Assembly: GCF_038396675.1 (NCBI RefSeq)
Contig: NC_088920.1
Location: 73,177,501 to 73,241,500 of the forward strand
Source of the DNA: Hydra vulgaris
Taxonomy: Eukaryota > Cnidaria > Hydrozoa > Anthoathecata > Hydridae
DNA: 64,000 nt
Direction: 5' to 3'
Below are positions 1 through 64,000 of this stretch, piece by piece. The notes under the pieces are model-generated. The model had not been told where the DNA came from, made no database searches, and worked only from the letters and a program-made list of their open reading frames with translations. The position numbers and the translations under genes were made by a program. Position 1 is the stretch's first letter, and each line of letters begins with the position of its first letter.

Positions 1-135
1 GACATAATGATTATAAATGTCGAGTTCTTCAAAAAATGTTTTTTGATATTTTTTTGCAGACATCAAGACAAATACCAGTTCTTCACCTGTTAATTGGATT
101 GTGTTTTTGACAGTACAATTGCAATTTCCACACAT
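1..135 (-). CDS. Partial small arm gene (family of 53317-53478)
   Basis: The frame is open from an ATG at 135 to the left window edge, so the gene is 3'-truncated by the window (45 codons seen). The start is preceded on the minus strand by poly-T, AG and CTAACTAATACA, the arm leader motif. The second arm copy has a homologue at 53317-53478: both share an N-terminal MxGN, an acidic/hydrophobic segment, and an ExLxxY-type C-terminal helix. The function is not recognised. It is the outermost gene of the arm. Confidence 0.6.
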   Translation of the reverse strand, partial: MCGNCNCTVKNTIQLTGEELVFVLMSAKKYQKTFFEELDIYNHYV

Positions 136-209
136 TGTATTAGTTAGCTAAAAAAAAAATTTATTGATAGAAAATAGTTTTACAATAAAAAAATAACCGT
201 GATAAATAT

Positions 210-464
210 TTACAAAAATGAATCATTATAAAAATTTTTATTGAGTTCAAATGGGGGTGCATCGCAAATCCATTGTTCTGGAGGGCTCGTGTTACTTTTT
301 TCTTCCATTTGTTTTTTGTTTTTCAATTCTAATTTTGAGCATTTTTTAAAATCCAGACCTTTTAATTTTATATGGAAATGTTTTAGTTTTATATTTGCGG
401 GTTTTAATTCGAATGAAGTAGCTGTGAGGTCTTCTTCCCAGTTTTCATTATTATTAATATTCAT
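210..464 (-). CDS. Small hypothetical arm protein, 84 aa
   Basis: The start at 464 follows poly-T, TTTAG and a short A-rich leader on the minus strand. The protein is charged; a Lys-rich middle (about residues 25-55) is followed by a short Pro/Cys segment (SPPEQWICDAPPFELN). No known domain is recognised. The copy at 53585-53791 aligns over the first half (ExKPAN/LPNLKLK...GLD pattern) but has an in-frame TAG at codon 9 where this copy has Trp. Conservation of the leader and of the Leu/Lys pattern supports a real gene. Confidence 0.5.
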   Translation of the reverse strand: MNINNNENWEEDLTATSFELKPANIKLKHFHIKLKGLDFKKCSKLELKNKKQMEEKSNTSPPEQWICDAPPFELNKNFYNDSFL

Positions 465-599
465 TTTTATTTATTTCTAAAGAAAAAAAGAAATGTTAGT
501 ATAAAGTAATATAAAAAAAATAAGCAATGAAAAACAAAAAAAAAATGTAATAAAAAAACACAAAAAATGTAATAAAATATATATTTCTGTATAAAAAAG

Positions 600-855
600 T
601 TATTCATTTTTTTTCAAGTAGCATGCTTGGCACACGCCACATTTCTTCATACAAAAGTAACGCTTATTTAATGTTTGTGAGTGTTTTAGACTTTCTCGTT
701 GAAGTTGAAAGAAGTAGGGATACATGGCTGTAAAACAAAAAAAAAGTTGAATGAAAAATTTTAATGATAAAAATAAATACAGAAGAAAAAAATATACCTT
801 TCATTTGTTTTTTCACTTTTTTGTTTGGCTTTCTTTTGCTGTAACCATATTTCAT
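600..855 (-). CDS. Spliced small CxxC protein, two exons, 61 aa
   Basis: Exon 1 is 798-855 and exon 2 is 600-727, separated by a 70-base GT-AG intron (donor GTATAT at 792-797; acceptor TTTTACAG ending at 728). Together they give exactly 62 codons. The encoded protein has a basic N-terminus (residues 1-20, rich in Lys/Arg) and ends with a Cys-rich tail (CMKKCGVCQACYLKK). The second arm copy (53920-54181) has the same two-exon structure, the same donor, and also exactly 62 codons, which strongly supports the splice model. Function unknown; the Cys tail could bind a metal. Confidence 0.75.
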
Positions 856-873
856 TTTTTTTTATTAGTTTGT

Positions 874-1344
874 CTATAAATATAAAATGATATCATTATA
901 ATGTACAAAATTATTTTCACGAATATAATAATATTGATCTATTGCCCATTGAATGTATTTTCTAATACAATTATAAAAAAAATCAAGTTGTTCATTTTTA
1001 ATATAACGATTATTATAGTGTGATCTAAACATTTCGTATAAAGAAGCAATAATTTTTCTTTGTATCCAATAAAATAAATTATGATTGAATAGAAAACTAA
1101 TGTTGTCATAATAAGAAAAGTCATAAATATAAAAAGATTTGTTTTCATCATAATAAAAATATAAATTTCCAAGCTGTTCTTTTAAAAATTCCAATTCAAT
1201 TTTAATTCTTCTATATGCCAATTTTCTTTTACACAAATCTTTTAACGTTTTCAAGTCTCCATCCATGTTATTTTTTGTTTCGGATGTAAACCAACTAACA
1301 ATGTGGATAATGTCGTATTCATAAAAGTGTTTACTTCTTTGCAT
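874..1344 (-). CDS. Helical arm protein, 156 aa (family A)
   Basis: The start at 1344 is preceded by poly-T AG TTAACTAATAAAA. The protein is aromatic- and Lys-rich and looks all-helical. Its middle (LKDLCKRKLAYRRIKIELE) is nearly identical to the centre of the next gene (1369-2109), so the two are paralogues and probably arose by duplication. A copy at 54204-54658 is broken by a frameshift. No established domain is recognised; a small helical-bundle adaptor or apoptosis regulator would fit the neighbours but is only a guess. Confidence 0.6.
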   Translation of the reverse strand: MQRSKHFYEYDIIHIVSWFTSETKNNMDGDLKTLKDLCKRKLAYRRIKIELEFLKEQLGNLYFYYDENKSFYIYDFSYYDNISFLFNHNLFYWIQRKIIASLYEMFRSHYNNRYIKNEQLDFFYNCIRKYIQWAIDQYYYIRENNFVHYNDIILYL

Positions 1345-1368
1345 TTTTTTTATTAGTTAACTAAAAAA

Positions 1369-2109
1369 TTAAAAATATTGTTTTACAATTTGAAAATGAA
1401 TAAAACAAGGTTCAATAGTATAAAAATATTGTTGTTGTGACCAACTTATATATTCCATGATTAAACGATATAATTTTCGTATTAAATGTATTTCCAGTTG
1501 TTTATTTGGATCAGCAAAATAGGATATTTCTGTAAATAGTATATGAAATAATTTGTAAAGATATTCTCTTTGAAGATTAAAAAATAATAAACGATTATTA
1601 AAAATATTAAAATAGGAATCAAATTCAAAATCAACGATGGAATGAAAGCTGTAAAATAACAAACGAATATTATCTTTATTTTTCCATTTGCTATGTGGTA
1701 GTTTGGTTTTATCAAATAAAGAAATAATTTTCTTTTGCAACTGTTGAAATTCTAAATAAATTCGTCGATAAGCCAAAGTTCTTTTGCACAAATCTTTCAA
1801 GCTAAGTTGTGATTGAATTTCACGGGTAAATCTGTTAAAGCGATTCAAACTATAACTGTCGAAAATAAATTGATAATAAGAAAAATGACGTTCTTCTTGA
1901 GTAAACCAGATGAGTGTTTGTTGTTCAAAGTTTTTAATATAAGAAAGAATGTTGAATTCTAAATAATGACTAGCTTTTCTTGTTTCTTTGTCTATTTCTA
2001 TAAACTTTTTTTCTCGTCCCATTTGTCGATGAAGACTTTGTAAAAAGTGACGAAGTGTAGTTTCTTCTTTATAAAGTATTCTTCTAATATTTCCCCAGTT
2101 GCTTCCCAT
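1369..2109 (-). CDS. Helical arm protein, 246 aa (family A, long paralogue)
   Basis: The start at 2109 lies just after poly-T AG ACAACTAAT on the minus strand. It shares the LKDLCKRTLAYRRI block and the C-terminal YI-W-QQYFY block with its neighbour at 874-1344, but has about 90 extra N-terminal residues (basic, QMGREKKFIEIDKETRK). The second arm copy has the same gene split by a 3-kb transposon (54992-57969). It appears wholly helical, with no membrane segment or catalytic motif. Function unknown. Confidence 0.6.
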   Translation of the reverse strand: MGSNWGNIRRILYKEETTLRHFLQSLHRQMGREKKFIEIDKETRKASHYLEFNILSYIKNFEQQTLIWFTQEERHFSYYQFIFDSYSLNRFNRFTREIQSQLSLKDLCKRTLAYRRIYLEFQQLQKKIISLFDKTKLPHSKWKNKDNIRLLFYSFHSIVDFEFDSYFNIFNNRLLFFNLQREYLYKLFHILFTEISYFADPNKQLEIHLIRKLYRLIMEYISWSQQQYFYTIEPCFIHFQIVKQYF

Positions 2110-2228
2110 TATTTTTAATTAGTTGTCTAAAAAAAAAAAAAGTTTACAAATGGAGTTAATACAAGTAAAAAAAATTTATAAATTGAGTTATACAAGTAAA
2201 AAAATTTTTTTTACCTAAAAAAAAAGAG

Positions 2229-2657
2229 TTAAATGAATTCTTGTGCACATTCAGGTGCTTCAGCTGGTTTTGGATTATATAAATGAAATAGTTCTTGTTG
2301 TTTTGCTTCTACAACTGCACTTGGATATGCTGGTGCATATACAGGTGGACGATTATTAACAACGCATTCTTCGTAACTAGGAAGACGTGGTATTTTATTT
2401 TTGTATTTGTTGAAAATATCATTTCGATGAATTGTTTTACATAATACGAGTAGATATTCCAATTTACTTTCTAATGATTCGTAAAGATGGCCATGTTCAC
2501 TTTGAATAGTATTATCTTTAAAGTATTCTATAATATCCAAACCATTTTTTAAAGTTTGTTTGATTCCTAACGGTATTCTGAGTAAGAATTTGATAGATTG
2601 CACGTTGTTGGTTGTTAGTTCAAAACTAATTTCTCTGAATATATCAATTGTATTCAT
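2229..2657 (-). CDS. Death-effector-domain-like protein, 142 aa
   Basis: The start is set at 2657, directly after poly-T AG ATTAACTAATAAAA; an upstream in-frame ATG at 2750 lies before this leader and is rejected. Residues 1-90 show the death-effector-domain layout: a first helix with IFREISFELT, then SIKFLLRIPLG, an intermediate acidic helix, and LEYLLVLCKTIHRND, matching the family's SLKFLL and LLxxIxRxDL pattern. The C-terminus is Pro-rich (PAYPSAVVEAKQ, PAEAPE) and lacks a caspase domain. Copies are at 58502-58939 and, with a nonsense codon, at 52245-52661. By analogy with viral FLIP-type proteins it could block caspase-8/FADD assembly; that is inference. Confidence 0.6.
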   Translation of the reverse strand: MNTIDIFREISFELTTNNVQSIKFLLRIPLGIKQTLKNGLDIIEYFKDNTIQSEHGHLYESLESKLEYLLVLCKTIHRNDIFNKYKNKIPRLPSYEECVVNNRPPVYAPAYPSAVVEAKQQELFHLYNPKPAEAPECAQEFI

Positions 2658-2755
2658 TTTTTTATTAGTTAATCTAAAAAAATAATGTATAATTATTAGA
2701 TAAAAGTATAAAAAAAATATAAAAATTGAGGTATAACAGTTAACAAACAAATATA

Positions 2756-3796
2756 TTATTGTATACTAATCGCGATAAATAAATTATTGTTAATAATAAA
2801 TGGTTTTAGTTCTTCGTGTGAAATAAAATTCTTATAACCAACAGCTACATTATATTCAGTGGTAGGTTTATCAAATGAACTGTCGTCTAAAAGTTGAAGA
2901 TAATTATTGTTGGTAGTAGTACGAGTAAAAAATTGTTCTTTATTTCTCAAGGTGATATTGACATTTTTGGTAAAAGGCCATTGTAAACCATCGTCCAGAT
3001 CACCTCTTAACAATTGAAAGTAAATGGCTAGATTGTTGATGACGGTACTTCGTGTATACACTTTTATTCGATAACGGTATCCTTCTGATGTGTAAACGGG
3101 TTCTGTATAAAATGTTTCATCTGATAACAGCCTGAGATTCATTTGATCGAGTTTGATTAATTGCGTGTCTTTAAAAACGTGTTGAATTATCTTGTCTTTT
3201 TTAGGTTGTTGAATGTAATTTTTTAAGGCTAAGAATTCTGTGCTATTTTCTTCTACGATATTATAAAGTTTTGTTATTTCTTGTTTGAGATGTTCTGTAT
3301 CTTGTTGATTTGCTAAAACCAACATGTTGTCATAAAAGAGACTTTTTAAATCTGCCATTTCTTGGTTCGTTTTTGCTAGGGTTTGTTGAAGTTTGTCATT
3401 TTCTTCTTTTAGATTTTTAATTTCTTTTTCTTGAAGACTCTTCATTTTAATCATGATTTGATTCATAGAAAGATTCAAATAATTTAAATTTTTCTTTTCG
3501 TCTTGAACGACTTGGTTTAAATAACGATTTTGTTGCTCTTTATAATATTGAAAGCAAATGACAGAGTGTTCATAATAATCTTGATCATCGATTTTGGTAT
3601 TACAAAAAAAACATATTTTTTGGATATCTAAAAATTCATAATCACATTCGTGGTTTAACAAATCTTGTACCTTTTTTTTACAGGTGAAACATTCGTGGGA
3701 GTATTGTTCTGTAGAACAATCTGCTTGATGCAGTAAAAGTTCTTTTGAACTAAATTCTTTGTCGCAAAAACAGCAAGGATATATGTTTACTGACAT
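2756..3796 (-). CDS. TRAF-like zinc-finger, coiled-coil and MATH protein, 346 aa
   Basis: The start follows poly-T CAG CAACTAATAAAA. Three short C2HC-type fingers are visible in residues 1-80 (CCFCDKEFSSKELLLHQADC; CFTCKKKVQDLLNHEC; CFFCNTKIDDQDYYEHSVIC). A coiled coil covers roughly 85-190, and a TRAF-C/MATH domain about 225-346 (YRIKVY, LAIYFQLLRGDLDDGLQWPF, VGYKNFISHEEL). The layout copies animal TRAF proteins but no RING finger is seen, so it should bind receptor tails or other TRAFs without ubiquitin-ligase activity. Related genes are at 59054-60096 (broken), 51185-52182 (broken, with an intron) and, MATH only, 16372-16929. Confidence 0.8.
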   Translation of the reverse strand: MSVNIYPCCFCDKEFSSKELLLHQADCSTEQYSHECFTCKKKVQDLLNHECDYEFLDIQKICFFCNTKIDDQDYYEHSVICFQYYKEQQNRYLNQVVQDEKKNLNYLNLSMNQIMIKMKSLQEKEIKNLKEENDKLQQTLAKTNQEMADLKSLFYDNMLVLANQQDTEHLKQEITKLYNIVEENSTEFLALKNYIQQPKKDKIIQHVFKDTQLIKLDQMNLRLLSDETFYTEPVYTSEGYRYRIKVYTRSTVINNLAIYFQLLRGDLDDGLQWPFTKNVNITLRNKEQFFTRTTTNNNYLQLLDDSSFDKPTTEYNVAVGYKNFISHEELKPFIINNNLFIAISIQ

Positions 3797-3867
3797 TTTT
3801 TTATTAGTTGCTGAAAAAAAAACATTTATTTATATAAAAACTATAAAAAAAAATATACATGTCTTTT

Positions 3868-4068
3868 TTAACATAAAAGAATTAATAAATAAACAAAATT
3901 GCTCAATAAAACATATAAAAGAATAAAAATATAAATAAGGTTCTTTTCAATAACTTCTTCTTCTTCAAATATATTGTTAAAAGTTATATTTTCTATTTCT
4001 TTTTGTTCTTCATTTAAATAATCACCAAACCCAGGAAACATATCTTCAAAATCATCATTATTATTCAT
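3868..4068 (-). CDS. Small acidic tail-anchored protein, 66 aa
   Basis: The start at 4068 follows poly-T AG ACAACTAA. Residues 1-40 are acidic (MNNNDDFEDMFPGFGDYL, then a Glu run); residues 43-66 are a single hydrophobic segment ending at the C-terminus, typical of a tail-anchored membrane protein. The copy at 60177-60361 keeps the DDFEDMFPGF core but has lost the ATG. The role is unknown; membrane adaptor or receptor decoy are possibilities. Confidence 0.55.
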   Translation of the reverse strand: MNNNDDFEDMFPGFGDYLNEEQKEIENITFNNIFEEEEVIEKNLIYIFILLYVLLSNFVYLLILLC

Positions 4069-4282
4069 TTTTTTAGTTGTCTAAAAAAAAAAAAAGAAAA
4101 AATTACAAAATAAAGTGATCTTATTTTATCACAACAGTTCGTCTTATGCTGCAATACGATGAAAAAAAATTACAAAATAAAGTTACAAAATAAAGTTCTT
4201 ATTGTCGAGTTTATTATTTAAAAAGTGATGATTGTTATTTGTTTTTAGTTGACTAAAAAAAGATATATTTATAAATAAAAAA
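4069..4282. other. Intergenic stretch with orphan leader
   Basis: No gene is seen. It contains one more copy of the arm leader at about 4240-4262 (minus strand: poly-T AG TCAACTAA) that is not followed by an ATG. A segment around 4120-4150 (TTATTTTATCACAAC-AGTTCGTCTTATG) is conserved at 60450-60482 in the second arm copy, so it may be the relic of a small gene or a regulatory element. Confidence 0.4.
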
Positions 4283-4743
4283 TTATAAATAAAGCTCTGG
4301 TAAGTTGTCCATTTTATTAATAATGTCTATAACGTATTGTTCCCAATCCATTTCATCTAAGATTTCATGCATTTCTTTTTCTATTTCTTCCACTTTTTTT
4401 TCCATTTCTTCTGCCAACATTTGTAATTTAAGTTCTTCAATATCGTCTGATTCTTCTTCCATTTCTTGTACTAATTGAACTAAATATTTTTCATAATCTT
4501 CCTCTGTTAATTCTTCCATTTCCATAAGTTCTTCCAAATCTTTTTCTTCTTCTTTTGTCAATAATAACTCGTAGCATATAGTACCCTCATAGCATATAGT
4601 ATCCTCATTATTTTCTCCATAACTAAAAGAAAAATAAAATATAAAAAATAAAATATAAAAAAAATGTATAAAAAAGAAAAAAATAGTGTATAGGCTTACC
4701 ATCCACAGTTTTTGATATATCGATTTTCGATATATTGTTTCAT
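4283..4743 (-). CDS. Spliced acidic helical protein, two exons, 127 aa
   Basis: Exon 1 is 4700-4743 and exon 2 is 4283-4622, with a 77-base intron (donor GTAAGC, acceptor TTTTAG). The total is 128 codons, in phase. Exon 1 encodes a short Tyr/Lys N-terminus ending in a Cys-Gly; exon 2 encodes a Cys-containing segment then a very acidic Glu-rich helix (about residues 40-115). The second copy (60514-60958) has the same 44-base exon 1 and the same splice sites. The start follows poly-T AG CAACCTAAT. Function unknown; the charged coiled helix suggests protein-protein contacts. Confidence 0.75.
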
Positions 4744-4867
4744 TATTTTAATATATTAGGTTGCTAAAAAATAAAAAAATTACAAATTAATTACAAAAAT
4801 TTACAATATTTTACAATACTGAAATACTGAAATAACCTAAAAGTGTATAATTAAATACTAAAAAAAA

Positions 4868-5197
4868 TTATTGCATTATAAAATTTTGTACAATTTCCAT
4901 AGTTTTTTTTATATGATCTAAAAGTGTATTATTAATTTCATATGTTGTATTATCGATAGTCCATTCCCATAAAGCTTGATATATTGCGCGAGCTGCTTCG
5001 AGTTCGGTACCTTTTCTTTGATAAATCAAGTTTAAAAGTCTCATCATTCTTTCATTACTGTTGGGGTTATCGTGTTGTATACATTCTATTTCTCGCTTTT
5101 CATAACCAAGATAAGCTGCTAAAGTTTGCCATCGTTCTGCCATTTGCCATGGTTGCAATTGTGCTGCTATTTTTAGTTTTAATTGTGTATAATTCAT
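4868..5197 (-). CDS. Death-domain-like protein, 109 aa
   Basis: The start follows poly-T AG CAAATAAAATA. The protein is essentially one six-helix death-fold: WQMAERWQTLAAYLGYEKREIECI, then a polar stretch and ERMMRLLNLIYQRKGTELEAARAIYQALWEW, matching the death-domain pattern W..LA..LG....I..I followed by ...LL..W. There is no effector domain. It sits next to a second death-domain gene (5228-5512); in the second arm copy the two are fused in frame (61097-61723). It is likely to interact with host death-fold adaptors. Confidence 0.75.
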   Translation of the reverse strand: MNYTQLKLKIAAQLQPWQMAERWQTLAAYLGYEKREIECIQHDNPNSNERMMRLLNLIYQRKGTELEAARAIYQALWEWTIDNTTYEINNTLLDHIKKTMEIVQNFIMQ

Positions 5198-5227
5198 TAT
5201 TTTATTTGCTAAAAAAATATAAAAAAA

Positions 5228-5512
5228 TTAATACAAATAATTCATTATAAATAATTTACATTGTTGTATGTTATATAAAAGTTTTTCATCTTCCCACATG
5301 GATAAAATAAAATACAAATGCTTTATCGCCAACTTTTTGTTTGGTTGATTTAGTATAAATAAAGTTAATACGTTTATTAATTTATCGAATGTTTTTATAT
5401 AATTTTTATTAATTTTTCTAATTTCAGTTCTTTTTAAATTTAACAAAAACGCCAAATGTTTCCATTCAAGATGGAGTTGCTTTGAGGTGTGATTTATTAT
5501 TTCTTTAATCAT
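5228..5512 (-). CDS. Death-domain-like protein, 94 aa
   Basis: The pattern is a small death-fold: QLHLEWKHLAFLLNLKRTEIRKI, then FDKLINVLTLFILNQ, KLAIKHLYFILSMWED. It starts at 5512 after CTAG AATAAATAAAAA. Its stop lies about 30 bases before the next death-domain gene's start. The homologue at 61410-61723 is joined to its partner as a single open frame. No other domain is present. Confidence 0.65.
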   Translation of the reverse strand: MIKEIINHTSKQLHLEWKHLAFLLNLKRTEIRKINKNYIKTFDKLINVLTLFILNQPNKKLAIKHLYFILSMWEDEKLLYNIQQCKLFIMNYLY

Positions 5513-5679
5513 TTTTTATTTATTCTAGTATATATAAAATAGTAATATTAAAATAGTAATAACAAAAAAATAGTAATGTATATATAATAGTAATAACAAA
5601 ATAGTAATAACAAAATAGTAATAACAACTAAAAAAAATTTTTTTCTATAAAAAAATATATACAAAAGCTTTATAAAATT

Positions 5680-6282
5680 TCGCTTTCTGTATATTCTGGA
5701 TCTGGACTGGAAAAAACAGACAAAGGGGATATTAAAAAAATATTTATACTTTTTAATAAAATAAAAAAAGATCAAGTTCAACTTACGAGGAGAGTAGTCC
5801 CAGTGTGAAGGACCCACTTCCCTATTGGGTTCTGGTGGTGATTGTGGTGGTGATCGTGGTGATAGTGGCGATAGTGGCGATAGTAGTGGCGATCGTGGTG
5901 GTGAACGTGGATAGGGATTTTCTAAAAAAAGAAAATATTTTTTAAAAAATGAATTTTTTTAATAAGAAAAAATGGTAAAGTTAAAAAAACTTACGACGAG
6001 TGCGAGAAAATCTTGTGTGATCTACAAAATTTTGGCTGACAAAGTTTCTAAACTCTTAGTCTTTGCATTTCTTTTTCTAGAAAAAAAATAGTATTTTAAA
6101 AAATAATAATTTTTCTTATAAAAATGAAAAAAAAAACCATAAAAACAATTACCTCTTTTTGCGTTGTATGGAAATACTAGTGCAATGGGTTTTTTTTTTT
6201 CATTTTGAATAATGAAAAATTGATCTTTTTCACTATCGCTAAACACTTCATATTTTATATTATTGATAGTAATATATCTCAT
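5680..6282 (-). CDS. Candidate multi-exon gene with Ser/Pro-rich exon
   Basis: Exon 1 begins at ATG 6282 and encodes about 43 residues (MRYITINNIKYEVFSDSEK...) ending at a GTAATT donor near 6152. A poly-T CTAG acceptor near 6080 and a GTAAGT donor near 5993 bracket a second piece, and a third piece (about 5785-5923) encodes a run of SP/RSPP/LSP repeats followed by an acidic HWDYSP segment, ending in a GTAAGT donor. A last short exon lies at about 5680-5709. All three frames of the second piece contain stops, so either exon 2 is skipped or the gene is damaged. The copy at 61840-62260 keeps the HWDYSP exon and its GTAAGT donor but has no Ser/Pro run. Confidence 0.4.
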
Positions 6283-6374
6283 TAAAACTAAAAAAAATAG
6301 GTTTATTTAGAAATAAATACTCTATTTTTTATTGTAATAAATATAAATAGTTATAAATATCATTTTTTTATAAA

Positions 6375-6710
6375 ATGCCTAAAATAAGGTATACTCCTAG
6401 ATCATTAAACACTGTCAATATGGCACGTACAAAAACAACAGTTCCTAGAACAAAAAAAGCAGTTCAAACACAAACAAGTAGAAAACAAAGTTCAACATCG
6501 ACACAGACTGAAAATCAGTATTTACCAAGCAATTGTAAAAGAATATTATCATGTTTACGAAGAACAAATAACAGATATAAAGATAATAAAACAAATCGTA
6601 AACTTGGAAGAGTTGGCAAAAGAATAAAACGCTGGGTTCATACTGCCGAATCCTATGTCGATATTAAACAACAATTAAAAGAAGCAAATATACGACGAAA
6701 AAATAAATAA
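6375..6710 (+). CDS. Basic protein, 111 aa, with conserved NRKLGRVGK motif
   Basis: It is the only plus-strand gene of the left arm. Two starts are possible: 6375 and an internal ATG at 6420, after which the N-terminus reads MARTKTTVPRTKK. The C-terminal half is very basic and carries a conserved block (SNCKRILSCLRRTNN, YKDNKTNRKLGRVGKR). The same block occurs at 62358-62774, in the broken gene at complement 50118-50502, and at the C-terminus of the core protein at 8290-8712. Probably nucleic-acid binding. The H3-like N-terminus is discussed in the findings. Confidence 0.7.
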   Translation: MPKIRYTPRSLNTVNMARTKTTVPRTKKAVQTQTSRKQSSTSTQTENQYLPSNCKRILSCLRRTNNRYKDNKTNRKLGRVGKRIKRWVHTAESYVDIKQQLKEANIRRKNK

Positions 6711-6727
6711 TATATTTATAAAAGTAT

Positions 6728-7272
6728 TTACAAATTATATAGATTTCTTTTTATTAAATAATTTAATTTTCTTTTAGCATTGCGACGTTTATACGACTTG
6801 CTTTGTTTCTTCTAAAAAATTTAAAAAAATAAAAAATTCTTAAAAAAAATTTATTTCTTTTTAAAAAATTTTTTTTTTAAAAATAACAACTTACTTTTTT
6901 TTTCAAAATATTGTTTTCTTGGAGCGGTTGAGTGTTTTGTTGGTTAGTTGGTATTTCTTGCTTAGTTGGGAGTTGGATACTTGATATTTCTTGTGTATTT
7001 ACTTTTGGTGTTTTTTTGTTTTTATTAATTGTAAAGTCTATATCTGTGTTTGTTTCGTTAAAAATTTCATAGTTGATATCGATATCTTCGTAATCATCTA
7101 TGACGATGATTTCTTTTTCATCGTCTATTTCATCGTCGCTTATAACAGTTATATCATTATCGCTAAATTCTAGTTCTTGTTCGCTTAATTCCATATTACC
7201 TGAAATAATTTCATCATTCTTCATAATTTTAGTCATTGTAAGTGTTAGCTTAGTAAAGCGAGCTTTTGCCAT
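6728..7272 (-). CDS. Spliced acidic protein with SUMO-interaction-like motifs, basic tail
   Basis: Exon 1 is 6895-7272 (126 codons), then a GTAAGT...TTTTTTAG intron, then exon 2 6728-6811 (27 codons plus stop). The homologue at 62687-63223 has the same donor and an exon 2 of exactly the same 84 bases. The acidic centre contains ITVISDDE and EIIVIDDYED, which match the consensus of SUMO-interacting motifs (hydrophobic core next to acidic residues). The exon 2 tail is Lys/Arg-rich and could be a nuclear localisation signal. Predicted nuclear role at SUMO-rich (PML-like) sites is inference. A TATA box lies upstream at 7300-7312. Confidence 0.75.
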
Positions 7273-7299
7273 TTGGTTTTGTTAATAAAAAATGCGCTT

Positions 7300-7312
7300 T
7301 TTATGTATAAAA
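7300..7312 (-). promoter_or_regulatory. TATA-like promoter of the 7272 gene
   Basis: On the minus strand the sequence reads TTTATACATAAAAAGCGC about 30 bases before the ATG. The equivalent position in the second arm copy (about 63250-63263) reads TTTATACATAAAAAAGCG, so the element is conserved. Confidence 0.5.
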
Positions 7313-7550
7313 TTTAATCTCTACAGATTAGTTTGTATAAAAGACAAAGTGATGCAACTTTATTCAATGAAAAGAAAATGCTGTGTCATGTTAGTTAAAT
7401 TTAGAAAGTTTTAATAAGGCTTTTATGAATAAGATTAAAACAGATTAAAAAACGAAGTAAACAACTTTTTAAAAACTCTACGAAGAAAAAACTCTGCGAT
7501 AAGTGTTAAAACAACATGATAAATAAATTCAAAACTTTATGAACCAATAC

Positions 7551-7636
7551 GTCGACGTAGCATAGTGCATTCGTTCGCCGCACTATGTTTCAAACGCCAT
7601 GCCATTAGACCGTCGTGGGTTCGATTCTCGTTGAGG
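7551..7636 (+). repeat. tRNA-like box A/box B segment with hairpin
   Basis: The segment has a box-A-like GTAGCATAGTGC (7558-7568) and a box-B-like GGTTCGATTC (7618-7627), spaced as in RNA polymerase III genes. CATAGTGC (7561-7568) and GCACTATG (7580-7587) form a perfect 8-bp hairpin. GTCGACG at the start and CGTTGA near the end can pair as an acceptor-like stem. It does not fold as a canonical tRNA (the T arm is short), so a tRNA-derived or SINE-like head is more likely. Copies lie at 63508-63594 (+) and 49205-49292 (-). Confidence 0.55.
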
Positions 7637-7965
7637 GTAGTAGAAAGTATAGAAAGTTTAATGTGAAAACACTAACTCGAAAGAATTAGTGAGTGCGTCT
7701 AGAAAGTATAGAAAGTTCAATGTTAAAACACTAACTCGAAAGAATTAGTGAGTGCATCTAGAAAGTATAGAAAGTTCAATGTTAAAACACTAACTCGAAA
7801 GAATTAGTGAGTGCGTCTAGAAAGTATAGAAAGTTCAATGTGAAAACACTAACTCGAAAGAATTAGTGAGTGCGTCTAGAAAGTATAGAAAGTTCAATGT
7901 TAAAACACTAACTCGAAAGAATTAGTGAGTGTGTCGAGTGAAAACACTAACTCGAAAGAATTAGT
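7637..7965 (+). repeat. Tandem repeat, about 60-bp unit, five copies
   Basis: The unit begins TCTAGAAAGTATAGAAAGTT and contains CACTAACTCGAAAGAATTAG, which folds into a hairpin around a GAAA loop. Copies are close to identical, differing at single positions (GTGAAA or GTTAAA, GCGTC or GCATC). The last copy is truncated. The equivalent region of the second arm copy carries an unrelated-length 51-bp unit, so the array evolves by local turnover. Confidence 0.85.
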
Positions 7966-8289
7966 GATGTGAGAACGAGTGTGTGAGTAAGCAGGTTAAG
8001 GATTAAGACAGGATTAAGTAAGTTAAGTAAGGACTAAGTAAGGTTAAGTAAGTAAGTAAGAAAAAATACGGCCGTATAAAAAAAATAAAGACTGTAATAA
8101 AAAAACACAAGTAAGTAGGCCTACTAAGATAAAGTAAAGACAGAATAAGTAAGGTTGTGTCAGGGTGACACTATGTTTTTTATATTGTAAAAAAAAAAAA
8201 AGATATAAAAAATACAAGTCAAAAAAAAAGTTAAAGTCAAAAAAAGTTAAAGTCAAAAAAGTTAAAGTTAAAAAAAGTTAAAGACAAAA
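7966..8289 (+). repeat. GTAAG-rich and AAAGTTAAAGTC-rich noncoding region
   Basis: No gene is visible. 7980-8060 is a run of AAGTAAG/GTTAAG motifs, 8060-8175 includes TACGGCCGTATA, AGTAGGCCTACT (both palindromes) and GTGTCAGGGTGACAC, and 8213-8285 is a simple repeat of about five copies of AAAAAAGTTAAAGTC leading into the next ATG. The first part (to about 8145) is repeated at 63850-64000 and, inverted and diverged, at 48450-49080. It could be a terminal or origin region of the element. Confidence 0.6.
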
Positions 8290-8712
8290 ATGGCTGCAGA
8301 TGATATTGATTTTTCCCGTATGATTGTAAGACGTAATTTATTTTCGACACCTTCCTATAAAAGCAATTTGAGACCTAAATATACATCTAAATTACCCAAA
8401 TATACAGTAGATGGAAAATGGCCTTTTCATAGGGATGCTTTTTTTGAATTTTTTGATAGGACCTCTTTTGATGAAAACGAGTTAACCGATCCCAATAATA
8501 CAGAACTAAGAACTCTAAGACGTAGAAGAGTTAAGAAAAATTTAAAAAAAATAAAGCGTCAATATTGTAGAAAAGCACTGATGTGTTATCGAAAAACAAA
8601 AAGCAAGTATATAAATAATAAACAAAATCGCGAAATGAATCGAGTAGGAAAACCGATATATCGTTTTGTTTTAACAAAAGTGGATCGCGATAAACACAGA
8701 AATATTCATTAA
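8290..8712 (+). CDS. Basic core-type protein, 140 aa, NR-RVGK family
   Basis: First gene of the core. Residues 1-70 are mixed (DIDFSRMIVRRNLFSTPS; Pro/Tyr-rich; a KWPFHRDAFFEFF segment). Residues 75-140 are strongly basic with CRKALMCYRKTKSKY and QNREMNRVGKPIYRF, matching the block of the arm protein at 6375-6710. It may be a DNA-condensing or virion protein. It ends four bases before the next gene's ATG. Confidence 0.65.
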   Translation: MAADDIDFSRMIVRRNLFSTPSYKSNLRPKYTSKLPKYTVDGKWPFHRDAFFEFFDRTSFDENELTDPNNTELRTLRRRRVKKNLKKIKRQYCRKALMCYRKTKSKYINNKQNREMNRVGKPIYRFVLTKVDRDKHRNIH

Positions 8713-8716
8713 AAAA

Positions 8717-8920
8717 ATGAGACATAGAAGACATAGAGGGCATAGAAATGCTAGAAGATATATTTTTGTTCATCGAAAATCGAAACCTAATCCTAGACCT
8801 TATCATTCTTTAATCGGTAAAGGACGAAAGCGTATACTTAGAAAACGCGGTAAAGGTATCCTTGGTAACCTATTAGGAAATATACCCGTACTTGGTGGTG
8901 TATTTAAAACTATATTTTAA
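8717..8920 (+). CDS. Arg-rich core-like peptide, 67 aa
   Basis: The N-terminal 50 residues are rich in Arg/His/Lys (MRHRRHRGHRNARRY) and the last 17 are hydrophobic and Gly-rich (GILGNLLGNIPVLGGVF). This basic head plus short hydrophobic tail recurs in the peptides at 9973, 41420, 41876 and 42046 and resembles the small core (pX/mu-type) peptides of adenovirus-like capsids. Probably packed with the genome. Confidence 0.6.
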   Translation: MRHRRHRGHRNARRYIFVHRKSKPNPRPYHSLIGKGRKRILRKRGKGILGNLLGNIPVLGGVFKTIF

Positions 8921-8937
8921 TCGGATTAAAAAACATG

Positions 8938-8955
8938 TATAAAAAAGCTCAACTC
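8938..8955 (+). promoter_or_regulatory. TATA-like promoter
   Basis: TGTATAAAAAAGCTC followed about 30 bases later by a short AT-poor stretch and then the gene at 9043. Same style as the TATA boxes of the protease-side and dUTPase genes. Confidence 0.4.
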
Positions 8956-9042
8956 TGTAAAACGTTCATTTACAAAAAAGAATGAATTCATCAGTGTGTA
9001 AACACGTCAAAAGAAAAAGCCACATTAAAAATATTGCGACAA

Positions 9043-9370
9043 ATGTTTTGTGCAAAAATTTCGAGTTTATGTTGAAGAAAATATTAAAGAATGTCTTTGG
9101 TTATTGAAAGATATGGAAAAACAGAGTCAAAAGCTCAAAAATTTACGTACAGACACAAGTGCTTATGGCGATTATATTCTTACGTACGAATATGAAAACG
9201 GTGTTGCTGAAATTATCAGCGGAGATAAAGAAAATGGACACACAAAAACATCTACTTTTTTTGGTGGATTTATATTAGATTTTGATATTATAAATAAAAT
9301 ATATAGCATATCACATGTATATGACGGTGTTTTTTATATTGGTAATAAAATACCAAAAATATATGTATAA
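9043..9370 (+). CDS. Hypothetical protein, about 106 aa, likely 5' frameshift
   Basis: The long frame (from 9050) has no ATG near its 5' end. An ATG at 9043 would enter that frame if one A of the AAAAA run at 9054-9058 were absent, which suggests a homopolymer indel. The protein (YVEENIKECLWLLKDMEKQ..., then a beta-rich half with YGDYILTYEYENG and FGGFILDF) is related in layout to 9496-9807: both have an N-terminal helix then an antiparallel-beta half. Function unknown. Confidence 0.45.
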
Positions 9371-9495
9371 AAAAAAATATTTGATAGTGTTATTTCTTTT
9401 TTTTTTTAAAAAAAGTAATATAAATTTGTTTGTTTTAAAATAAAAAAAATTCATTTGAAGAAAAAATATTCATTTGAAAATAAACAAAAAAAAAA

Positions 9496-9807
9496 ATGGA
9501 GTTTAAAACTTGTTTAAACGAATTTTATAACACTGTTATGAATGTAGAAGCTTCCAAGTTTGAAGCTAGCGATATTTTAAAACATGTTGAAGGCGATTTT
9601 AAATTAGTATTTCGTTTGGATGCAAGTAAACAAATCAAAGTAACTCGTGATAATAATAAAGCCCATATTGAATTTTTTTATGGTGAAAACATTCGAAATG
9701 AATCTTTTATGGTGAAAACATTCGAAATGAATTATAAAGACTTTGTTGATGTAATTAAAGAAACATTTAACGTTTGGCAACTCGAAGAAGCAGACATAAA
9801 AGAATGA
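9496..9807 (+). CDS. Hypothetical protein, 103 aa
   Basis: It starts at ATG 9496. N-terminal helix (CLNEFYNTVMNVEASKFEASD) then beta strands (DFKLVFRLDASKQIKVTRD, HIEFFYGE). A 15-base near-direct repeat (TTTTTATGGTGAAAACATTCG) occurs twice inside it at about 9677 and 9705. A related broken copy follows immediately (9804-10000). Confidence 0.5.
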   Translation: MEFKTCLNEFYNTVMNVEASKFEASDILKHVEGDFKLVFRLDASKQIKVTRDNNKAHIEFFYGENIRNESFMVKTFEMNYKDFVDVIKETFNVWQLEEADIKE

Positions 9808-10000
9808 AACATTTTACTGATTATTTAGAGACTTATTATGGGGAATAATTATTAAAGTAACCCGTTTCAACGATGAATTTATTATTGAGTTTATATATGA
9901 AGAAGTTCCTTTTGAAACTTTTAAACTTCCTTTGAAATATTTTTTAGTTTATGTTGAGCATTGTCAACAAAAATGGCTTTTAAGCGAAAAAGATATTTGA
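9804..10000 (+). pseudogene. Broken paralogue of the 9496 gene
   Basis: An ATG at 9804 overlaps the previous stop (ATGA) and opens 14 codons ending at TAA. In another frame, from about 9857 to a TGA at 9998-10000, the sequence VTRFNDEFIIEFIYEE...QQKWLLSEKDI parallels the end of the 9496 protein (VTRDNNKAHIEFFYGE...VWQLEEADI). The two halves are separated by a frameshift and partial deletion. Confidence 0.55.
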
Positions 10001-10227
10001 GATCAAAAAGACGTAAAAGTCATAGAAAGAGAATACGCAGAAGAGGAAGAGGATTAGCCGATTTTATCACTCCTAAAAATGTAACTAACGCATTGCAAGT
10101 GGGTTCGCTGTTATACAGTATAAAAAAAGCGTGGAAAGGCAAAAAAACAAAAACGCCTCCTGTTCCTGTTGTTACAAAACCTGCCAACCCTTATATGCCT
10201 CCGGATAAAGTGTTTGAAGTATATTAA
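9973..10227 (+). CDS. Arg/Lys-rich core-like protein, 84 aa
   Basis: The start is ATG 9973. Residues 1-30 are almost all Arg/Lys/Ser (MAFKRKRYLRSKRRKSHRKR, then RGRG); 31-55 hold a hydrophobic helix (ITPKNVTNALQVGSLLYSIKKAW); the tail is Pro-rich with PPVP and PYMPPD. The layout is that of a virion DNA-binding or pX/pVII-like core protein. It overlaps the end of the broken paralogue in a different frame. Confidence 0.6.
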   Translation: MAFKRKRYLRSKRRKSHRKRIRRRGRGLADFITPKNVTNALQVGSLLYSIKKAWKGKKTKTPPVPVVTKPANPYMPPDKVFEVY

Positions 10228-10249
10228 AAAAAAAAGTTGTAAAAAAATA

Positions 10250-10582
10250 TTATATTAATTCATTTAATGAATAAATATGTACATATAAAAAATTGTTTCT
10301 TTTTTCTTGTTCTCGTTTCTTTTTGTAACGTTTTATTAGAATAGTTTTTTTTCCTTTGCAAGTTAAACAATTTATTTTATAAAGATGTATTTTTGCAGAT
10401 CTTTTGGTAACAGTATTAAAAATCCGTATTTCTTGATTTACAACGTGGATAGTGCAGTTTTTTAACAAATGTTGATTTTTTTTTTCTTTTAAAACTACAA
10501 AAAACAGTTCACCATATCCATTGCACGTGGCGCATTTTTCTTCTACGATTTCTTCTAATAGCGTGTGCGCTGTTCTCTTCAT
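10250..10582 (-). CDS. Two-CxxC zinc-ribbon-like protein, 110 aa
   Basis: Two DnaJ-like Cys motifs are visible: CATCNGYGE (about residues 17-25) and CLTCKGKKT (about 72-80), separated by a beta-rich stretch. The C-terminus is basic. These could form one zinc site. It ends 8 bases before the protease gene's stop side begins (its start is at 10582, protease ends at 10591), so the two are probably transcribed together. Exact role unknown. Confidence 0.55.
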   Translation of the reverse strand: MKRTAHTLLEEIVEEKCATCNGYGELFFVVLKEKKNQHLLKNCTIHVVNQEIRIFNTVTKRSAKIHLYKINCLTCKGKKTILIKRYKKKREQEKRNNFLYVHIYSLNELI

Positions 10583-10590
10583 GATTCTGT

Positions 10591-11754
10591 TTATATTAAA
10601 TTCAGAGCGATTTGCCTTTTTATTTCTTTTTTAGTCATGATATCATCAATAGGTACATCTAAAAATTGATTGGCAGTCTTTAATCGCGTATAATTGTTTG
10701 CGTAAATTCTATCCATTTCATTTTGCATCATGTAATAAATATTTTCCTCGTTCATCACAGCTGGAATGGCTTGAATATCCAATAGGGATAACTTACCCCA
10801 CGTACCTTCATAATTTGTTCTTAAGAATCCTGCATCTTTTAAAAACCTTTTAGCAGCATTTTGAGCTAATAATTGTTTTTCGTAAATATCATAATGTAAA
10901 GGAATTTGTTTTGTTTTCATAGACAATAGATCACGTTCCAGATTTTCCTGTTTTTTCATATAAAAATGCAACTGCATGTCTTTTTCAAACAGTTGTTTAG
11001 CAGTGTTATCAAGGTATTGAAAGAGTTCGTGTTTAATAAACTGAAAAAATGAATAAAGATTTATTTGAACTAGTGAAGAGGCATGAAGCGTTGTTACTTC
11101 AAAAAAATAATGGTTTAACAGTCTGCACAACGAAGGTAAATATATTTGATCTGTATATAATACATTTTCGCTGCGAAAGACTAGAGCCACAAAATAGGCG
11201 GCAAATGCACCACATAAACTACTATCATTCCATTGAAAAGGAAATTTATTGTATGAAAAAAATACATTTTGATTGCCAGTGATTTCGCTATATTTTAAAA
11301 TAAATTTGGTAAACCAATAAAATTCACGATTTTTTGCTGTCCATTCTGTAGGAAAATGATTGGATTGACGTATATAAGAATTAATTTCAATTTCGTTGTA
11401 GTTAATGTTAATCGTGTTGATTTGTATATTGCTATTCACTTCTTCTACTGCTTCAAACAAATATTTATTAAATCTTAAATGTATTGGAATTTGTTGCAAT
11501 ACACTTTCTTCACCTAAACTATCAAAACAAAAAAAATGACCCTTGTCTATTTTCATCAACACTCTCCAATGTTGACCTGCCTCTTTTGTAGTTTCATTGT
11601 TGTAAATGATAAAGGAACCATTTTTTTTCATTTGTTGAATAATATGAATATGTGTTTTTGTTTGACTTAGTTCGTCAAAAGCATATATTCCTATAAAATA
11701 ATTTTTAAATTCTGAATTTTTAAAAAAACGAGACAAAGAATCATCAGTAGCCAT
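10591..11754 (-). CDS. Adenain-type cysteine protease, 387 aa
   Basis: Matches the ULP1/adenovirus protease family that matures capsid proteins in Mavericks. The catalytic His is in GQHWRVLMKIDKGHFFCFDS (about residue 62), the acidic partner is the Asp/Glu that follows (FDSLGEE), and the catalytic Cys is in NDSSLCGAFAAYFVALVFR (about residue 182). The oxyanion Gln is likely the PFQWND glutamine just before it. The C-terminal half (200-387) is an extra helical region longer than the viral protease usually has. No frame damage is seen. Confidence 0.8.
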   Translation of the reverse strand: MATDDSLSRFFKNSEFKNYFIGIYAFDELSQTKTHIHIIQQMKKNGSFIIYNNETTKEAGQHWRVLMKIDKGHFFCFDSLGEESVLQQIPIHLRFNKYLFEAVEEVNSNIQINTININYNEIEINSYIRQSNHFPTEWTAKNREFYWFTKFILKYSEITGNQNVFFSYNKFPFQWNDSSLCGAFAAYFVALVFRSENVLYTDQIYLPSLCRLLNHYFFEVTTLHASSLVQINLYSFFQFIKHELFQYLDNTAKQLFEKDMQLHFYMKKQENLERDLLSMKTKQIPLHYDIYEKQLLAQNAAKRFLKDAGFLRTNYEGTWGKLSLLDIQAIPAVMNEENIYYMMQNEMDRIYANNYTRLKTANQFLDVPIDDIMTKKEIKRQIALNLI

Positions 11755-11761
11755 TTTTTTT

Positions 11762-12403
11762 TTATTCTTCTTTTTCTAAATTAAAAAAACTCGCAATAAA
11801 TAGTGTTATAACAGCGTGTAATATATTAACAAATAAAGTTTTTTTATCGGCGGTTCCTTCCTTTATAATTCCTTCAATGTTTCTTTTAACAGACTTCTTT
11901 TTTAAAGCGTCATCTAGTTTTTTTATCAAAGAAGTAATGGTAGGTATTACTTTTGAAGTAAACGTATCCACAAAACCGTCAGTTTGATCGCCTTCTGTTA
12001 GAATCATAGGTGGTTTGATTTTTCTTTCTAGCAGCAAAAGAGTGAGCTTGGTTTTATAGAGTTCTATTACATAATGTTCGCCATAGGTTTCTTTCAAATC
12101 ATCAAAGTAGTTGAGATGAATAGAACAAAGTTGAGGATTTTCGAGTAAATTATTAAATTCGCTGTTTTTAAAACATTTTTCAATACTGTAAGAATTTAAT
12201 GTTATCCTTTTAGATTTGAGTACATTTTGTAAAAATTCAAACGAATTTTTATCTGTAAAATGTTCTTCTTCTACGTAATCCGATGAAGGTGAAGAATTTC
12301 CAGATTTGTGTTCGTAATATTTATATCTTTTAGATACTTCATCGAGCGCGCACACTGCGCAATTGTTGTGAATTTTTTTAATGATGCTATCAACGCGATT
12401 CAT
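11762..12403 (-). CDS. Hypothetical protein, 213 aa, C-terminal hydrophobic helix
   Basis: It starts at 12403, upstream of the protease in the same orientation with only 7 bases between. It has an N-terminal CAVCALDE motif, a Ser/acidic linker (about 35-55), a helical middle and a hydrophobic helix near the C-terminus (LFVNILHAVITLFIASFFNL). Tail-anchored or amphipathic membrane-active behaviour is possible, in the manner of a membrane-lytic minor capsid protein, but homology is not recognised. Confidence 0.5.
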   Translation of the reverse strand: MNRVDSIIKKIHNNCAVCALDEVSKRYKYYEHKSGNSSPSSDYVEEEHFTDKNSFEFLQNVLKSKRITLNSYSIEKCFKNSEFNNLLENPQLCSIHLNYFDDLKETYGEHYVIELYKTKLTLLLLERKIKPPMILTEGDQTDGFVDTFTSKVIPTITSLIKKLDDALKKKSVKRNIEGIIKEGTADKKTLFVNILHAVITLFIASFFNLEKEE

Positions 12404-12525
12404 TTTTTTTTAATTAAAAATGTAAAAAAAAATATTTTTAAAAAATTTGATTTTTTATACTTTTTTATTCGTTTTATTAAAAGAATACGCTTCTTTTTTT
12501 AATAAAAAAAGCATTTTTTTTCTAG

Positions 12526-13260
12526 TTGTGGTTGTTAGATTTGGAATTTATAACCAATAAAGAGATTCACAAGTGGGGAAGAAATTGCATTAGAGAATTA
12601 TGTTTGCGTTCACTTGCTGATAAAAAGTTTTATCACGTACAAGTTATACCATGTGAAAAATTTGAAAACATGGAAGAAAAGGATAAAAAAGTATTTTTAT
12701 ACTGTCTAAAGAATATTCATGGGTTAGAATATTATCCCACATTCAAATATACCAGCGAAATCATATTTTGCTGCTCCGTAGTGGATTATTTAAAAACTAT
12801 ATTTTCAAAATTCGAATATAATGTTGTATTTTATAAAGGTGGAAACATGGAAAAAGATGTGTTGGCTACAATAAGTGAACAAAAAATAGTTACATTCGAT
12901 TTAAATAAATTATTATTTCCGAAATTATGTAAACTACCTTCTTATTTTAACAATGAAAGTTTATGTTTAGAACACTATCATCATAACTATGTGAAAAAAC
13001 ATATCCACGAACATTGTCCTAAATATGAAACATATATGTTTGCACACTATTTAGAAGATTTTGTAAATGGGTTTATAGAAAATATCGACGTACAAGATTA
13101 TACAGAATTAAATGTTGAAGAATACTCGAGTTTTATTAAATTTATAAAAGATAACATTCAATGTATTTATATATTAAAAAAAGACACTGGTGAATGTTTT
13201 AATAATATATTTCAAGTAAACAAACTTGTATATCAACTTTTTGATATGGAAAAAAAATAA
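12526..13260 (+). CDS. Exonuclease-like (DEDD fold) protein, 5' exon not found
   Basis: The frame begins WLLDLEFITN, with the DLE of a DEDD-exonuclease ExoI motif at the very start; a second Asp-bearing segment (VVFYKGGNMEKDVLA) and a late FAHYLEDFV fit ExoII and ExoIII positions. There is no ATG: the frame opens right after TTTTTTTCTAG at 12514-12525, a perfect 3' splice site, so a short first exon must lie upstream. Similar stand-alone nucleases occur in Mavericks; this is a family-level guess. Confidence 0.5.
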   Translation: MWLLDLEFITNKEIHKWGRNCIRELCLRSLADKKFYHVQVIPCEKFENMEEKDKKVFLYCLKNIHGLEYYPTFKYTSEIIFCCSVVDYLKTIFSKFEYNVVFYKGGNMEKDVLATISEQKIVTFDLNKLLFPKLCKLPSYFNNESLCLEHYHHNYVKKHIHEHCPKYETYMFAHYLEDFVNGFIENIDVQDYTELNVEEYSSFIKFIKDNIQCIYILKKDTGECFNNIFQVNKLVYQLFDMEKK

Positions 13261-13284
13261 AAAAATAAAAAAAAATTGTCTTGT

Positions 13285-14229
13285 TTATAATCCTTCTTCC
13301 GCAGTCACATAATATTTGGTGTAATGATTGTTTGTATGAATAGGTTGTTTCGATACTATTTTGTCGTTTTCATAATTATAAACTTCCTCCTCTTTTCTGT
13401 ATAAAATCTTTGAAATGTTAAAATTTCTCTTAAAGAAAAAAAACCATTGAGCTGTGGGAAACATTTCTATTAAACTTTTTTCGTGAAAATTGCAACGTTC
13501 AAAGGCTTTGTAAATGTACACTTTATCTCCTTCTTGATGTACTTTTTTTTGTATAAAATATTCATAAATAGGAACGGGTGTGTATAAGGTATAATAACCA
13601 TTATGAAAAACTTTATCGTCAAACGAAAAACAAGGCAGTGGGTCCATGCAAGCTGGAACAACATAATTTAACAGTTTACAATTTTTCTTCAACTGATCAT
13701 ATTCCCATTTGTTAGATAGATAAGGAAACAAAAAATAATACTTTAAAGTAGGTTTAAGTTTGCTTTTCCACGAAGTTTGCTTTTCCATGCTTTTTGATTT
13801 GTAATAAAGTTTATATACTTTAAGAAAGTCTTCTAGTTGTTTTTTTAATTCTTCGTGTTGTTTTTCTACAGTTGTTTTGATTACATTTAAAAAATCATCG
13901 TTTATCAGGCGACATACTTCGAGCATGTTTGTTCTCCATGATGGTGCTTGTTCTACAAAATTCATATAACGACGTGATGGTTTTTCAAACAAATCAAGTT
14001 TATTTTCATAGTCTTTAGCTATAAAAATATAATATAAATCCTTGAATTTTTCTTCTTCCAAGTTTAATTCCAAGTTAAAATTTTTTAAATACTTAAAGAT
14101 AATGTCTTGCCATTCTTCATACGTGTTATTTAAATGGTGAAATTCAAACAACATAGGATGTAATTCATTATCTGGATAAAAAAGTTGAACAGCTTTGATA
14201 AGACTTTCGTCGAGTTGTTTGCTAGTCAT
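13285..14229 (-). CDS. Hypothetical core protein, 314 aa
   Basis: ATG 14229 is chosen; the four codons before it begin with GTG. A TATA box lies 45 bases upstream. The protein is helical in its first half (KQHEELKKQLEDFLKVYKLY) and aromatic-rich in the second (NGYYTLYTPVPIYEYF). No motif is recognised. Its conserved early-style promoter suggests a replication or regulatory role. Confidence 0.55.
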   Translation of the reverse strand: MTSKQLDESLIKAVQLFYPDNELHPMLFEFHHLNNTYEEWQDIIFKYLKNFNLELNLEEEKFKDLYYIFIAKDYENKLDLFEKPSRRYMNFVEQAPSWRTNMLEVCRLINDDFLNVIKTTVEKQHEELKKQLEDFLKVYKLYYKSKSMEKQTSWKSKLKPTLKYYFLFPYLSNKWEYDQLKKNCKLLNYVVPACMDPLPCFSFDDKVFHNGYYTLYTPVPIYEYFIQKKVHQEGDKVYIYKAFERCNFHEKSLIEMFPTAQWFFFFKRNFNISKILYRKEEEVYNYENDKIVSKQPIHTNNHYTKYYVTAEEGL

Positions 14230-14269
14230 TTTCTCTTTCACAAATGAACTAGCGTTTTATTTTTTTTCA

Positions 14270-14282
14270 CCCTTTATATAGG
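14270..14282 (-). promoter_or_regulatory. TATA box of the 14229 gene
   Basis: Minus strand reads CCTATATAAAGGGTG, a strong TATA consensus, about 45 bases upstream of the ATG. Confidence 0.65.
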
Positions 14283-14380
14283 AAAATAGAGAGATTAAAA
14301 AAAAACAAGTTTTTTAATATTAAAACAGGTTTTTTAAATCAAAAAAATTACAAAAATTTTTATTTAAAAAAAAAAAAAAA

Positions 14381-15082
14381 TTATTCTTCTTCTTCTGGTA
14401 CTTCTGATACTTCTGGTTCGACTTTGGTTTTTTTTGTTTCAATTTCAGCAAGCTCGAGCGAAGCTCTTTTCAAATTTTGATTTAAATTTCGTGAAACGCC
14501 ATTTTTAATTAACGAATTATGAAAAGATGGTTCTATAGCCAACTGTCTTGCATATTCTGTAGTATAAATTTCGTCTTCTTCTTTGGCTAATCGTATACTA
14601 AAATTGCTAAAATCGATCGTTTTTAATATGCGAGTTTTAGGGTAAGCTACTTGCCTATAGGCTTTGTTTTGAGCTTCTTCCATAGCCATCATCAAACTTT
14701 CCAATACTTTTTTGGTCATTTTGTTATGATTAAATATAAACACCGCATTATTAGTGAGTTCGCCTTTGTTCATTTTAAATGTGTTGTCGTCTTTAGTCAA
14801 TTTCAATTCGCATCTAAACAAATAATTTGTTTTGTTGAGATCGCACATTTCTCTATATCTCCATGGTAACAAGATTTCACAGCCCTCATTTTTTTGTTTG
14901 TAAATCAATTCTTTTTTATTAAAGTTAAATTGCGCCAGCGGTTTAAGAGGAACAGTAGAATATTGTTTTTCTTTCACATTTTTTTCTTCTTTAAATTCTA
15001 TGAGCCACAAAGTAGCAGCTGCTAGATCTGCAAATTTAACATAGTTGCTATCATTGCAATAAACAATTTCAAACTCTGTCAT
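14381..15082 (-). CDS. Hypothetical core protein, 233 aa, acidic tail
   Basis: The start at 15082 has its own TATA box. Residues 60-120 look like beta strands with charged loops (YLFRCELKLTKDDNTFKMNKGEL), followed by a helix (KKVLESLMMAMEEAQNKAYRQ) and an acidic C-terminus (EVSEVPEEEE). An acidic tail on an OB-like beta body would suit a single-stranded-DNA-binding protein, but this is a guess. No homologue recognised. Confidence 0.5.
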   Translation of the reverse strand: MTEFEIVYCNDSNYVKFADLAAATLWLIEFKEEKNVKEKQYSTVPLKPLAQFNFNKKELIYKQKNEGCEILLPWRYREMCDLNKTNYLFRCELKLTKDDNTFKMNKGELTNNAVFIFNHNKMTKKVLESLMMAMEEAQNKAYRQVAYPKTRILKTIDFSNFSIRLAKEEDEIYTTEYARQLAIEPSFHNSLIKNGVSRNLNQNLKRASLELAEIETKKTKVEPEVSEVPEEEE

Positions 15083-15387
15083 TTTTTGATGTTCGTTGTG
15101 TTGAGAATGAACTTTGAAATGGAAATGAACTCTTTTTATACTGTTTCAGTTGAAAAGAAAGATTAAAAAAACAAGTACTAAACAAGTTTTTTAGAAAAAT
15201 GTTAATCCCTTAATCAAGAGTCTAAAGTTCAATGTGTGGTACGATGAACTTTAAACTTTGCACTTTACACTTTTAATTCTGTTTTTAATGATAGAGATAA
15301 TGTTGTTATGACTACTATTTTATATAAAAAGAGTGGAAAAAAACTTGAGGTTATCATCTTTTTGGACAAGACAGCGAGATAGATAAA
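15083..15387. promoter_or_regulatory. Divergent promoter region
   Basis: Contains a minus-strand TATA (CAGTATAAAAAGAG, 15131-15143) for the 15082 gene and a plus-strand TATA (TTTATATAAAAAGAGTGG, 15319-15335) for dUTPase. Between them AAAGTTCA (15224-15231) and TGAACTTT (15245-15252) form a perfect 8-bp inverted repeat. Both TATA boxes share the extended TATAAAAAGAG sequence. Confidence 0.65.
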
Positions 15388-15861
15388 ATGGAAAATAAAG
15401 AGTTTAAATCACTTGAAATTACAGATATTCATGAATGGTCTTTTTATGAAACAAAAGAAAGCGCTTGTTTTGATTTGAGAAGCTCGAAGGATGTTATACT
15501 TCAACCCCATCAACGTGTTTTAGTAAATACTGGAGTGTATATAGATAAAATGGATTCAAATTTAGTAGGACAGATATATTCAAAATCAGGTATTGCTTTT
15601 AAACATGGTGTGGTAGTGTTCAATGCTCCAGGCATAATAGACGCCGATTATAAAGACGAAATTAAAGTCTTATTGATGAATCATTTTGAAGAAAATGTTG
15701 TGTTTAAACGTGGAGATGCTATTGCTCAAATGGGATTTGTAAAAATGTTTAAAGCTGTAAAAAATGTAATAGAATTTGATGGGTGTTGTTGTGGTCAAGT
15801 AAAAATGTCAATGATTAAAGATGTAGAAAGAAAGGGTGGTTTTGGCTCCACTGGAAAATAA
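15388..15861 (+). CDS. dut: dUTP pyrophosphatase (trimeric dUTPase), 157 aa
   Basis: Hydrolyses dUTP to dUMP, keeping uracil out of the AT-rich genome. All five family motifs are present: I ACFDLRSS (about 27-34), II YSKSGIA (about 63-69), III GIIDADYKDEIKV (about 80-92), IV RGDAIAQMGF (about 111-120), V RKGGFGSTGK at the C-terminus. Motif I has Cys-Phe-Asp in place of the usual Gly-x-Asp spacing but keeps the Asp. Length is typical. The gene has its own TATA box. Confidence 0.93.
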   Translation: MENKEFKSLEITDIHEWSFYETKESACFDLRSSKDVILQPHQRVLVNTGVYIDKMDSNLVGQIYSKSGIAFKHGVVVFNAPGIIDADYKDEIKVLLMNHFEENVVFKRGDAIAQMGFVKMFKAVKNVIEFDGCCCGQVKMSMIKDVERKGGFGSTGK

Positions 15862-15916
15862 TTTTTTTGTAAAATATTTTTGTAAAATTTTTTTATTTTT
15901 TAGATTAGTAAAAATT

Positions 15917-16309
15917 ATGTCATTTCTTCTTTTGAACGCTTGGAACGACATTAGAAAATTAGATGTTGAACAATATACTCGTTTAAAAACCATATCATTG
16001 TTTGTAAGTTACGGTTGTCAAGCTATTTCATTTGGTGAAGTAGTCGATAGTATGATTAAAACGAAGACAAACTTTTATCAAGCAATTATTTATCAAGCAA
16101 CTAATTTATCAAATTTATATTTGATTGTTTTTGAAAGTATTTATGAAAATTGTCAATCTATGAAAAACATGATATTATCAATGAATATTAGTGATGACGA
16201 AAATTATTTAACAGATTTACAATTTATCGAAAACACTTTTTTAGAATTAATAACATTTATTAATAAACATATTAAATGTAATCAAAAAATGAAGTGTATC
16301 ATTTTATAA
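15917..16309 (+). CDS. Hypothetical helical protein, 130 aa
   Basis: ATG 15917 is chosen because it directly follows the leader poly-T AG ATTAGTAAAAATT; the frame upstream overlaps dUTPase. The protein is all-helical (WNDIRKLDVEQYTRLKTISLF, LIVFESIYENCQSMKNMILS). It begins the leader-preceded gene array. Function unknown. Confidence 0.55.
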   Translation: MSFLLLNAWNDIRKLDVEQYTRLKTISLFVSYGCQAISFGEVVDSMIKTKTNFYQAIIYQATNLSNLYLIVFESIYENCQSMKNMILSMNISDDENYLTDLQFIENTFLELITFINKHIKCNQKMKCIIL

Positions 16310-16371
16310 TTTTAACTGTATAAACATTGTTCTGTATATTTTTTATTTATTTTTTAGATTAGTAAAAAAAT

Positions 16372-16929
16372 ATGTCATCGTTTATTTTCACCAATGATGC
16401 AGCTTCACTGATCAATCATCCGAATTTTTTCTTCAACAAATTATATGCTGACAAAATAAAAAATTTAGATTTTCGATTATCCATAATGGAAGAAATGCAA
16501 CAACATGTTCAAGGCAACAAAATATGGATTTTTGAAAATTTTAAAGAACAGTTAAAAGATGAAAGCAAGGCTTATTATAGTGTTCCTTTTTATTATAAAA
16601 ATTATCAGTTTTTAATGAAATTGACTATGCATACGAAATGCGATAAACACGAAGAAGAAGAAATTGGTTTGTACATAATGATGCTATCTACACCTTATGA
16701 TGCAATATTAAAATGGCCATTTATCAATCATATTATTACTTTTAAAATATGTGGTCCTAACGGTAAACAAATAAAAAAAAGTTTTTCGAGGGAAAATAAT
16801 GTGTCTTTTCAACGTCCAGTCAAAGATCAAGAAAATGTTGGATATGGTTATTGTAATTTTATAAAAACAGCAGACATTAACGATTATTTAATTGAAAATA
16901 ATTTGTATATCAAATGTAAAATTAAGTGA
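16372..16929 (+). CDS. MATH (TRAF-C) domain protein, 185 aa
   Basis: Leader poly-T AG ATTAGTAAAAAAAT immediately precedes the ATG. Residues 50-185 match a TRAF-type MATH domain: IWIFENFKEQL, YYSVPFYYKNYQFLMKLTMH, IGLYIMMLSTPYDAILKWPF, VSFQRPVKDQENVGYGYCNF, LIENNLYIKCKI. It lacks the zinc fingers and long coiled coil of the arm TRAF-like protein (2756-3796). It may act as a stand-alone competitor for receptor or TRAF binding. Confidence 0.8.
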   Translation: MSSFIFTNDAASLINHPNFFFNKLYADKIKNLDFRLSIMEEMQQHVQGNKIWIFENFKEQLKDESKAYYSVPFYYKNYQFLMKLTMHTKCDKHEEEEIGLYIMMLSTPYDAILKWPFINHIITFKICGPNGKQIKKSFSRENNVSFQRPVKDQENVGYGYCNFIKTADINDYLIENNLYIKCKIK

Positions 16930-17024
16930 ATTTTTTTTTTTAATCACGAATCACGAATGACAACATCTTTTTAAACATTGATCTGTATAATTTTTTTATT
17001 TTTTTTAGATTAACTAATTAAAAA

Positions 17025-17522
17025 ATGAATAATGAAAAATGGTCTGAAGATCACATCAAATGGATTACCAAATATTACAAACTACATCATTCTGAACGGA
17101 AATTGTGGAAGTTTTTGGAAGAATTATCACCTGTTTTTTATTTTCATTTTGTTATTGTTAAAGAATTTTTAACTAATGACGAACATCAAGATGGCATAGT
17201 GGGACAACTTGATAAAATAACAGAAATTATAGATAAAAATAACGACCTCATCAAAAAATATCTCAATATACGTCAATTTTTAATAGAGATGTTCAATTTC
17301 ATGATTGTCACTTGCAATGCTGCAATTGAAGAAGACGAATTTATTGTAAAAAAAGAAAAGGAAGAATTTGCAAGAAGAGATGAAGCCTTGTTCTCTTATA
17401 TGAAAGTAAACGTGGACATGAAAATTTTTCATTACATTTCAAAGCACGAAGAAAGATTAATGTTAAAAAAAACAATTAAAAATTGTTTTACGCTTCTTCT
17501 TATAAATATTTATATCGAGTAA
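17025..17522 (+). CDS. Helical protein, 165 aa (paired paralogue)
   Basis: Leader poly-T AG ATTAACTAATTAAAAA precedes the start. Helical, with EKEEFARRDEALFSYMKVN near residue 110-130. The neighbouring 17584-18105 gene has a similar charged helix followed by an F-YI/FSF segment in the same place, so the two are probably diverged duplicates. Function unknown. Confidence 0.55.
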   Translation: MNNEKWSEDHIKWITKYYKLHHSERKLWKFLEELSPVFYFHFVIVKEFLTNDEHQDGIVGQLDKITEIIDKNNDLIKKYLNIRQFLIEMFNFMIVTCNAAIEEDEFIVKKEKEEFARRDEALFSYMKVNVDMKIFHYISKHEERLMLKKTIKNCFTLLLINIYIE

Positions 17523-17583
17523 CTTGATTTTTTTTATACTTTTAATAACTTTTGTATTTTTTTTAGGTAAACTAATAAAAAAT

Positions 17584-18105
17584 ATGGATTTCTTTCGAGA
17601 TTATAAATGTGGAAAATACATCTCTCATAAATATAGAAAGTTGGATAAATGTAACGCAGATGTTGCTGCTGAATATAAAATAGTAAAATGTTTTGTTGAA
17701 TATGGTGATGATTTTAAAGATTATTTTAAAAATTTTCACGTCAACATGTTAACTGAAGCAGTAGACGAATTGAACCGTTTAATACGAAAAGATGCTGAAA
17801 AAGATGGTTTTATAAACAGATTGAGAACTTTGCAACTGTATTATCAAGTCATGTACAAATTATTTACGACAAATCAAGAAAATATTGAATGGCTTAAAAC
17901 AGAGGTAGAAGAAGATAAAGAAAAACAAAAAGAAAAAGATGTGGTTATGTTTGAGTATATTGAAAAAAATGTCCCTGAATTTCGCAAAGAAATAATGAAA
18001 CATTTTTCTTTTGTCAACAAGACTGAAAAAACAATACGTATTCGCGAAGAATTACAACTTTCTTTTTTAAAAACAATGGAATATTTGAGTACCTTTTTTG
18101 ATTAA
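17584..18105 (+). CDS. Helical protein, 173 aa (paired paralogue)
   Basis: ATG 17584 follows poly-T AG GTAAACTAATAAAAAAT. The start 60 bases upstream is within the poly-T leader and is rejected. The charged coil (EVEEDKEKQKEKDVVMFEYI) and terminal helices parallel the preceding gene. No catalytic motif. Confidence 0.55.
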   Translation: MDFFRDYKCGKYISHKYRKLDKCNADVAAEYKIVKCFVEYGDDFKDYFKNFHVNMLTEAVDELNRLIRKDAEKDGFINRLRTLQLYYQVMYKLFTTNQENIEWLKTEVEEDKEKQKEKDVVMFEYIEKNVPEFRKEIMKHFSFVNKTEKTIRIREELQLSFLKTMEYLSTFFD

Positions 18106-18140
18106 ATTTTTTTTTCTCTTTAGATTACATAATAAAACAA

Positions 18141-18305
18141 ATGGTAAAAATAATAGTTCGACCAACAAACAGCATTATGGCAACAACACCAACAATTTGT
18201 CAATACATAGAATTGTGTCATCATAAAGAATGTCAAAAGACTAAACTTATTTATGCAATGAATGTGGAAAAAAAAATTGTCATCAATAATATCATTTTTA
18301 AATAA
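18141..18305 (+). CDS. Cys-containing peptide, 54 aa
   Basis: Short frame directly after the leader TTTAG ATTACATAATAAAACAA. Contains CQYIELCHHKECQK, four possible metal ligands in 14 residues. The leader and spacing to its neighbours argue that it is a gene. Confidence 0.5.
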   Translation: MVKIIVRPTNSIMATTPTICQYIELCHHKECQKTKLIYAMNVEKKIVINNIIFK

Positions 18306-18363
18306 ATTTTATTGTCATTTTTTAATCATTTTTTTGTATTTTTTCTAGATTACATAATAAAAA

Positions 18364-18615
18364 ATGTCAAACTTTAAAATACATGTTGAACATTGCATCA
18401 CTCAACTTTTATTATCAACAGCTGTTATTCATGATCAAACTCAAACGATTGGGAGGTTATTGGATCAAACAGAATCTTGTTCAAAAGAAACTTGTACTGG
18501 TTTGAGTCCTTGTGATTCTTGCAAAACAATATATGATTTTGTGAAACATTATATTCGTGAAGAAAATATTAAAAAAACTGTGCTTGAAATGTTTGAAAAT
18601 TATACTATATTATAA
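18364..18615 (+). CDS. Cys-rich small protein, 83 aa
   Basis: Leader CTAG ATTACATAATAAAAA precedes the start. A Cys cluster (ESCSKETCTGLSPCDSCKTIY) sits between two helices. Part of the array of leader-preceded small genes; no homologue recognised. Confidence 0.55.
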   Translation: MSNFKIHVEHCITQLLLSTAVIHDQTQTIGRLLDQTESCSKETCTGLSPCDSCKTIYDFVKHYIREENIKKTVLEMFENYTIL

Positions 18616-18660
18616 AACTTTAATAATTTTTTTGTAATTTTTAGGTTACATAATAAAAAA

Positions 18661-19128
18661 ATGGTTGTGGTTTGTGAATTTGAAATTGATAAAAATAAAG
18701 ATGGAAGCTTTGCTCTTATTCGCAATCTTCTTCTAGAATGTTTGGAAGATTATCATCTTAAAGAATTGTTTCAAGAAGAAATGACCCAAGATGAATTTGA
18801 TGAATTTGTAAAACAAGTGCAACGAATTAAACCTAAAAAACTACGAGTTGTTAAATATTCAGAAAAAAAAACTTTTAAAAGAGAAAAAGAAATTTTTGAA
18901 GCATTTTTATTTTTAGATTGGCGTATGAGTGAACAAGCTTCTGAAATGTGTGAAAAAGTAGCTAAAAAAATAGGGCTTAGCAAAACAACACTTTTATTTA
19001 TTTGTAAAAAACCTGATTTTGTTTATGAAGCTCTATGTAAAATAGCTCAATGTGAATGTATATCGAATTGTGTATTTTGTAGTTTAAATGCTTGTTACAT
19101 TTATGTTAAAATAAGTAGAATTTTTTAA
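18661..19128 (+). CDS. Hypothetical protein, 155 aa, Cys-rich C-terminus
   Basis: Leader TTTTTAG GTTACATAATAAAAAA. An acidic helical first half (ECLEDYHLKELFQEEMTQDEF) is followed by a second helical region and QCECISNCVFCSLNACY near the C-terminus. The C-terminal Cys block echoes the short neighbours downstream. Confidence 0.55.
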   Translation: MVVVCEFEIDKNKDGSFALIRNLLLECLEDYHLKELFQEEMTQDEFDEFVKQVQRIKPKKLRVVKYSEKKTFKREKEIFEAFLFLDWRMSEQASEMCEKVAKKIGLSKTTLLFICKKPDFVYEALCKIAQCECISNCVFCSLNACYIYVKISRIF

Positions 19129-19174
19129 AGTTTTTTAAAAAAAATGTATTTTTTTTTAGATTACATAATAAAAA

Positions 19175-19423
19175 ATGGAAAAAAATATAAAGTTGGCTTG
19201 CAAAAAATTGGTATTGCCTGAAGAGTTGATGAAAAATAATTTTCGTTATCATAAAGAGGATATTAATAGTTTGGCTTCGTGTGCTTGTGAATCGCATGAT
19301 ATGTGTCGAAAATGTAAAAAGATTGTGTTGGAAATATTATTTTCAGAAAATAGAGATTATGTGTTGAAATATGAACCACCTTTTTATATAGATAAATATG
19401 GATTGATATGGATAAATAATTAA
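19175..19423 (+). CDS. Small Cys-rich paralogue 1, 82 aa
   Basis: Leader TTTTTTAG ATTACATAATAAAAA. Begins MEKNIKLACKKLVLPEELMK, then HKEDINSLASCACESHDMCRKCKKI. This K-LA-KKL...LASC-C...C-KC signature defines a local family with 19542, 19798 and 20242. Confidence 0.65.
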   Translation: MEKNIKLACKKLVLPEELMKNNFRYHKEDINSLASCACESHDMCRKCKKIVLEILFSENRDYVLKYEPPFYIDKYGLIWINN

Positions 19424-19541
19424 ATTTTGATATTGAATTTTTGTATACATATTTTTTTTGTATTTTTTATATTGAATTTTTGTTTAAACTTTGTATTTTT
19501 TATATTTTTATATTGAATTTTTTTTTAGATTTATATAAAAA

Positions 19542-19718
19542 ATGGAAAATAACATAATATTAGCCAGCAAAAAATTGGGTTATTCTGAAGATTTGATGAA
19601 AAAAGACCTTTATAACTTAGCTTCGTGTGATTGTACAACAGAAGATGTGCTTCGTTTTTTATATGTTAGAACGATAATGGCAGACAAAAGACAGAATAAA
19701 GAAAGAAATCGAGAATAA
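19542..19718 (+). CDS. Small Cys-rich paralogue 2, 58 aa, shortened
   Basis: Too short to stand out alone, but begins MENNIILASKKLGYSEDLMK and continues LYNLASCDC like its neighbours. It lacks the later CxxC, so the metal site is incomplete. The leader (poly-T AG ATTTATATAAAAA) is present. Confidence 0.6.
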   Translation: MENNIILASKKLGYSEDLMKKDLYNLASCDCTTEDVLRFLYVRTIMADKRQNKERNRE

Positions 19719-19797
19719 AACAAATAATTATATTTTTTTATGGTATTTTTGTTTAAAACTTTGTAATATTGAATTTTTTTAGCTTTACATAATAAAA

Positions 19798-20019
19798 ATG
19801 AAAAAAAATATAAAATTAGCATGTATAAAATTGGGATTCAGTGAAGTGTTGACGAAAAAAAACTTTCGTTATTATAAACAGGAAATTTATCAGCTAGCTT
19901 CGTGTGTTTGCAAAAGAGATAATTTATGTGAGAAATGTCAAACGATTGTGAGAGATGTTATAATGGCAGAAAAAAGAGACTCTGTAAGAAGAAAACGAGA
20001 CTATCAAGAAATTGAATAA
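19798..20019 (+). CDS. Small Cys-rich paralogue 3, 73 aa
   Basis: Leader poly-T AG CTTTACATAATAAAA. Begins MKKNIKLACIKLGFSEVLTK and has YQLASCVCKRDNLCEKCQTI followed by a basic tail shared with paralogue 2 (MA-KR pattern). Confidence 0.65.
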   Translation: MKKNIKLACIKLGFSEVLTKKNFRYYKQEIYQLASCVCKRDNLCEKCQTIVRDVIMAEKRDSVRRKRDYQEIE

Positions 20020-20217
20020 TGATATTTTGTATATGGAATTTTATTTAAAAACTTTGTAATATTTAATGTTTTATTTAATAATTTTTTTCATATTAAATTT
20101 TATAGTATTTTGTTCATAATTTTTTTATTTTTTATTTAAAAAAATTTTTTTATATTAAATTTTATAGCATTTTGTTTATATTTTTTTTGTTTAAAACTTT
20201 GTATACATTTTTTTTGT
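20020..20217. other. AT-rich spacer with decayed leader copies
   Basis: Repeated phrases such as ATTTAATAATTTTTTTCATATTAAATTTTATAG occur two or three times, apparently degenerate copies of the intergenic/leader sequence with no following gene. Confidence 0.4.
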
Positions 20218-20241
20218 ATTTTTTAGATTTCATAATAAAAA

Positions 20242-20424
20242 ATGGAAAATAATACAATGATGGAATTGACAAAAAAAACAAAGAAATGTCTGAATTATTT
20301 GGCTTTTTGCACTTGCAATATGTTCGATATGTGTCAAGAATGTAAACGAATAGGAAACGAATTGTCAATTTTAAATCTTGATTATCCAACAATATATAAA
20401 CATTTTTTAGACACGTTTGTTTAA
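20242..20424 (+). CDS. Small Cys-rich paralogue 4, 60 aa
   Basis: Leader TTTTTAG ATTTCATAATAAAAA. The short protein contains CLNYLAFCTCNMFDMCQECKRI, matching the family's LA-C-C...MCxxCK spacing. The N-terminus is shorter than in the other members. Confidence 0.6.
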   Translation: MENNTMMELTKKTKKCLNYLAFCTCNMFDMCQECKRIGNELSILNLDYPTIYKHFLDTFV

Positions 20425-20560
20425 ACAAGCTTATGTTGTATTTAAATAATTTTTTTTATATTTTGTATATATTATTTTGTTTATTTTTTTTATAACGAAT
20501 TTTGTTTACATTTTTTGTATTTTTTTTTTAGATTACATAATAAAATGACATAATAAAAAA

Positions 20561-21122
20561 ATGGAACAAGAGAAGATAACGTGGTGCAACTATTCTATTA
20601 TATTAAAAGCTTCAATAAAAATGGATTTATCTAAAAAGATAATCTTAAAAGATTATAAAAAAACAAAAGAAATTTTTAATCGAATGTCAATGTGACGAAT
20701 ACAAACCATCATTTCTTTGTATGTATTGTTGTTCTTGTGTGGATACAGCTTCAAAAAAAATGGATTTAACTAAAGAACAACTCTTGGAAATTTATAGAAA
20801 TAAAAAGAAAAAGATTAAATTTTTGGCTGAATGTCAATGTGGAGAATACGATCCTGTGTTTGATTATCGTTTTCTTTGTTTATGTTGTAGTTATTGTGAG
20901 GAATCAATAAAAGAATTTTACACTATGATAATAAAAGCTTCTAGTAAACTTGCTTTATCGTCTGTTTTATTAAACAAAATTTTTGGTCTTATTAATTATG
21001 AAATACGTGATTTAGTTAAATGTAATTGTGTTTTTGAACATTTGTGTGACAATTGTGTTTTTGAACATTTGTGTGACAATTGTACTTTTCAAAAAAATTT
21101 GGTATATCGATGGTTTCGTTAA
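20561..21122 (+). pseudogene. Cys-rich gene with internal frameshift
   Basis: ATG 20561 follows a doubled leader and gives about 44 codons. The second frame, open from about 20680, gives FLCMYCCSCVDT, then KMDLTKEQLLEIYRNKKKKIKFLAECQCGEY, which repeats the first half's KMDLSKKIILKDYKKTKE and ECQCDEY. So the gene contains two tandem copies of one module and a frameshift between them (probably in the poly-A near 20665). Near the end a 27-bp unit encoding CVFEHLCDN is repeated in tandem. Confidence 0.6.
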
Positions 21123-21184
21123 AGTAACTATTTTTTTATTAATGTATTTTTTTTCTTTATTTTTTTTAGATTACATAATAAAAA

Positions 21185-21637
21185 ATGCAACTAACAGAAA
21201 ATGATTTGGATTTTTTGATGGAAAAAATATACCAATTCAATCGAGCTCACCCAGCTACATTGGAAGAAATTCGAATACATGCGATTAGTTCAAAACAAAT
21301 TTTATGTCGTCGATGTCAATGGTATGGTGAGTACAAGTGGGATGATTTTTTCAATCAAGAAATGAAACGAGTACCTCATATATTGATTTTGATTGTTTTT
21401 CAATATATTAAAAAACATTATCATATTTATTTGAATTTAAATTTTGAATGTTTTTATGATTTTTTTAAATTAAAATGTAAAGAAGATGTTTTAAACCATG
21501 TAAAAGAAAAATGTGAAGAAATTGAAAATTGTAAACATTATTTAAACGAATGTGAAGAGTGTGATAAGTATAGAGTATCTGATGGTGAAAGTTGTTCATT
21601 TATATATTGTGAAAAATGTTTTAATTCTCAATATTAA
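21185..21637 (+). CDS. Cys-rich hypothetical protein, 150 aa
   Basis: Leader TTTTTTTAG ATTACATAATAAAAA. Helical N-terminus, CRRCQWYG motif at about 40, and a C-terminal zinc-like cluster (CEEIENCKHYLNECEECDKY, ESCSFIYCEKC). Function unknown. Confidence 0.6.
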   Translation: MQLTENDLDFLMEKIYQFNRAHPATLEEIRIHAISSKQILCRRCQWYGEYKWDDFFNQEMKRVPHILILIVFQYIKKHYHIYLNLNFECFYDFFKLKCKEDVLNHVKEKCEEIENCKHYLNECEECDKYRVSDGESCSFIYCEKCFNSQY

Positions 21638-21648
21638 CTTTTTTTTAG

Positions 21649-21858
21649 ATGAATAAAATAAGAGAAAAACATAATAAAAAAATGCTCAAGATGATGATCA
21701 AACAAAACCTATTACCTGAAAACGAAATGATGGTTGCAAAGTTTTTGGTGAATGAACCAGATGATTTATATTGTAAAGTGGAGCAAGTTGTCGAACAGAA
21801 CATTATATATATGATGTTTTTTATAAAATATATTGTACTATATTTATATTCAAAATAA
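21649..21858 (+). CDS. Small tail-anchored-like protein, 69 aa
   Basis: ATG follows TTTTTTAG directly. Basic helical N-terminus and a C-terminal hydrophobic stretch (IIYMMFFIKYIVLYLYSK). Paralogue of the next gene; both end in the same hydrophobic FFIKY-YxxxYxxSK pattern. Confidence 0.5.
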   Translation: MNKIREKHNKKMLKMMIKQNLLPENEMMVAKFLVNEPDDLYCKVEQVVEQNIIYMMFFIKYIVLYLYSK

Positions 21859-21878
21859 AAAAATAAATATTTTTTTTG

Positions 21879-22133
21879 ATGAATAATATAAATGAAAATA
21901 AAAAAATGTTGGAGAAGATTATAAATATGAATTCTTTGTTGAAAGAAACTTTAACTAACGAGGAGAAAGAAAATGGCAAAACTTTAACTGAACAGGAAAT
22001 GGCATCTTTGAAATTTTTGTTAGATGAAAACGATAGTGACTTTTTATTTAAAATACGAACGAATTTAAATGTTAAAGTGATTTTGTTATTCTTTTTTATC
22101 AAATACACTTATATGTATTTTTTCAGTAAATGA
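21879..22133 (+). CDS. Small tail-anchored-like protein, 84 aa
   Basis: ATG 21879 is used. Charged helical body (NEEKENGKTLTEQEMASLKFLLDEN) then hydrophobic tail (VILLFFFIKYTYMYFFSK). Duplicate of 21649-21858. A tail anchor with no other domain suggests a membrane-associated regulator; identity unknown. Confidence 0.5.
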   Translation: MNNINENKKMLEKIINMNSLLKETLTNEEKENGKTLTEQEMASLKFLLDENDSDFLFKIRTNLNVKVILLFFFIKYTYMYFFSK

Positions 22134-22168
22134 AAAAAATATTTTTTTATCAGCAAATAATAAAAAAA

Positions 22169-23403
22169 ATGTTATCTTTGCAACAACAAAAAGCACTTCA
22201 ATGGCTTGATGAAGGAAAGAATTTCTTTATTACTGGTGGTGCTGGATGTGGTAAAAGTTATATTGTCAACCAAATTGCTCAAAGCGAACAAATTTATAAA
22301 ACAATACATATTACTGCGAGTACAGGAAAAGCATCTTATTTAATCAATGGTGTCACCATACATGCTTTTGCTGGTATAGAAACTGGTGTTAAAAGTGTTG
22401 ATTATTATAAACGTCATATGCATCCAGACATTAAAAAAAACGTGGTTGGAAACTCATGTTTTAATTATTGATGAAATTTCAATGATTAACGCTTCAACAT
22501 TTGATTTATTACATTCGATAGCTTGTGAAATTAGACAATGTTACGATGAATTATTTGGTGGTATACAAGTGATTGCTTGTGGTGATTTTTTTCAGTTGCC
22601 ACCTGTTTCAGGTCAATTTGTTTTTAAATCACAAATATGGCTACACTACATGACAGAAGTGTTGGTTTTAACTCAATGTTTTAGACAAAAAGACGACGAA
22701 CAATTTTTTGGAGCTTTAAATGAACTACGTGTTGGTCAAGTTTCAGACAAAACTATTGATTATTTTATGACGCGGTGTTTTGAAAAAGATGAAAATTTAA
22801 ACTCTAAATATACAAGATTGTTTTTTAGAAACATCGAAGTGGATGTTTATAACAATCAAAAAATGGAAACTATCAAACAAGAAGGGTATTGGTTTTATGC
22901 TAAAGATGTTATTAAAAAATCGAAATATTCCATGCTCGTTTCAAATTCCGGCAGCTGTTCATCTTAAAATAGGTGCTATTGTGATGCTTGTAAGAAATAT
23001 TAATGTGGAAGAAGGTTTGTGCAATGGTACTATTGGTACCGTTATTTTAATAGAAAGTAATGCAGTTTGGGTAATGATGAATAAAAAAGAAGTCAAAATT
23101 GAATGTGTCAAAGAAGAAATTTTAGATTGCTCTCATGCTGTCGTAGGCTCAAGATTTGGTTTGCCTTTAAAATTAGCATTTTCTTTTACGGTTCATAAAG
23201 CACAAGGAAGTACCATGAATAAAGCCGTTGTTCAATTTAATTCAAAGGCTTTTATTAATAGTCTTTATTATGTTTCTTTATCACGAGTTTGCAATATTAA
23301 CGATATATTTATAATTATTAATAATAAATTTGATTTACGAACACTATTTAAAAGTATTACTGTTGATTCTGATGTTTTGGAATTTTATAAAAAATACATG
23401 TAA
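22169..23403 (+). pseudogene. PIF1-like superfamily 1 helicase, two frameshifts
   Basis: Unwinds DNA with 5'-3' polarity in this family. Motifs in three successive frames: Walker A FITGGAGCGKSYIVNQIA, Walker B LIIDEISMINASTFD, motif III ACGDFFQLPPVSG, motif IV LTQCFRQ, motif V/VI AFSFTVHKAQGSTMNKAVVQ and YVSLSRV. Frame changes occur near 22432-22440 (an A8 run) and between 22890 and 22950. All motifs are preserved, so either the damage is very recent or these are homopolymer sequencing errors. ATG 22169 is set by the position of the helicase N-terminus. Confidence 0.85.
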
Positions 23404-23430
23404 AATTTTTTTTTTTTAGATTCTTAAAAA

Positions 23431-26400
23431 ATGAAATTTGAATATCAAACTAAGGAAACTCGTTTTAGTAATAACAGTATATACACGGAACATTTTTTTT
23501 ACATTAAAGATGGTTATAAAGATGAAGATATTGTAGAAGAATCACAACTTTATTCTGAAACTCAAAGTCCTGATGAAATTGTTCATCATGTTGAACAAAA
23601 AACAATGGAAGGATTTAAAACACAAATGAAAAACAGTATTCTTTTTGCTGACTTGTTTCAAAATTTCTTATTGGGTTATAATATTGTTACTTTGTGTTGC
23701 AAGTCTATTGAAAATGGTTATTGTAAAATAATGAAACGTTGTTACAATTCACCTGTTTATTTTATTAAACCTTTAGAAGGACCGACAAATTTGCGTTTTA
23801 TTCAAGATGCCAATGTGCGAGCTGTTTTTAATGTTTTAGAAAACGACAGCGGATGGAAGATAATACGATTATGTAATATTAAAATTAAAACTTTATCCAA
23901 TTTAACAGAAAGATCCATGATGAAATTACGAGATTTTGAATTGTCTGGTTTTAAAAGAAAAATGCTCACGACAGATGAAGAAATTGAAAAAAAGAAAAAA
24001 CTCAACAAAACTTATTATGAAAAAAATAAAGAAACACTAAAACAACGAAAAAAAAGAAACCAAAAGAAAAAACACATGACAAATGAAGAAATTGAAAAAA
24101 AGAAAAAACTCAACAAAACTTATTATGAAAAAAAGAAAGAAACGCTAAAACAACAAAGAAAAAGTAACCAAAAGAAAAAACACAACAAAAGTTATTACGA
24201 AAAAAAACAACAAAAGAAGATAGAAATAGACGAATGGTTTGGTGAATGGTATAGACCTCATTCTTTAACACAATGGGAAAAAACACTAAAAAGTACTGTT
24301 TATACTATTCTGTCTTATCAACAAAAAAAGAAAATGTTTTTAGATTATAGTATTTTATTTGAACCAGGATTATGTTTTTATTCTGCTTTTCTCGTCTCTT
24401 TGTTGATTCGTCAATGGAATGTGAGCACCATTGAAGAATGGAATAGAAAAGTGTTGGAAAAAAATACTACAGATTTATATTCTGAAGAAAATATTTTACA
24501 ACTTCTTTTTGAAGATCAAGAAGAGCAAAATGTTCTAGCGTGGAAAGACGTTTTACAACAAATAAAAGAAAAATCTAAAAATATGTCATTTCAAACTTTG
24601 ATTGATTTTTGTCATTGTTTTGCTTACGAAAACACTTTTGATCGTATTAACATTAAAATTTTTGCCGTTAACAAAAAAAACACCAAAATTCGTTTGTTGC
24701 ATTCAAAATTAAAATCACAATATAAAAGTTCTCTTGCAGAATTGTTAAAAGTAGTTTACGAAAGCGCAAACATTACCAAAGACGATCAAGATTCTCAAAG
24801 AGTATTTATTAACGACGAAGAAAGAAATAAAGCCAATGAACGGAAAAAAACAATCAACACGATCAAAATTTGTATTTTTCAAAAAAATAATTCTTTTCAC
24901 GCTATAAGCATGTTGAATGAAAAATTTTCTACAAAGTATTTTTGTTCTAACAACTCGCGTGTTTTGTTTCAATGTTCTGATTGTGGACAAAAATTTACTA
25001 AAAAACACAAATGCGAAGGTTATTATAAACCGGACAAATTTACATACGGTGATTGCATTACTCACTATCGGCCACAAAATTCGTTTATGTGTACAAGTAG
25101 AAACTTGTTTCCATTTTTAATGACTTTTGATTGCGAAACGAGTATTACAAAGTCTGAAGAAAATGCTACTTGCAAAGTCAAACCTTTATCTGAGTTGAAT
25201 TATTATTGTCATTCCATTGTGATTCAATGCATTCATGAAAAATTAGCAAGAGAATGTTTTGGTTTGGACGAACAAGGACAAGTCATTACTCAATGGATTT
25301 TTTATTATGAAAATACGGTTGAAAGTTTAGAAAGAAATCCTTTAACTTGTCTACCAGACTATTTTCAACCAGGAGTTTCTTTACTTCACAAGACACACAG
25401 ACGTATCTTGTGGGAAAGGCTAAATTGTGAAAATAATGAAAAATTAAAAATGGAATTGAGAGTTTACGATATCATTGCTTTAGCAGATACTTTGGTTCGA
25501 TTTACTTATGAAATATGTTTGCCGCGTTTTGAAATTTTAAATATATCAAGTGAAGAAAGAGATTTAATATGGCAAGAAGAAAATCCTTGTTGTTCTATTT
25601 GTAGAACTCCCGTAGATAAAATACGTCAATCTGATGTTTATAAAAATAAATTTTCTCACATGACTCCTCAAGAAATGGAAAGATTAAATCATAATGAATT
25701 TCGCATTTATAACGACAAACGAATTCAAGTTGTAAACATGGTGTTTCAAAGAGTAGGACGATTGGAATTGTTCATGTTACCTTGTCACGTTCAAAATTAT
25801 TTAATCGACAACGATGCTGAAAAAATAAAACAAGATTTATTTCGAGTCTCCACTTTGTATTACATTTGTTGTAGATGGTGGGAAAAATTTCAACACTTAC
25901 CTGCCACTAACGGATTATTGAGTGATTATGTGAGAATCACCACTGCTGAACTTGTAGATTATATGAAACAATTGTCTTTGCTTATCATGACCGAACACCA
26001 ATTTGAAAACTATTTTAATCAAGAAGATATAGAGTTATTAGAAGATCCCTACTTTTTAATCAAAATCTTTCGCAAATGTATTAACGAAACGGGTGAACAA
26101 TATACAGACAACCTTCATTTTTTGTTTCTCATGAGAAAATTCAAGCAACCCGTCTACGAATTATGGTATCACACCATGTTGGTTGCTTTTAATAAACAAT
26201 TTGAAACCCAATTTAGTTTAACTGATTTTATTCAAGATGAAAAAAATCGAGAAAAAGTTTTAAATAAATGCCAATTTTTTCTTAACGCTTTTGAAGATTA
26301 TCTTGTTATTGATCACGATCATTTTTCAGGACAAGTGTACGGATTAGCTCACGATTATTGCAACAAAAATTTAGGTAGATATAGTCAGCATTTATCTTGT

Positions 26401-29220
26401 CCTATATTTGCTCATAATGCTTCTTTTGATAATCGTATTATGATTGTAGAAGGTTTAAAAAAAATATTGGATATTCCGTTATACGGTCATTTGGCAGAAT
26501 CTGAAACTACACCTTTTAATGCTTTTATAAAATACAGCAACATGGAAGATGTTTTTGTTATATCTAAAAATGTAAGCAAAGTCAATATTATTTGCATCGG
26601 TAAACATATTAAAATTGTAGATAGTTTGAAAATTTTAAACTGTTCCTTAGAACAGGCCAGTAGTATGTTGTCACAAAAAGCACAACATCAAATTGTCAAC
26701 ACCATGTTGCATTATTTACGACCTTTTCATCCCGAAGTAAATGATTTAGCCGACAATTTAGAGTTTAAAAACTGTTTTATTAAAAAAACATTATTTCCTT
26801 ACTCGCAAATAACAGACGAACTCTTAAACATTGAATATAAAACATTTCCACCGATTGAATTATTTGCTCAAAACGATTTAATGAAGTCTAAAAACTTACA
26901 AGAAGAAATTAAAAAATTGAAAGAAGCTTACGAAGGTGTTAAAAAATTGTGGAACTTTTTGAATTTAAAAACTTTAAAATCCTTATTGCATATCTATACT
27001 GTGCTCGATACGGTCGTATTAGGTTCTGTTATGATAGACTTTGACGAAAGAACATTTCAATTTACAAAGTTTCATATTCTAAATCATGTTAGCATTTTTA
27101 GTTATACTAGCAAACTCAATTCTACCATCAGTTTAATTCCAATCCAATATCCTGCGACCAACGAACATCAAAAAATGATTGAAAAGAGTATTCGAGGCGG
27201 TATGTCCACCAACGGTACGCAAAAGTTTGCCATTGATACAGATTACTTTGAACCTAAAATAAAAGAACTCAAATTAAACAGCGAATTGAGAGGTTGTTTA
27301 ATTTTTATGGACGAAAACGGACAATACGGAGGAGCTCAATTAAAACCTTTACCTTTTCACATGAAATATTCTTTTGATTTGGAATGTATTACTTTAGACG
27401 ATGTGATTCGAAAATATCATCGCGTTAATTTAAACGGTTTCTCGACGAGCGCTTTAGTGCATTGTCAAATTACTATGAAACCAGAGTATCAAGATCAAGT
27501 AGGAGGTTTTTCACCCATGGTAGAAAAAGAAATTATATCTTTTCAAGATTATTCTCCCACTGAAATTGTATCCAAACGTTATCTCAAAAACAATGGAACC
27601 TACGGTATAGAAAAAGACAAAACTATTAAATTGGTCATGAAATTAAGTTCGCATGAGACTTGTGAATTTTTAGACACTTTAATATGGTTGACTACGTGCT
27701 GTGGATGCGTTGTTGAAAAAATTTACAAAGTGCTTCCTCTATGGCGTTATCCTTTAGCTCAAAAAATGGTAAAACGAAATATGGAAAAAAGAAAAGAAGC
27801 TATTAAAAAGGGTGACAAGGTAGTGGACGCTTCTTGCAAGTTGCAAATTAACGGTCATTACGGAACCTTGAGTCAACAAATTGCACAAAAACTAAATACT
27901 ACTTTTATGAACCACGAAGAAAAAGCATTTCAAAATAGTATTGAAAATTTTCAAAACATTCGTCGTGTTTTAATTCAAGAAGGTCAAACCGATGAAAATA
28001 TTAAAAAGTTATTCCCTTTTCATTTTCAAAATTTATTATATAACGGATCACAATTCATCGGTGTTGAACCTGAAAGATATAAATTGGACGTTTTTGAAAA
28101 AAAAGTATGTTTAGATGAATACGAAACGAGTGATTTTAGTTATGATGATTATTTTAAAGAAACTTTGTTTGGTTTGATGACAGATGTTAAAACCAAAAGT
28201 ATTTTATTTCACGAACAAGACAATCATCATGAAATGAAAGACGCCTTTGAACTTTTAAAATCTAAAGATCATAAAAACGCTCTCATTTTAACAACCAGCG
28301 AAAAATGCAAACTCGTGAACACCTCTTTACGTATTGTAGCTTCACAAATTTTATCTTATGCCAAACTTAATGTAGGACGTTTTAGTTGGGAATTGGGACA
28401 AGTATTAAGAAATCATGGAGCTGAAAAACATTTAGTAGTAACAGATACTGATTCTGGGTGCTTTTTTATTACGCAAAAGAAAGACAATATGCATTTCAAC
28501 GTTTCGCGTTTTATTTTTTCAACGTTTCGCGAAAAGGTAGAAGAATGGATTTATTTTTCAAAATTCGGAGATCGATGGATGGATTATTCCAATTATAAAA
28601 ATACTCATCCTTTTTATTCCACTCTTTACGCCAAAGAAACGGATCATTTTCAAAACGAAATACCTCCTCCTTATTACATTGCACAAGCTTTTGCTATGGG
28701 ACCTAAATGTTATAGCGTTCATAGCGTCAACGGAGACGAAGAAAAAAATTATTATAAAAATAGAGCTAAAGGAGTACCCAATTCTAAACTTTTATTTTCA
28801 AATTATGTCAACGGATTCGATACCTTTGCTGCCAAAAGATTGTGTAAACAAGTTCCTTTTTCAGTGATAAAAGAAAATCAACCTATCGAACAAAATAGAA
28901 TGAGTGTCAATTACAAACAAGTGAAAATACAAACGCACACTATTGATTTTTTAAAAAGATTTACACAAAAAAATTATGTTTTTGATGACGGAGTCATGAC
29001 CGAAATTCGTGATCATTATCTTTTGCAACCGATACGAGAAGCCAATTTAAAAGTGTTACCCGATATAGAAAAATTTTGTAGCGATGAACATATTCAAAAA
29101 TTACTTGAAATTGAAAAAAATATTATAAAACAATCTGAACGTTATCAAACAATGGCCATGTTTAATCGAAAAGTTTTGATCCCTTTATTATACGATCTTA
29201 AAAAGAATATAAATTTGTAA
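23431..29220 (+). CDS. polB: Protein-primed family B DNA polymerase, 1929 aa
   Basis: Replicates the element. From N to C: a Lys-rich repeat region (about 180-260); a Cys/His pair (GLCFYSAF about 315, NSFHAIS about 490) with the look of an OTU-like or papain-like fold; a zinc motif (CSDCGQKFTKKHKC about 515-530); exonuclease Exo I (LMTFDCETS, about 566); an endonuclease VII-like DHDHFSG...CNKNLG block (about 960-980); Exo-type PIFAHNASFDNRIM; motif A MDENGQYGGAQ (about 1293); motif B KLQINGHYGTLS (about 1471); motif C TDTDSG (about 1672). The motif A triplet QYG replaces the usual SLYP. The reading frame is intact. Leader AG ATTCTTAAAAA precedes it. Confidence 0.93.
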   Translation: MKFEYQTKETRFSNNSIYTEHFFYIKDGYKDEDIVEESQLYSETQSPDEIVHHVEQKTMEGFKTQMKNSILFADLFQNFLLGYNIVTLCCKSIENGYCKIMKRCYNSPVYFIKPLEGPTNLRFIQDANVRAVFNVLENDSGWKIIRLCNIKIKTLSNLTERSMMKLRDFELSGFKRKMLTTDEEIEKKKKLNKTYYEKNKETLKQRKKRNQKKKHMTNEEIEKKKKLNKTYYEKKKETLKQQRKSNQKKKHNKSYYEKKQQKKIEIDEWFGEWYRPHSLTQWEKTLKSTVYTILSYQQKKKMFLDYSILFEPGLCFYSAFLVSLLIRQWNVSTIEEWNRKVLEKNTTDLYSEENILQLLFEDQEEQNVLAWKDVLQQIKEKSKNMSFQTLIDFCHCFAYENTFDRINIKIFAVNKKNTKIRLLHSKLKSQYKSSLAELLKVVYESANITKDDQDSQRVFINDEERNKANERKKTINTIKICIFQKNNSFHAISMLNEKFSTKYFCSNNSRVLFQCSDCGQKFTKKHKCEGYYKPDKFTYGDCITHYRPQNSFMCTSRNLFPFLMTFDCETSITKSEENATCKVKPLSELNYYCHSIVIQCIHEKLARECFGLDEQGQVITQWIFYYENTVESLERNPLTCLPDYFQPGVSLLHKTHRRILWERLNCENNEKLKMELRVYDIIALADTLVRFTYEICLPRFEILNISSEERDLIWQEENPCCSICRTPVDKIRQSDVYKNKFSHMTPQEMERLNHNEFRIYNDKRIQVVNMVFQRVGRLELFMLPCHVQNYLIDNDAEKIKQDLFRVSTLYYICCRWWEKFQHLPATNGLLSDYVRITTAELVDYMKQLSLLIMTEHQFENYFNQEDIELLEDPYFLIKIFRKCINETGEQYTDNLHFLFLMRKFKQPVYELWYHTMLVAFNKQFETQFSLTDFIQDEKNREKVLNKCQFFLNAFEDYLVIDHDHFSGQVYGLAHDYCNKNLGRYSQHLSCPIFAHNASFDNRIMIVEGLKKILDIPLYGHLAESETTPFNAFIKYSNMEDVFVISKNVSKVNIICIGKHIKIVDSLKILNCSLEQASSMLSQKAQHQIVNTMLHYLRPFHPEVNDLADNLEFKNCFIKKTLFPYSQITDELLNIEYKTFPPIELFAQNDLMKSKNLQEEIKKLKEAYEGVKKLWNFLNLKTLKSLLHIYTVLDTVVLGSVMIDFDERTFQFTKFHILNHVSIFSYTSKLNSTISLIPIQYPATNEHQKMIEKSIRGGMSTNGTQKFAIDTDYFEPKIKELKLNSELRGCLIFMDENGQYGGAQLKPLPFHMKYSFDLECITLDDVIRKYHRVNLNGFSTSALVHCQITMKPEYQDQVGGFSPMVEKEIISFQDYSPTEIVSKRYLKNNGTYGIEKDKTIKLVMKLSSHETCEFLDTLIWLTTCCGCVVEKIYKVLPLWRYPLAQKMVKRNMEKRKEAIKKGDKVVDASCKLQINGHYGTLSQQIAQKLNTTFMNHEEKAFQNSIENFQNIRRVLIQEGQTDENIKKLFPFHFQNLLYNGSQFIGVEPERYKLDVFEKKVCLDEYETSDFSYDDYFKETLFGLMTDVKTKSILFHEQDNHHEMKDAFELLKSKDHKNALILTTSEKCKLVNTSLRIVASQILSYAKLNVGRFSWELGQVLRNHGAEKHLVVTDTDSGCFFITQKKDNMHFNVSRFIFSTFREKVEEWIYFSKFGDRWMDYSNYKNTHPFYSTLYAKETDHFQNEIPPPYYIAQAFAMGPKCYSVHSVNGDEEKNYYKNRAKGVPNSKLLFSNYVNGFDTFAAKRLCKQVPFSVIKENQPIEQNRMSVNYKQVKIQTHTIDFLKRFTQKNYVFDDGVMTEIRDHYLLQPIREANLKVLPDIEKFCSDEHIQKLLEIEKNIIKQSERYQTMAMFNRKVLIPLLYDLKKNINL
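23967..24215 (+). repeat. In-frame tandem repeat in polymerase
   Basis: Two and a half copies of a roughly 108-base unit encoding EEIEKKKKLNKTYYEK..KETLKQ..K.NQKKKH. The third copy is cut after NKSYYEKK. It makes a Lys-rich linker between the N-terminal region and the Cys/His domain. Confidence 0.8.
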
Positions 29221-29247
29221 AAAAAATTTTTAAATGATTATAAAAAA

Positions 29248-29601
29248 ATGGTGTTTTATTTTTTAGAACAAAAATTGACAGCGCAACAACTTGAAAACAA
29301 ATTAAAAGAAATTGGTTTTAAAAATTTTTATTTAGTAGAAAATACAGAAAACGAAATTCATTATTTTAAAAATAAAAAAAACGGTTCTTATACTTCGCGT
29401 TTGATTCTCATTACTCTGAACGGACGACAATTAATTCATGAAGGATTTTTAAGTTGCTGTCTTGATTGTTTGGTTGAATATTTATGTTTCGCGTGTCACG
29501 TGGGATGTTATGAAGAAGATTGTGTTCATTGTGAAGAATACAATAGTATTCATTATAATTGTACTTGTCTTTTAGAAAATAAAAAAGATGAAGATATTTA
29601 A
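29248..29601 (+). CDS. Cys-rich protein, 117 aa, duplicate 1
   Basis: Starts at ATG 29248. N-terminal helix (TAQQLENKLKEIGFKNFYLVE), beta strand region (YTSRLILITLNGR), and a C-terminal Cys cluster (CCLDCLVEYLCFACHVGCYE, CVHCEEYN, CTCLLEN). The first 60 residues are nearly identical to the next gene. Function unknown. Confidence 0.65.
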   Translation: MVFYFLEQKLTAQQLENKLKEIGFKNFYLVENTENEIHYFKNKKNGSYTSRLILITLNGRQLIHEGFLSCCLDCLVEYLCFACHVGCYEEDCVHCEEYNSIHYNCTCLLENKKDEDI

Positions 29602-29718
29602 AACAATCAGAACGTTATCAAACAATGGTCATGTTTAATCGAAAAGTTTTGATCCCTTTATTATACGATCTTAAAAAGAATATAAATTTGTAAAAAATTT
29701 TTATGATTATAAAAAAAA
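29602..29718 (+). repeat. Duplicated fragment of the polymerase 3' end
   Basis: 29602-29693 repeats the last 31 codons of the polymerase (28 residues of MFNRKVLIPLLYDLKKN context) with two base changes, then its stop and the spacer. It marks the boundary of a roughly 470-bp tandem duplication whose units are about 29129-29601 and 29602-30060. Confidence 0.85.
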
Positions 29719-30060
29719 ATGGTGTTTTATTTTTTAGAACAAAAATTGACAGCGCAACAACTTGAAAACAAATTAAAAGAAATTGGTTTTAAAAATTTTT
29801 ATTTAGTAGAAAATACAGAAAACGAAATTTATTATTTTAAAAAAAACGATTCTTATACTTCGCGTTTGATTCTCATTACTCTAAACGGACGAGATTTAAT
29901 TCCTGAAGAATTTTTAAGTTGTTGTCTTGATTGTTTGATTGATTATTTACGTTTTGAGTGTCACGTGGGATGTTATAAAGAAGATTGTGTTCATTGTGAA
30001 AATTATAATAGAGTTCATTATAATTGTACTTGTCTCTTAGAAAATAAAAAAGATGGATAA
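29719..30060 (+). CDS. Cys-rich protein, 113 aa, duplicate 2
   Basis: Second product of the tandem duplication; identical to its neighbour for the first 36 residues, then diverges (a codon-level deletion in the KNKKNG region, PEEFLSC for HEGFLSC). The Cys pattern is retained. Its end overlaps the next gene's start by 8 bases. Confidence 0.65.
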   Translation: MVFYFLEQKLTAQQLENKLKEIGFKNFYLVENTENEIYYFKKNDSYTSRLILITLNGRDLIPEEFLSCCLDCLIDYLRFECHVGCYKEDCVHCENYNRVHYNCTCLLENKKDG

Positions 30061-30301
30061 TAAAGTATTAACAGAAGTGGCAAAACGATTAAATCGAGAT
30101 TGGAAAACGTGTGGAAGATATTTGAAAGTGTGTGAACAAGAACTGGATCTTATTGATGTAGATTACAGATATATTGAAGAAAAAGCTTTTGAAATGTTAA
30201 AAATATGGAATCGTAATGGCACTAAAGAACAATTACTATACGCAATGAACAACATACCAAGAATGGACATTAAAAAAATTATTTTGAACCGTATTTTGTA
30301 A
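30053..30301 (+). CDS. Death-domain-like protein, 82 aa (core copy)
   Basis: A compact death fold: VAKRLNRDWKTCGRYLKVCEQELDLI, then EEKAFEMLKIWNRNGTKEQLLYAMNNIPRMDI, matching the family's L...W..LA..L......I.....AF..L..W......LL..AL spacing. It sits in the polymerase-ATPase interval, overlapping the upstream gene by 8 bases, so death-fold genes occur in the core as well as in the arm. Confidence 0.7.
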   Translation: MDNKVLTEVAKRLNRDWKTCGRYLKVCEQELDLIDVDYRYIEEKAFEMLKIWNRNGTKEQLLYAMNNIPRMDIKKIILNRIL

Positions 30302-30372
30302 AAATTTTTTTGATAAAAAATGGATATAAATTAAAAAAATGTTTTTTTTTATTCGTAGTTAAAAAAAAAAAA

Positions 30373-31622
30373 ATGGAAGAAAAAGAAGAAAATCCTCTTG
30401 AACAAAAAATAGAGACTGTAGAACAACCTATAGAAAAACCTTTAGAAAAAAAAGATGCTAGATCTATTACCGAAATATTAAACGAAAAAGGTTTTCATGA
30501 TTTCTATTTGAAAGGAACATCAAAAGAAACTGAACTCAAAGACGATGAAACCCATTCGCAAGTAAAATTTAATATTTTTAAACCTACTCAAGATGTCTAT
30601 CCAGAAAACACAATTATTACAGGTCCTACAAACAGCGGAAAATCAACTATGGCTAGAGATTTATTACATTGTGGAAAATTTCCTGATGCCGAAATGTTAT
30701 TTGTGATACAAATGAGAGAACCTAGCGAATGTCAACACAAAACATGGAAAAATATTATCGACTCTTCAAAAAATAATTTAGAAGCGTATCAGATTATAAC
30801 AGTGAACAGTCCAGAAAATTTAGATTCTGTAATACAGAGAGCTATTGGTTTTTCCAAAGATAAATACGGTATTCAAAATAGCGATCATCGTTTATTAAAA
30901 ACAATACTTTTATTTGATGACATTAGCGCTTTTTGTTTAAAAAGTCAACAATACACGAGCGCGTGTTCTAGCGGTTCTCATCACGGAGTAGGTACCATTA
31001 CCGTTTTTCATTCCGTACCTTCTAAAGCCAGTCAATGTTGGAACAATTTAGTGTCTCATTACAAATGTATCATTTCTTTTGATAACAACAGCGAAATTGA
31101 AAAATATTTGAAAACGATTTTCCTTCGACCGGCAAAATGCATCATCACGTTATCAGCGATTTGTTAAATAAAGAAACTTCTAATCAACACGGACATTTGG
31201 CTTTGTTTAAAAGAAACTCTTCCGTTGCACGCTTAAGAACTCAGATTACGAGTAAAGAACAAAAAGTATTTATTCCAGTAGACGCTCAAGGTAAATTGGA
31301 CTTTGATTATAAAGACATGAGCGTGAACAAAAAAATTGTTAGTTTTCAATCTTTTCCCTACGTAAAAGCGCCTAATCTAAAAAATCATTATTATCTCAAA
31401 TCGCATCACAACAACTATAATCAAGAAAAGGAGAATAAACCCGGCGAAGAAGATAAAATGGATATAAATAAGGAAAAAGAAAATACGATAAAAAAAAGGA
31501 AATGGAGTGAAAGCGAGAGAGCAACACAGCTACTCGAAGAAATTAAAAGACAAAAACGATATGGATTGTGCGAATCTTCAGACGAATCTTCAGACAGTGG
31601 ACACGCCTCTGATTCTACATGA
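30373..31622 (+). pseudogene. FtsK/A32-like packaging ATPase, one frameshift
   Basis: Powers genome packaging in Mavericks. ATG 30373 begins an acidic leader; Walker A is IITGPTNSGKSTMARDLL (about residue 82), Walker B is ILLFDDIS (about 190), then the GTITVFHSVPSK sensor-like segment. The frame shifts between 31120 and 31137: the first frame ends soon after, while the second continues from about 31137 through VISDLLNKET and ends at 31622 with a Lys/Ser-rich tail. Both motifs are intact, so the break affects only the C-terminal third. It could be an indel or, less likely, programmed. Confidence 0.8.
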
Positions 31623-32241
31623 ATGGGAAAGCGAGGAATTTTTACGAATTTTACAAAACGATTACGATTGTTGCAATCCTTCCAACAAAGCGAGTAAACG
31701 TCAAGCCATGAGACAAAAGTTGGCTGTTCGAGGACAAATATTTATTCGCAAAATGAATAGAAGAAAAGACATTGACGAAAACGAAATTAAAATATGGATG
31801 AAAGAAATTTTGACGCGTTTTAACGCTGTAAAAATGTTAAAATGCGAACTTTTATCGGATCACGAACGACAACAAATAAAAAACGCTTTTCAAGAATACG
31901 TTTGTATAGAAATTAAACTTTTTGTCAAAGAATATTTGTATCCGTATCCAAAATTTAACGAAAACGGAAAAGTCATTATGAAAAAAGAAAAAATGAAAGA
32001 TAAAAATCAAGCTATATCAGACTTTGTTTATCACAATTACGACGTTTTAAAAGAATATTTCAACTCTACTCGTTTTAAACTTTATCACGAAATTATAAAT
32101 TATTACGCTAATAAATTAATCTTATTCGACACTATACAACCTACAAAAACTGTAATCGATTTATTAAGACAACAGTTTGACGTTGATTATTGTCAAAAAG
32201 AATTGTATTTTCAAAATAATTTGTATTTTTATGAAACATGA
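31561..32241 (+). CDS. Hypothetical core protein, about 226 aa
   Basis: The frame opens inside the end of the ATPase frame (an upstream ATG exists at 31507; 31561 gives a natural start). It is helical and basic (NKASKRQAMRQKLAVRGQIFIRK, YFNSTRFKLYHEIINYYANK). It lies in a tight gene set with overlaps of 4 bases to the next gene. Not recognised; could be a packaging or minor capsid protein. Confidence 0.55.
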   Translation: MDCANLQTNLQTVDTPLILHEWESEEFLRILQNDYDCCNPSNKASKRQAMRQKLAVRGQIFIRKMNRRKDIDENEIKIWMKEILTRFNAVKMLKCELLSDHERQQIKNAFQEYVCIEIKLFVKEYLYPYPKFNENGKVIMKKEKMKDKNQAISDFVYHNYDVLKEYFNSTRFKLYHEIINYYANKLILFDTIQPTKTVIDLLRQQFDVDYCQKELYFQNNLYFYET

Positions 32242-34373
32242 ATAGATATAGACCTTATCACGAGTCTCCTTTATTAACTTTACGTAAGGTATTAGCCAAA
32301 AATGCCTACAACATGGATGTTTTTAACAAAAAATTATTACAAATCGACGAACAAGAAAACGAACAAGGTAACCTAGAATCTGGAGAAACAAACACATCCA
32401 ATGTCTCTGAGCTTATCCAGAGATACGATTTGCCTTCTTCTCTCAATTATGCCGATCCCATCAATCTCGACAATCAAATTGCTGGCGAAGTGAGCTTTCA
32501 ACAAAGTTTAAATGCTTTGTTACCTCTAGACACTATGCTCGATAGTGATATAGCTACAAGTTTAATCAGCGATCAAGAAAAATGGAAAACCTATCTCAAC
32601 GTAGGAGGTGATGCTTACGCTTTTAAATCCATTTTAAATCTGAATAAACAAAGCGATTTTAACGATCAAATCGATCAAAGAAATATAAGCGAATCTTTAA
32701 GAAGCATGAGAAATTTAAAAAGATTTCCTATTCAAGACAACACTCTTACCGCTACACCACCCACCTCTATTCAATCTACATTAAACACTTTACCGCGTTC
32801 TACTACTTTGAACACTATTCCATCGGCTAATAAAAAAATTTACACTTTGACACCTCTTAATAAATTTTTAATTTTTCACGAAACAGCCAATGCAAGTGAA
32901 ATTCTAGAACAGCTTTATCGAAGCGAATCTGTAAAAAAAATTCCCAACTTGGCTAAACAGCTGATAGACATGTGTAAAAATCAAGTCAATTATCGATTTG
33001 GCTCGCATCAAATTTCTTTACGCGTTTACAAACCGAGAAACGAAAAAGCCACTTTAAACAATTTAAAAATTTATATTTTATATCTAGCCAACGTCGTAGA
33101 TGTAGAAGAATCTATAGCTAGTATTATTAACAATGTCACCAACTTTGCCTTTGAAAAAATAAACGATCCAAAACAATATTCCTATTATGCTAACGAATTT
33201 TTAACTTTACTCACTTCTTCTCATTCTGTAACAAACATGAGAATAGTAGCCGATTATTATCAAATAAGACAACTCACTTTTGCCAAATTATGGAGTTTTA
33301 TTAGAAAATACAACATACCCTTCCGAAACGAAACTAAATTAACCTCCGAAGGTGTATATGCTAGTGCTCTAGCTCGAGATCCTTACACTGTTATGACTTC
33401 TAGTTTTATAGAAAGCGAATCTCTCAGCGATAAAAGTTTTGGTGGAAGTAGAGCTTTTGAAATATTAACACAAACAAAAGACATTATTCAACAAAGATGT
33501 ATACACTATGGCGAAATGTTTCGAGGTGATAAATTTGAAATATTGAGAGAATACATTCAAGCCATTAGTTATTTATTACCTAATAAAGATATATTTGTTC
33601 AAATGTTAAACAACTATAACGAAAACGCGTTAGCTAGCAGAGCCATCGGAGAAACAATGGTCTATTTGACGTTCGAAACTTTTTTCAACACTGTGCCTTC
33701 TTTACCTTTTAGAGATGTAACAGATGTTGTCCTATTAAAAGAAGAAGTAGAACAAACTTGTGCAAAAGGAGACATGTTGGGATTATTGCAACATATTAAA
33801 TCCAATTCGAATCAATTTTACAGTACAGAAAATACAATCAAAGAAAAAAGTTTGCTCGAAATGTTAATGATAATGGGTGCAATGTATAATTCTCATCTTA
33901 TTCGTTTAAATTCACTTTTAATGTCTTATAAAAAATGTTTTGAAATGGATTCTAATAATATTGTAAATTTTGCCAACGCTTTAAAACATGTTACCCATTT
34001 TAAAAAAAGAAATTTATTCACTCATCCTTTAACAAAGTCTTCCTTATTAGAAATTCCTACACCCAAAATAGAACCACGAACACGAGCATCCGATCCTTAT
34101 TTAGGTCCAATAGAAACTAAAAAAGAAGAAGAACCTGTTGAAACAACCACAACTACTGAACCTGAAACTGATCCCACATTATTAGGAGCTACTGCTTTAC
34201 CTGAAACAACTGAAACTGAGCCAACAGCTGCTAGTGCTAGTACTGAAACTCCAATGTTAACTAGAAGTGGACGTTTAGGATTAAGAACAAAAAAACCAAC
34301 TACTAGATCATCGTCTACAAATATAGAAGAAAGAAAAAGAAAAACTCCGGTAACAAAATATACTGACTTTTAA
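32238..34373 (+). CDS. Hypothetical virion-associated protein, 711 aa
   Basis: Overlaps the upstream gene by 4 bases (ATGA). Residues 180-590 are mainly helical with no enzyme motif; residues 600-680 are Thr/Glu/Pro-rich low complexity (TTTTEPETDPTLLGATALPE) and the tail is basic (RSGRLGLRTKKPTTRSS). Large size, place between ATPase and integrase, and disordered tail suggest a structural protein such as a peripentonal or IIIa-like cement protein, but there is no recognised homology. Confidence 0.5.
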   Translation: MNRYRPYHESPLLTLRKVLAKNAYNMDVFNKKLLQIDEQENEQGNLESGETNTSNVSELIQRYDLPSSLNYADPINLDNQIAGEVSFQQSLNALLPLDTMLDSDIATSLISDQEKWKTYLNVGGDAYAFKSILNLNKQSDFNDQIDQRNISESLRSMRNLKRFPIQDNTLTATPPTSIQSTLNTLPRSTTLNTIPSANKKIYTLTPLNKFLIFHETANASEILEQLYRSESVKKIPNLAKQLIDMCKNQVNYRFGSHQISLRVYKPRNEKATLNNLKIYILYLANVVDVEESIASIINNVTNFAFEKINDPKQYSYYANEFLTLLTSSHSVTNMRIVADYYQIRQLTFAKLWSFIRKYNIPFRNETKLTSEGVYASALARDPYTVMTSSFIESESLSDKSFGGSRAFEILTQTKDIIQQRCIHYGEMFRGDKFEILREYIQAISYLLPNKDIFVQMLNNYNENALASRAIGETMVYLTFETFFNTVPSLPFRDVTDVVLLKEEVEQTCAKGDMLGLLQHIKSNSNQFYSTENTIKEKSLLEMLMIMGAMYNSHLIRLNSLLMSYKKCFEMDSNNIVNFANALKHVTHFKKRNLFTHPLTKSSLLEIPTPKIEPRTRASDPYLGPIETKKEEEPVETTTTTEPETDPTLLGATALPETTETEPTAASASTETPMLTRSGRLGLRTKKPTTRSSSTNIEERKRKTPVTKYTDF

Positions 34374-34379
34374 AAAAAA

Positions 34380-35675
34380 ATGGACAATGTTTTGAGAGAT
34401 GCTATTGATAATCTTGTAGAAGAACAACTGACCAAATTATCGAGTCGTTTGTTTGCTTTGACTGACGTACCCAAAATTAAAAAAGTTTTATTACAATTGG
34501 ACACTTTAAAAAAAAATCCAACCGATTTGAAATTTTATGATCAACTCAAAGCGCTTTTAGAAAATTCCATCTATGCCAAATGGAACGGACTCATCACCGC
34601 TTGGTCACACGTTACTTTGCTTTTTAAAAAAACAGCCGATGTCAACGCTAAAAAACAAGCTCCTCGCAAACCTTATGTTTACGAAACACATCAATATTCG
34701 TACGATAGACCTCGACAATATTTTCAAGCTGATTTGGCCGACATGAACAGTTTTAATTTAAATTTTGCTTCTCATCGACCTGAATTTTGTTTAGTTGTGG
34801 TAGATGGAGTATCTAAAAAAGTCTATTTGAGAGTCACTAGTAAAAAAACAGCAGACAAAGTGCTGAGCAGTTTTAAACATATTTTTGAAGACATTAAAAG
34901 AGACGATAAAACATTTATTTACTTGCAAACGGATCAAGGTGGTGAATTTTTTAACAACAAAATGGAAGAATGGTGTTACGAACAAAACATTGTTCATTTT
35001 AGTTCTAAAAATTATGGAAAAGCTTACTTGGCCGAATCCACCATAGGACGATTAAAACAACTTTATCAAAAATTAAGAAAACAAGGCGAACTTCAAAAAA
35101 AGAATTGGAGTTTTTATATCGAGGACATGGAACAAAAACTCAACGAAAAAGAACGAGTCACGAGTAAAATCGCTCCTGATGAATTGGATGCTGACGACGC
35201 CAAAGGTAAAGCTCTTCGTTTAGTCGATCAATACCGAGACGACAAAAGACGAGGACATCATTTTTCTTCCAACATGTTACATCGAGTAGAAAAAGAATAC
35301 AAAAACGAAAAATTAAAAATATACAAACCACTCTCCGTTGGAACCGAATGTTATTTGAAAAAATATAAAATAGATCCCAAAGACACTTTTAGCAAATCGA
35401 CTACTCGCGATCAACCGTATTGGGACACGAGCAAAAAAGTAATTATTATCAAAGTCTCTCAGCGCACTAACCCTTCAGTCGAAGGTTATTTACCCGTTTA
35501 TATTTATAAAGTGGGAATAGTAGGCAATTTAAATAAGACATTTAAAGTAAAACGAGAAGATTTGTTACCTGTTAACGAAGAAGACAAAGACATTTATTAT
35601 AAAAACTTTAACGAATATGTTAATAAATTTTTAAAACCTTTGAAGAAAAAACTGCAAGAAAAAAAGAAAAAATGA
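34380..35675 (+). CDS. Retroviral-type (rve) integrase, 431 aa
   Basis: Inserts the element into host DNA. The core catalytic triad is visible: Asp in FQADLADMNSF (about residue 121), Asp in IYLQTDQGGEFF (about 180), Glu in YLAESTIGRLKQL (about 217). The N-terminal helical region has no clear HHCC finger; the C-terminal part (about 330-400) has an SH3/chromo-like beta barrel with VGTECYLKKYKIDP and a Lys-rich end. Intact frame. Confidence 0.88.
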   Translation: MDNVLRDAIDNLVEEQLTKLSSRLFALTDVPKIKKVLLQLDTLKKNPTDLKFYDQLKALLENSIYAKWNGLITAWSHVTLLFKKTADVNAKKQAPRKPYVYETHQYSYDRPRQYFQADLADMNSFNLNFASHRPEFCLVVVDGVSKKVYLRVTSKKTADKVLSSFKHIFEDIKRDDKTFIYLQTDQGGEFFNNKMEEWCYEQNIVHFSSKNYGKAYLAESTIGRLKQLYQKLRKQGELQKKNWSFYIEDMEQKLNEKERVTSKIAPDELDADDAKGKALRLVDQYRDDKRRGHHFSSNMLHRVEKEYKNEKLKIYKPLSVGTECYLKKYKIDPKDTFSKSTTRDQPYWDTSKKVIIIKVSQRTNPSVEGYLPVYIYKVGIVGNLNKTFKVKREDLLPVNEEDKDIYYKNFNEYVNKFLKPLKKKLQEKKKK

Positions 35676-36385
35676 ACAATTTAACGTTTGACGATGTTTT
35701 AGATGTAAATAAATATGATTGTAGCACGTATTATTTTAGCGAAATTAAAAATAAAAATCAAGCTAGCGTGCATTATAATGTTTTGAACGATTTTAGTTTA
35801 CCCTTGACACCTAACGATATTGACAAACCCACTTTTAAAAATAATACCATTTTACATTTAGCCAGTATGGACGTACCTACCAATTTAACTCGAGTAGACG
35901 AAAGTTTATCTTTTTCTGAAAACGCTTACGGTTTAAGAATGGAATCCAAACCAGCTATAAAAAAAATGTTATCCGATATTCAAAGCGACATGATTGCTAA
36001 TCCTACAAGACCCATAAAATATTTTTATCTTGTTACAAAAAGTGTTGTCTTGTACGCCAATCATATCCCTTTACCAGGTGACACGTTTCCTTGCTATAAC
36101 ATATTAGATATGGAAAACATGAGTAGCGATCATTTGAGTTTTATGTGGTCCTTTTATGCAACAGGTGGAAGTAAACTCTTTGGTACTATGACACCCCATG
36201 GCGGACAAGATGATTTTTTTATTAGAAACTTGGAACTATATAATTCTAAATTAAATAGAGTGCTCTATTTTTCAGACTTTTTTTCAACTTATTATAATAA
36301 AGATGCTAAAATTTCATCAACAAAATATTTTAATCCAAAATTATTATTTGATCCTTCCACCGACTTAGATACAAAACAGCTGTAG
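35672..36385 (+). CDS. Candidate capsid-related protein, 237 aa
   Basis: Overlaps the integrase by 4 bases. Beta-rich pattern (FKNNTILHLASMDVPTNL, FSENAYGLRME, YLVTKSVVLYANHIPLPG). Position in the structural gene block and the lack of catalytic residues suggest a minor capsid protein; single-jelly-roll penton protein is one possibility, unproven. Confidence 0.4.
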   Translation: MNNLTFDDVLDVNKYDCSTYYFSEIKNKNQASVHYNVLNDFSLPLTPNDIDKPTFKNNTILHLASMDVPTNLTRVDESLSFSENAYGLRMESKPAIKKMLSDIQSDMIANPTRPIKYFYLVTKSVVLYANHIPLPGDTFPCYNILDMENMSSDHLSFMWSFYATGGSKLFGTMTPHGGQDDFFIRNLELYNSKLNRVLYFSDFFSTYYNKDAKISSTKYFNPKLLFDPSTDLDTKQL

Positions 36386-36390
36386 TCGAT

Positions 36391-38799
36391 ATGCCCATGA
36401 TCAAATTTAGTTTAGATGCAAACAACAATGTACAACAAAATTTATTCAACGTCAATACCACCCCATTTGCTAATAGAACCAACTACAACTTATTGTGGTA
36501 TTATAAAAAAAGTAACGAATATGCAAGCAACCCTTCTTTTTTACAACCTATTCGATCTAATTCGACTTCAACCGTACAAGAAAAAGGTTTGTCTTATTTT
36601 GGTTTTTTTTCAAACAGAACATCTGCAACTGCCTACGTTGTAGAAGATTTTACCAAATTACTACAATATAATTATATTAGTACTAGATCATTATACGACA
36701 ACATATACAATTTATCCTTAAACACTCACACTAGTAAAAATTTTGTAATATATGCAAAACATCCGCTTTTAACCGCAACAGAAATAGCAGCTATTTCACC
36801 CGAAAGACAGATTATTCTAAACGGTGTAGAAGATACTTTTGTTCGTCCGTTTATTCACATCATGCTGACACCCAATTATAAAAACCCCTCATTATCTTCG
36901 GGAAGCTTACTTTCGGATACCAGACCGTTAACTGCCGATGATAATATTCTTAGTGTTGATTTAGATATTTATATTCATAACATATTACCTATTGCAGAAA
37001 GCACAAGGTCAAAAATGAAACACTTTGTACCGTGGCAAATTGCATTTTTTTTATTAAAAATATTAACCAACACCAACACAACAGCCTATCTAGGCAACGT
37101 TTTTAATATAGAAACTGATCTTAGTGGATACACTCCACGTGTGTTCACCGACGCCGTTCGCATTCATTCTCTATGGAAAATATGGAATGAATATGTTGAT
37201 ACTAAAAACCCTGCTATACCCGGAGTTTATACCAGTGAAAAAATAGTACTACCACAGTTTACAGATATTATTAAAGCTGCTTTTGCAAGTATTCGCGCAC
37301 AAACGGCGACCAGATTACTCTATGTCACATCATCCGAGTTGGGAGCTGAACCTGTAGAATTATTAACAAGTTTTTATCAAATTTTTTTTAAATATACAAA
37401 CCTAAGACATTATTATCGTTACAGTTTGAAAAATATACCTTTAGCTTCTTTACCATTACCTTTTTTTAACTCACATCAAGTCATATGGCCTGAAAGAGAA
37501 TTAAAAATGATGGATGTTTTTACCGAAAGTTTAAACGTAACAAACAATTTACTCAATCTCAATTTAAACAACTTGACCTTTGCTGATCATACTTATGCAG
37601 GACCCGATTTTAACATGTTTAGTAAATATCTTACCAATATACCCAAAGGTATACCTCCCTGTATTCCCAATGATGGAACTTCAAATTATTATACTTTTTT
37701 TTCTTTACCCTCCTTCCAAAGAAAATTATTGTCACCCATTAAATTGAGCACTTACCTTATGAGAGGTATGTTGGATGTTAAAATGAGTCATAACTCCTAT
37801 TCAGATTATGATACAAGTTATGTTTCCTCAACCGGAATTATTGGCGAACCCGAAATAAAAGGCGCTCCCTTTCAAGTGTTACCTTCCAACTTACCTGATG
37901 ACATTGTCAAAATATGGACAGGCGATAACGCTTTAATTGCTAAATATAACGCAGAAACTTTTATTGAAGTTTTAATCTATTGCGAGCAAAGCAAACCTCT
38001 ATTTTCAAATAGCATCAAAGTACCTCTTGTCACTACAACTAGTTTTGAAAGAGCGACAACACCGACTCATAAAACATGGATAAATAGTGTCAAAGCTATA
38101 TTACAAGGAAATAATTTAACAGAATTGGTATTTTATTGCACTTCGCTCGACGGTCAATTTATTTATCAAAAAAAGAGCGACGGTACGATTATACAAACTT
38201 GGACAGACAGTTTGCCTTTAAAAAATATCATTTTAAAAATGTATCAACCTGTTGGAAACAATCCTGTACCTTATACTTTACTTTTACAAAGAGATCAATA
38301 CAGTTTAACTCAACAAATCAATCCCTTTGTTATGCAAGTCGATCAAAATATGACCAACGCCATGTCGGTAGATTTTAAAATTCAAAAAAAAAGACTCGCT
38401 TTCTTAAGATGTGCTCTAGTTCAAATTAGTAATTTTAATAACACTGTTTCCAACTTTCCTTTGACTACGGACACTTATATTTTTATCAAATGCGATCAAG
38501 CTATAAATTGTGGAATGTATATGAACAAAATTTATGTTCCCGGTATTGTTGCTTTTTTCAATTTATCAGACTACACCAATTCGACTCAAGTGACCACCAA
38601 TATTGATTTTACAAAAAATCGTAATCCCTCTATTCAAGGTCAATTATCCACCTTTGATATCAACGATGTAGACGACTGGAAACAATCGAGATGGTCGTTT
38701 CTCAATTCAAAATCTGAACCGCTTACCTTTAATAATCTGAGTTCTACCGTTTTTTTTAATCCTACGTTAAAGATTCAAATGGTTCCGTTTTACAATTAA
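36391..38799 (+). CDS. Large putative structural protein, 802 aa
   Basis: Begins 5 bases after the previous gene. Asn/Thr/Ser-rich, predominantly beta, without transmembrane segments or enzyme motifs. Segments such as FKYTNLRHYYRYSLKNIPLASLP and the C-terminal RLAFLRCALVQISNFNNTVSNFPLTTD have the look of a virion surface or penton/fibre protein. Possible alternatives are major capsid or attachment protein. Intact frame. Confidence 0.45.
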   Translation: MPMIKFSLDANNNVQQNLFNVNTTPFANRTNYNLLWYYKKSNEYASNPSFLQPIRSNSTSTVQEKGLSYFGFFSNRTSATAYVVEDFTKLLQYNYISTRSLYDNIYNLSLNTHTSKNFVIYAKHPLLTATEIAAISPERQIILNGVEDTFVRPFIHIMLTPNYKNPSLSSGSLLSDTRPLTADDNILSVDLDIYIHNILPIAESTRSKMKHFVPWQIAFFLLKILTNTNTTAYLGNVFNIETDLSGYTPRVFTDAVRIHSLWKIWNEYVDTKNPAIPGVYTSEKIVLPQFTDIIKAAFASIRAQTATRLLYVTSSELGAEPVELLTSFYQIFFKYTNLRHYYRYSLKNIPLASLPLPFFNSHQVIWPERELKMMDVFTESLNVTNNLLNLNLNNLTFADHTYAGPDFNMFSKYLTNIPKGIPPCIPNDGTSNYYTFFSLPSFQRKLLSPIKLSTYLMRGMLDVKMSHNSYSDYDTSYVSSTGIIGEPEIKGAPFQVLPSNLPDDIVKIWTGDNALIAKYNAETFIEVLIYCEQSKPLFSNSIKVPLVTTTSFERATTPTHKTWINSVKAILQGNNLTELVFYCTSLDGQFIYQKKSDGTIIQTWTDSLPLKNIILKMYQPVGNNPVPYTLLLQRDQYSLTQQINPFVMQVDQNMTNAMSVDFKIQKKRLAFLRCALVQISNFNNTVSNFPLTTDTYIFIKCDQAINCGMYMNKIYVPGIVAFFNLSDYTNSTQVTTNIDFTKNRNPSIQGQLSTFDINDVDDWKQSRWSFLNSKSEPLTFNNLSSTVFFNPTLKIQMVPFYN

Positions 38800-38849
38800 C
38801 TAGTTTGATTAGTATAAAATAATGTCTTTTATTTTTTATTATGATTAAG

Positions 38850-38870
38850 AAAATATAAAAAGAAAAAAAA
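38850..38870 (+). promoter_or_regulatory. TATA-like element before the 38909 gene
   Basis: AAATATAAAAAGAAAA about 40 bases upstream of the ATG at 38909. The spacer also contains poly-T stretches. Confidence 0.35.
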
Positions 38871-38908
38871 GTTGTTATTTATTTTTCTCTTACCTATTTA
38901 CATAAAAA

Positions 38909-39529
38909 ATGAGTCTCTTATGTGCCAAAGGAAGATATCATAAAAATTTAGTCAATTTAGAAGAAAAAATGATGCAAGAATCAAAAGTTAATCCTAAAGA
39001 ACAATTCACTCAAATTAAAAATCACATGCAACAATTACAAAATCAACTGACTCAATATTCCACCAAATCCGAATTGCAAAACATGAAATCTGAATTGGAT
39101 GAAATTAAAAAAATCAAAAATAAAAAAGAAGAAATACCAGAAGAAAAACCTCCCAAGAATAGGAAAAAAAAGGAACAAATCAAATCCAAACCTAAAAAAC
39201 GAAAATATTCAGAATCTGAAACCGAAAGTTCAGAAGAAGAAGAATTTGTTGAAAAAAAACCTAAAACCAAATCTAGTCCTTTACACATTTGTTCGCAATG
39301 TTTTCAAGAAGTCAATGCTGTTGACAAGATAAACGGTTTATGTAGAAACTGTATTATTCAACAAAGAGCCATTTTATCAAGTCCACTCATGCAGAATAAC
39401 AACGACAAAAAGAAAAAAAAATTGAATAAAAAAAGTCTAATTGAACTTGGTTACACTCGTGCTTTAAAAGACGTTAAAAATAAAAAAATACCATTTAAAA
39501 AAACTACTTCAGAATCAGAAGATGAATAA
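38909..39529 (+). CDS. Coiled-coil, Lys-rich, CxxC protein, 206 aa
   Basis: Coiled coil in residues 20-75 (QFTQIKNHMQQLQNQL), a basic nuclear-localisation-like region (KPKKRKYSESE), a phospho-acidic patch, then a zinc ribbon (CSQCFQEVNAVDKINGLCRNC at about 127-147, abbreviated). Highly charged end. Lies just before the capsid gene; scaffold or core protein are possible. Confidence 0.5.
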   Translation: MSLLCAKGRYHKNLVNLEEKMMQESKVNPKEQFTQIKNHMQQLQNQLTQYSTKSELQNMKSELDEIKKIKNKKEEIPEEKPPKNRKKKEQIKSKPKKRKYSESETESSEEEEFVEKKPKTKSSPLHICSQCFQEVNAVDKINGLCRNCIIQQRAILSSPLMQNNNDKKKKKLNKKSLIELGYTRALKDVKNKKIPFKKTTSESEDE

Positions 39530-39568
39530 ATAGGAAAAAAATGTTTTTTTTCTTTTTTTCAAAAAAAA

Positions 39569-41290
39569 ATGGGTTCGTTAGCTAAATATGTGAGAGACGG
39601 TGACGGCAATCGTTATACACCCAATACAAACGGACATATTACTATTGAAGATGTTTTGGCACAAGCAGATCACGAAAATCGTTTATTGCAAGAAGCAACA
39701 AGTGGTAATATTAGTGCAGAATATAAAGCGATATTAAATGAAAAATATCCTGGATTTCAAACAGCTCAAGCTCAAGATGAAGTCATTGCTGTTAATAATC
39801 AAAAATTTTCTTACGATCTTACTTCTGACATGGCTAATTTAATTTCTTTTACCACTATACTCAACGAATGGACATATCTACCCGATTATTATATAGATTT
39901 TGATTTATTTCTTTATAAAAATGTCAACACGCAAACAAGATTTACACCTACAACAGACGATGAATTAATCAACAAAGTCTGTCTTTGCAACAACTTTATT
40001 CAAGCCTTATTTAAATGTTTTAAATTTTATCCCAACTATCAAATAAATAATACTACTTGTGCAAACAACGCTATCATTAATCGTTCTTATGATCGTTTTA
40101 AATCAATGCTAGTTAAAATAAGTTATACAAAAGCGTTTAGAGAGTCGTGGATTAATCCTAGTTTAGGTTTAACAGAAGAAACTGAAAATACAAACCCTAT
40201 TACTTTTGCTGAAACCAAAACGCTTATACAAGCTGCAGACCCTAATGGTCTCATTAGACCACTTAATGCAACAGCACCTGCCACTGTGGTAACTCCTGGT
40301 TATCAAACAACGCTAAGAGATAGATATAATGCTTTTATGACTGCAGAAAAAGGTTGTAAATTTAGAGTACCTTTGAGTTTAATATGTGAAATTTTTCAAA
40401 TGAAAGAATATTTTGGAAAAAATAAACAAGTAAGATTTGAGTTTTATATTGAAAACGATATGAATCAACTATTAGAATGGGTAAGACCTATTACAGACGC
40501 ACAAGTAACAGCTCTTGCTAATGTAGGAGTAGCTATAAAAAACCCAATGATTTATTGCAATACGTATAGACTCAAACCTAGTTTACCCTTGGAAAAATCT
40601 TTATATCTCAACAGTAAAAAAGACGAAATGTATACTTTACTACGTATCGCTCACTACGAACAAGTTGTCACCAATGTAGAAAATGTGGCGGAAGTCACTG
40701 TTAATTTGGGAAGTATAAAGACAGCTGATCTTGTACCTCACAGCATTATATTTTCTGTTACTTCAAAAAAAGAAAGCGATCATTTAAGCAAAGGTTGTTT
40801 TACACCCGTTGAAATGGCTTGCAACATGATTAAAAAAATCACCCTTTATAATTACAGAAGAACATATGTTAATTCAGCAGGTGATACTACTGAATACGAT
40901 TTGACAAAGCAAGACGATCAATTGTTCCTTTGGAAAAGTTATGTTTCCTTGTTTAAAGGAAATACACCCTCTACTTTTAATGTTAACAATATTGCAGATT
41001 TTTATACTGCAGACGATGATAGCTTTTTAAGAACTCCTAAACTCTATTTTAGTACTACTAACACTACAGAACCTTTAGTCATCGATAGCACTAGCGATTT
41101 TAATTTTATCAACGATAAACCTCCTGCTACTATTGCTGGAAATAATTCGTTTCAAATCAATTTGCAATTTACAGAACAATTTAAAGGTGTACTTGTTATA
41201 TTTATGCAATATCAAGCTCAAGTTATAGAACGAGGTTCAGGAAACGACACCGAAGTCACCTATATTCCTACCAAATTTAAATCGTCTTAA
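39569..41290 (+). CDS. Candidate major capsid protein (double jelly roll), 573 aa
   Basis: Length, place just before the core peptides, and beta-rich composition with many loops match Maverick/adintovirus major capsid proteins. Two halves can be seen: residues 60-300 (TTILNEWTYLPDYYIDFDLF, KFRVPLSLICEIFQMKEYFG) and 330-570 (MIYCNTYRLKPSLPLEKSLY, VPHSIIFSVTSKKES, LQFTEQFKGVLVIFMQYQA). No enzyme motif. Intact frame with an A-rich leader. The assignment rests on context and pattern, so a structure comparison is needed to be firm. Confidence 0.6.
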   Translation: MGSLAKYVRDGDGNRYTPNTNGHITIEDVLAQADHENRLLQEATSGNISAEYKAILNEKYPGFQTAQAQDEVIAVNNQKFSYDLTSDMANLISFTTILNEWTYLPDYYIDFDLFLYKNVNTQTRFTPTTDDELINKVCLCNNFIQALFKCFKFYPNYQINNTTCANNAIINRSYDRFKSMLVKISYTKAFRESWINPSLGLTEETENTNPITFAETKTLIQAADPNGLIRPLNATAPATVVTPGYQTTLRDRYNAFMTAEKGCKFRVPLSLICEIFQMKEYFGKNKQVRFEFYIENDMNQLLEWVRPITDAQVTALANVGVAIKNPMIYCNTYRLKPSLPLEKSLYLNSKKDEMYTLLRIAHYEQVVTNVENVAEVTVNLGSIKTADLVPHSIIFSVTSKKESDHLSKGCFTPVEMACNMIKKITLYNYRRTYVNSAGDTTEYDLTKQDDQLFLWKSYVSLFKGNTPSTFNVNNIADFYTADDDSFLRTPKLYFSTTNTTEPLVIDSTSDFNFINDKPPATIAGNNSFQINLQFTEQFKGVLVIFMQYQAQVIERGSGNDTEVTYIPTKFKSS

Positions 41291-41419
41291 TTTGTTATAA
41301 AAAACATTTCTCATTTTATTAAACAAACCCTATTTGTATTTATTATTTTATAAGTAAACGGCTATTTATTTCTAAAAAAATTTTCTTAAATCTAGTTGTT
41401 TTTTTTATTTGTTGTGTTC

Positions 41420-41593
41420 ATGGCTCGCAGGCGTACAAGAAGAAGCGGACACCGTCGTCGTCATCATAAAACTCGTCATCATAGAGGAAAAGGAAAATTT
41501 TTTACCAAAGTGAAAAATTTTGCTAAACGGTTATTAAAATCAAACGTAGGGGGTTACGCTTTGGATTATCTGCAAAAACAACGCGATGCGTAA
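41420..41593 (+). CDS. Arg/His-rich core peptide, 57 aa
   Basis: Starts at ATG 41420. The first 30 residues are almost entirely Arg/His/Lys (MARRRTRRSGHRRRHHKTRH), the rest hydrophobic/basic (FTKVKNFAKRLLKSNVGGY). A protamine-like or pVII/mu-like virion DNA-binding peptide. It overlaps the next gene by 8 bases. Confidence 0.65.
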   Translation: MARRRTRRSGHRRRHHKTRHHRGKGKFFTKVKNFAKRLLKSNVGGYALDYLQKQRDA

Positions 41594-41729
41594 AAAATTG
41601 TGCTGCACCACTTGTAAAATAAAAAAAAGTTCATGTAAAAAAAGAGGAAGAGGTAGAGGGTATTTACCTCCTTTAAAAGGAGCTGGTAGAAAGCGATTTA
41701 AAAGACAAAAAAAAATTACGAGGAGGTAA
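41586..41729 (+). CDS. Cys- and Arg-rich core peptide, 47 aa
   Basis: ATG 41586 overlaps the end of the previous gene. Cys-rich N-terminus (KKLCCTTCKIKKSSC) followed by KKRGRGRGYLPPLKGAGRKR, which is shared with 41876. The tail is basic. Too short to be flagged as a long frame but overlapping-gene spacing and homology support it. Confidence 0.6.
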   Translation: MRKKLCCTTCKIKKSSCKKRGRGRGYLPPLKGAGRKRFKRQKKITRR

Positions 41730-41875
41730 TCAAATACAAGACACTTTAAGAAAATTAAAAATTTACCCTTGGTATGAGGCTTAAAAAAACAAATGCAAAA
41801 AACTAAATTTAATCATGTTAAAAAAACTCGACTTTACAATATATATTTACTTTAACCACCCTCAAACATGTCGTA

Positions 41876-42040
41876 ATGCATAGAAAAAGAGGAAGAGGAA
41901 GAGTTTATTTACCTCCGTTAAAAGGCGCAGGTAGAAAACGATTAAGAAGACATTTAAGAAAACGCATGCGTGGTCGATTTCTTCCATTGTTAGCTGCAGT
42001 TTTAGCACCTACTTTATTATCATCACTGATACCGCGATAA
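41876..42040 (+). CDS. Core peptide with pX-like layout, 54 aa
   Basis: ATG 41876 (TCGTAATGC). Starts MHRKRGRGRVYLPPLKGAG, then a basic stretch with RMRGRFLPLLAAVLAPTLLS at the end. A basic head, an MRG/R-like potential adenain cleavage site and a hydrophobic tail are the features of adenovirus-type core peptides. Shares RGRG-YLPPLKGAGRKR with 41586. Confidence 0.65.
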   Translation: MHRKRGRGRVYLPPLKGAGRKRLRRHLRKRMRGRFLPLLAAVLAPTLLSSLIPR

Positions 42041-42045
42041 AAAAA

Positions 42046-42267
42046 ATGTATAAAAAAAGACATAAAAAAAGACATTATAAAAGACATTATAAAAGTCATA
42101 GAACAAGACGAATGCGTGGAAAGTTTATAGGACCTCTTTTAGGAATGGTATCTAAAGTCGTTTTACCTTCCTTTACTAGCGCTCTTCTACCTACCATTGG
42201 TAAAGCTGTTTTGGGTGGAGCTATCTCTGGTGGAATTTCTTACGGAATTAATAGAATTGGAAAATAA
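42046..42267 (+). CDS. Core peptide with pX-like layout, 73 aa
   Basis: Starts 5 bases after the previous gene. Lys/Arg/His head with repeated KRHYKRHYKSH, then RRMRGKFIGPLLGMVSKVVL and a Gly-rich hydrophobic end (GKAVLGGAISGGISYGINR). RMRGK is a potential protease site. Third member of the same family as 41876 and 8717. Confidence 0.65.
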   Translation: MYKKRHKKRHYKRHYKSHRTRRMRGKFIGPLLGMVSKVVLPSFTSALLPTIGKAVLGGAISGGISYGINRIGK

Positions 42268-42289
42268 TATTTTTATAATATATATATTT

Positions 42290-42502
42290 TTACACTTTGT
42301 TTTTTATTATTTTAGTACAAATATAAAATCCCAACAATGTTCCAAATAATATAAAAACTCCTAGTAACGCACCAAATAAATATCCTCCTGCTACAATAAC
42401 AATAAATAAGCTCGAAAGTGTTATTATCGACGCTACTTTCCATCCATTAATACACTTCAAAATTTCGAATATGATTCCCATGCGAGTCGTGTGTACCACC
42501 AT
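42290..42502 (-). CDS. Two-helix membrane protein, 70 aa
   Basis: Minus strand. Contains hydrophobic stretches about 20-42 (WKVASIITLSSLFIVIVAGG) and 43-62 (GALLGVFILFGTLLGFYIC) with a Lys-rich C-terminus: a hairpin membrane protein. Convergent with the core peptides. Overlaps the 42447-42593 frame by 56 bases in another frame; the two may be exons or a bicistronic pair. Confidence 0.5.
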   Translation of the reverse strand: MVVHTTRMGIIFEILKCINGWKVASIITLSSLFIVIVAGGYLFGALLGVFILFGTLLGFYICTKIIKNKV

Positions 42503-42593
42503 TATCTATCGGAGGATCTTGTTTATAAGGTCGAACTACTGCTACGGTCGTTGGAGTTTGAAATTGTTGTAACGGTTTGTTTTTTGATTCCAT
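42447..42593 (-). CDS. Small hydrophilic protein, 48 aa
   Basis: ATG 42593 downstream of a TATA box; no stop for 48 codons. Begins MESKNKPLQQFQTPTTVAV and includes RPYKQDPPIDNGGTHDSHG. The start region is partly preserved at 53160-53277 in inverted orientation, where the ATG and first codons (MDS) remain, so the gene or its start was inherited with an arm copy. Confidence 0.5.
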   Translation of the reverse strand: MESKNKPLQQFQTPTTVAVVRPYKQDPPIDNGGTHDSHGNHIRNFEVY

Positions 42594-42619
42594 TCGTTAT
42601 GAACCCATTTCATTTTTTT

Positions 42620-42640
42620 TTCACTCTTTATATACATTTG
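42620..42640 (-). promoter_or_regulatory. TATA box of the 42593 gene
   Basis: Minus strand TGTATATAAAGAGTGAAAA, 30-40 bases before the ATG. Same TATATAAAG style as the promoters at 14270 and 15320. Confidence 0.65.
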
Positions 42641-42744
42641 GTCACGCTTCATTAAAATTTTTCTGTCACCTGATCTTTTTTTTTGCGCGCATGCGCCACC
42701 TTTTTTGAGACCGGGAAATTTTCATCACTTTCATTCGACACTCG

Positions 42745-42842
42745 GTTTTAACGTTTTATTTCAACTTTTTTTACACGGACGTTGGTTTTCACGTTTTTTT
42801 TACACGGACCTCGGTTTCAACGTTTTTTTTACACGGTCGGGT
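42745..42842 (+). repeat. Three-copy 29-bp repeat, possible element end
   Basis: TTTTTTTACACGGACGTTGG is followed by two further copies beginning TTTTTTTTACACGGACCTCG and TTTTTTTTACACGGTCGGGT, with linkers TTTTCACG and TTTCAACG. It sits at the boundary between the core and the host-like DNA. Downstream the sequence turns host-like, and 42839-42848 reads GGGTGACACT, matching 8163-8172. Confidence 0.65.
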
Positions 42843-42891
42843 GACACTGAATTCTGACTCTTACAAGAATTGTAACTTACGTTATCATCAT

Positions 42892-42928
42892 ATGCATATA
42901 TATATAGATATATATATACATATATTGT
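42892..42928 (+). repeat. Short AT microsatellite
   Basis: TGCATATATATATAGATATATATATACATATATTG near the left end of the host-like segment. Confidence 0.7.
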
Positions 42929-43320
42929 ATAGTTTATAGAGTTCTATTTTATTCTTATATAAATTCTATACAAATTAATTGTTTATATTAGATGCAAGAA
43001 TTGATTGTATGTTCTCCCCTAATTTAGACAATACCACTCTTGTTGGTGATAGTCGTCAGATACTTCAAGGTAATGTAATTTATAAATTGTTTTTTTTAAA
43101 ATCCCAGTTGTTTAATTTAGTTAATTGTAGGTTTTAGACTAATAATTATATAACAGACAACATCAATTTGTGCTTAATTTTTTAAAACTAGTATTTCCAA
43201 AACCATCAAAAACTTCTTATTTTTAAAGGAATCTAAACCACCTTTCTTATTATTTTAGTTAACTGATCTTGTTTTGACACCTAGAATTAAATTTTAGATT
43301 CAATTCAAAATAAACCATCA

Positions 43321-43623
43321 ATGGGGGCATTAAAAAATTTAAAAAGAAAACAAGCTAGAGAAAGTCTCTTGGTAGATGGAAGGTTTAAAAAATTGAAAGT
43401 AAGTGTTTTAGGGTTAGAAAAAGAAAGATTAGAAAAAGAACAAGAGTTAAGAGATAAACTTTTGAAATTGGACGTTGCCCTCAGGCAACAGCAAATTCGA
43501 AAAGAAAAGGCTTTAACAATATATTACACAACAGCAACAAAGCTAATGCATGAGAAAATGCAACCTTCAAACCAGCAACATTTTGTAAATACAGACACGG
43601 TATTTTATTTTTTATTTTTTTAA
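43321..43623 (+). CDS. Coiled-coil ORF beside a Harbinger element
   Basis: A 100-residue frame with a Lys/Arg-rich coiled coil (KSVLGLEKERLEKEQELRDKLL-type heptads). Lies 600 bases from the decayed Harbinger transposase on the opposite strand. Harbinger elements carry a second ORF (MYB/SANT protein) with a helical C-terminus; this may be the end of such a gene. It could equally be a chance frame. Confidence 0.35.
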   Translation: MGALKNLKRKQARESLLVDGRFKKLKVSVLGLEKERLEKEQELRDKLLKLDVALRQQQIRKEKALTIYYTTATKLMHEKMQPSNQQHFVNTDTVFYFLFF

Positions 43624-44227
43624 ATTAATTTGTAAAAATATTTAGTATAACTTTATCATTAAAAATTTTTTTTTGTTTTAGAAGGATATTCTCTTGCATT
43701 AAGAGAAAAGCTACATCATAATTTTATGTTAAATTTTGAAAAATTATTGTATAAAAATATATACTATATTTAAACATTCGTCTTGTATAACCATGACCAA
43801 TTACATTTTTTTAGTAACAATAAAAAAATAACTCTAATCTGAAATTGTTATTGTTATTTCATTTTTTTATCACCCATTGCCTTACAGTAATAAATTCTGT
43901 AAAACTTCACACAAACATTAAGACCAATGCTGTTGCGATGTGAAATAGATACAGGCATTACAACTATAAAGTTAACAAATCTCCTATTATTTTTTAAGCG
44001 TGCTCTATAAAAAACAAAATATACATACTTAAAAACAAATATCAACATATATTTTTATGGTCTAATTTTTTATAAAAATTTCTTGCATTTATTAAAAAAT
44101 CATTGTGTAAATTTTTTTCCAATTTTAATTCAACTAATTTAGACACAAATCTATGATCCATGTCTAAACAATTTTGATAGATCCTATGCTCTAGAACAAA
44201 TTGTTTATGAATTTTTAAACAATATTT

Positions 44228-45740
44228 TTAAGTAAAGTAGTTAAGTAGCTGTAATCGTCTATTCAAAGCTCTATCATTCTGATTTTCTTGAGCTAGATTT
44301 TCATCAGCTTGTTCTTCTTCGCGTTCTTCAAAGTCATTACCGTTGTCTCCATGTCGAATACACAAGTTATGGATAACAAATCCACACATGATAAGCTTAG
44401 AGGCATCTTCGACCTTATGCAAACGAATTCCAGTTTTCAAAGCATAAAACCTGTTTTTGACAATTCCAAATCATCGCTCAATTATGTTTCTAGTTTTTCT
44501 CTGTGCTATGTTGAAACGTTTTTGAGCTCCGTCTGGATCACCGGGAAAAGGTGGAATTAACCATTCTCGACATGGGTACGCAGAGTCAGCCAAAATTACA
44601 GCTCCATTAAATGGAAGCTCTCCAATTTCAAACTTGTTCCATAGGTTGCAATTTCTTAGAACCTAATAGCAGTAAAGTCACAATATTTAAATTTACTGTA
44701 AGTTACATTATAATACATTATATTAGTTAGTCTAAGCTACATTAAAATTAGCAATCATAATAGTTCAAATAGCATGTTCAAATATGAACATTCCAAAGAG
44801 TGTCACGTACTAGTTGAATAGCCGGCATTAGTGCACTAACAGTTGTAAAATATAACTTAGTGACAGACTTACATGTGCATCATGCCACCTTCCTGGACTG
44901 TTAGTCGATGCATAAAATATGGATGTGTCGGGTCCACATACTGCCATTGCATTTATGCTATGGACATGATGGCGATTGATTAGAGAATCTTCATCTGCTT
45001 GAGGAGGGTTAGAAAGGAGTATATGAGATCCATCCAGGACACCACATACGCACGGAAAACCTCTGATTTCTATGAACTTCTGTGGAAGAGTGGAGCAATC
45101 ATTGGGCCACTTTATGATCTCTTGTCGAATCTAATCTTATAGGATAACAATTTTTATCTTTACTAAACTTAGATTTAATTTACTTACTAAAATAAAAATA
45201 ATAAGCAACTTTATATGACAACGTAAAACTTTCAATAGTTTTATTAACTTAATACACTAACATTTACAATAGCTTCTCCTACACTGTGTATAATACGATA
45301 AATTGTGTTAGTGGAGATTCCATGACAGTCTCTGAGAACATGAAAAAAACATTTGTGCCAATAAAATGAAGAAATACCATTATCTGGAAACGTACTGAAA
45401 TGCTTTTATTTCGCTTAGTATAATGTTGCAAATCATCTTTAAGCCTAGTTTCTAAAAAATCTAATACAGCCCTTGGGACTCGATACTGCTCTCGAAAAAC
45501 GTTGTCAGAAACATCTTCGTTAAAAGAGCGACCATTAAACTAAAATGAAGTTGAAAAACAAAACAAAAATATAATTTCTGTGCATATTTAGTATGATTTC
45601 TGATTTTGTTCGATAACAAATCATTAAAAAAACATCAAAATTTAGTAATTTTAAGTAATGCTTTAAACTCCAACCTCTCGAGGCAATCGGTGGCGAAGCT
45701 CATTTTCTGCAACTTCGAAATCTAAATCTTCAAATTTTAT
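44228..45740 (-). pseudogene. PIF/Harbinger (HARBI1-like) transposase remnant
   Basis: On the minus strand, with frame breaks, the catalytic pieces are VCGVLDGSHI (first Asp, about 45020-45060), AMAVCGPDTSIFYASTNSPG with WHDAHV (about 44870-44950), ILADSAYPC (second Asp, about 44590), and RKTRNIIER (catalytic Glu, about 44490) followed by a nonsense TGA. The 44228-44440 frame (GIRLHKVEDASK...GFVIHNLCIR) is its C-terminus. These motifs identify the PIF/Harbinger family. Dead copy; intervening unrelated pieces and poly-T suggest insertions or introns. Confidence 0.8.
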
Positions 45741-46181
45741 TCAAAATTAAATCCATGTTCCTATTTTAATTTTACACAGTTTTTTAAAACACCAAATACT
45801 AGAATGTAAAAATATTTATAAAAATAGAATAGTCAGCACAGCCTACTTAATAACTAATAAAATTTATTTAGTAGGCCTACTTAATAAAATTTTTTAAAAA
45901 AATTGTTGTTATCAATGACGTATTACGGATATAAAAAGTGCGTGAATTTAAGTGACGTATACGTTTTATGCTTTATAGCAATGGCCGAAAAAAATACAAA
46001 TAGCGATAAATTCTTCGAGTTTACGCATTTTTTTACGTGTAAATAATTTACTTTAAAAATTGCGTTTTTACGAAAGATTTTTTTTCTCGAAAAAAACTTC
46101 GAATTGTTTATAGCATTGGCCCAAGGTAAAAAGTACTGTTGGAGTCAAGCCCTTGAGGCTGAAAAAGCCGAATTTCAGACA

Positions 46182-46182
<1 letters not shown>
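45741..46182. other. Noncoding host-like DNA
   Basis: No gene or repeat seen apart from AT-rich stretches and a TAGTAGGCCTACTTAA-like palindrome at about 45866-45880, also found in the repeat regions at 8110 and 63965. Confidence 0.5.
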
Positions 46183-46271
<89 letters not shown>

Positions 46272-46290
46272 ATATATATATATATATCAG
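46183..46290 (+). repeat. Long (TA)n microsatellite
   Basis: An almost perfect run of TA dinucleotides of roughly 80 bases, then imperfect copies to 46290. Long frames drawn through it are artefacts. Confidence 0.95.
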
Positions 46291-46849
46291 TCTTCTTCAT
46301 TTGAAATTTAATTTATTATTATTATTACGCCTAATCAAATAGTGCTTTTAGGTTATTATATTATAACCCATAAACATTACCCGATTAAGGGGGTCTATTT
46401 ATATTATTTTATAATTTCGGCTCATTTATCCTTATTTTGAGAAATTAACATTTTGTCTAGACGAATATATGGTTATAAATTACGAATAACACACATTTAT
46501 GAAAACAATGTTAAATTTTGAAAGTAAACATTTCTTAGGTATAAAAATGAAATACTTTTACTATTATGAAAAACTATATTTGTCTACAACTGTCTTTTAT
46601 CAAAACTGTGAACCAGAGCTGATATGACAAATCCATCAAGTGTGGACATGCAGACACACTTCCGCAAAATATCATGTTTTTGCATGACACAATGAGTAGA
46701 AATGGCACCTTTGGCGTAAGAAAAATAAATCAGCATCCTTTGAATGAATGCACAAAATCTGTAGAAAAATTGTCTAAAGAATGCTGTTTTGAATTTAACG
46801 CAATAAAATTGATCACCAACAACTTTTTTATCAAATGCAAAACTTGAGT
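46291..46849. other. Noncoding host-like DNA
   Basis: No supported gene. Many stops in all frames. Confidence 0.5.
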
Positions 46850-47950
46850 TAGTTATAAATCAATCATCTTAAGCAGAAATACCAAAGGGTGTTTCGGTGT
46901 TTGATGAAAATCATTCGGCTTGTCGAGTCTTTGGCTATATGTATCAATGGATTTCTCGCCTTACTAATCATTTTTTCAATTTTTGAAGATAATTTTCAAA
47001 CTTAAATGCAGAGAGTATATCAAGAGAAATACATAATTCCGAACATCTTCACAAACGTGCAAAAGACTATGTACATTGAGACACAAAATAAATGTCCATA
47101 CACATCTACTGAATTAGTTACAAAGTATCTTAGAAGTTGCTCTGCATTCTGAAGATTAGAGTTGCGAATAGCATTATCACTTTCGCCCAGGAATCTTTCA
47201 GTAATCGCACAGAATTTTTACTAATCAAGCGGAAACATACTCATAAAACCAATAAACTCAACATTATCTAATGAACTTTTACGTACCTGTTTCTCCAAAA
47301 GATCTGGTCTATTCTTAAATTTCTTCATGGTGTGAAAAAACAATACGATTTTTTTAAACTCTTTACAACTATTGTACACGTTTCGCATTAGTGCAAACCA
47401 CAGTGACTAATGATTCCTTTACGCATTGCTCTGGTAGGAGCATCGCAAACAAATGCATAGACAGTAACAATGTAATCAATATTATTAACCTAAAGAGCAT
47501 TATGTTGCAAATCGTTTAACTCATCTACTAACGTATGCAAATACACATCACATGATGGCTTTTTATTCCCACAAAATAAACCAACAACAAATGGTTCCAT
47601 TCCTGAAATTGAAGCAAGTATTGGCCATAGTTAGGTAGAGTTTGATTTGAACAAAGGTATGCCATCAATATTGAAAGTTTAAAGTTCTTTGATTGATTTA
47701 TAAGAAATTTGTTTTGCAATCTGTGTTTTTAAACCTAAATAAATGTAATCACCATAGCCATCAATATTGATACTTGCAATTCATCTTTTTGATTTTAATA
47801 ATGTTCCAGAATCAATAGGTACACTTTAATTACACTCCAAAACCAACACTAATGCACCATTAATACATTGTCCTGTAAATCTATTTTAAGAGCCCAGTGA
47901 CGCAGTTTAGAACATTAGCTTTCATCAAAATACTATTGTCTATCTTCTTT
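46850..47950 (-). pseudogene. Degenerate large-transposase remnant (tnp2-like)
   Basis: On the minus strand, disjoint frames give VYAFVCDAPTRAM (about 47450), CGLHCCEKCE, LHFC-type Cys pairs and FQTPKHPL, plus the N-terminal fragment at 47528-47719 (LSILMAYLCSNQ). A CDAPARA-like motif followed by a HxGYxSCxKC zinc block is typical of the 'transposase domain' proteins of CACTA-like and related DNA transposons. All frames are broken. Superfamily assignment is tentative. Confidence 0.55.
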
Positions 47951-48099
47951 ATTACCAAAGAAACACTTTCTGAGGAATTTAAAGAAACATGTATTTCACT
48001 GTGCAATTATTCAAATCACTTTCGATAAACAGAAAATCATTATCTTCTACATCATTTAAAATATCTGTAAAAGTATTATCACTATTTTTTTTCCTTGTT

Positions 48100-48400
48100 A
48101 TATGATATATCAAAAAAATATATATCATATTGGATTATAAAAAATATATCGCATAAATGTTAATATATCGAAAAAATGTTATTATATAGCAAAATGTTAA
48201 TATATCGAATATATCAAAAATAAATATTATAATATATCGAAAATATTGTAATATATCAAAAAATATATCAAAAATAAATATTATAATATATTAAAAAATA
48301 TATTGAAAATATTACAATATATATTTTTTTACATTTTGTTAAAATATATTTATACGAAATTTATAAAATTATTTAATTTTGCGCTGTATTTTTTCTTCTA
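48100..48400 (+). repeat. ATATATCAAAAA-rich degenerate repeat
   Basis: Short phrases such as AAAATATATCAAAAATAAATATTAT and AATATATCGAAAATAT recur and are partly palindromic, like a small satellite. Separates the dead transposase from the inverted repeat arm. Confidence 0.55.
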
Positions 48401-48449
48401 TATACACGTTTAATTAACTTTACTTTTTTACACAATTGTAATAATTATT

Positions 48450-49170
48450 TAAAATAGTATTTTGTGCCTCTTAACACTACCTTACTTTTACACCTTATTT
48501 GTCTTAATTGCATATCTTACTTAGTAGACCTACTTTACTTTTCGAGTATTTTTTTCTTCATTTTAACTTGCTTATTTTTCCTGCTTACTGACTTTTTTTT
48601 TTTTAATAAAAAAATTTTGTGTCCCCGACACCGCCTTACTTAGCCTTACTTAATCATCTTACATACTTATTGTCTTACTTATGAGTAGTATTGTCTTACT
48701 TATGAGTGTTAACTTGCTTACTTATTTTCCTGCCTACTAACTTATTTTTATTTCTTAATTTTTTTTTGCATGCTTAATTTTTGCCTGCTTACTTATAACT
48801 TCCAAGACAGACATTTTAACTGACTTATTTTTCTTGCTTAGTGACTTGTTTTTTATTTGTAAAAAATTTTGTGTCCCCAACACTGTCCTACTTAGCCTTA
48901 CTTATTCATCTTAATTACTTATTGTCTTACTTATTAGTAGGCCTACTTTTTTTATTTAACCGCGGTTAACTTGCTTACTTATTTTCCTGCTTGCTAACTT
49001 AATTTATTTCTTACTTATTTTTTTTTTTTTGCATGCTTATTTTTCGCCTGCTTACGTTATAACTTTCTAGACAGACATCACCAAGTCTAGTGCGCTCACT
49101 ATGACTATAGTGTTTTTACATATAACTTTCTAGACAATACATCACTAAACCATACGGTTATAGTGTTTTT
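48450..49170 (-). repeat. Inverted diverged copy of the arm repeat region
   Basis: In reverse orientation it contains TTACGTAAGCAGGC, AATAAGTAAG runs, the AGTAGGCCTACT palindrome and a GTGTTGGGGACACAA motif (twice), as in 7966-8200. Two loose repeats of TCTAGAAAGTTATATG lie at the tRNA-like end. It matches 7640-8160 and 63600-64000 in order, in inverted orientation. Confidence 0.7.
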
Positions 49171-49204
49171 ACATTTAATGACATGATAAAGATCGAAGTT
49201 TAAG

Positions 49205-49292
49205 GGCGAAGCTGAGATTTGAACCCACGAACGGTTCATAAATGGCGATTACAACATAGTGCAGAATGCGAACGCACTATGCTACGTATACG
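49205..49292 (-). repeat. tRNA-like segment, inverted copy
   Basis: Minus strand shows ACGTAGCATAGTGC, an 8-bp hairpin pair CATAGTGC and GCACTATG (49255-49262, 49274-49281) and a box B GGTTCAAATC (49216-49225). Same order as 7551-7636, including the AATCGCC segment between the boxes. Confidence 0.55.
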
Positions 49293-49645
49293 TGATGTGT
49301 TTATGTACTTTGAAATCTTTTAAATTATTGTTTCGCTCTAAGAAAGAGAAAAGTTATTTGTTTTTCTAAACACTTTTCTCAGAAATCATTACTCTTTAAA
49401 GAGAATGAATAGAAAAAGAAAAAGCGTTTAATAAAGCTGAACAAACATTAAAGTTTATTAAAGTTTTTTTTAATTATTTTGATCAGAAATAGAAAAAATT
49501 TTTGTTATAACATATATTTAATATTTCTTTCAACTACATAATTCTTTTGTATTAATTTATAAAAAAATAAATATAGCTGAGCAAACATTACTTGTTTTTT
49601 TCAGATAAATAGCAGTTTGTTTTGAAAAAATATTAATTCGCCACA

Positions 49646-50014
49646 ATGAACACAACAGAAGTTATCACTATATTTGATGATAAGGAATTGGAATTCTATG
49701 AAAGGGTGTTAAAACCAGGCGGAGTGCCTATTGAAGATTTTATTGCGGCCTATGATATGGTCATGGATTCGATGAAAGAAAAAGAAATTGATGTGATTGA
49801 TTTGTGAAGATTTTGACGTGAAGATTTGATGTGAAGATATTGTTAAACATGTCAAAGATAACGTTACTCAAGTCAAAGATAAGGTTGAAAAAGTCGAAGA
49901 TGAAGATTCAATCGACTTTAAAGTTACAAAGGTAAATATTTTTTAACCATAAAAATAAGTTTCGCTTTTTTTTTATTTTCTTTCACTTTTTTTAGAGAAA
50001 CAAAAAGAAAAGAA
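49646..50014 (+). pseudogene. Broken homologue of the SUMO-motif gene
   Basis: ATG 49646 opens 53 codons (NTTEVITIFDDKELEFYERV..), with an ITIFDDKE SUMO-interaction-like core. After TGA 49805-49807 another frame carries acidic residues to VTK, a GTAAAT donor (about 49932), and a TTTTTTTAG acceptor (about 49995) before a basic exon RNKKKRK with stop. So the intron and basic tail of 6728-7272 are recognisable but the frame is damaged. Confidence 0.6.
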
Positions 50015-50117
50015 AGTAAAAGCTATAAAGCACGGAACCATAAAAGAAAAATTTTATATCTTTTAAAAAAATACGGCTTTGATAACCAGTGTGTAACATT
50101 ATTAATATTTTTTTTTT

Positions 50118-50502
50118 TTACAATTTTTTTGAGAATATATTTAGTTTTTGGTTTAATTTTCTATGTATATAATTTTCTTCTGTTTGTCGCCAACGTTTTG
50201 TTTTTTTACCGACTCTTCCCAGTTTTCGATTTGTTTTGTCATCTTTATATTTTTTATTTGAATAACGTTTGCACATAACTATGTTTTTACAGTTGCTAGG
50301 AAGATTTTGTTGAAGAGTAATCGGATTATTTGTTTGTGTTAATTTTGAAAACTTTATACGTGGCACCGTCCCTTTGATCGCGCCATATATTCTAAAAATA
50401 AATTTTTTATTTAAAAAATATTCAAGTTGTTTTTTTTTTTTCAAAATATAAAAAGTTACCGGCTGTTACTGTAGTTCTAGACGTATATCTTATTTTTGCC
50501 AT
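50118..50502 (-). pseudogene. Intron-bearing homologue of the 6375 gene, damaged
   Basis: Exon 1 (ATG 50502, MAKIRYTSRTT) is followed by a GTAACT...TTTTTAG intron of about 70 bases, then a basic exon with SNCKNIVMCKRYSNKKYKDD and NRKLGRVGKKTKRW. The homologues at 6375 and 62358 lack this intron. Between intron and conserved block the frame is shifted. Confidence 0.55.
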
Positions 50503-50595
50503 CAATAGAACTATTTAAAAATTTTGTGTTTTTCTTTTATATATATATATATTTTTGGCAGTAACAATATAACTTGCTTTGTTTAGAATATAAAA

Positions 50596-50907
50596 ATGAG
50601 TATAAATTCGAGAAGAGAATCGGAAAAAAATATTGAAAATGTTGTGGGTGCTCGGTGGAAAGAAATAGCCAAATATTTTGGATTTTCTGATAATACCATA
50701 GAAATCATTGCTCACGATTACTTGCGTATTAACGATAAATTTTCAAGAGTATTTCAATTATTATTTCAACGCGAACAACACGAATGGGCAATCATAAACA
50801 TTGTAAACAGTTTAAAAATATGGCTAAACGATGAAAAAAACCGTCTTAAAGGCGACGAACTGTTTATAAGCAATTTAAACGCGTTGATTATTAAAGTTGA
50901 TAATTAA
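50596..50907 (+). CDS. Death-domain-like protein, 103 aa (third arm)
   Basis: Single death fold: GARWKEIAKYFGFSDNTIEII, FSRVFQLLFQREQHEWAIINIVNSLKIW. An open frame, the only intact gene of this arm. Related to the death-domain genes at 4868 and 61097 by pattern rather than close identity. Confidence 0.7.
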   Translation: MSINSRRESEKNIENVVGARWKEIAKYFGFSDNTIEIIAHDYLRINDKFSRVFQLLFQREQHEWAIINIVNSLKIWLNDEKNRLKGDELFISNLNALIIKVDN

Positions 50908-51184
50908 TAATTAATAGATTATTAATAAAATTTTGTAATTTTCTCGGAAAAAATCTTTCTAAATTTTTTTTTCGAAAAATACCTTTAATATTTTCTCAGA
51001 ATTTTATAAATGAAAATCATTTTCTCTTTAAATTTGTTTTTACAGTTTACTGTCGTTTTTTATTTTAATCCGATCATTTAATTTGGTCGTTTCACACTTG
51101 TTTAATAAATATTTACTTTTTTTATATAAGTTTAAAGTTTAGAAAAAAAAAATATTTAATACTTGAAATTTTCAATTAAAAAAA
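50908..51184. other. Noncoding arm DNA
   Basis: No gene. Contains AT-rich stretches and, just before the next gene, poly-A and GGAACCA-like leader sequence. Confidence 0.4.
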
Positions 51185-52182
51185 ATGGAACCATTAATCA
51201 AGTAAGTTTTGTTTTAAAAATGTTTTTTTTTTTATATTTTCTTTTTCAAAAATGAGCTTATAAATTAATTCTTTAGTCACAAAAACACTGAAAAAATATG
51301 CTGCTGTTATTGTGGAATGTTGCAAAGTATCGAGAATCTGCTTGATAATCAACAAAACTGTTTGGAAAAAATCAATTCGACTTCTTGCTTTTGCTGTGGA
51401 ATCAATGTAAATAATTTAGAAACGCACGAATGCCGATATGAAAAAATTCAACCAAGCACCTTTTTGTGTTTATTATGCGTCCATCAAATACCAACTGAAA
51501 TAATGGCAAACCATGTCACAGATTGTTTATCACATTTAGAAGAAAGATTAATAATAAAGGCAACTAAAAATATAAACAAAACCATAAACTCAAACACAAA
51601 TGTCTTTAACAAAATAATCAATAACTGTATGCTTTCACTTTCCAATTCAAACAAACAAATTGCTTAACTGACAAGTTTGGTCACTAGTAAAAATAAAGAA
51701 TTTGAAAATTATGTCAAAAGCTAAACGAAAAACTTGACAAATTTGATAAACGAAAAAAATAAAGAAATTGCAAATTTAAAATCTCTTGTTTGCGATATGA
51801 AAATATCTAAAGAAAATTTTCCAATCACTGATACTCAAATTATCAAATGTATGGGTACGAAATTGCTGAAAAAAAAATGGCTATTTACTTTCAACTTTTA
51901 AAATCTCCACATGATAACGTTTTAAAATGGCCGTTTAAAAGAAGAGTTATTGTTACTCTGCGAAATAATGTTCACGAAATGAAAAAGGAAATTTCATTTG
52001 GTAATTATAACCAAGGTCAACTTGAAAATGCCGGATATTGTCGATACTCTTACCACCCTGTTCATGAATATAATCCGGCTATCGGATATACAGAATTTAT
52101 TAATCACGAACATTTGAAAATTTTTATTGTAAACAACTTGTTGTATATATTAATGTGTCTCTTGAAAATCACATTTAAATAA
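51185..52182 (+). pseudogene. TRAF-like zinc-finger/MATH gene, frame broken
   Basis: Exon 1 (ATG 51185, five codons) ends at GTAAGT, then an intron to TTCTTTAG at about 51278; exon 2 continues CCCYCGMLQ, with CFCCGINVNNLETHEC and CLLCVHQIPTEIMANHVTDC fingers, ending at a stop 51667. The MATH domain reads from about 51847 in a different frame (MAIYFQLLKSPHDNVLKWPF, IGYTEFINHEH). At least one frameshift separates them. It has an intron absent from 2756-3796. Confidence 0.7.
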
Positions 52183-52244
52183 TTTTTTTTTAATTCTATT
52201 AAATAATTGATATTAAAACTTTTTTATTCTTTAGCAAAAAAAAA

Positions 52245-52661
52245 ATGATTTAAAAATATTTCAGAGAACTTGCAGATCATCTTACGAGTGACAACACACG
52301 TAGTTTAAAATTTTGTCTACCTATACCGCTCCGTTTGAAGGAACAAATAAAAGATGGCATTGATTTAATGGAACACTTTAACACATATTCCGTTTATCAC
52401 GACAACAAAGAATTCATATCACCTGAAAGCAAATTCAATCTTTTATTAAAAATGTTAGCAATAATCGGAAGAACGGATTTATATATAAAATATAAGAAGA
52501 AAATTCCTCAACTGCCAACATATGAAGACTGGAAAAATTTATCAAATGATCAGACGCCAAAAGCAGCGATAATTGACGGACAACCAAACAAAAGCGATTA
52601 CTATCCGGCCGAAGTTGTGGTTGCTAAACAAAAAGAACTCTTAAATATTTATAACAAATGA
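52245..52661 (+). pseudogene. Death-effector-like gene with nonsense codon
   Basis: ATG 52245 is followed by ATT then TAA; beyond that the frame continues to KYFRELADHL, SLKFCLPIPLRLKEQ, DLMEHFN and LLKMLAIIGRTDL to 52661. This is the homologue of 2229-2657, with identical IPLxLK context and the same PTYEDW ending. The single nonsense codon at position 3 is the only break. Confidence 0.7.
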
Positions 52662-53159
52662 TACTTTAAAATATTAAGAATAAATATTAACTTTCATTTT
52701 TGTTGTTATTCACACACAGTATAATATATATTATAATTATTATTTTAATTATTTTTGTCATTTTTTTTTGTTTTAGAATCAACTAAAAAAAATGCTCACA
52801 AAAATAAGGTAAATTTACAAACACATTCAAACGTTTTCAGAAAATTTCAAAGATAAGTTATCAAACTGCTCTGAAGATTCTTTGCCAACGCTGAGATTAG
52901 CAAATTTAAATCAAAATTGAACAAAGAAAAAAACCAAAAAAGAAAATATGACAGAGAAAGAAAGGAAGACTCTTAACAGAAAATACAGCAGCAATTTATT
53001 TGTTATCAAACACATGATGATATACAATGTTACAATTCTTGTTCGATCAGTGTCAGCCCGTCCGGGTAGAAAAAAAAGTTGAAATAAAAACGATAAACCG
53101 ACGATAAGCAAGGGTCCGAGAAAGGAGAGTATTAAACCGAGGGATTAAAGTGATGAACG
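52662..53159. other. Noncoding arm end with one short orphan frame
   Basis: A leader-like poly-T AG AATCAACTAAAAAAAATG (52776-52790) begins a short frame that ends at a GTAAAT donor a few codons later. Nothing further is recognised. GCCCGTCCGGG palindrome at about 53055. GC content is locally higher near 53050-53120. Confidence 0.4.
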
Positions 53160-53277
53160 GATTAAAAAAAGTTTCCCGGTTTCAAAAAAAATGACGCGCA
53201 TGCGCGCAGAAAAAAGAACAGGTGTCAAAAATATTTATCGAAAAAAAAAGGTTACAAACGAAATGGATTCTGTTCCC
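53160..53277 (+). repeat. Inverted copy of the 42600-42730 promoter region
   Basis: GTTTCCCGGTTTC, GACGCGCATGCGCGC and the CAGGTG-ATTTATCG... region correspond, in reverse complement, to 42600-42730 (GACCGGGAAA, GCGCGCATGCGCC). It ends in ATG plus two codons and a stop, so the first codons of the 42593 gene were carried with it. It is the outer edge of the inverted arm. Confidence 0.7.
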
Positions 53278-53316
53278 TAAAAATAGGGTAGTGTTTTTTC
53301 GTCCAATTTTCAAACG

Positions 53317-53478
53317 TTATGTTTGGGTGACGTTTTTTCCGTACGTGACGAAAGAATGATATAGTTGGAGTTCGTCAACAAATCGTTTGTTATATAATTT
53401 CGCCATTTCTATAACGAGTAATACTTCTTCTTCTGGCAAAATAAGAATTTCTATGTCATCATTTGAATTTCCAGACAT
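53317..53478 (-). CDS. Small arm protein, 53 aa (homologue of 1-135)
   Basis: ATG 53478 follows the leader CTAACTAATACA. MSGNSNDDIEILILPEEEVL then VIEMAKLYNKRFVDELQLYH; the gene at complement 1-135 has the same start and helix. Intact frame with stop at 53317. Confidence 0.55.
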   Translation of the reverse strand: MSGNSNDDIEILILPEEEVLLVIEMAKLYNKRFVDELQLYHSFVTYGKNVTQT

Positions 53479-53584
53479 TGTATTAGTTAGCTAAAAAAAA
53501 TTTATTTATGAAAATATATTTACAATAAAAATCTCAATAAAAAAAGTACAATAAAATGACCATAAAAATTACAATAAAAAAAGA

Positions 53585-53791
53585 TTATAATTTAGGTATA
53601 GAAAAATTTATTTTTATATATTCATTTATAGATATTTTTTTTTTATTGTTTATATTGTGCAATTCGTCTTTTAGACATTTTTCATAGTCAAGGCCGCGTA
53701 GTGGTCTCTTTAATTTCAAATTTGGCAGTTGAAATTCGTACGCTGGAGCATCAAGTTTGTCTTCCTAGTTTTCAACATCATTTTTATACAT
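53585..53791 (-). pseudogene. Arm gene with premature stop (homologue of 210-464)
   Basis: ATG 53791 after poly-T AG TTATAAATAAAAA. In-frame TAG at codon 9. The remaining 59 codons keep the PNLKLKRPLRGLDY block. Confidence 0.55.
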
Positions 53792-53919
53792 TTTTTATTT
53801 ATAACTAAAAAAAAAGAATGTTAGTATAAATTGGTATAAAAAAAATAATAAGGAATAAAACGAACACAAAAAAATGGGATAAAATATATACATATTTCTA
53901 AATAAAAAAATACAAAAAA

Positions 53920-54181
53920 TTATTTTTTTTGAAGATGACAACTCTGGCATAAGCCACATTTTTTTATGCAAAAGTAGCATCGGTTTACGGAATTCGAATG
54001 TAGCAAAGAATGGTTTTGTAATGTAAAATAGTAGGAGTACATGGCTGTAAAAAAAAAAATTAGAATAATAAATAAATAATTTAATGATATAAAAAAAAAA
54101 GAAAACAGAAAAAAATATACCTTTCATTTGTTTTCTTATTTTTTTATTAGGTTTTCTGGTGCTGTACCCATAGGTTTTCAT
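53920..54181 (-). CDS. Spliced small CxxC protein, 61 aa (second copy)
   Basis: Exon 1 54121-54181, exon 2 53920-54044; intron GTATAT...TTTACAG. Total 62 codons, as in 600-855. Basic head MKTYGYSTRKPNKK and CIKKCGLCQSCHLQ tail are retained. Both splice sites are intact, so this copy seems functional. Confidence 0.75.
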
Positions 54182-54203
54182 TTTATTAGTTTGTCTATAA
54201 ATA

Positions 54204-54658
54204 TAAAATGTTATTTTTATAATGTACAAAATTATTTTCGTGAATATAATAATATTGAACTAATGCCCATTGAATGTATTTTCTAATACAATTTAAAAAA
54301 AAATCAAGTTCTACATTTTTAATGTAATGATTATTATAGTGCGATCTAAACATTTCGTATAAAGAATATATAATTTTTCTTTGTAACCATAAAATAAATT
54401 ATGATCGATTAAAGAACTAAATTCACAAATATAAAAAAAGTCAACATCAGAACTGTTTTCATCATAACGAAAATATAAATATCCAAGCTGATCTTTTAAT
54501 AATTCAAATTCGATTTTAATTCTTCTAACAGCCAATTTTCTTTTACATAATTCTTTTAACGTTTTCAAGTCTCGATCTATGTTATTTTTTGTTTCGGATG
54601 TAAACCAACTAACAATGTGGATAATGTCGTATTTATAAAAGCGTTTGCTTCTTTGCAT
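54204..54658 (-). pseudogene. Family A helical gene with frameshift
   Basis: ATG 54658; first half matches 874-1344 (WFTSETKNN, LKELCKRKLAVRRIKI). A frameshift near 54370 leads to early stop; the following segment in another frame retains the CIRKYIQWALVQYYYI-like C-terminus. Confidence 0.6.
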
Positions 54659-54699
54659 TTTTTTTTATTAGTTATTCAAAAAAAAAAAATTAAAAAAAT

Positions 54700-54983
54700 T
54701 GATTAACAATATTAAAATGAATAAAACAAGATTCAGTAGTATAAAAATATTGTTCTTTGGACCAATTTATATATTCCATAATTAAACGATATAATTTTCG
54801 CATTAGACGTATTCCAGCTGTTTATGTGGATCAGCAAAACAGGATATTTCTGTGAAAAGTAAATGAAATAAAGTATAAAGTCTTTAAAGATAAAAAAAGG
54901 ATAAACGTTTACTTATAAAAGGTAATTGATAATAGGTGTAAAACAATAATCGAATATTATCTCGATCTCTCCATTTGGTGAGT
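54700..54983 (-). pseudogene. C-terminal half of transposon-split family A gene
   Basis: Right before the transposon (in gene orientation after it). Homologous to the C-terminus of 1369-2109, with stops and indels (for example the CAGCTGTTTATGTGG region). It is separated from its N-terminal half (58031-58375) by the insertion. Confidence 0.65.
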
Positions 54984-54991
54984 GGTAGTTA
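54984..54991 (+). repeat. Target-site duplication, left copy
   Basis: GTGGTAGT, identical to 57970-57977. The undisturbed arm copy has a single GTGGTAGTT at about 1696, confirming the empty site. Confidence 0.85.
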
Positions 54992-57969
54992 GGGTGGTCT
55001 TTAAAGCAATAAAAATTTTTTTTTTTGAAATGTTAAGCTCCCACCCTTTTAAAATGTTCCTTTGGGTAACAGGAGAGCCTGCAAAAAATATTTATGCAAT
55101 CAGACAGTGTTGTGAGGTCGCCCAGTTTGTCTTTTTATAGGGTATAGCAAACATGAACACCGATTACGATTATTCCGAAAAGAGTAATTGACTGAAGTGA
55201 CAGTTCAACAGTATTCTTATTAGTGTTTGTAACTCATAGTTAATGTAATGGCAGTGTAGAGATATACTATTACTAGTGTAGTGTGTTGTAATTGTTCAAT
55301 GTTCAAAATCACCACAGTAATGACTAAATTAGCAGGCCTATAAGACAGTCTGTGCCTGCAGTGTTGACTTGAGGCAATCCGGGTAGCGACGTCGGTGATC
55401 GGCCACAACTTGCAGAAGGAATTGGAACTGGTCCTCATCATGGATTATGAGTTTATTTAACTCCTGCACAAGGGCTACACCCCGTTCAGCATTGTCATGT
55501 GTGACCAGAAGTTTGTTCACAATTGTTGTGCTTTGCTTGTAATCATCTCTGCCTTCCCATGTTTCGGGGTCCGCGCACAAGAAATCAGAACCAACGTGGA
55601 GACTGCTGAGAAGATCACGAGTGTTTGAAGTTACGAAGTCCTCTAAGTTGTGTTGCGATGACTCGCTGGCTTTTAGAATGATTCGTTTTGGACCAGGTTG
55701 AACAGATTGTTTGGACTGTAGTGCATCCACCATGTTTCGTTTTGTCTCGGATGAAACGTTTGGATCGAAAAAGGCAAGGCCCACTAAATATTCCGACAGA
55801 TACCACAAGTGATGTTCAAGCTTCTTGCAAGTAGCTATGGCAATTTTTTCGTCAAACTGCCTGTAGCTGTAGAGATTCTGAAGCAGTTAAAGGTCATTAC
55901 GAGGAGCGCTGGCAGCCAGTGGTGCAGTGAACCAGGCTTTCAGATATATGATGACTGTGAAGACGCACATCTTACGGAGGCCTTTCTCTTCAAATGCTGT
56001 GAGCTTAAATTGTGACCGGAACATCCAGACTTTGAGTGAGTATATAACTTTCGACATCCATCTAGCGTGATGCATGGCACCTGGTGCCATGAAGTTGATT
56101 CCACGTGCAGAATCGGGTGAACCTCCGTGGAAGATGATGGACAGCTGGAGGAGTTCACGATAGTCGTCTCGCACTGACTCACGGAGCAACTGGCTATGAG
56201 CAAGTTCCAGTGTTTCCTGCTTCACTGCGTACGGAATTTCACCCAACTCTAAGCCTGTCTCATACTTTGTCTGATCCAAAACGGACCATTTCTGCTGAAA
56301 TCTTTTAAAAAGCAGAACCTCTGGGGCAGACGAGGGGGTAAGGCTTGCTGTAAATGCAGCTCCGGCCAACAGCTCCATTATATGATGGCGACATGCCAAG
56401 TACAGCAAATCCTTGCCAAGTGCTCGCTCAATTTCAACACAGGCCCCAATGTGAATTCCAGTATTTGAGCTGGTTGTGTCGAAACACATTCCAATAACAC
56501 GATCTTGGACTCTCCACTCTTGAAAGTGCTTGGACTACCGCTGACGCCTGATTTTTTCCTGTTCCACCAACCATCTTGCTTACCTTCAACAACTGACAGA
56601 CATCAAAACCTGTAACTATTATTGGAAGGCGGTCAACATGATCTTTGCCACAAAGATCCTGCATTAACTTGCCATCCCAATGTACTGTCAACGGTACATC
56701 ACTTGACAAATTGTTCTTCAAAGCTGCTGTAATTTCCGACCAATATCTCTCACGTCCACGCTTTATAGTGCTACGGTTTATACTGAGGTCGCTGATGTCA
56801 TATCCCAAACTTTGAGCAGTTTCATCAATGACGAAAGTGGCTTTCCTGTCGCTCATTTTGGTGCGATCTAATGCAGCAGCTAACTGAGGTGTTATTACTT
56901 TTTTCGTTGCTCTTATTTTTTTTTTTGGTAGAGTACAGAACTTATGCGCACTGAATTCACCATCATCATCGATGCGCTCTTCTTCACTGATGTAGTCTTT
57001 TTCATCCAACACTGCACTGGCTGAAGCCTGAGCCCATTGGTCCTTTGCTCGTTTTCTTCTAGCATTTTTCAGCTCAGTACGCTTTGCCTTCCGTTCTTCC
57101 TTGGCTACCAGTGCTGTGTCGATTGAGCCCATATAACCTCGTCGACCAGGTTCCCGCTGTGCGGCAAGAAACTCGAGATCTTCCTGGATTTTTATCATCG
57201 TGACAGCGTTAGCGTGAGCGATATCAAGGAGATATGTTCATTTTGCCACAAAATTGGGTTTCATTTGATGTATGCGACTCCGACTGGCGTGTTTTGTGCT
57301 TTTTCAGAGTTGACGATTCCTTATACAGTAGCTCCAACTTGGCAATGGCATGATCCTTCCGGCAAGTTGGATTACGAGCAATGTTTCAGACTTTTGTCAC
57401 CTCTTCAATCACATAAGATGATGCTTGGCGTGTTGTGAGTCCAAGATCGAGATGATGATGACAGAAAAGCCCTAGTGCTTCACCATTTGATGCAAGGCGG
57501 ATGCTGGAAACTGCAGTAGTTGGTTCACCCAGGTGATATAGTGCCGACTTACTACGTGTTGTCATGTTTCGCCTACAAAGTGAAATAAAGAACAAATAAA
57601 GTTCACACAGTGCGATGGGACATGCGTTAGGCTCATAGGCTATTTCTTAAAATGATGAAATGGTCAATCGCTCATGAAATTCATATTAATTGTAGAAAGT
57701 GTTGAGTGATGCAAAATTAATAAGTAGTAAATTGCTTTCAATGCATAAAAAAAATTACAGCAATTGATTTCTATGTTTCATGAACAAGTTTCATAAACTA
57801 ATTTTTTCTTTAAATAAGTTAAAATAACATTTATAGAACATGCTTGGGCGACCTCTAAACATCAACCAAATGTATAAATATTTTTACACAAACATCTTAT
57901 CATATAAACGAACAATTCTAGGGGGTGGGAGCACAACATTTCAACTTTTCATTTTTAAGGACCACCCTA
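54992..57969 (-). mobile_element. DNA transposon, 2978 bp, 8-bp TSD
   Basis: Ends TAGGGTGGTC...GACCACCCTA and inner matches (TTGAAATGTTAAGCTCCCACCC / GGGTGGGAGCACAACATTTC) are terminal inverted repeats. Flanked by an 8-bp duplication and inserted in a family A gene. Carries a damaged minus-strand transposase. Higher GC than surroundings marks it as foreign to the arm. The 8-bp TSD is compatible with hAT, P or Zisupton/KDZ-type superfamilies; the TIR does not settle it. Confidence 0.85.
55338..57595 (-). pseudogene. Transposase of the 54992-57969 element, damaged
   Basis: Frames in order on the minus strand: 57386-57595 (N-terminus, MTTRSKSALYHL), 56434-57198 (KKVITPQLAAALDRTKMSDR, LTVHWDGKLM), 55887-56489 (CFDTTSSNTGIHIGACVEIE, LYLACRHHIMELL), and 55338-55808 (C-terminus). 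The WDGK, FDTTSSNTG and ACRHH blocks look like the DDE/RNase H core of a hAT-related or other 8-bp TSD transposase. At least two frameshifts make it inactive. Confidence 0.7.
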
Positions 57970-57977
57970 GTGGTAGT
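57970..57977 (+). repeat. Target-site duplication, right copy
   Basis: GTGGTAGT, same as 54984-54991. Confidence 0.85.
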
Positions 57978-58030
57978 TTGACTTTATCGAATAAACAAAC
58001 AATTTTTTCTCGCAATTGATCAAATTCAAA

Positions 58031-58375
58031 TTAAATTCGTTCTTGTGCCAATCTTCTTTTACATAAATCTTTCAAAGTAAGTTGTGATTGATTTTCGTGG
58101 ACAAATTTGTTTGTTTTATCCAATGTAAAATTATCAAAAAGATAATAAGGAAAATGTCGTTCTTCTGGGGTAAACCAGATGAGTGTTTGTTGTTCAAAGT
58201 TTCTAATGTAAGAATGAATGTTCTCTAAATAACGACAAGCTTTTTTTGTTTCTTTGTCTATTTCTATAAACTTTTTTTCTCGTGCCATTTGTTTATGAAG
58301 TTTTTGTAAAAAGTAGCGAAGTGAAGCTTCTTCTTTACGAAGTATATCTCCAATATTGCCCCAGTTGCTGCCCAT
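58031..58375 (-). pseudogene. N-terminal half of transposon-split family A gene
   Basis: ATG 58375 after poly-T AG ACAACTAAT. Begins MGSNWGNIGDILRKEEASLR and aligns with the first 115 residues of 1369-2109, including QSQLTLKDLCKRRLAQERI; ends soon before the transposon. Confidence 0.65.
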
Positions 58376-58501
58376 TTTTTTAATTAGTTGTCTAAAAAAA
58401 AAGTTTACAAATTGAGTTAATACAATAAAAAAATAAATGTTTTGGAAAAAAATTATAGTTTTACAAGTAAAAAAACTATAATTTTTTCCTAAAAAAAGTT
58501 T

Positions 58502-58939
58502 TTAGATGAATTCTGGTTCTTGGGCATTTTCAGGTGCTTCAGCTGGTTCTGGTACAGGATTATAAAAATAAAATAGTTCTTCTTGTTTAGCTTCTATGAC
58601 CGCGCTTTGATATACTGCGTTCGGTGGTGGTAAATTTTTAACGACGCTTTCTTCATAGGTAGGTAGTCGAGGAATTTTGTTTTTATATTTAGTGACAATA
58701 TCATTACGATGAATCGCATTGCATAATATAAGTAAATATTCCAATTTGCTTTCTAATGTTTCGTAAATATGTCCACGTTCGCTTTGTATAGTGTTATCTT
58801 TAAAGTATGCTATAATGTCCAAACCATTTTTTAAAGTTTCTTTGATTCCAAAAGGTATTTTAAGCATAAATTTGATCGATTTGACATTGGCAATGGTTAG
58901 TTCCAGACTGATTTCTCTGAATATTTCAATTGTGTTCAT
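58502..58939 (-). CDS. Death-effector-domain-like protein, 145 aa (second copy)
   Basis: ATG 58939 follows AG ATTAACTAATAAAA. FREISLELTIANVKSIKFML, LEYLLILCNAIHRNDI and the C-terminal AEAPENAQEPEF end are conserved with 2229-2657 (most substitutions conservative). Intact frame, so this gene seems maintained in two arm copies. Confidence 0.65.
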   Translation of the reverse strand: MNTIEIFREISLELTIANVKSIKFMLKIPFGIKETLKNGLDIIAYFKDNTIQSERGHIYETLESKLEYLLILCNAIHRNDIVTKYKNKIPRLPTYEESVVKNLPPPNAVYQSAVIEAKQEELFYFYNPVPEPAEAPENAQEPEFI

Positions 58940-59053
58940 TTTTTATTAGTTAATCTAAAAAAATAATGATTAATAATGTTAGATAAAGTACAAAAAAAAA
59001 ACATATAAAAAAATAGCAATGATAGAACAAATACATTTTTTACATAAAATATA

Positions 59054-60096
59054 TTATTGAATAGTAATCGTGATAAATAAATTATTGTTAATAATAAATT
59101 GTTTTAGTTCTTCGTGTGAAATAAAATTCTTATAACCAACAGCTACATTATATTCAGCAGTAGGTTTATCAAAAGAACTATCGTCTAACTAAGTTGAAGA
59201 TAATTATTGTTGGTAGTAGTACGAGTAAAAATGTGATCTTTATCTCTCAAGGTTATATTGACATTTTTGGTAAAAGGCCATTTTAAAGCATCGTCCAGAT
59301 CACCTCTTAATAATTAAAAGTAAATGGCTAGTTTGCTTATGTCGGTACTTCGAGTATAAACTTTTATACGATAACGGTAACCTTCTGATGTGTAAACTGG
59401 TTCATTATAAAATGGTTCATCTGATAATAGCCTGAGGTTCATTTGATCAAGTTTGATAATTTGCGTGTCTTTAAAAATGTGTTGTATTACCTTTACTTCT
59501 TTAGGTTGTTGAATGGATTTTTTTAAAGCTAAGAATTCTGTGCTGTTTTCTTCTACGATATGATAAAGTTTTGTTATTTCTTGTTTGAGTTGTTCTGTAT
59601 CTTGTTGATTTGCTAAAACCAACATGTTGTCATAAAAGAGACTTTTTAATTCTGCCATTTCTTTGTTTATTTCTGCTAGGGTTTGATGAAGTTTGTCATT
59701 TTCTTCTTTTAGATTTTTAATTTCTTTTTCTTGAAGACTCTTCATTTTATTCATGATTTGATTAATAGAAAGATTTAAATAATTTAAATTTTTCTTTTCG
59801 TCTAGAATAATTTGGTTCAAATAACGATTTTGTTGTTCTTTATAATATTGAAAGCAGATGACAGAGTGTTCATAATAATCTTGATCATCGACTTTGGTAT
59901 TACAAAAAAAACATATTTTTTGTATATCTAGTAATTCATAATCACATTCATGGTTTAACAAATCTTGTACCATTTTTTTACACGTAAATCATTCGTGGGA
60001 GTATTGTTATGTAGAACAATCTGTTTGATGATGTAAAAGTTCTTCTGCACTAAATTCTTTGTCGCAAAAACAGCAAGGATATATGTTGTCTGCCAT
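59054..60096 (-). pseudogene. TRAF-like gene, several stops and frameshift
   Basis: ATG 60096. The zinc fingers contain in-frame stops (near 59990 and 60008); from 59973 the frame is open to 59314 with the coiled coil and the start of the MATH domain, which then breaks near 59315 and 59190. Similarity to 2756-3796 is high throughout. Confidence 0.75.
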
Positions 60097-60176
60097 TTTT
60101 TTTATTAGTTGCTGAAAAAAAACAATCATTTATATAAAAACTATAAAAAAAATATACATGTCTTTTTTAACATAAA

Positions 60177-60361
60177 AGAATTAATAAATAAATAAAATTA
60201 CTCAATAAAAAATATAAATGAGGTTTGTTTCAATATCTTTAATATCTGGTTCTTTGAATATATCGTTGAATGTTATATTTTCTATTGCCATGTTTTCTTT
60301 TTCTTCAAAGACGTCTCTGAATCCAGGAAACATATCTTCAAAATCATTATTATTATTTATT
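60177..60361 (-). pseudogene. Tail-anchored arm gene, start lost
   Basis: Homologous to 3868-4068 (DDFEDMFPGF retained) but the ATG is ATA and the hydrophobic tail is cut by a stop. Confidence 0.55.
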
Positions 60362-60513
60362 TTTAATTAGTTGTCTAAAAAAAAAAAAAGATATATTTAC
60401 AAATAAAAAAAATTACAAAAAATAAGTTTTTTGATTGCAGATTATAAAGATCAATCTTATTTTATCGCAACTGTTCGTCTTATGGTGTGATATGATCACG
60501 AAGGTGAAAAAAT

Positions 60514-60958
60514 TTATAAAAGTTCGGGTAAATTGTCCAGTTTATTAATGACGTCCAAAATATATTGTTCCCAATCCATTTCATTAAAGATCTCATGAAT
60601 TTCTTTTTCTATTTCTTGCACTTCTTTTTCCATTTCTTCTTCTAACATTTGTAATTTTAGTTCTTCAATATAATCTGTTTCTTCTTCTTCCATTTCTTGC
60701 ACTAATTGTTCTAAATATTTTTCATAACCTTCTTCTGTTAACTCTTCCATTTCCATTAGTTCTTGCAAATCTTGTTCTTCTTCGTTTGACAATAACAAAT
60801 CGTGGTAGCATATAGTACCCTCATTAATATTTTCTCCATAACTAAAAGAAAAAAATAAAAAATGTATAAAAATATAAAAATGTATAAAAAAGAAAAAAAC
60901 GAGAATAGGCTTACCATCCACAGTTTTTGATATATTGATAATTGATATATTGTTTCAT
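60514..60958 (-). CDS. Spliced acidic helical protein, 123 aa (second copy)
   Basis: Exon 1 60915-60958 (44 bases) and exon 2 60514-60841, 124 codons in phase. Same donor GTAAGC and acceptor TTTTAG as 4283-4743. The acidic repeat (LQELMEMEELTEEGYEKYLE) is retained. Confidence 0.75.
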
Positions 60959-61010
60959 TGTTTTAATATATTATGTTGCTAAAAAATAAAAAAAATTACA
61001 AAAAATTATT

Positions 61011-61096
61011 GCATTATAAAATTTTTTACTATAGTCGCTCTTAAATAACGTAAAAGTGTATTATTAATTACTAAAAAATAAAAAAATTACAAAAAA
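61011..61096. repeat. Partial duplicate of the death-domain gene's 3' end
   Basis: ATTGCATTATAAAATTTTTT plus ACTATAGTCGCTCTTAAATAA at 61011-61060 repeats the 61098-61155 sequence, so a small tandem duplication occurred at the gene's end. Confidence 0.65.
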
Positions 61097-61723
61097 TTAT
61101 TGCGTTATAAAATTTTTTACAATTTCCATAGTCGCTTTTAAATGACCTAAAAGTGTAGTATTAATTTCATATGTTATAACATCATTAGACCAATCCCATA
61201 AAGCTTGATAAAAAGCACGAGCTACTTCGAGTTCGGTACCTTTTCTTTGAAATATTAAGTTTAAAAGTCTCATCATTCTTTCATTAATGTTAGGGTAATC
61301 ATATTGTATGCATTCAATTTCTCGTTTTTCATAACCAAGATAACTTGCTAAAATTTCCCATCGTGATTGTAAATGTGCTGCTGTTTTTAGTTTTAATTGC
61401 GTATAATTCATTATTTTTTTTGCTATAAAATATAAAAAATTTAATATAAATAATTTACATTGTTGTATTTTATATAAAAGTTCTTTATCATTGTCGTTTT
61501 TTTCCCAGTATGATAAAATTGCATATATATGATTTATTGCTCTTTTTTTGTCTTTATATTGGAATACAAAAAGAATTAAAATTTTTTTTATTTTGTCAAA
61601 GTTTTTAATGTAATCTTGATTGATTTTCTTCATATCGTTTCTTTTAAAGCCTAGATTGATTGCCAATGGTTTCCATTGTTGATTTAATTCTTTTGAGATT
61701 ATATTAATAATTGGTTTGATCAT
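61097..61723 (-). CDS. Fused double death-domain protein, 208 aa
   Basis: One continuous frame encodes two death folds: residues 1-100 match the 5228-5512 gene (NQQWKPLAINLGFKRNDMKKI) and 105-208 match 4868-5197 (SRWEILASYLGYEKREIECI). The stop present between them in the left arm is replaced here by YFIAKKI and the leader is read through. It is a natural gene fusion or read-through variant of the two-gene arrangement. Confidence 0.75.
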   Translation of the reverse strand: MIKPIINIISKELNQQWKPLAINLGFKRNDMKKINQDYIKNFDKIKKILILFVFQYKDKKRAINHIYAILSYWEKNDNDKELLYKIQQCKLFILNFLYFIAKKIMNYTQLKLKTAAHLQSRWEILASYLGYEKREIECIQYDYPNINERMMRLLNLIFQRKGTELEVARAFYQALWDWSNDVITYEINTTLLGHLKATMEIVKNFITQ

Positions 61724-61839
61724 TTTTTTATTCTATTAAAAAAAAAGTTATCATAAAATTTTAAAAAAAAATATAAACAAAATTAATATAATCACAAAAA
61801 AATTATATACAAAAAATGATACAATATTCACAAACTGTT

Positions 61840-62260
61840 CGTGTATATTTATAAATTTTCCGGATCTGGACTTTCTAAAAAAAAAAGACAGAGAATATTA
61901 AAAAATTATTTATATTTTTTTATAAATAAAAAAAAAGGAACAAGTTTAACTTACGAGGAGAGTAGTCCCAGTGCGAGGGACCGACTTCTCTATCGCGTGT
62001 AATTATGTGTCTTTCTTGAACACGTTCGAGAAATTGATTCAGTCTTTCCATGTTTTTATCTATAATAAAAAAAAGTTTTTTTATAAAAAAAAGAATTGAT
62101 TATTTTTATAAAAATAATATGAAAAAATTACCTAATGCAGCTGAGTAAGGTTGTACATGTAAGAAGGGGATTTTTTTTCCATTTTGAATTATGTAATAAT
62201 TTTTAAAAATCCATCATGAAATACTCCAAAACGTACTTTATTAATGGTTATGTATTTCAT
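61840..62260 (-). pseudogene. Second copy of the multi-exon 5680-6282 gene
   Basis: ATG 62260 begins MKYITINKVRFGVF then hits TAA after 24 codons. GTAATT and TTATAG splice-like sites and a GTAAGT-ended exon encoding HWDYSP are conserved. The Ser/Pro-rich part is replaced by RLNQFLERVQERH. Confidence 0.5.
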
Positions 62261-62357
62261 TTTTTTACTAAAAAATAGGAGTTGTTTTTTATATAAAAAT
62301 ACCATGTTGTTTTTTTGTATTTAGTTATAAATATAAAAATAATATTTTTTTATAAAA

Positions 62358-62774
62358 ATGCCTAAAATAAGATATACTCCTAGATCATTAAACACTGTCA
62401 ATATGGCACGTAGTAAAACAACAGTTCCTAGAACAAAAAAAGCAGTTCAAACACAAACAAGTACAAAACAAAGTTCAACATCGACACAGACTGAAAATCA
62501 GTATTTACCGAGCAATTGTAAAAGAATATTATCGTGTTTACGAAGAACAAATAATCCTTATAAAGATAATAAAACAAATCGTAAACTTGGAAGAGTTGGT
62601 AAAGGAATAAAACGCTGGGTTCATACCGCCGAATCCAAAACATACGACGACAAAATAGACAAAATAATATATTTATATATAAAAAATTATAATTTTAAAT
62701 TAAATGCTTTATTAATATTGTATTTTAATTTCCTGAGTCTTCTAATTTTTTTATTATTATTGATTGTTTTCTAA
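62358..62774 (+). CDS. Basic protein, 138 aa (second copy of 6375 gene)
   Basis: Closely similar for the first 95 residues (MARSKTTVPRTKK from the internal Met, NRKLGRVGKGIKRW); the C-terminus differs (hydrophobic FKLNALLILYFNF) because of an indel downstream of the conserved block, and the tail overlaps exon 2 of the opposite gene. Probably an altered 3' end. Confidence 0.6.
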   Translation: MPKIRYTPRSLNTVNMARSKTTVPRTKKAVQTQTSTKQSSTSTQTENQYLPSNCKRILSCLRRTNNPYKDNKTNRKLGRVGKGIKRWVHTAESKTYDDKIDKIIYLYIKNYNFKLNALLILYFNFLSLLIFLLLLIVF

Positions 62775-63223
62775 AAAGAAATAAAAATAAAAGGTTTTAA
62801 AAAAAATTTATTTTATTGAAAAAAAAATTTTTTTTTAAAATAACTTACTCTTTTTTTCAAAATATTGTTTTCTTGAGTTGGTGTTGGTTCTTTGAGTTGA
62901 GTTGGTGATATTTCTTGTAAATCTTCTAAAAATTCTAACGGTGGTTCGTTTTCTGTGTTTGACTCTGTGTTTGTTTGTACGTACGATTTGTCTGACCGAT
63001 TGTTAATTAAGAAATGAATTTCATCATGTACATCATCGAAAATATTTACATCACTAAATCCTAATTCATCATCTTCGATCACTATTACTTCTGGACCGTC
63101 AGGATCATCGTTGGTACTTATTTCCACCTCGTTTTCTTTAAAATTAATTTTTTTCGCAACAACTTCATCATCCATAAAGTATTTCGTTTTTTTGACAGAG
63201 CGTTTCGTAAATGTTTTTGCCAT
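62687..63223 (-). CDS. Spliced acidic protein with SUMO-interaction-like motifs (second copy)
   Basis: Exon 1 62849-63223 (125 codons), exon 2 62687-62770 (84 bases, as in the left arm). The acidic core is PEVIVIEDDELGF, a good SUMO-interaction consensus. Exon 2 is basic (NNNKKIRRLRKLK). Start 63223 is used; a second Met upstream is read in an extended frame. Promoter TATA near 63255. Confidence 0.75.
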
Positions 63224-63247
63224 TTTTGATTTTGTTAACAAAAAAAC

Positions 63248-63264
63248 ACGCTTTTTTATGTATA
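63248..63264 (-). promoter_or_regulatory. TATA-like promoter of the 63223 gene
   Basis: Minus strand CTTTATACATAAAAAAGCG, matching 7300-7312. Confidence 0.5.
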
Positions 63265-63507
63265 AAGTTTAATCTCTACAAATTAACGCAAAATAATAGC
63301 TAAAGTGATGCAACTTTATGCAATGAAAAGAAAATGCTGTGTCATGCTAGTTAAATTTAGAAAATTTTAATACCGCTTTTATAAACAAGATTAAAAAGAT
63401 TAAAATATGGAGTAAACAACTTTTTACAAACTCTCCGAAGAAAAAAAACTCTGCGTAAAGTGTTAAAATAACATGTTAAATAAATTCAAAACTTTATGAA
63501 CCAACAC

Positions 63508-63594
63508 GTCGACGTAGCATAGTGCATTCGTTCACCGCACTATGTTTCAATCGCCATGTCATTAGACCGTTGTGGGTTCGACTCTCGTTGAAGG
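63508..63594 (+). repeat. tRNA-like segment, third copy
   Basis: GTCGACGTAGCATAGTGC, hairpin CATAGTGC / GCACTATG, and box B GGTTCGACTC (63575-63584), all as in 7551-7636 with a few substitutions. Confidence 0.6.
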
Positions 63595-63596
63595 TA

Positions 63597-63810
63597 GTAG
63601 AAAGTTTAGAAAGTTATATGTAAACACGGTGGGTAGAAATACTCGTCGAGTAATGTCTAGAAAGTTATATGTAAACACAGTGGGTAGAAATACTCGTCGA
63701 GTAATGTCTAGGAAGTTATATGTAAACACGGTGGGTAGAAATACTCGTCGAGTAATGTCTAGGAAGTTATATGTAAACACGGTGGGTAGAAATACTCGTC
63801 GAGTAATGTG
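63597..63810 (+). repeat. Tandem repeat, 51-bp unit, four copies
   Basis: Unit starts GTCTAGGAAGTTATATGTAAAC and ends TACTCGTCGAGTAAT. Because 51 is a multiple of three, all frames stay open on both strands and give false long frames (91 aa each). The TACTCGTCGAGTA core is a palindrome. Confidence 0.9.
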
Positions 63811-64000
63811 TGAGTGTGTGAGAACGAGTGAGCGCACGAGTGTGTGAGTAAGCAGGCTAAGGACTAAGGCAGGATTAAGTAAGTTAAGTAAGGACTAAGT
63901 AAGTAAGTAAGAAAAAAATACGGCCGTATAAAATATAAAGACTGTAAGAAAAAAACATAACTAAGTAGGCCTACTAAGATAAAGTAAAGACAGAATAAGT
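63811..64000 (+). repeat. GTAAG-rich repeat region
   Basis: Same order as 7966-8150: GTGTGAG, AGTAAGTAAG, TACGGCCGTATA, AGTAGGCCTACTAAG. The window ends here, presumably just before another core. Confidence 0.75.

Follow-up and report, generated by a model that had tools for sequence, protein, structure and literature searches.

A terminal arm of death-fold and TRAF-like genes in a likely giant Maverick/Polinton-like element of Hydra

According to our analysis, the 64,000-nucleotide stretch of Hydra vulgaris DNA analyzed here (the window) contains what is likely a giant Maverick/Polinton-like element of ~43 kb (element 1), in which a set of death-fold and TRAF-like genes forms the left-terminal accessory region, hereafter the arm. 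A second element carrying the same arm (element 2), which was missed in the original prediction, starts at ~53.0 kb. The arm is a maintained module and not a chance insertion, since its genes are under selection and their order recurs. We lean toward the view that it is an accessory module of decoy adaptors damping TNF receptor (TNFR) and death signaling. In agreement with the original prediction, the arm holds a death-fold/TRAF module lacking recognized effector domains. The virus-like element that it terminates bears an integrase, and the open reading frames (ORFs) 2229-2657, 2756-3796, 4868-5197, 5228-5512, 16372-16929, and 30053-30301 are all present. The features of the arm of element 1 are as follows.

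874 to 2109, minus strand: two related ORFs, 874-1344 (156 amino acids) and 1369-2109 (246 amino acids), with 29% mutual identity (E 2e-13)
2229 to 2657, minus strand: DED-like protein, 142 amino acids, with a death-fold region at about residues 1-90 and then a tail with LP[ST]YEE
2756 to 3796, minus strand: TRAF-like protein, 346 amino acids, with three CCHC zinc-finger-like motifs, a coiled-coil-like stretch, a C-terminal MATH domain, and no RING
3868 to 4068, minus strand: small acidic ORF, 66 amino acids, net charge -12, hydrophobic stretch 47-65; tail-anchor candidate
4283 to 4702, minus strand: acidic protein, 139 amino acids, net charge -33, N-terminal hydrophobic stretch 4-22
4868 to 5197, minus strand: death-domain protein DD-B, 109 amino acids; Pfam Death 33.6 bits, E 4.4e-8, above cutoff
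5228 to 5512, minus strand: death-domain-like protein DD-A, 94 amino acids; Pfam Death 18 bits, E 0.0033, below cutoff (borderline)
6375 to 6710, plus strand: basic protein, 111 amino acids, net charge +25; its element 2 counterpart shares 96% identity over 93 residues
6877 to 7272, minus strand: acidic protein with ITVISDDE and IIVIDD, which we take to be SUMO-interaction-like motifs; VIVIEDD in element 2, 42% overall identity

The TRAF-like protein ends in a MATH/TRAF-C domain typical of the TRAF family (Pfam MATH, 64.7 bits, E 1.4e-17), and its closest solved structures are those of TRAF5 and TRAF3 (E 1e-10 to 3e-9). The MATH residues aligned to the TRAF5 structure (SSF.KP, N.A.G...F) are kept through the family in an alignment of 30 rows, where F308 is found in 24/24 and G320 in 23/23 of the rows with a letter at that position. 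A TRAF-type zinc-finger, coiled-coil, and MATH protein without RING had been predicted; the MATH domain and the absence of a RING match stand, while the finger region shows no Pfam zf-TRAF match and consists of three CCHC motifs, whose 12 ligands are kept in 14 to 19 of 16 to 19 rows. The coiled-coil region is heptad-like, and its best 42-residue segment has hydrophobic residues at two thirds of the a/d positions, a figure taken without a control; NCBIfam rows for this region reached at best 17.7 bits against a cutoff of 420 and were rejected as coiled-coil noise. An N-terminal RING is present in all TRAFs but TRAF1, and in this ORF seven residues precede the first cysteine of the fingers. Among the matches listed, 28 of 28 relatives are from Hydra, spread over contigs of 11 distinct sizes.

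The death-fold assignments differ in strength. DD-B belongs to the Death family (PF00531), with a score above the curated cutoff and, in the model of its element 2 homologue, a predicted six-helix death fold for which 19 death-domain entries rank above any unrelated fold; the ankyrin and p84 death domains score like those of RIPK1 and FADD. DD-A is in frame with DD-B, with one stop between them in element 1 and a single continuous ORF in element 2, where the DD-A copy exceeds the Pfam Death cutoff (23.9 bits against 22.6, E 4.5e-5); of the two death-domain proteins predicted, this is the borderline one. A profile of both DD-A copies matched RIPK1 and FADD weakly (E 0.036 to 0.41), and in the fused element 2 model DD-A (about residues 1-98) has low pLDDT and unrelated helical proteins as matches. 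The DED-like ORF, nested inside a longer TTG-started ORF (2229-2750), scores 29.2 bits (E 1.1e-6) in Pfam DED, below the curated cutoff of 35.9, and both copies have Pfam support, the LP[ST]YEE tail being kept in element 2. Its low-confidence model (mean pLDDT 56) weakly matches PYD death folds but not DEDs; the predicted fold therefore held for DD-B, and for the DED-like protein only as a death-fold resemblance. Against PDB sequences, the DED-like protein gave no match as a profile and three unrelated ones as a single sequence (E 1.6 to 1.7). Foldseek returned nothing at E <0.001 for the DED or the fused double death-domain model, and no relatives were found at E 0.001 when the double death domain or the DED pair served as the query of a protein search.

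For the remaining arm ORFs, 874-1344 and 1369-2109 match no Pfam family above cutoff. The protein with SUMO-interaction motifs is encoded by 6877-7272 and not, as first delimited, by 6728-7272, with the motifs present. The "tail-anchored/small acidic" proteins correspond to 3868-4068, where the C-terminal stretch makes a candidate anchor, and to 4283-4702, where the hydrophobic stretch is instead N-terminal. A Pfam scan of 14 arm ORFs of element 1 found no RING, kinase, or caspase family, as had been anticipated.

Element 2 provides a second copy of the arm, with the features given below.

53000 to 63850: left end and arm of element 2, in the same orientation as element 1, running out of the window
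58502 to 58939: DED of element 2
59314 to 59973: open piece of the TRAF of element 2, which is broken
61097 to 61723: fused double death domain of element 2, in one ORF

The element 2 homologue of ORF 1369-2109 is interrupted as well. We computed dN/dS between the copies, with bootstrap intervals, and obtained 0.15 (0.09 to 0.26) for the DED, 0.25 (0.14 to 0.44) for the TRAF over the part still open in element 2, 0.27 (0.11 to 0.49) for DD-A, 0.44 (0.22 to 0.95) for DD-B, 0.34 for the acidic ORF 4283-4702, and 1.03 (0.50 to 2.70), or no detectable constraint, for 874-1344, single ratios that recombination or saturation may distort, as dS spans 0.13 to 1.85 among arm genes. Seven of nine arm genes have intervals that stay below 1, and the DED and TRAF are under purifying selection between the copies. 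Recurrence in element 2 and purifying selection argue against chance ORFs, a reading that we rejected; a host gene cluster lying outside the element was also rejected, since the arm accompanies both elements and, in element 2, adjoins the repeat-like end.

The assignment to the Maverick/Polinton group is based on the core of element 1 and on its ends.

16372 to 16929, plus strand: second MATH protein, 185 amino acids; Pfam MATH E 9.9e-19
23431 to 29220, plus strand: putative family-B DNA polymerase, 1,929 amino acids, with an Endonuclease VII-like insert (Pfam Endonuclease_7, E 5.5e-6)
30053 to 30301, plus strand: death-domain-only protein, 82 amino acids; Pfam Death E 1.2e-10
30310 to 31167, plus strand: packaging-type ATPase candidate; weak matches, all below cutoff (ATPase_2 E 4.5e-4, Pox_A32 0.013, Adeno_IVa2 0.02)
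34380 to 35675, plus strand: rve-type integrase; Pfam rve E 1.2e-6 and NCBIfam IS481 transposase E 4.1e-9, both below cutoff
42655 to 42880, plus strand: right end of element 1, resembling a terminal inverted repeat; similar in inverted orientation to 53167-53236, with 83% over 71 bases (gapped, 66% over 307 columns)

A retroviral-type integrase is thus found, with both family scores below cutoff. The 1,929-amino-acid translation gave no PolB family match in the Pfam scan and contains FDCET, DENGQYGG, and DTDSG, presumably family-B DNA polymerase motifs. The element also carries Pif1 and dUTPase genes. ORF 36391-38799, examined as a double-jelly-roll major capsid protein, matched no PDB sequence, and no protease family scored above the Pfam cutoff among the core ORFs scanned for an adenain-type protease. 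Judged by these sequence features, the Maverick label is likely right, although these scans confirmed neither a capsid nor a protease gene. The ends that resemble each other in inverted orientation are the right end of element 1 and the left end of element 2, the two ends of one element never falling inside the window. Single-protein scans of IMG/VR, which reach close relatives only, gave no confirmed relatives for the TRAF, ORF 32238, the integrase, or ORF 36391. The MATH and death-domain genes noted inside the core were both recovered by sequence comparison: 16372-16929 matches TRAF structures from E 1.5e-11 and is 28% identical to the arm MATH, and 30053-30301 matches RIPK1 (E 2.7e-7) and FADD (E 1.9e-5). 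WD40 rows for the latter reflected a repeated 15-residue match with no stretch passing alone and were discarded.

A T-rich tract followed by AG, as at Hydra spliced-leader acceptors, lies 10 to 17 bases before the ATG of the TRAF, DD-B, and DED-like genes and, in element 2 only, of DD-A. Under an acceptor rule and an arm/mid/late grouping that were fixed after the sequences were seen, such sites precede 8 of 13 chosen starts in the arm (shuffle mean, 0.69), 7 of 10 in the mid region (shuffle mean, 0.58), and 1 of 10 in the late region; the 42 chosen starts scored also include the left core (1/4) and element 2 (3/5). Because the choice of starts had left ORFs out, every ATG ORF of at least 80 amino acids was scored too, giving 7/11 in the arm, 1/11 in the left core, 9/15 in the mid region, 2/12 in the late region (30053, with its death domain, and the candidate ATPase), 1/5 between the elements, and 3/12 in the element 2 region, broken and inserted ORFs included. 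The site is common to the death-fold/TRAF genes and the helicase and polymerase ORF starts and is absent at the dUTPase and integrase-side genes. Since the site precedes each ATG, splicing probably yields a separate mRNA for each of the death-fold/TRAF genes of the arm, perhaps through the spliced-leader trans-splicing of Hydra. The flp acceptor of Hydra has a T-rich tract (PMC3273482).

In the open-licence literature, we found no paper naming both Polintons and death domains, and the titles and abstract openings surveyed contained no death-fold/TRAF adaptor set in a Polinton-like element. The DED-like and death-domain proteins of the arm resemble viral FLIPs and the death folds of FADD and RIPK1, which are adaptor-only DED or death-domain proteins of death-receptor signaling. 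Viral FLIPs carry tandem DEDs, whereas the arm has one DED-like stretch per protein, single death domains, and, in element 2, a tandem double death-domain ORF. The Hydra element resembles vertebrate Mavericks (PMC8097293) in its integrase gene, its putative PolB-like and ATPase-like genes, its ends that look like inverted repeats, and the accessory region beside its core; intact vertebrate elements measure 12.7 to 24.6 kb, whereas the Hydra element reaches ~43 kb, with Pif1, dUTPase, the Endonuclease VII-like insert, and the TNFR-adaptor arm, and with no capsid or protease confirmed by the scans. Adintoviruses are Maverick-related animal viruses, and most mammal-associated ones appear to encode antiapoptotic homologues and/or candidate oncogenes; in the passage on them (PMC11071296), genes for death-domain, DED, or TRAF proteins are not mentioned, whereas the Hydra element has them. 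The megalocytivirus TRAF ISKNV ORF111L (PMC3352826) is like the Hydra protein a virus-encoded coiled coil with MATH, but it has a RING, whereas the Hydra TRAF lacks one and has three CCHC motifs; ORF111L binds TRADD, in favor of the decoy reading, and induces apoptosis, which counts against a decoy role, although that protein is RING bearing. Mammalian TRAF1, likened to a dominant-negative TRAF2 (PMC6305416), is also RING-less with coiled coil and MATH, but it is a cellular gene with one zinc finger.

In the decoy reading, which we consider somewhat better than even, we infer that the arm, with genes presumably of host origin, supplies stripped-down adaptors of the TNFR pathway. The RING-less TRAF should trimerize and bind receptor tails, and would fill sites on receptors and adaptors while giving no ubiquitin-ligase output; the proteins made of death domains only would cap assemblies of the FADD/RIPK1/TNFR type, the DED protein would cap FADD-caspase filaments, and the infected cell would survive while the element replicates. 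If this is true, viral interference with death-receptor signaling extends to the Cnidaria, and to a species that is readily cultured and made transgenic; the arm proteins are ready pulldown baits for the TNFR/FADD/TRAF network of Hydra, and the capture and retention of signaling domains by a Maverick-like element can be examined in this case.

The opposite effect, in which the adaptors nucleate death-domain/DED complexes and kill the host cell late in replication to aid release or dispersal, is deemed unlikely: isolated death-fold domains are able to nucleate filaments, but the arm has no RING or caspase domain in the Pfam scan, and acceptor-like sites shared with helicase and polymerase starts and not with integrase-side genes may fit an early role better than a late one. 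Oligomerization is a general function of MATH and death folds, which occur also in the core, so that they could serve particle or replication-complex assembly rather than host signaling; we regard this as quite improbable, since the best matches are the TRAF5/TRAF3 MATH and RIPK1/FADD death domains (with the reservation that ankyrin and p84 score alike for DD-B) and since the joint presence of TRAF, DED-like, and several death-domain proteins points to one pathway. Only a slim chance is given to products that help the host against other infecting viruses or elements, by superinfection exclusion or as domesticated innate adaptors. Many Hydra relatives are annotated as genes, and an antiviral role in protists is ascribed to polinton-like viruses (PMC12220804), yet of the two copies in the window one has a broken TRAF, and the copies on which constraint was measured are borne by elements. 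That the arm genes are hitchhiking host genes without function in the element is very improbable, because the broken TRAF and interrupted 1369 homologue of element 2 are outweighed by the dN/dS intervals, the recurring gene order, and the listed relatives on contigs of 11 sizes.

Hydra gene models elsewhere fuse pieces of neighboring arm genes with the arm order preserved, and the order acidic ORF, small ORF, TRAF, DED is found in overlapping pieces of such models. The N-terminal part of the small ORF 3868-4068 precedes the TRAF part in 11 of the 28 listed Hydra TRAF-like models (BLASTP E 1e-12 with P0027), and in models P0020 and P0027 the C-terminal part of 4283-4702 comes before the small ORF and TRAF. 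Because these models join arm-gene pieces in arm order, many Hydra annotations as "TRAF2/3/5-like" are probably element genes. Whether the whole picture holds is, in our judgment, evenly balanced, namely, a giant Hydra Maverick lineage that carries a multinode TNFR decoy kit (RING-less TRAF, DED, several death domains) expressed gene by gene via host splice acceptors, with the majority of the "TRAF2/3/5-like" proteins recovered from Hydra being viral-gene copies rather than a host TRAF expansion. Hydra TRAF gene counts derived from automatic annotation may accordingly include viral copies.

According to our analysis, the left-terminal accessory region of the virus-like element 1 (the arm, about 1..7285) carries a TRAF-like protein together with death-fold proteins, and most of its genes appear under purifying constraint relative to a second copy, element 2, which carries the same arm. 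The original prediction of a MATH domain in the TRAF-like protein and in the core protein at 16372 was borne out by Pfam (64.7 bits and E 9.9e-19, respectively). Against PDB sequences, the arm MATH matched TRAF5 (4gjh; E 1.1e-10), 7ypc, whose chain is named only TRAF (1.6e-10), and TRAF3 (1.8e-9). Among 1212 candidates from a set of 5.8 billion proteins, 28 relatives of the TRAF-like ORF were found at E < 1e-3, all from Hydra vulgaris and 40-93% identical to it, 25 of which are named TNF receptor-associated factor 2-, 3- or 5-like; the window thus comes from Hydra vulgaris or from something very closely related to it. The TRAF of element 2 is broken, and its open piece (59314-59973), which misses most of the MATH domain, gave no Pfam match to it.

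Arm genes of element 1, with dN/dS between elements 1 and 2 (Nei-Gojobori on ORF stretches open in both; bootstrap 95% intervals)
874-1344, ORF; 1.03 (0.50-2.70), constraint between elements not detected
1369-2109, ORF; 0.53 (0.28-1.00), interval touching 1
2229-2657 (-), DED-like; 0.15 (0.09-0.26)
2756-3796 (-), TRAF-like; 0.25 (0.14-0.44), piece of 218 codons
3868-4068 (-), small acidic ORF
4283-4702 (-), acidic ORF; 0.34 (0.17-0.68)
4868-5197 (-), death-domain protein DD-B; 0.44 (0.22-0.95)
5228-5512 (-), death-domain-like protein DD-A; 0.27 (0.11-0.49)
6375-6710 (+), basic ORF; 0.19 (0.03-0.57)
6877-7272 (-), SIM protein; 0.27 (0.12-0.53)

The death-fold assignments held in part. Pfam DED matched the predicted death-effector-like protein in both copies, but at scores (29.2 bits in element 1, 26.9 in element 2) under the cut-off of 35.9. 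Of the two predicted death-domain proteins, DD-B scored 33.6 bits with Pfam Death, whereas DD-A reached 18.0, under the cut-off of 22.6, which its element 2 copy exceeds (23.9). The two lie in frame in element 1, 30 bases apart with a stop between them, and form a single 208-aa ORF in element 2 (whole-protein Death score, 45.6 bits). Death-domain and MATH genes were also anticipated inside the core, and the gene at 30053 indeed matches Death (Pfam E 1.2e-10), with RIPK1 (2.7e-7) and FADD (1.9e-5) among PDB sequences. Since the arm and core MATH proteins are only 28% identical and the core death domain shows hardly any relatedness to DD-B (E 0.013), the core and arm genes either diverged by duplication long ago or were captured separately. 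Scanning 14 arm ORFs brought up no RING, kinase or caspase family, as predicted for an arm lacking effector domains. After its DED-like domain, the DED-like protein has an LP[ST]YEE motif (residues 92-97) in both copies, which resembles a WW-domain ligand.

The dN/dS interval lies below 1 in seven of nine arm genes. Their dS ranges from 0.13 to 1.85, the top values (DD-A, 1.09; SIM protein, 1.85) being near saturation, and this spread suggests a mosaic ancestry. In element 2 the homologue of ORF 1369 is interrupted by about 2.9 kb of higher GC content (about 55.2-58.0 kb), probably another mobile element; in three of the ORFs within it no Pfam family scored above cut-off. ORFs 874-1344 and 1369-2109, which match no known family, are related (E 2e-13) and share an LKDLCKR motif.

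Proteins consisting only of a DD or a DED are a known means of capping death-receptor assemblies, and a RING-less TRAF should retain trimerisation and receptor binding. We consider it somewhat probable that the arm supplies decoy adaptors acting on TNFR/death signalling. Mammalian TRAF1 has been compared to a dominant-negative TRAF2 (PMC6305416), and cnidarian antiviral responses are described as using apoptosis, with Nematostella TRAF3-like genes up after dsRNA (PMC11251625). However, the viral TRAF of ISKNV promotes apoptosis, which speaks against a simple decoy reading, although that protein does have a RING. Earlier work already describes accessory regions beside a Maverick core (PMC8097293) and reports anti-apoptotic homologues in adintoviruses (PMC11071296). 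An arm uniting a TRAF, a DED-like protein and several DD proteins was not found in the open-licence literature searched.

Maverick/Polinton is the best filing for element 1, as a candidate without confirmed capsid, protease or target duplication.

Core features of element 1
within about 15-41 kb, dUTPase (Pfam E 1.3e-21)
within about 15-41 kb, ATPase candidate
within about 15-41 kb, rve integrase
22130-23403, PIF1-type helicase pieces
23431-29220, 1929-aa polymerase-like ORF with an Endonuclease VII match and polymerase-like motifs
26269-26388, Endonuclease VII-like domain (residues 947-986 of that ORF)

Because the PIF1-type matches are scattered across adjacent overlapping ORFs, the gene is broken or intron-bearing. 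The right end (near 42.65-42.88 kb) has inverted similarity to about 52.96-53.24 kb, which we read as the left end of element 2, oriented as element 1. The element 2 arm reaches about 63.8 kb, and its alignment to element 1 (81-90% identity in the main blocks) continues up to the window end; by this alignment element 1 would start a few hundred bases beyond the window's left edge, hence a size of about 43 kb. A tandem duplication at 29202-30055 (about 90-91% DNA identity) yields two near-identical ORFs just ahead of the core death-domain gene.

The gene order recurs in the Hydra gene models. The arm's small FGD-type ORF precedes the TRAF part in 11 of the 28 (P0001-4, 6, 8, 9, 20, 21, 26, 27), counted by eye; a first regular expression flags 10 of these and other expressions add P0027. 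The end of the acidic ORF is present as well in P0020 and P0027 (for P0027, BLASTP 9e-9 with the acidic ORF and 1e-12 with the small ORF), and the C-terminal end of P0026 corresponds to the start of a DED-like ORF (44% over 45 residues, E 1e-11). These overlapping pieces follow the arm order on the minus strand, no single model having all four, and 17 of the 28 lack an arm neighbour. We take the joined models as automatic joins of adjacent element genes. In a 30-row tree, the window TRAF and P0001 form a pair (full support at 10 of 27 inner branches, 11 drawn open). Across the relatives' 28 clusters, the longest contigs fall into 11 different lengths, a spread that suits dispersal, although the contigs may stem from more than one assembly.

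In many arm and mid-core genes the ATG is immediately preceded by a T-tract followed by YAG and a short leader, for example ATTAACTAATAAAAA. Such sites precede arm ORFs and 16372, 17025, 18364, 19175, 21185, 23431 and 30053, and are rare at genes on the integrase side (late genes). Under a fixed rule with 1000 dinucleotide shuffles, they occur at 8 of 13 chosen arm starts (shuffle mean 0.69; 8 reached in 0/1000), 7 of 10 mid starts (0.58; 7 reached in 0/1000) and 1 of 10 late starts (at least 1 reached in 171/1000); Fisher p for arm and mid versus late is 0.004. For every ATG ORF of at least 80 aa the counts are 7/11, 9/15 and 2/12 (Fisher p 0.012), the two late ORFs being the 30053 gene and the ATPase candidate. 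The background is 118/2171 over all ATGs; a stricter control, intergenic positions of the strand that encodes the arm, gives 21% (8/13 versus 21%, binomial p 0.002). The sites may be either splice acceptors or a promoter motif. A T-rich trans-splicing acceptor of this kind is described in a Hydra operon gene (PMC3273482), and several gene models, read by eye, have a splice site no more than a few codons away from the ATG. Short tandem arrays lie at the arm's inner edge in both elements (7641-7938 and 63601-63804), with units of 59 and 51 bases that differ between the elements.
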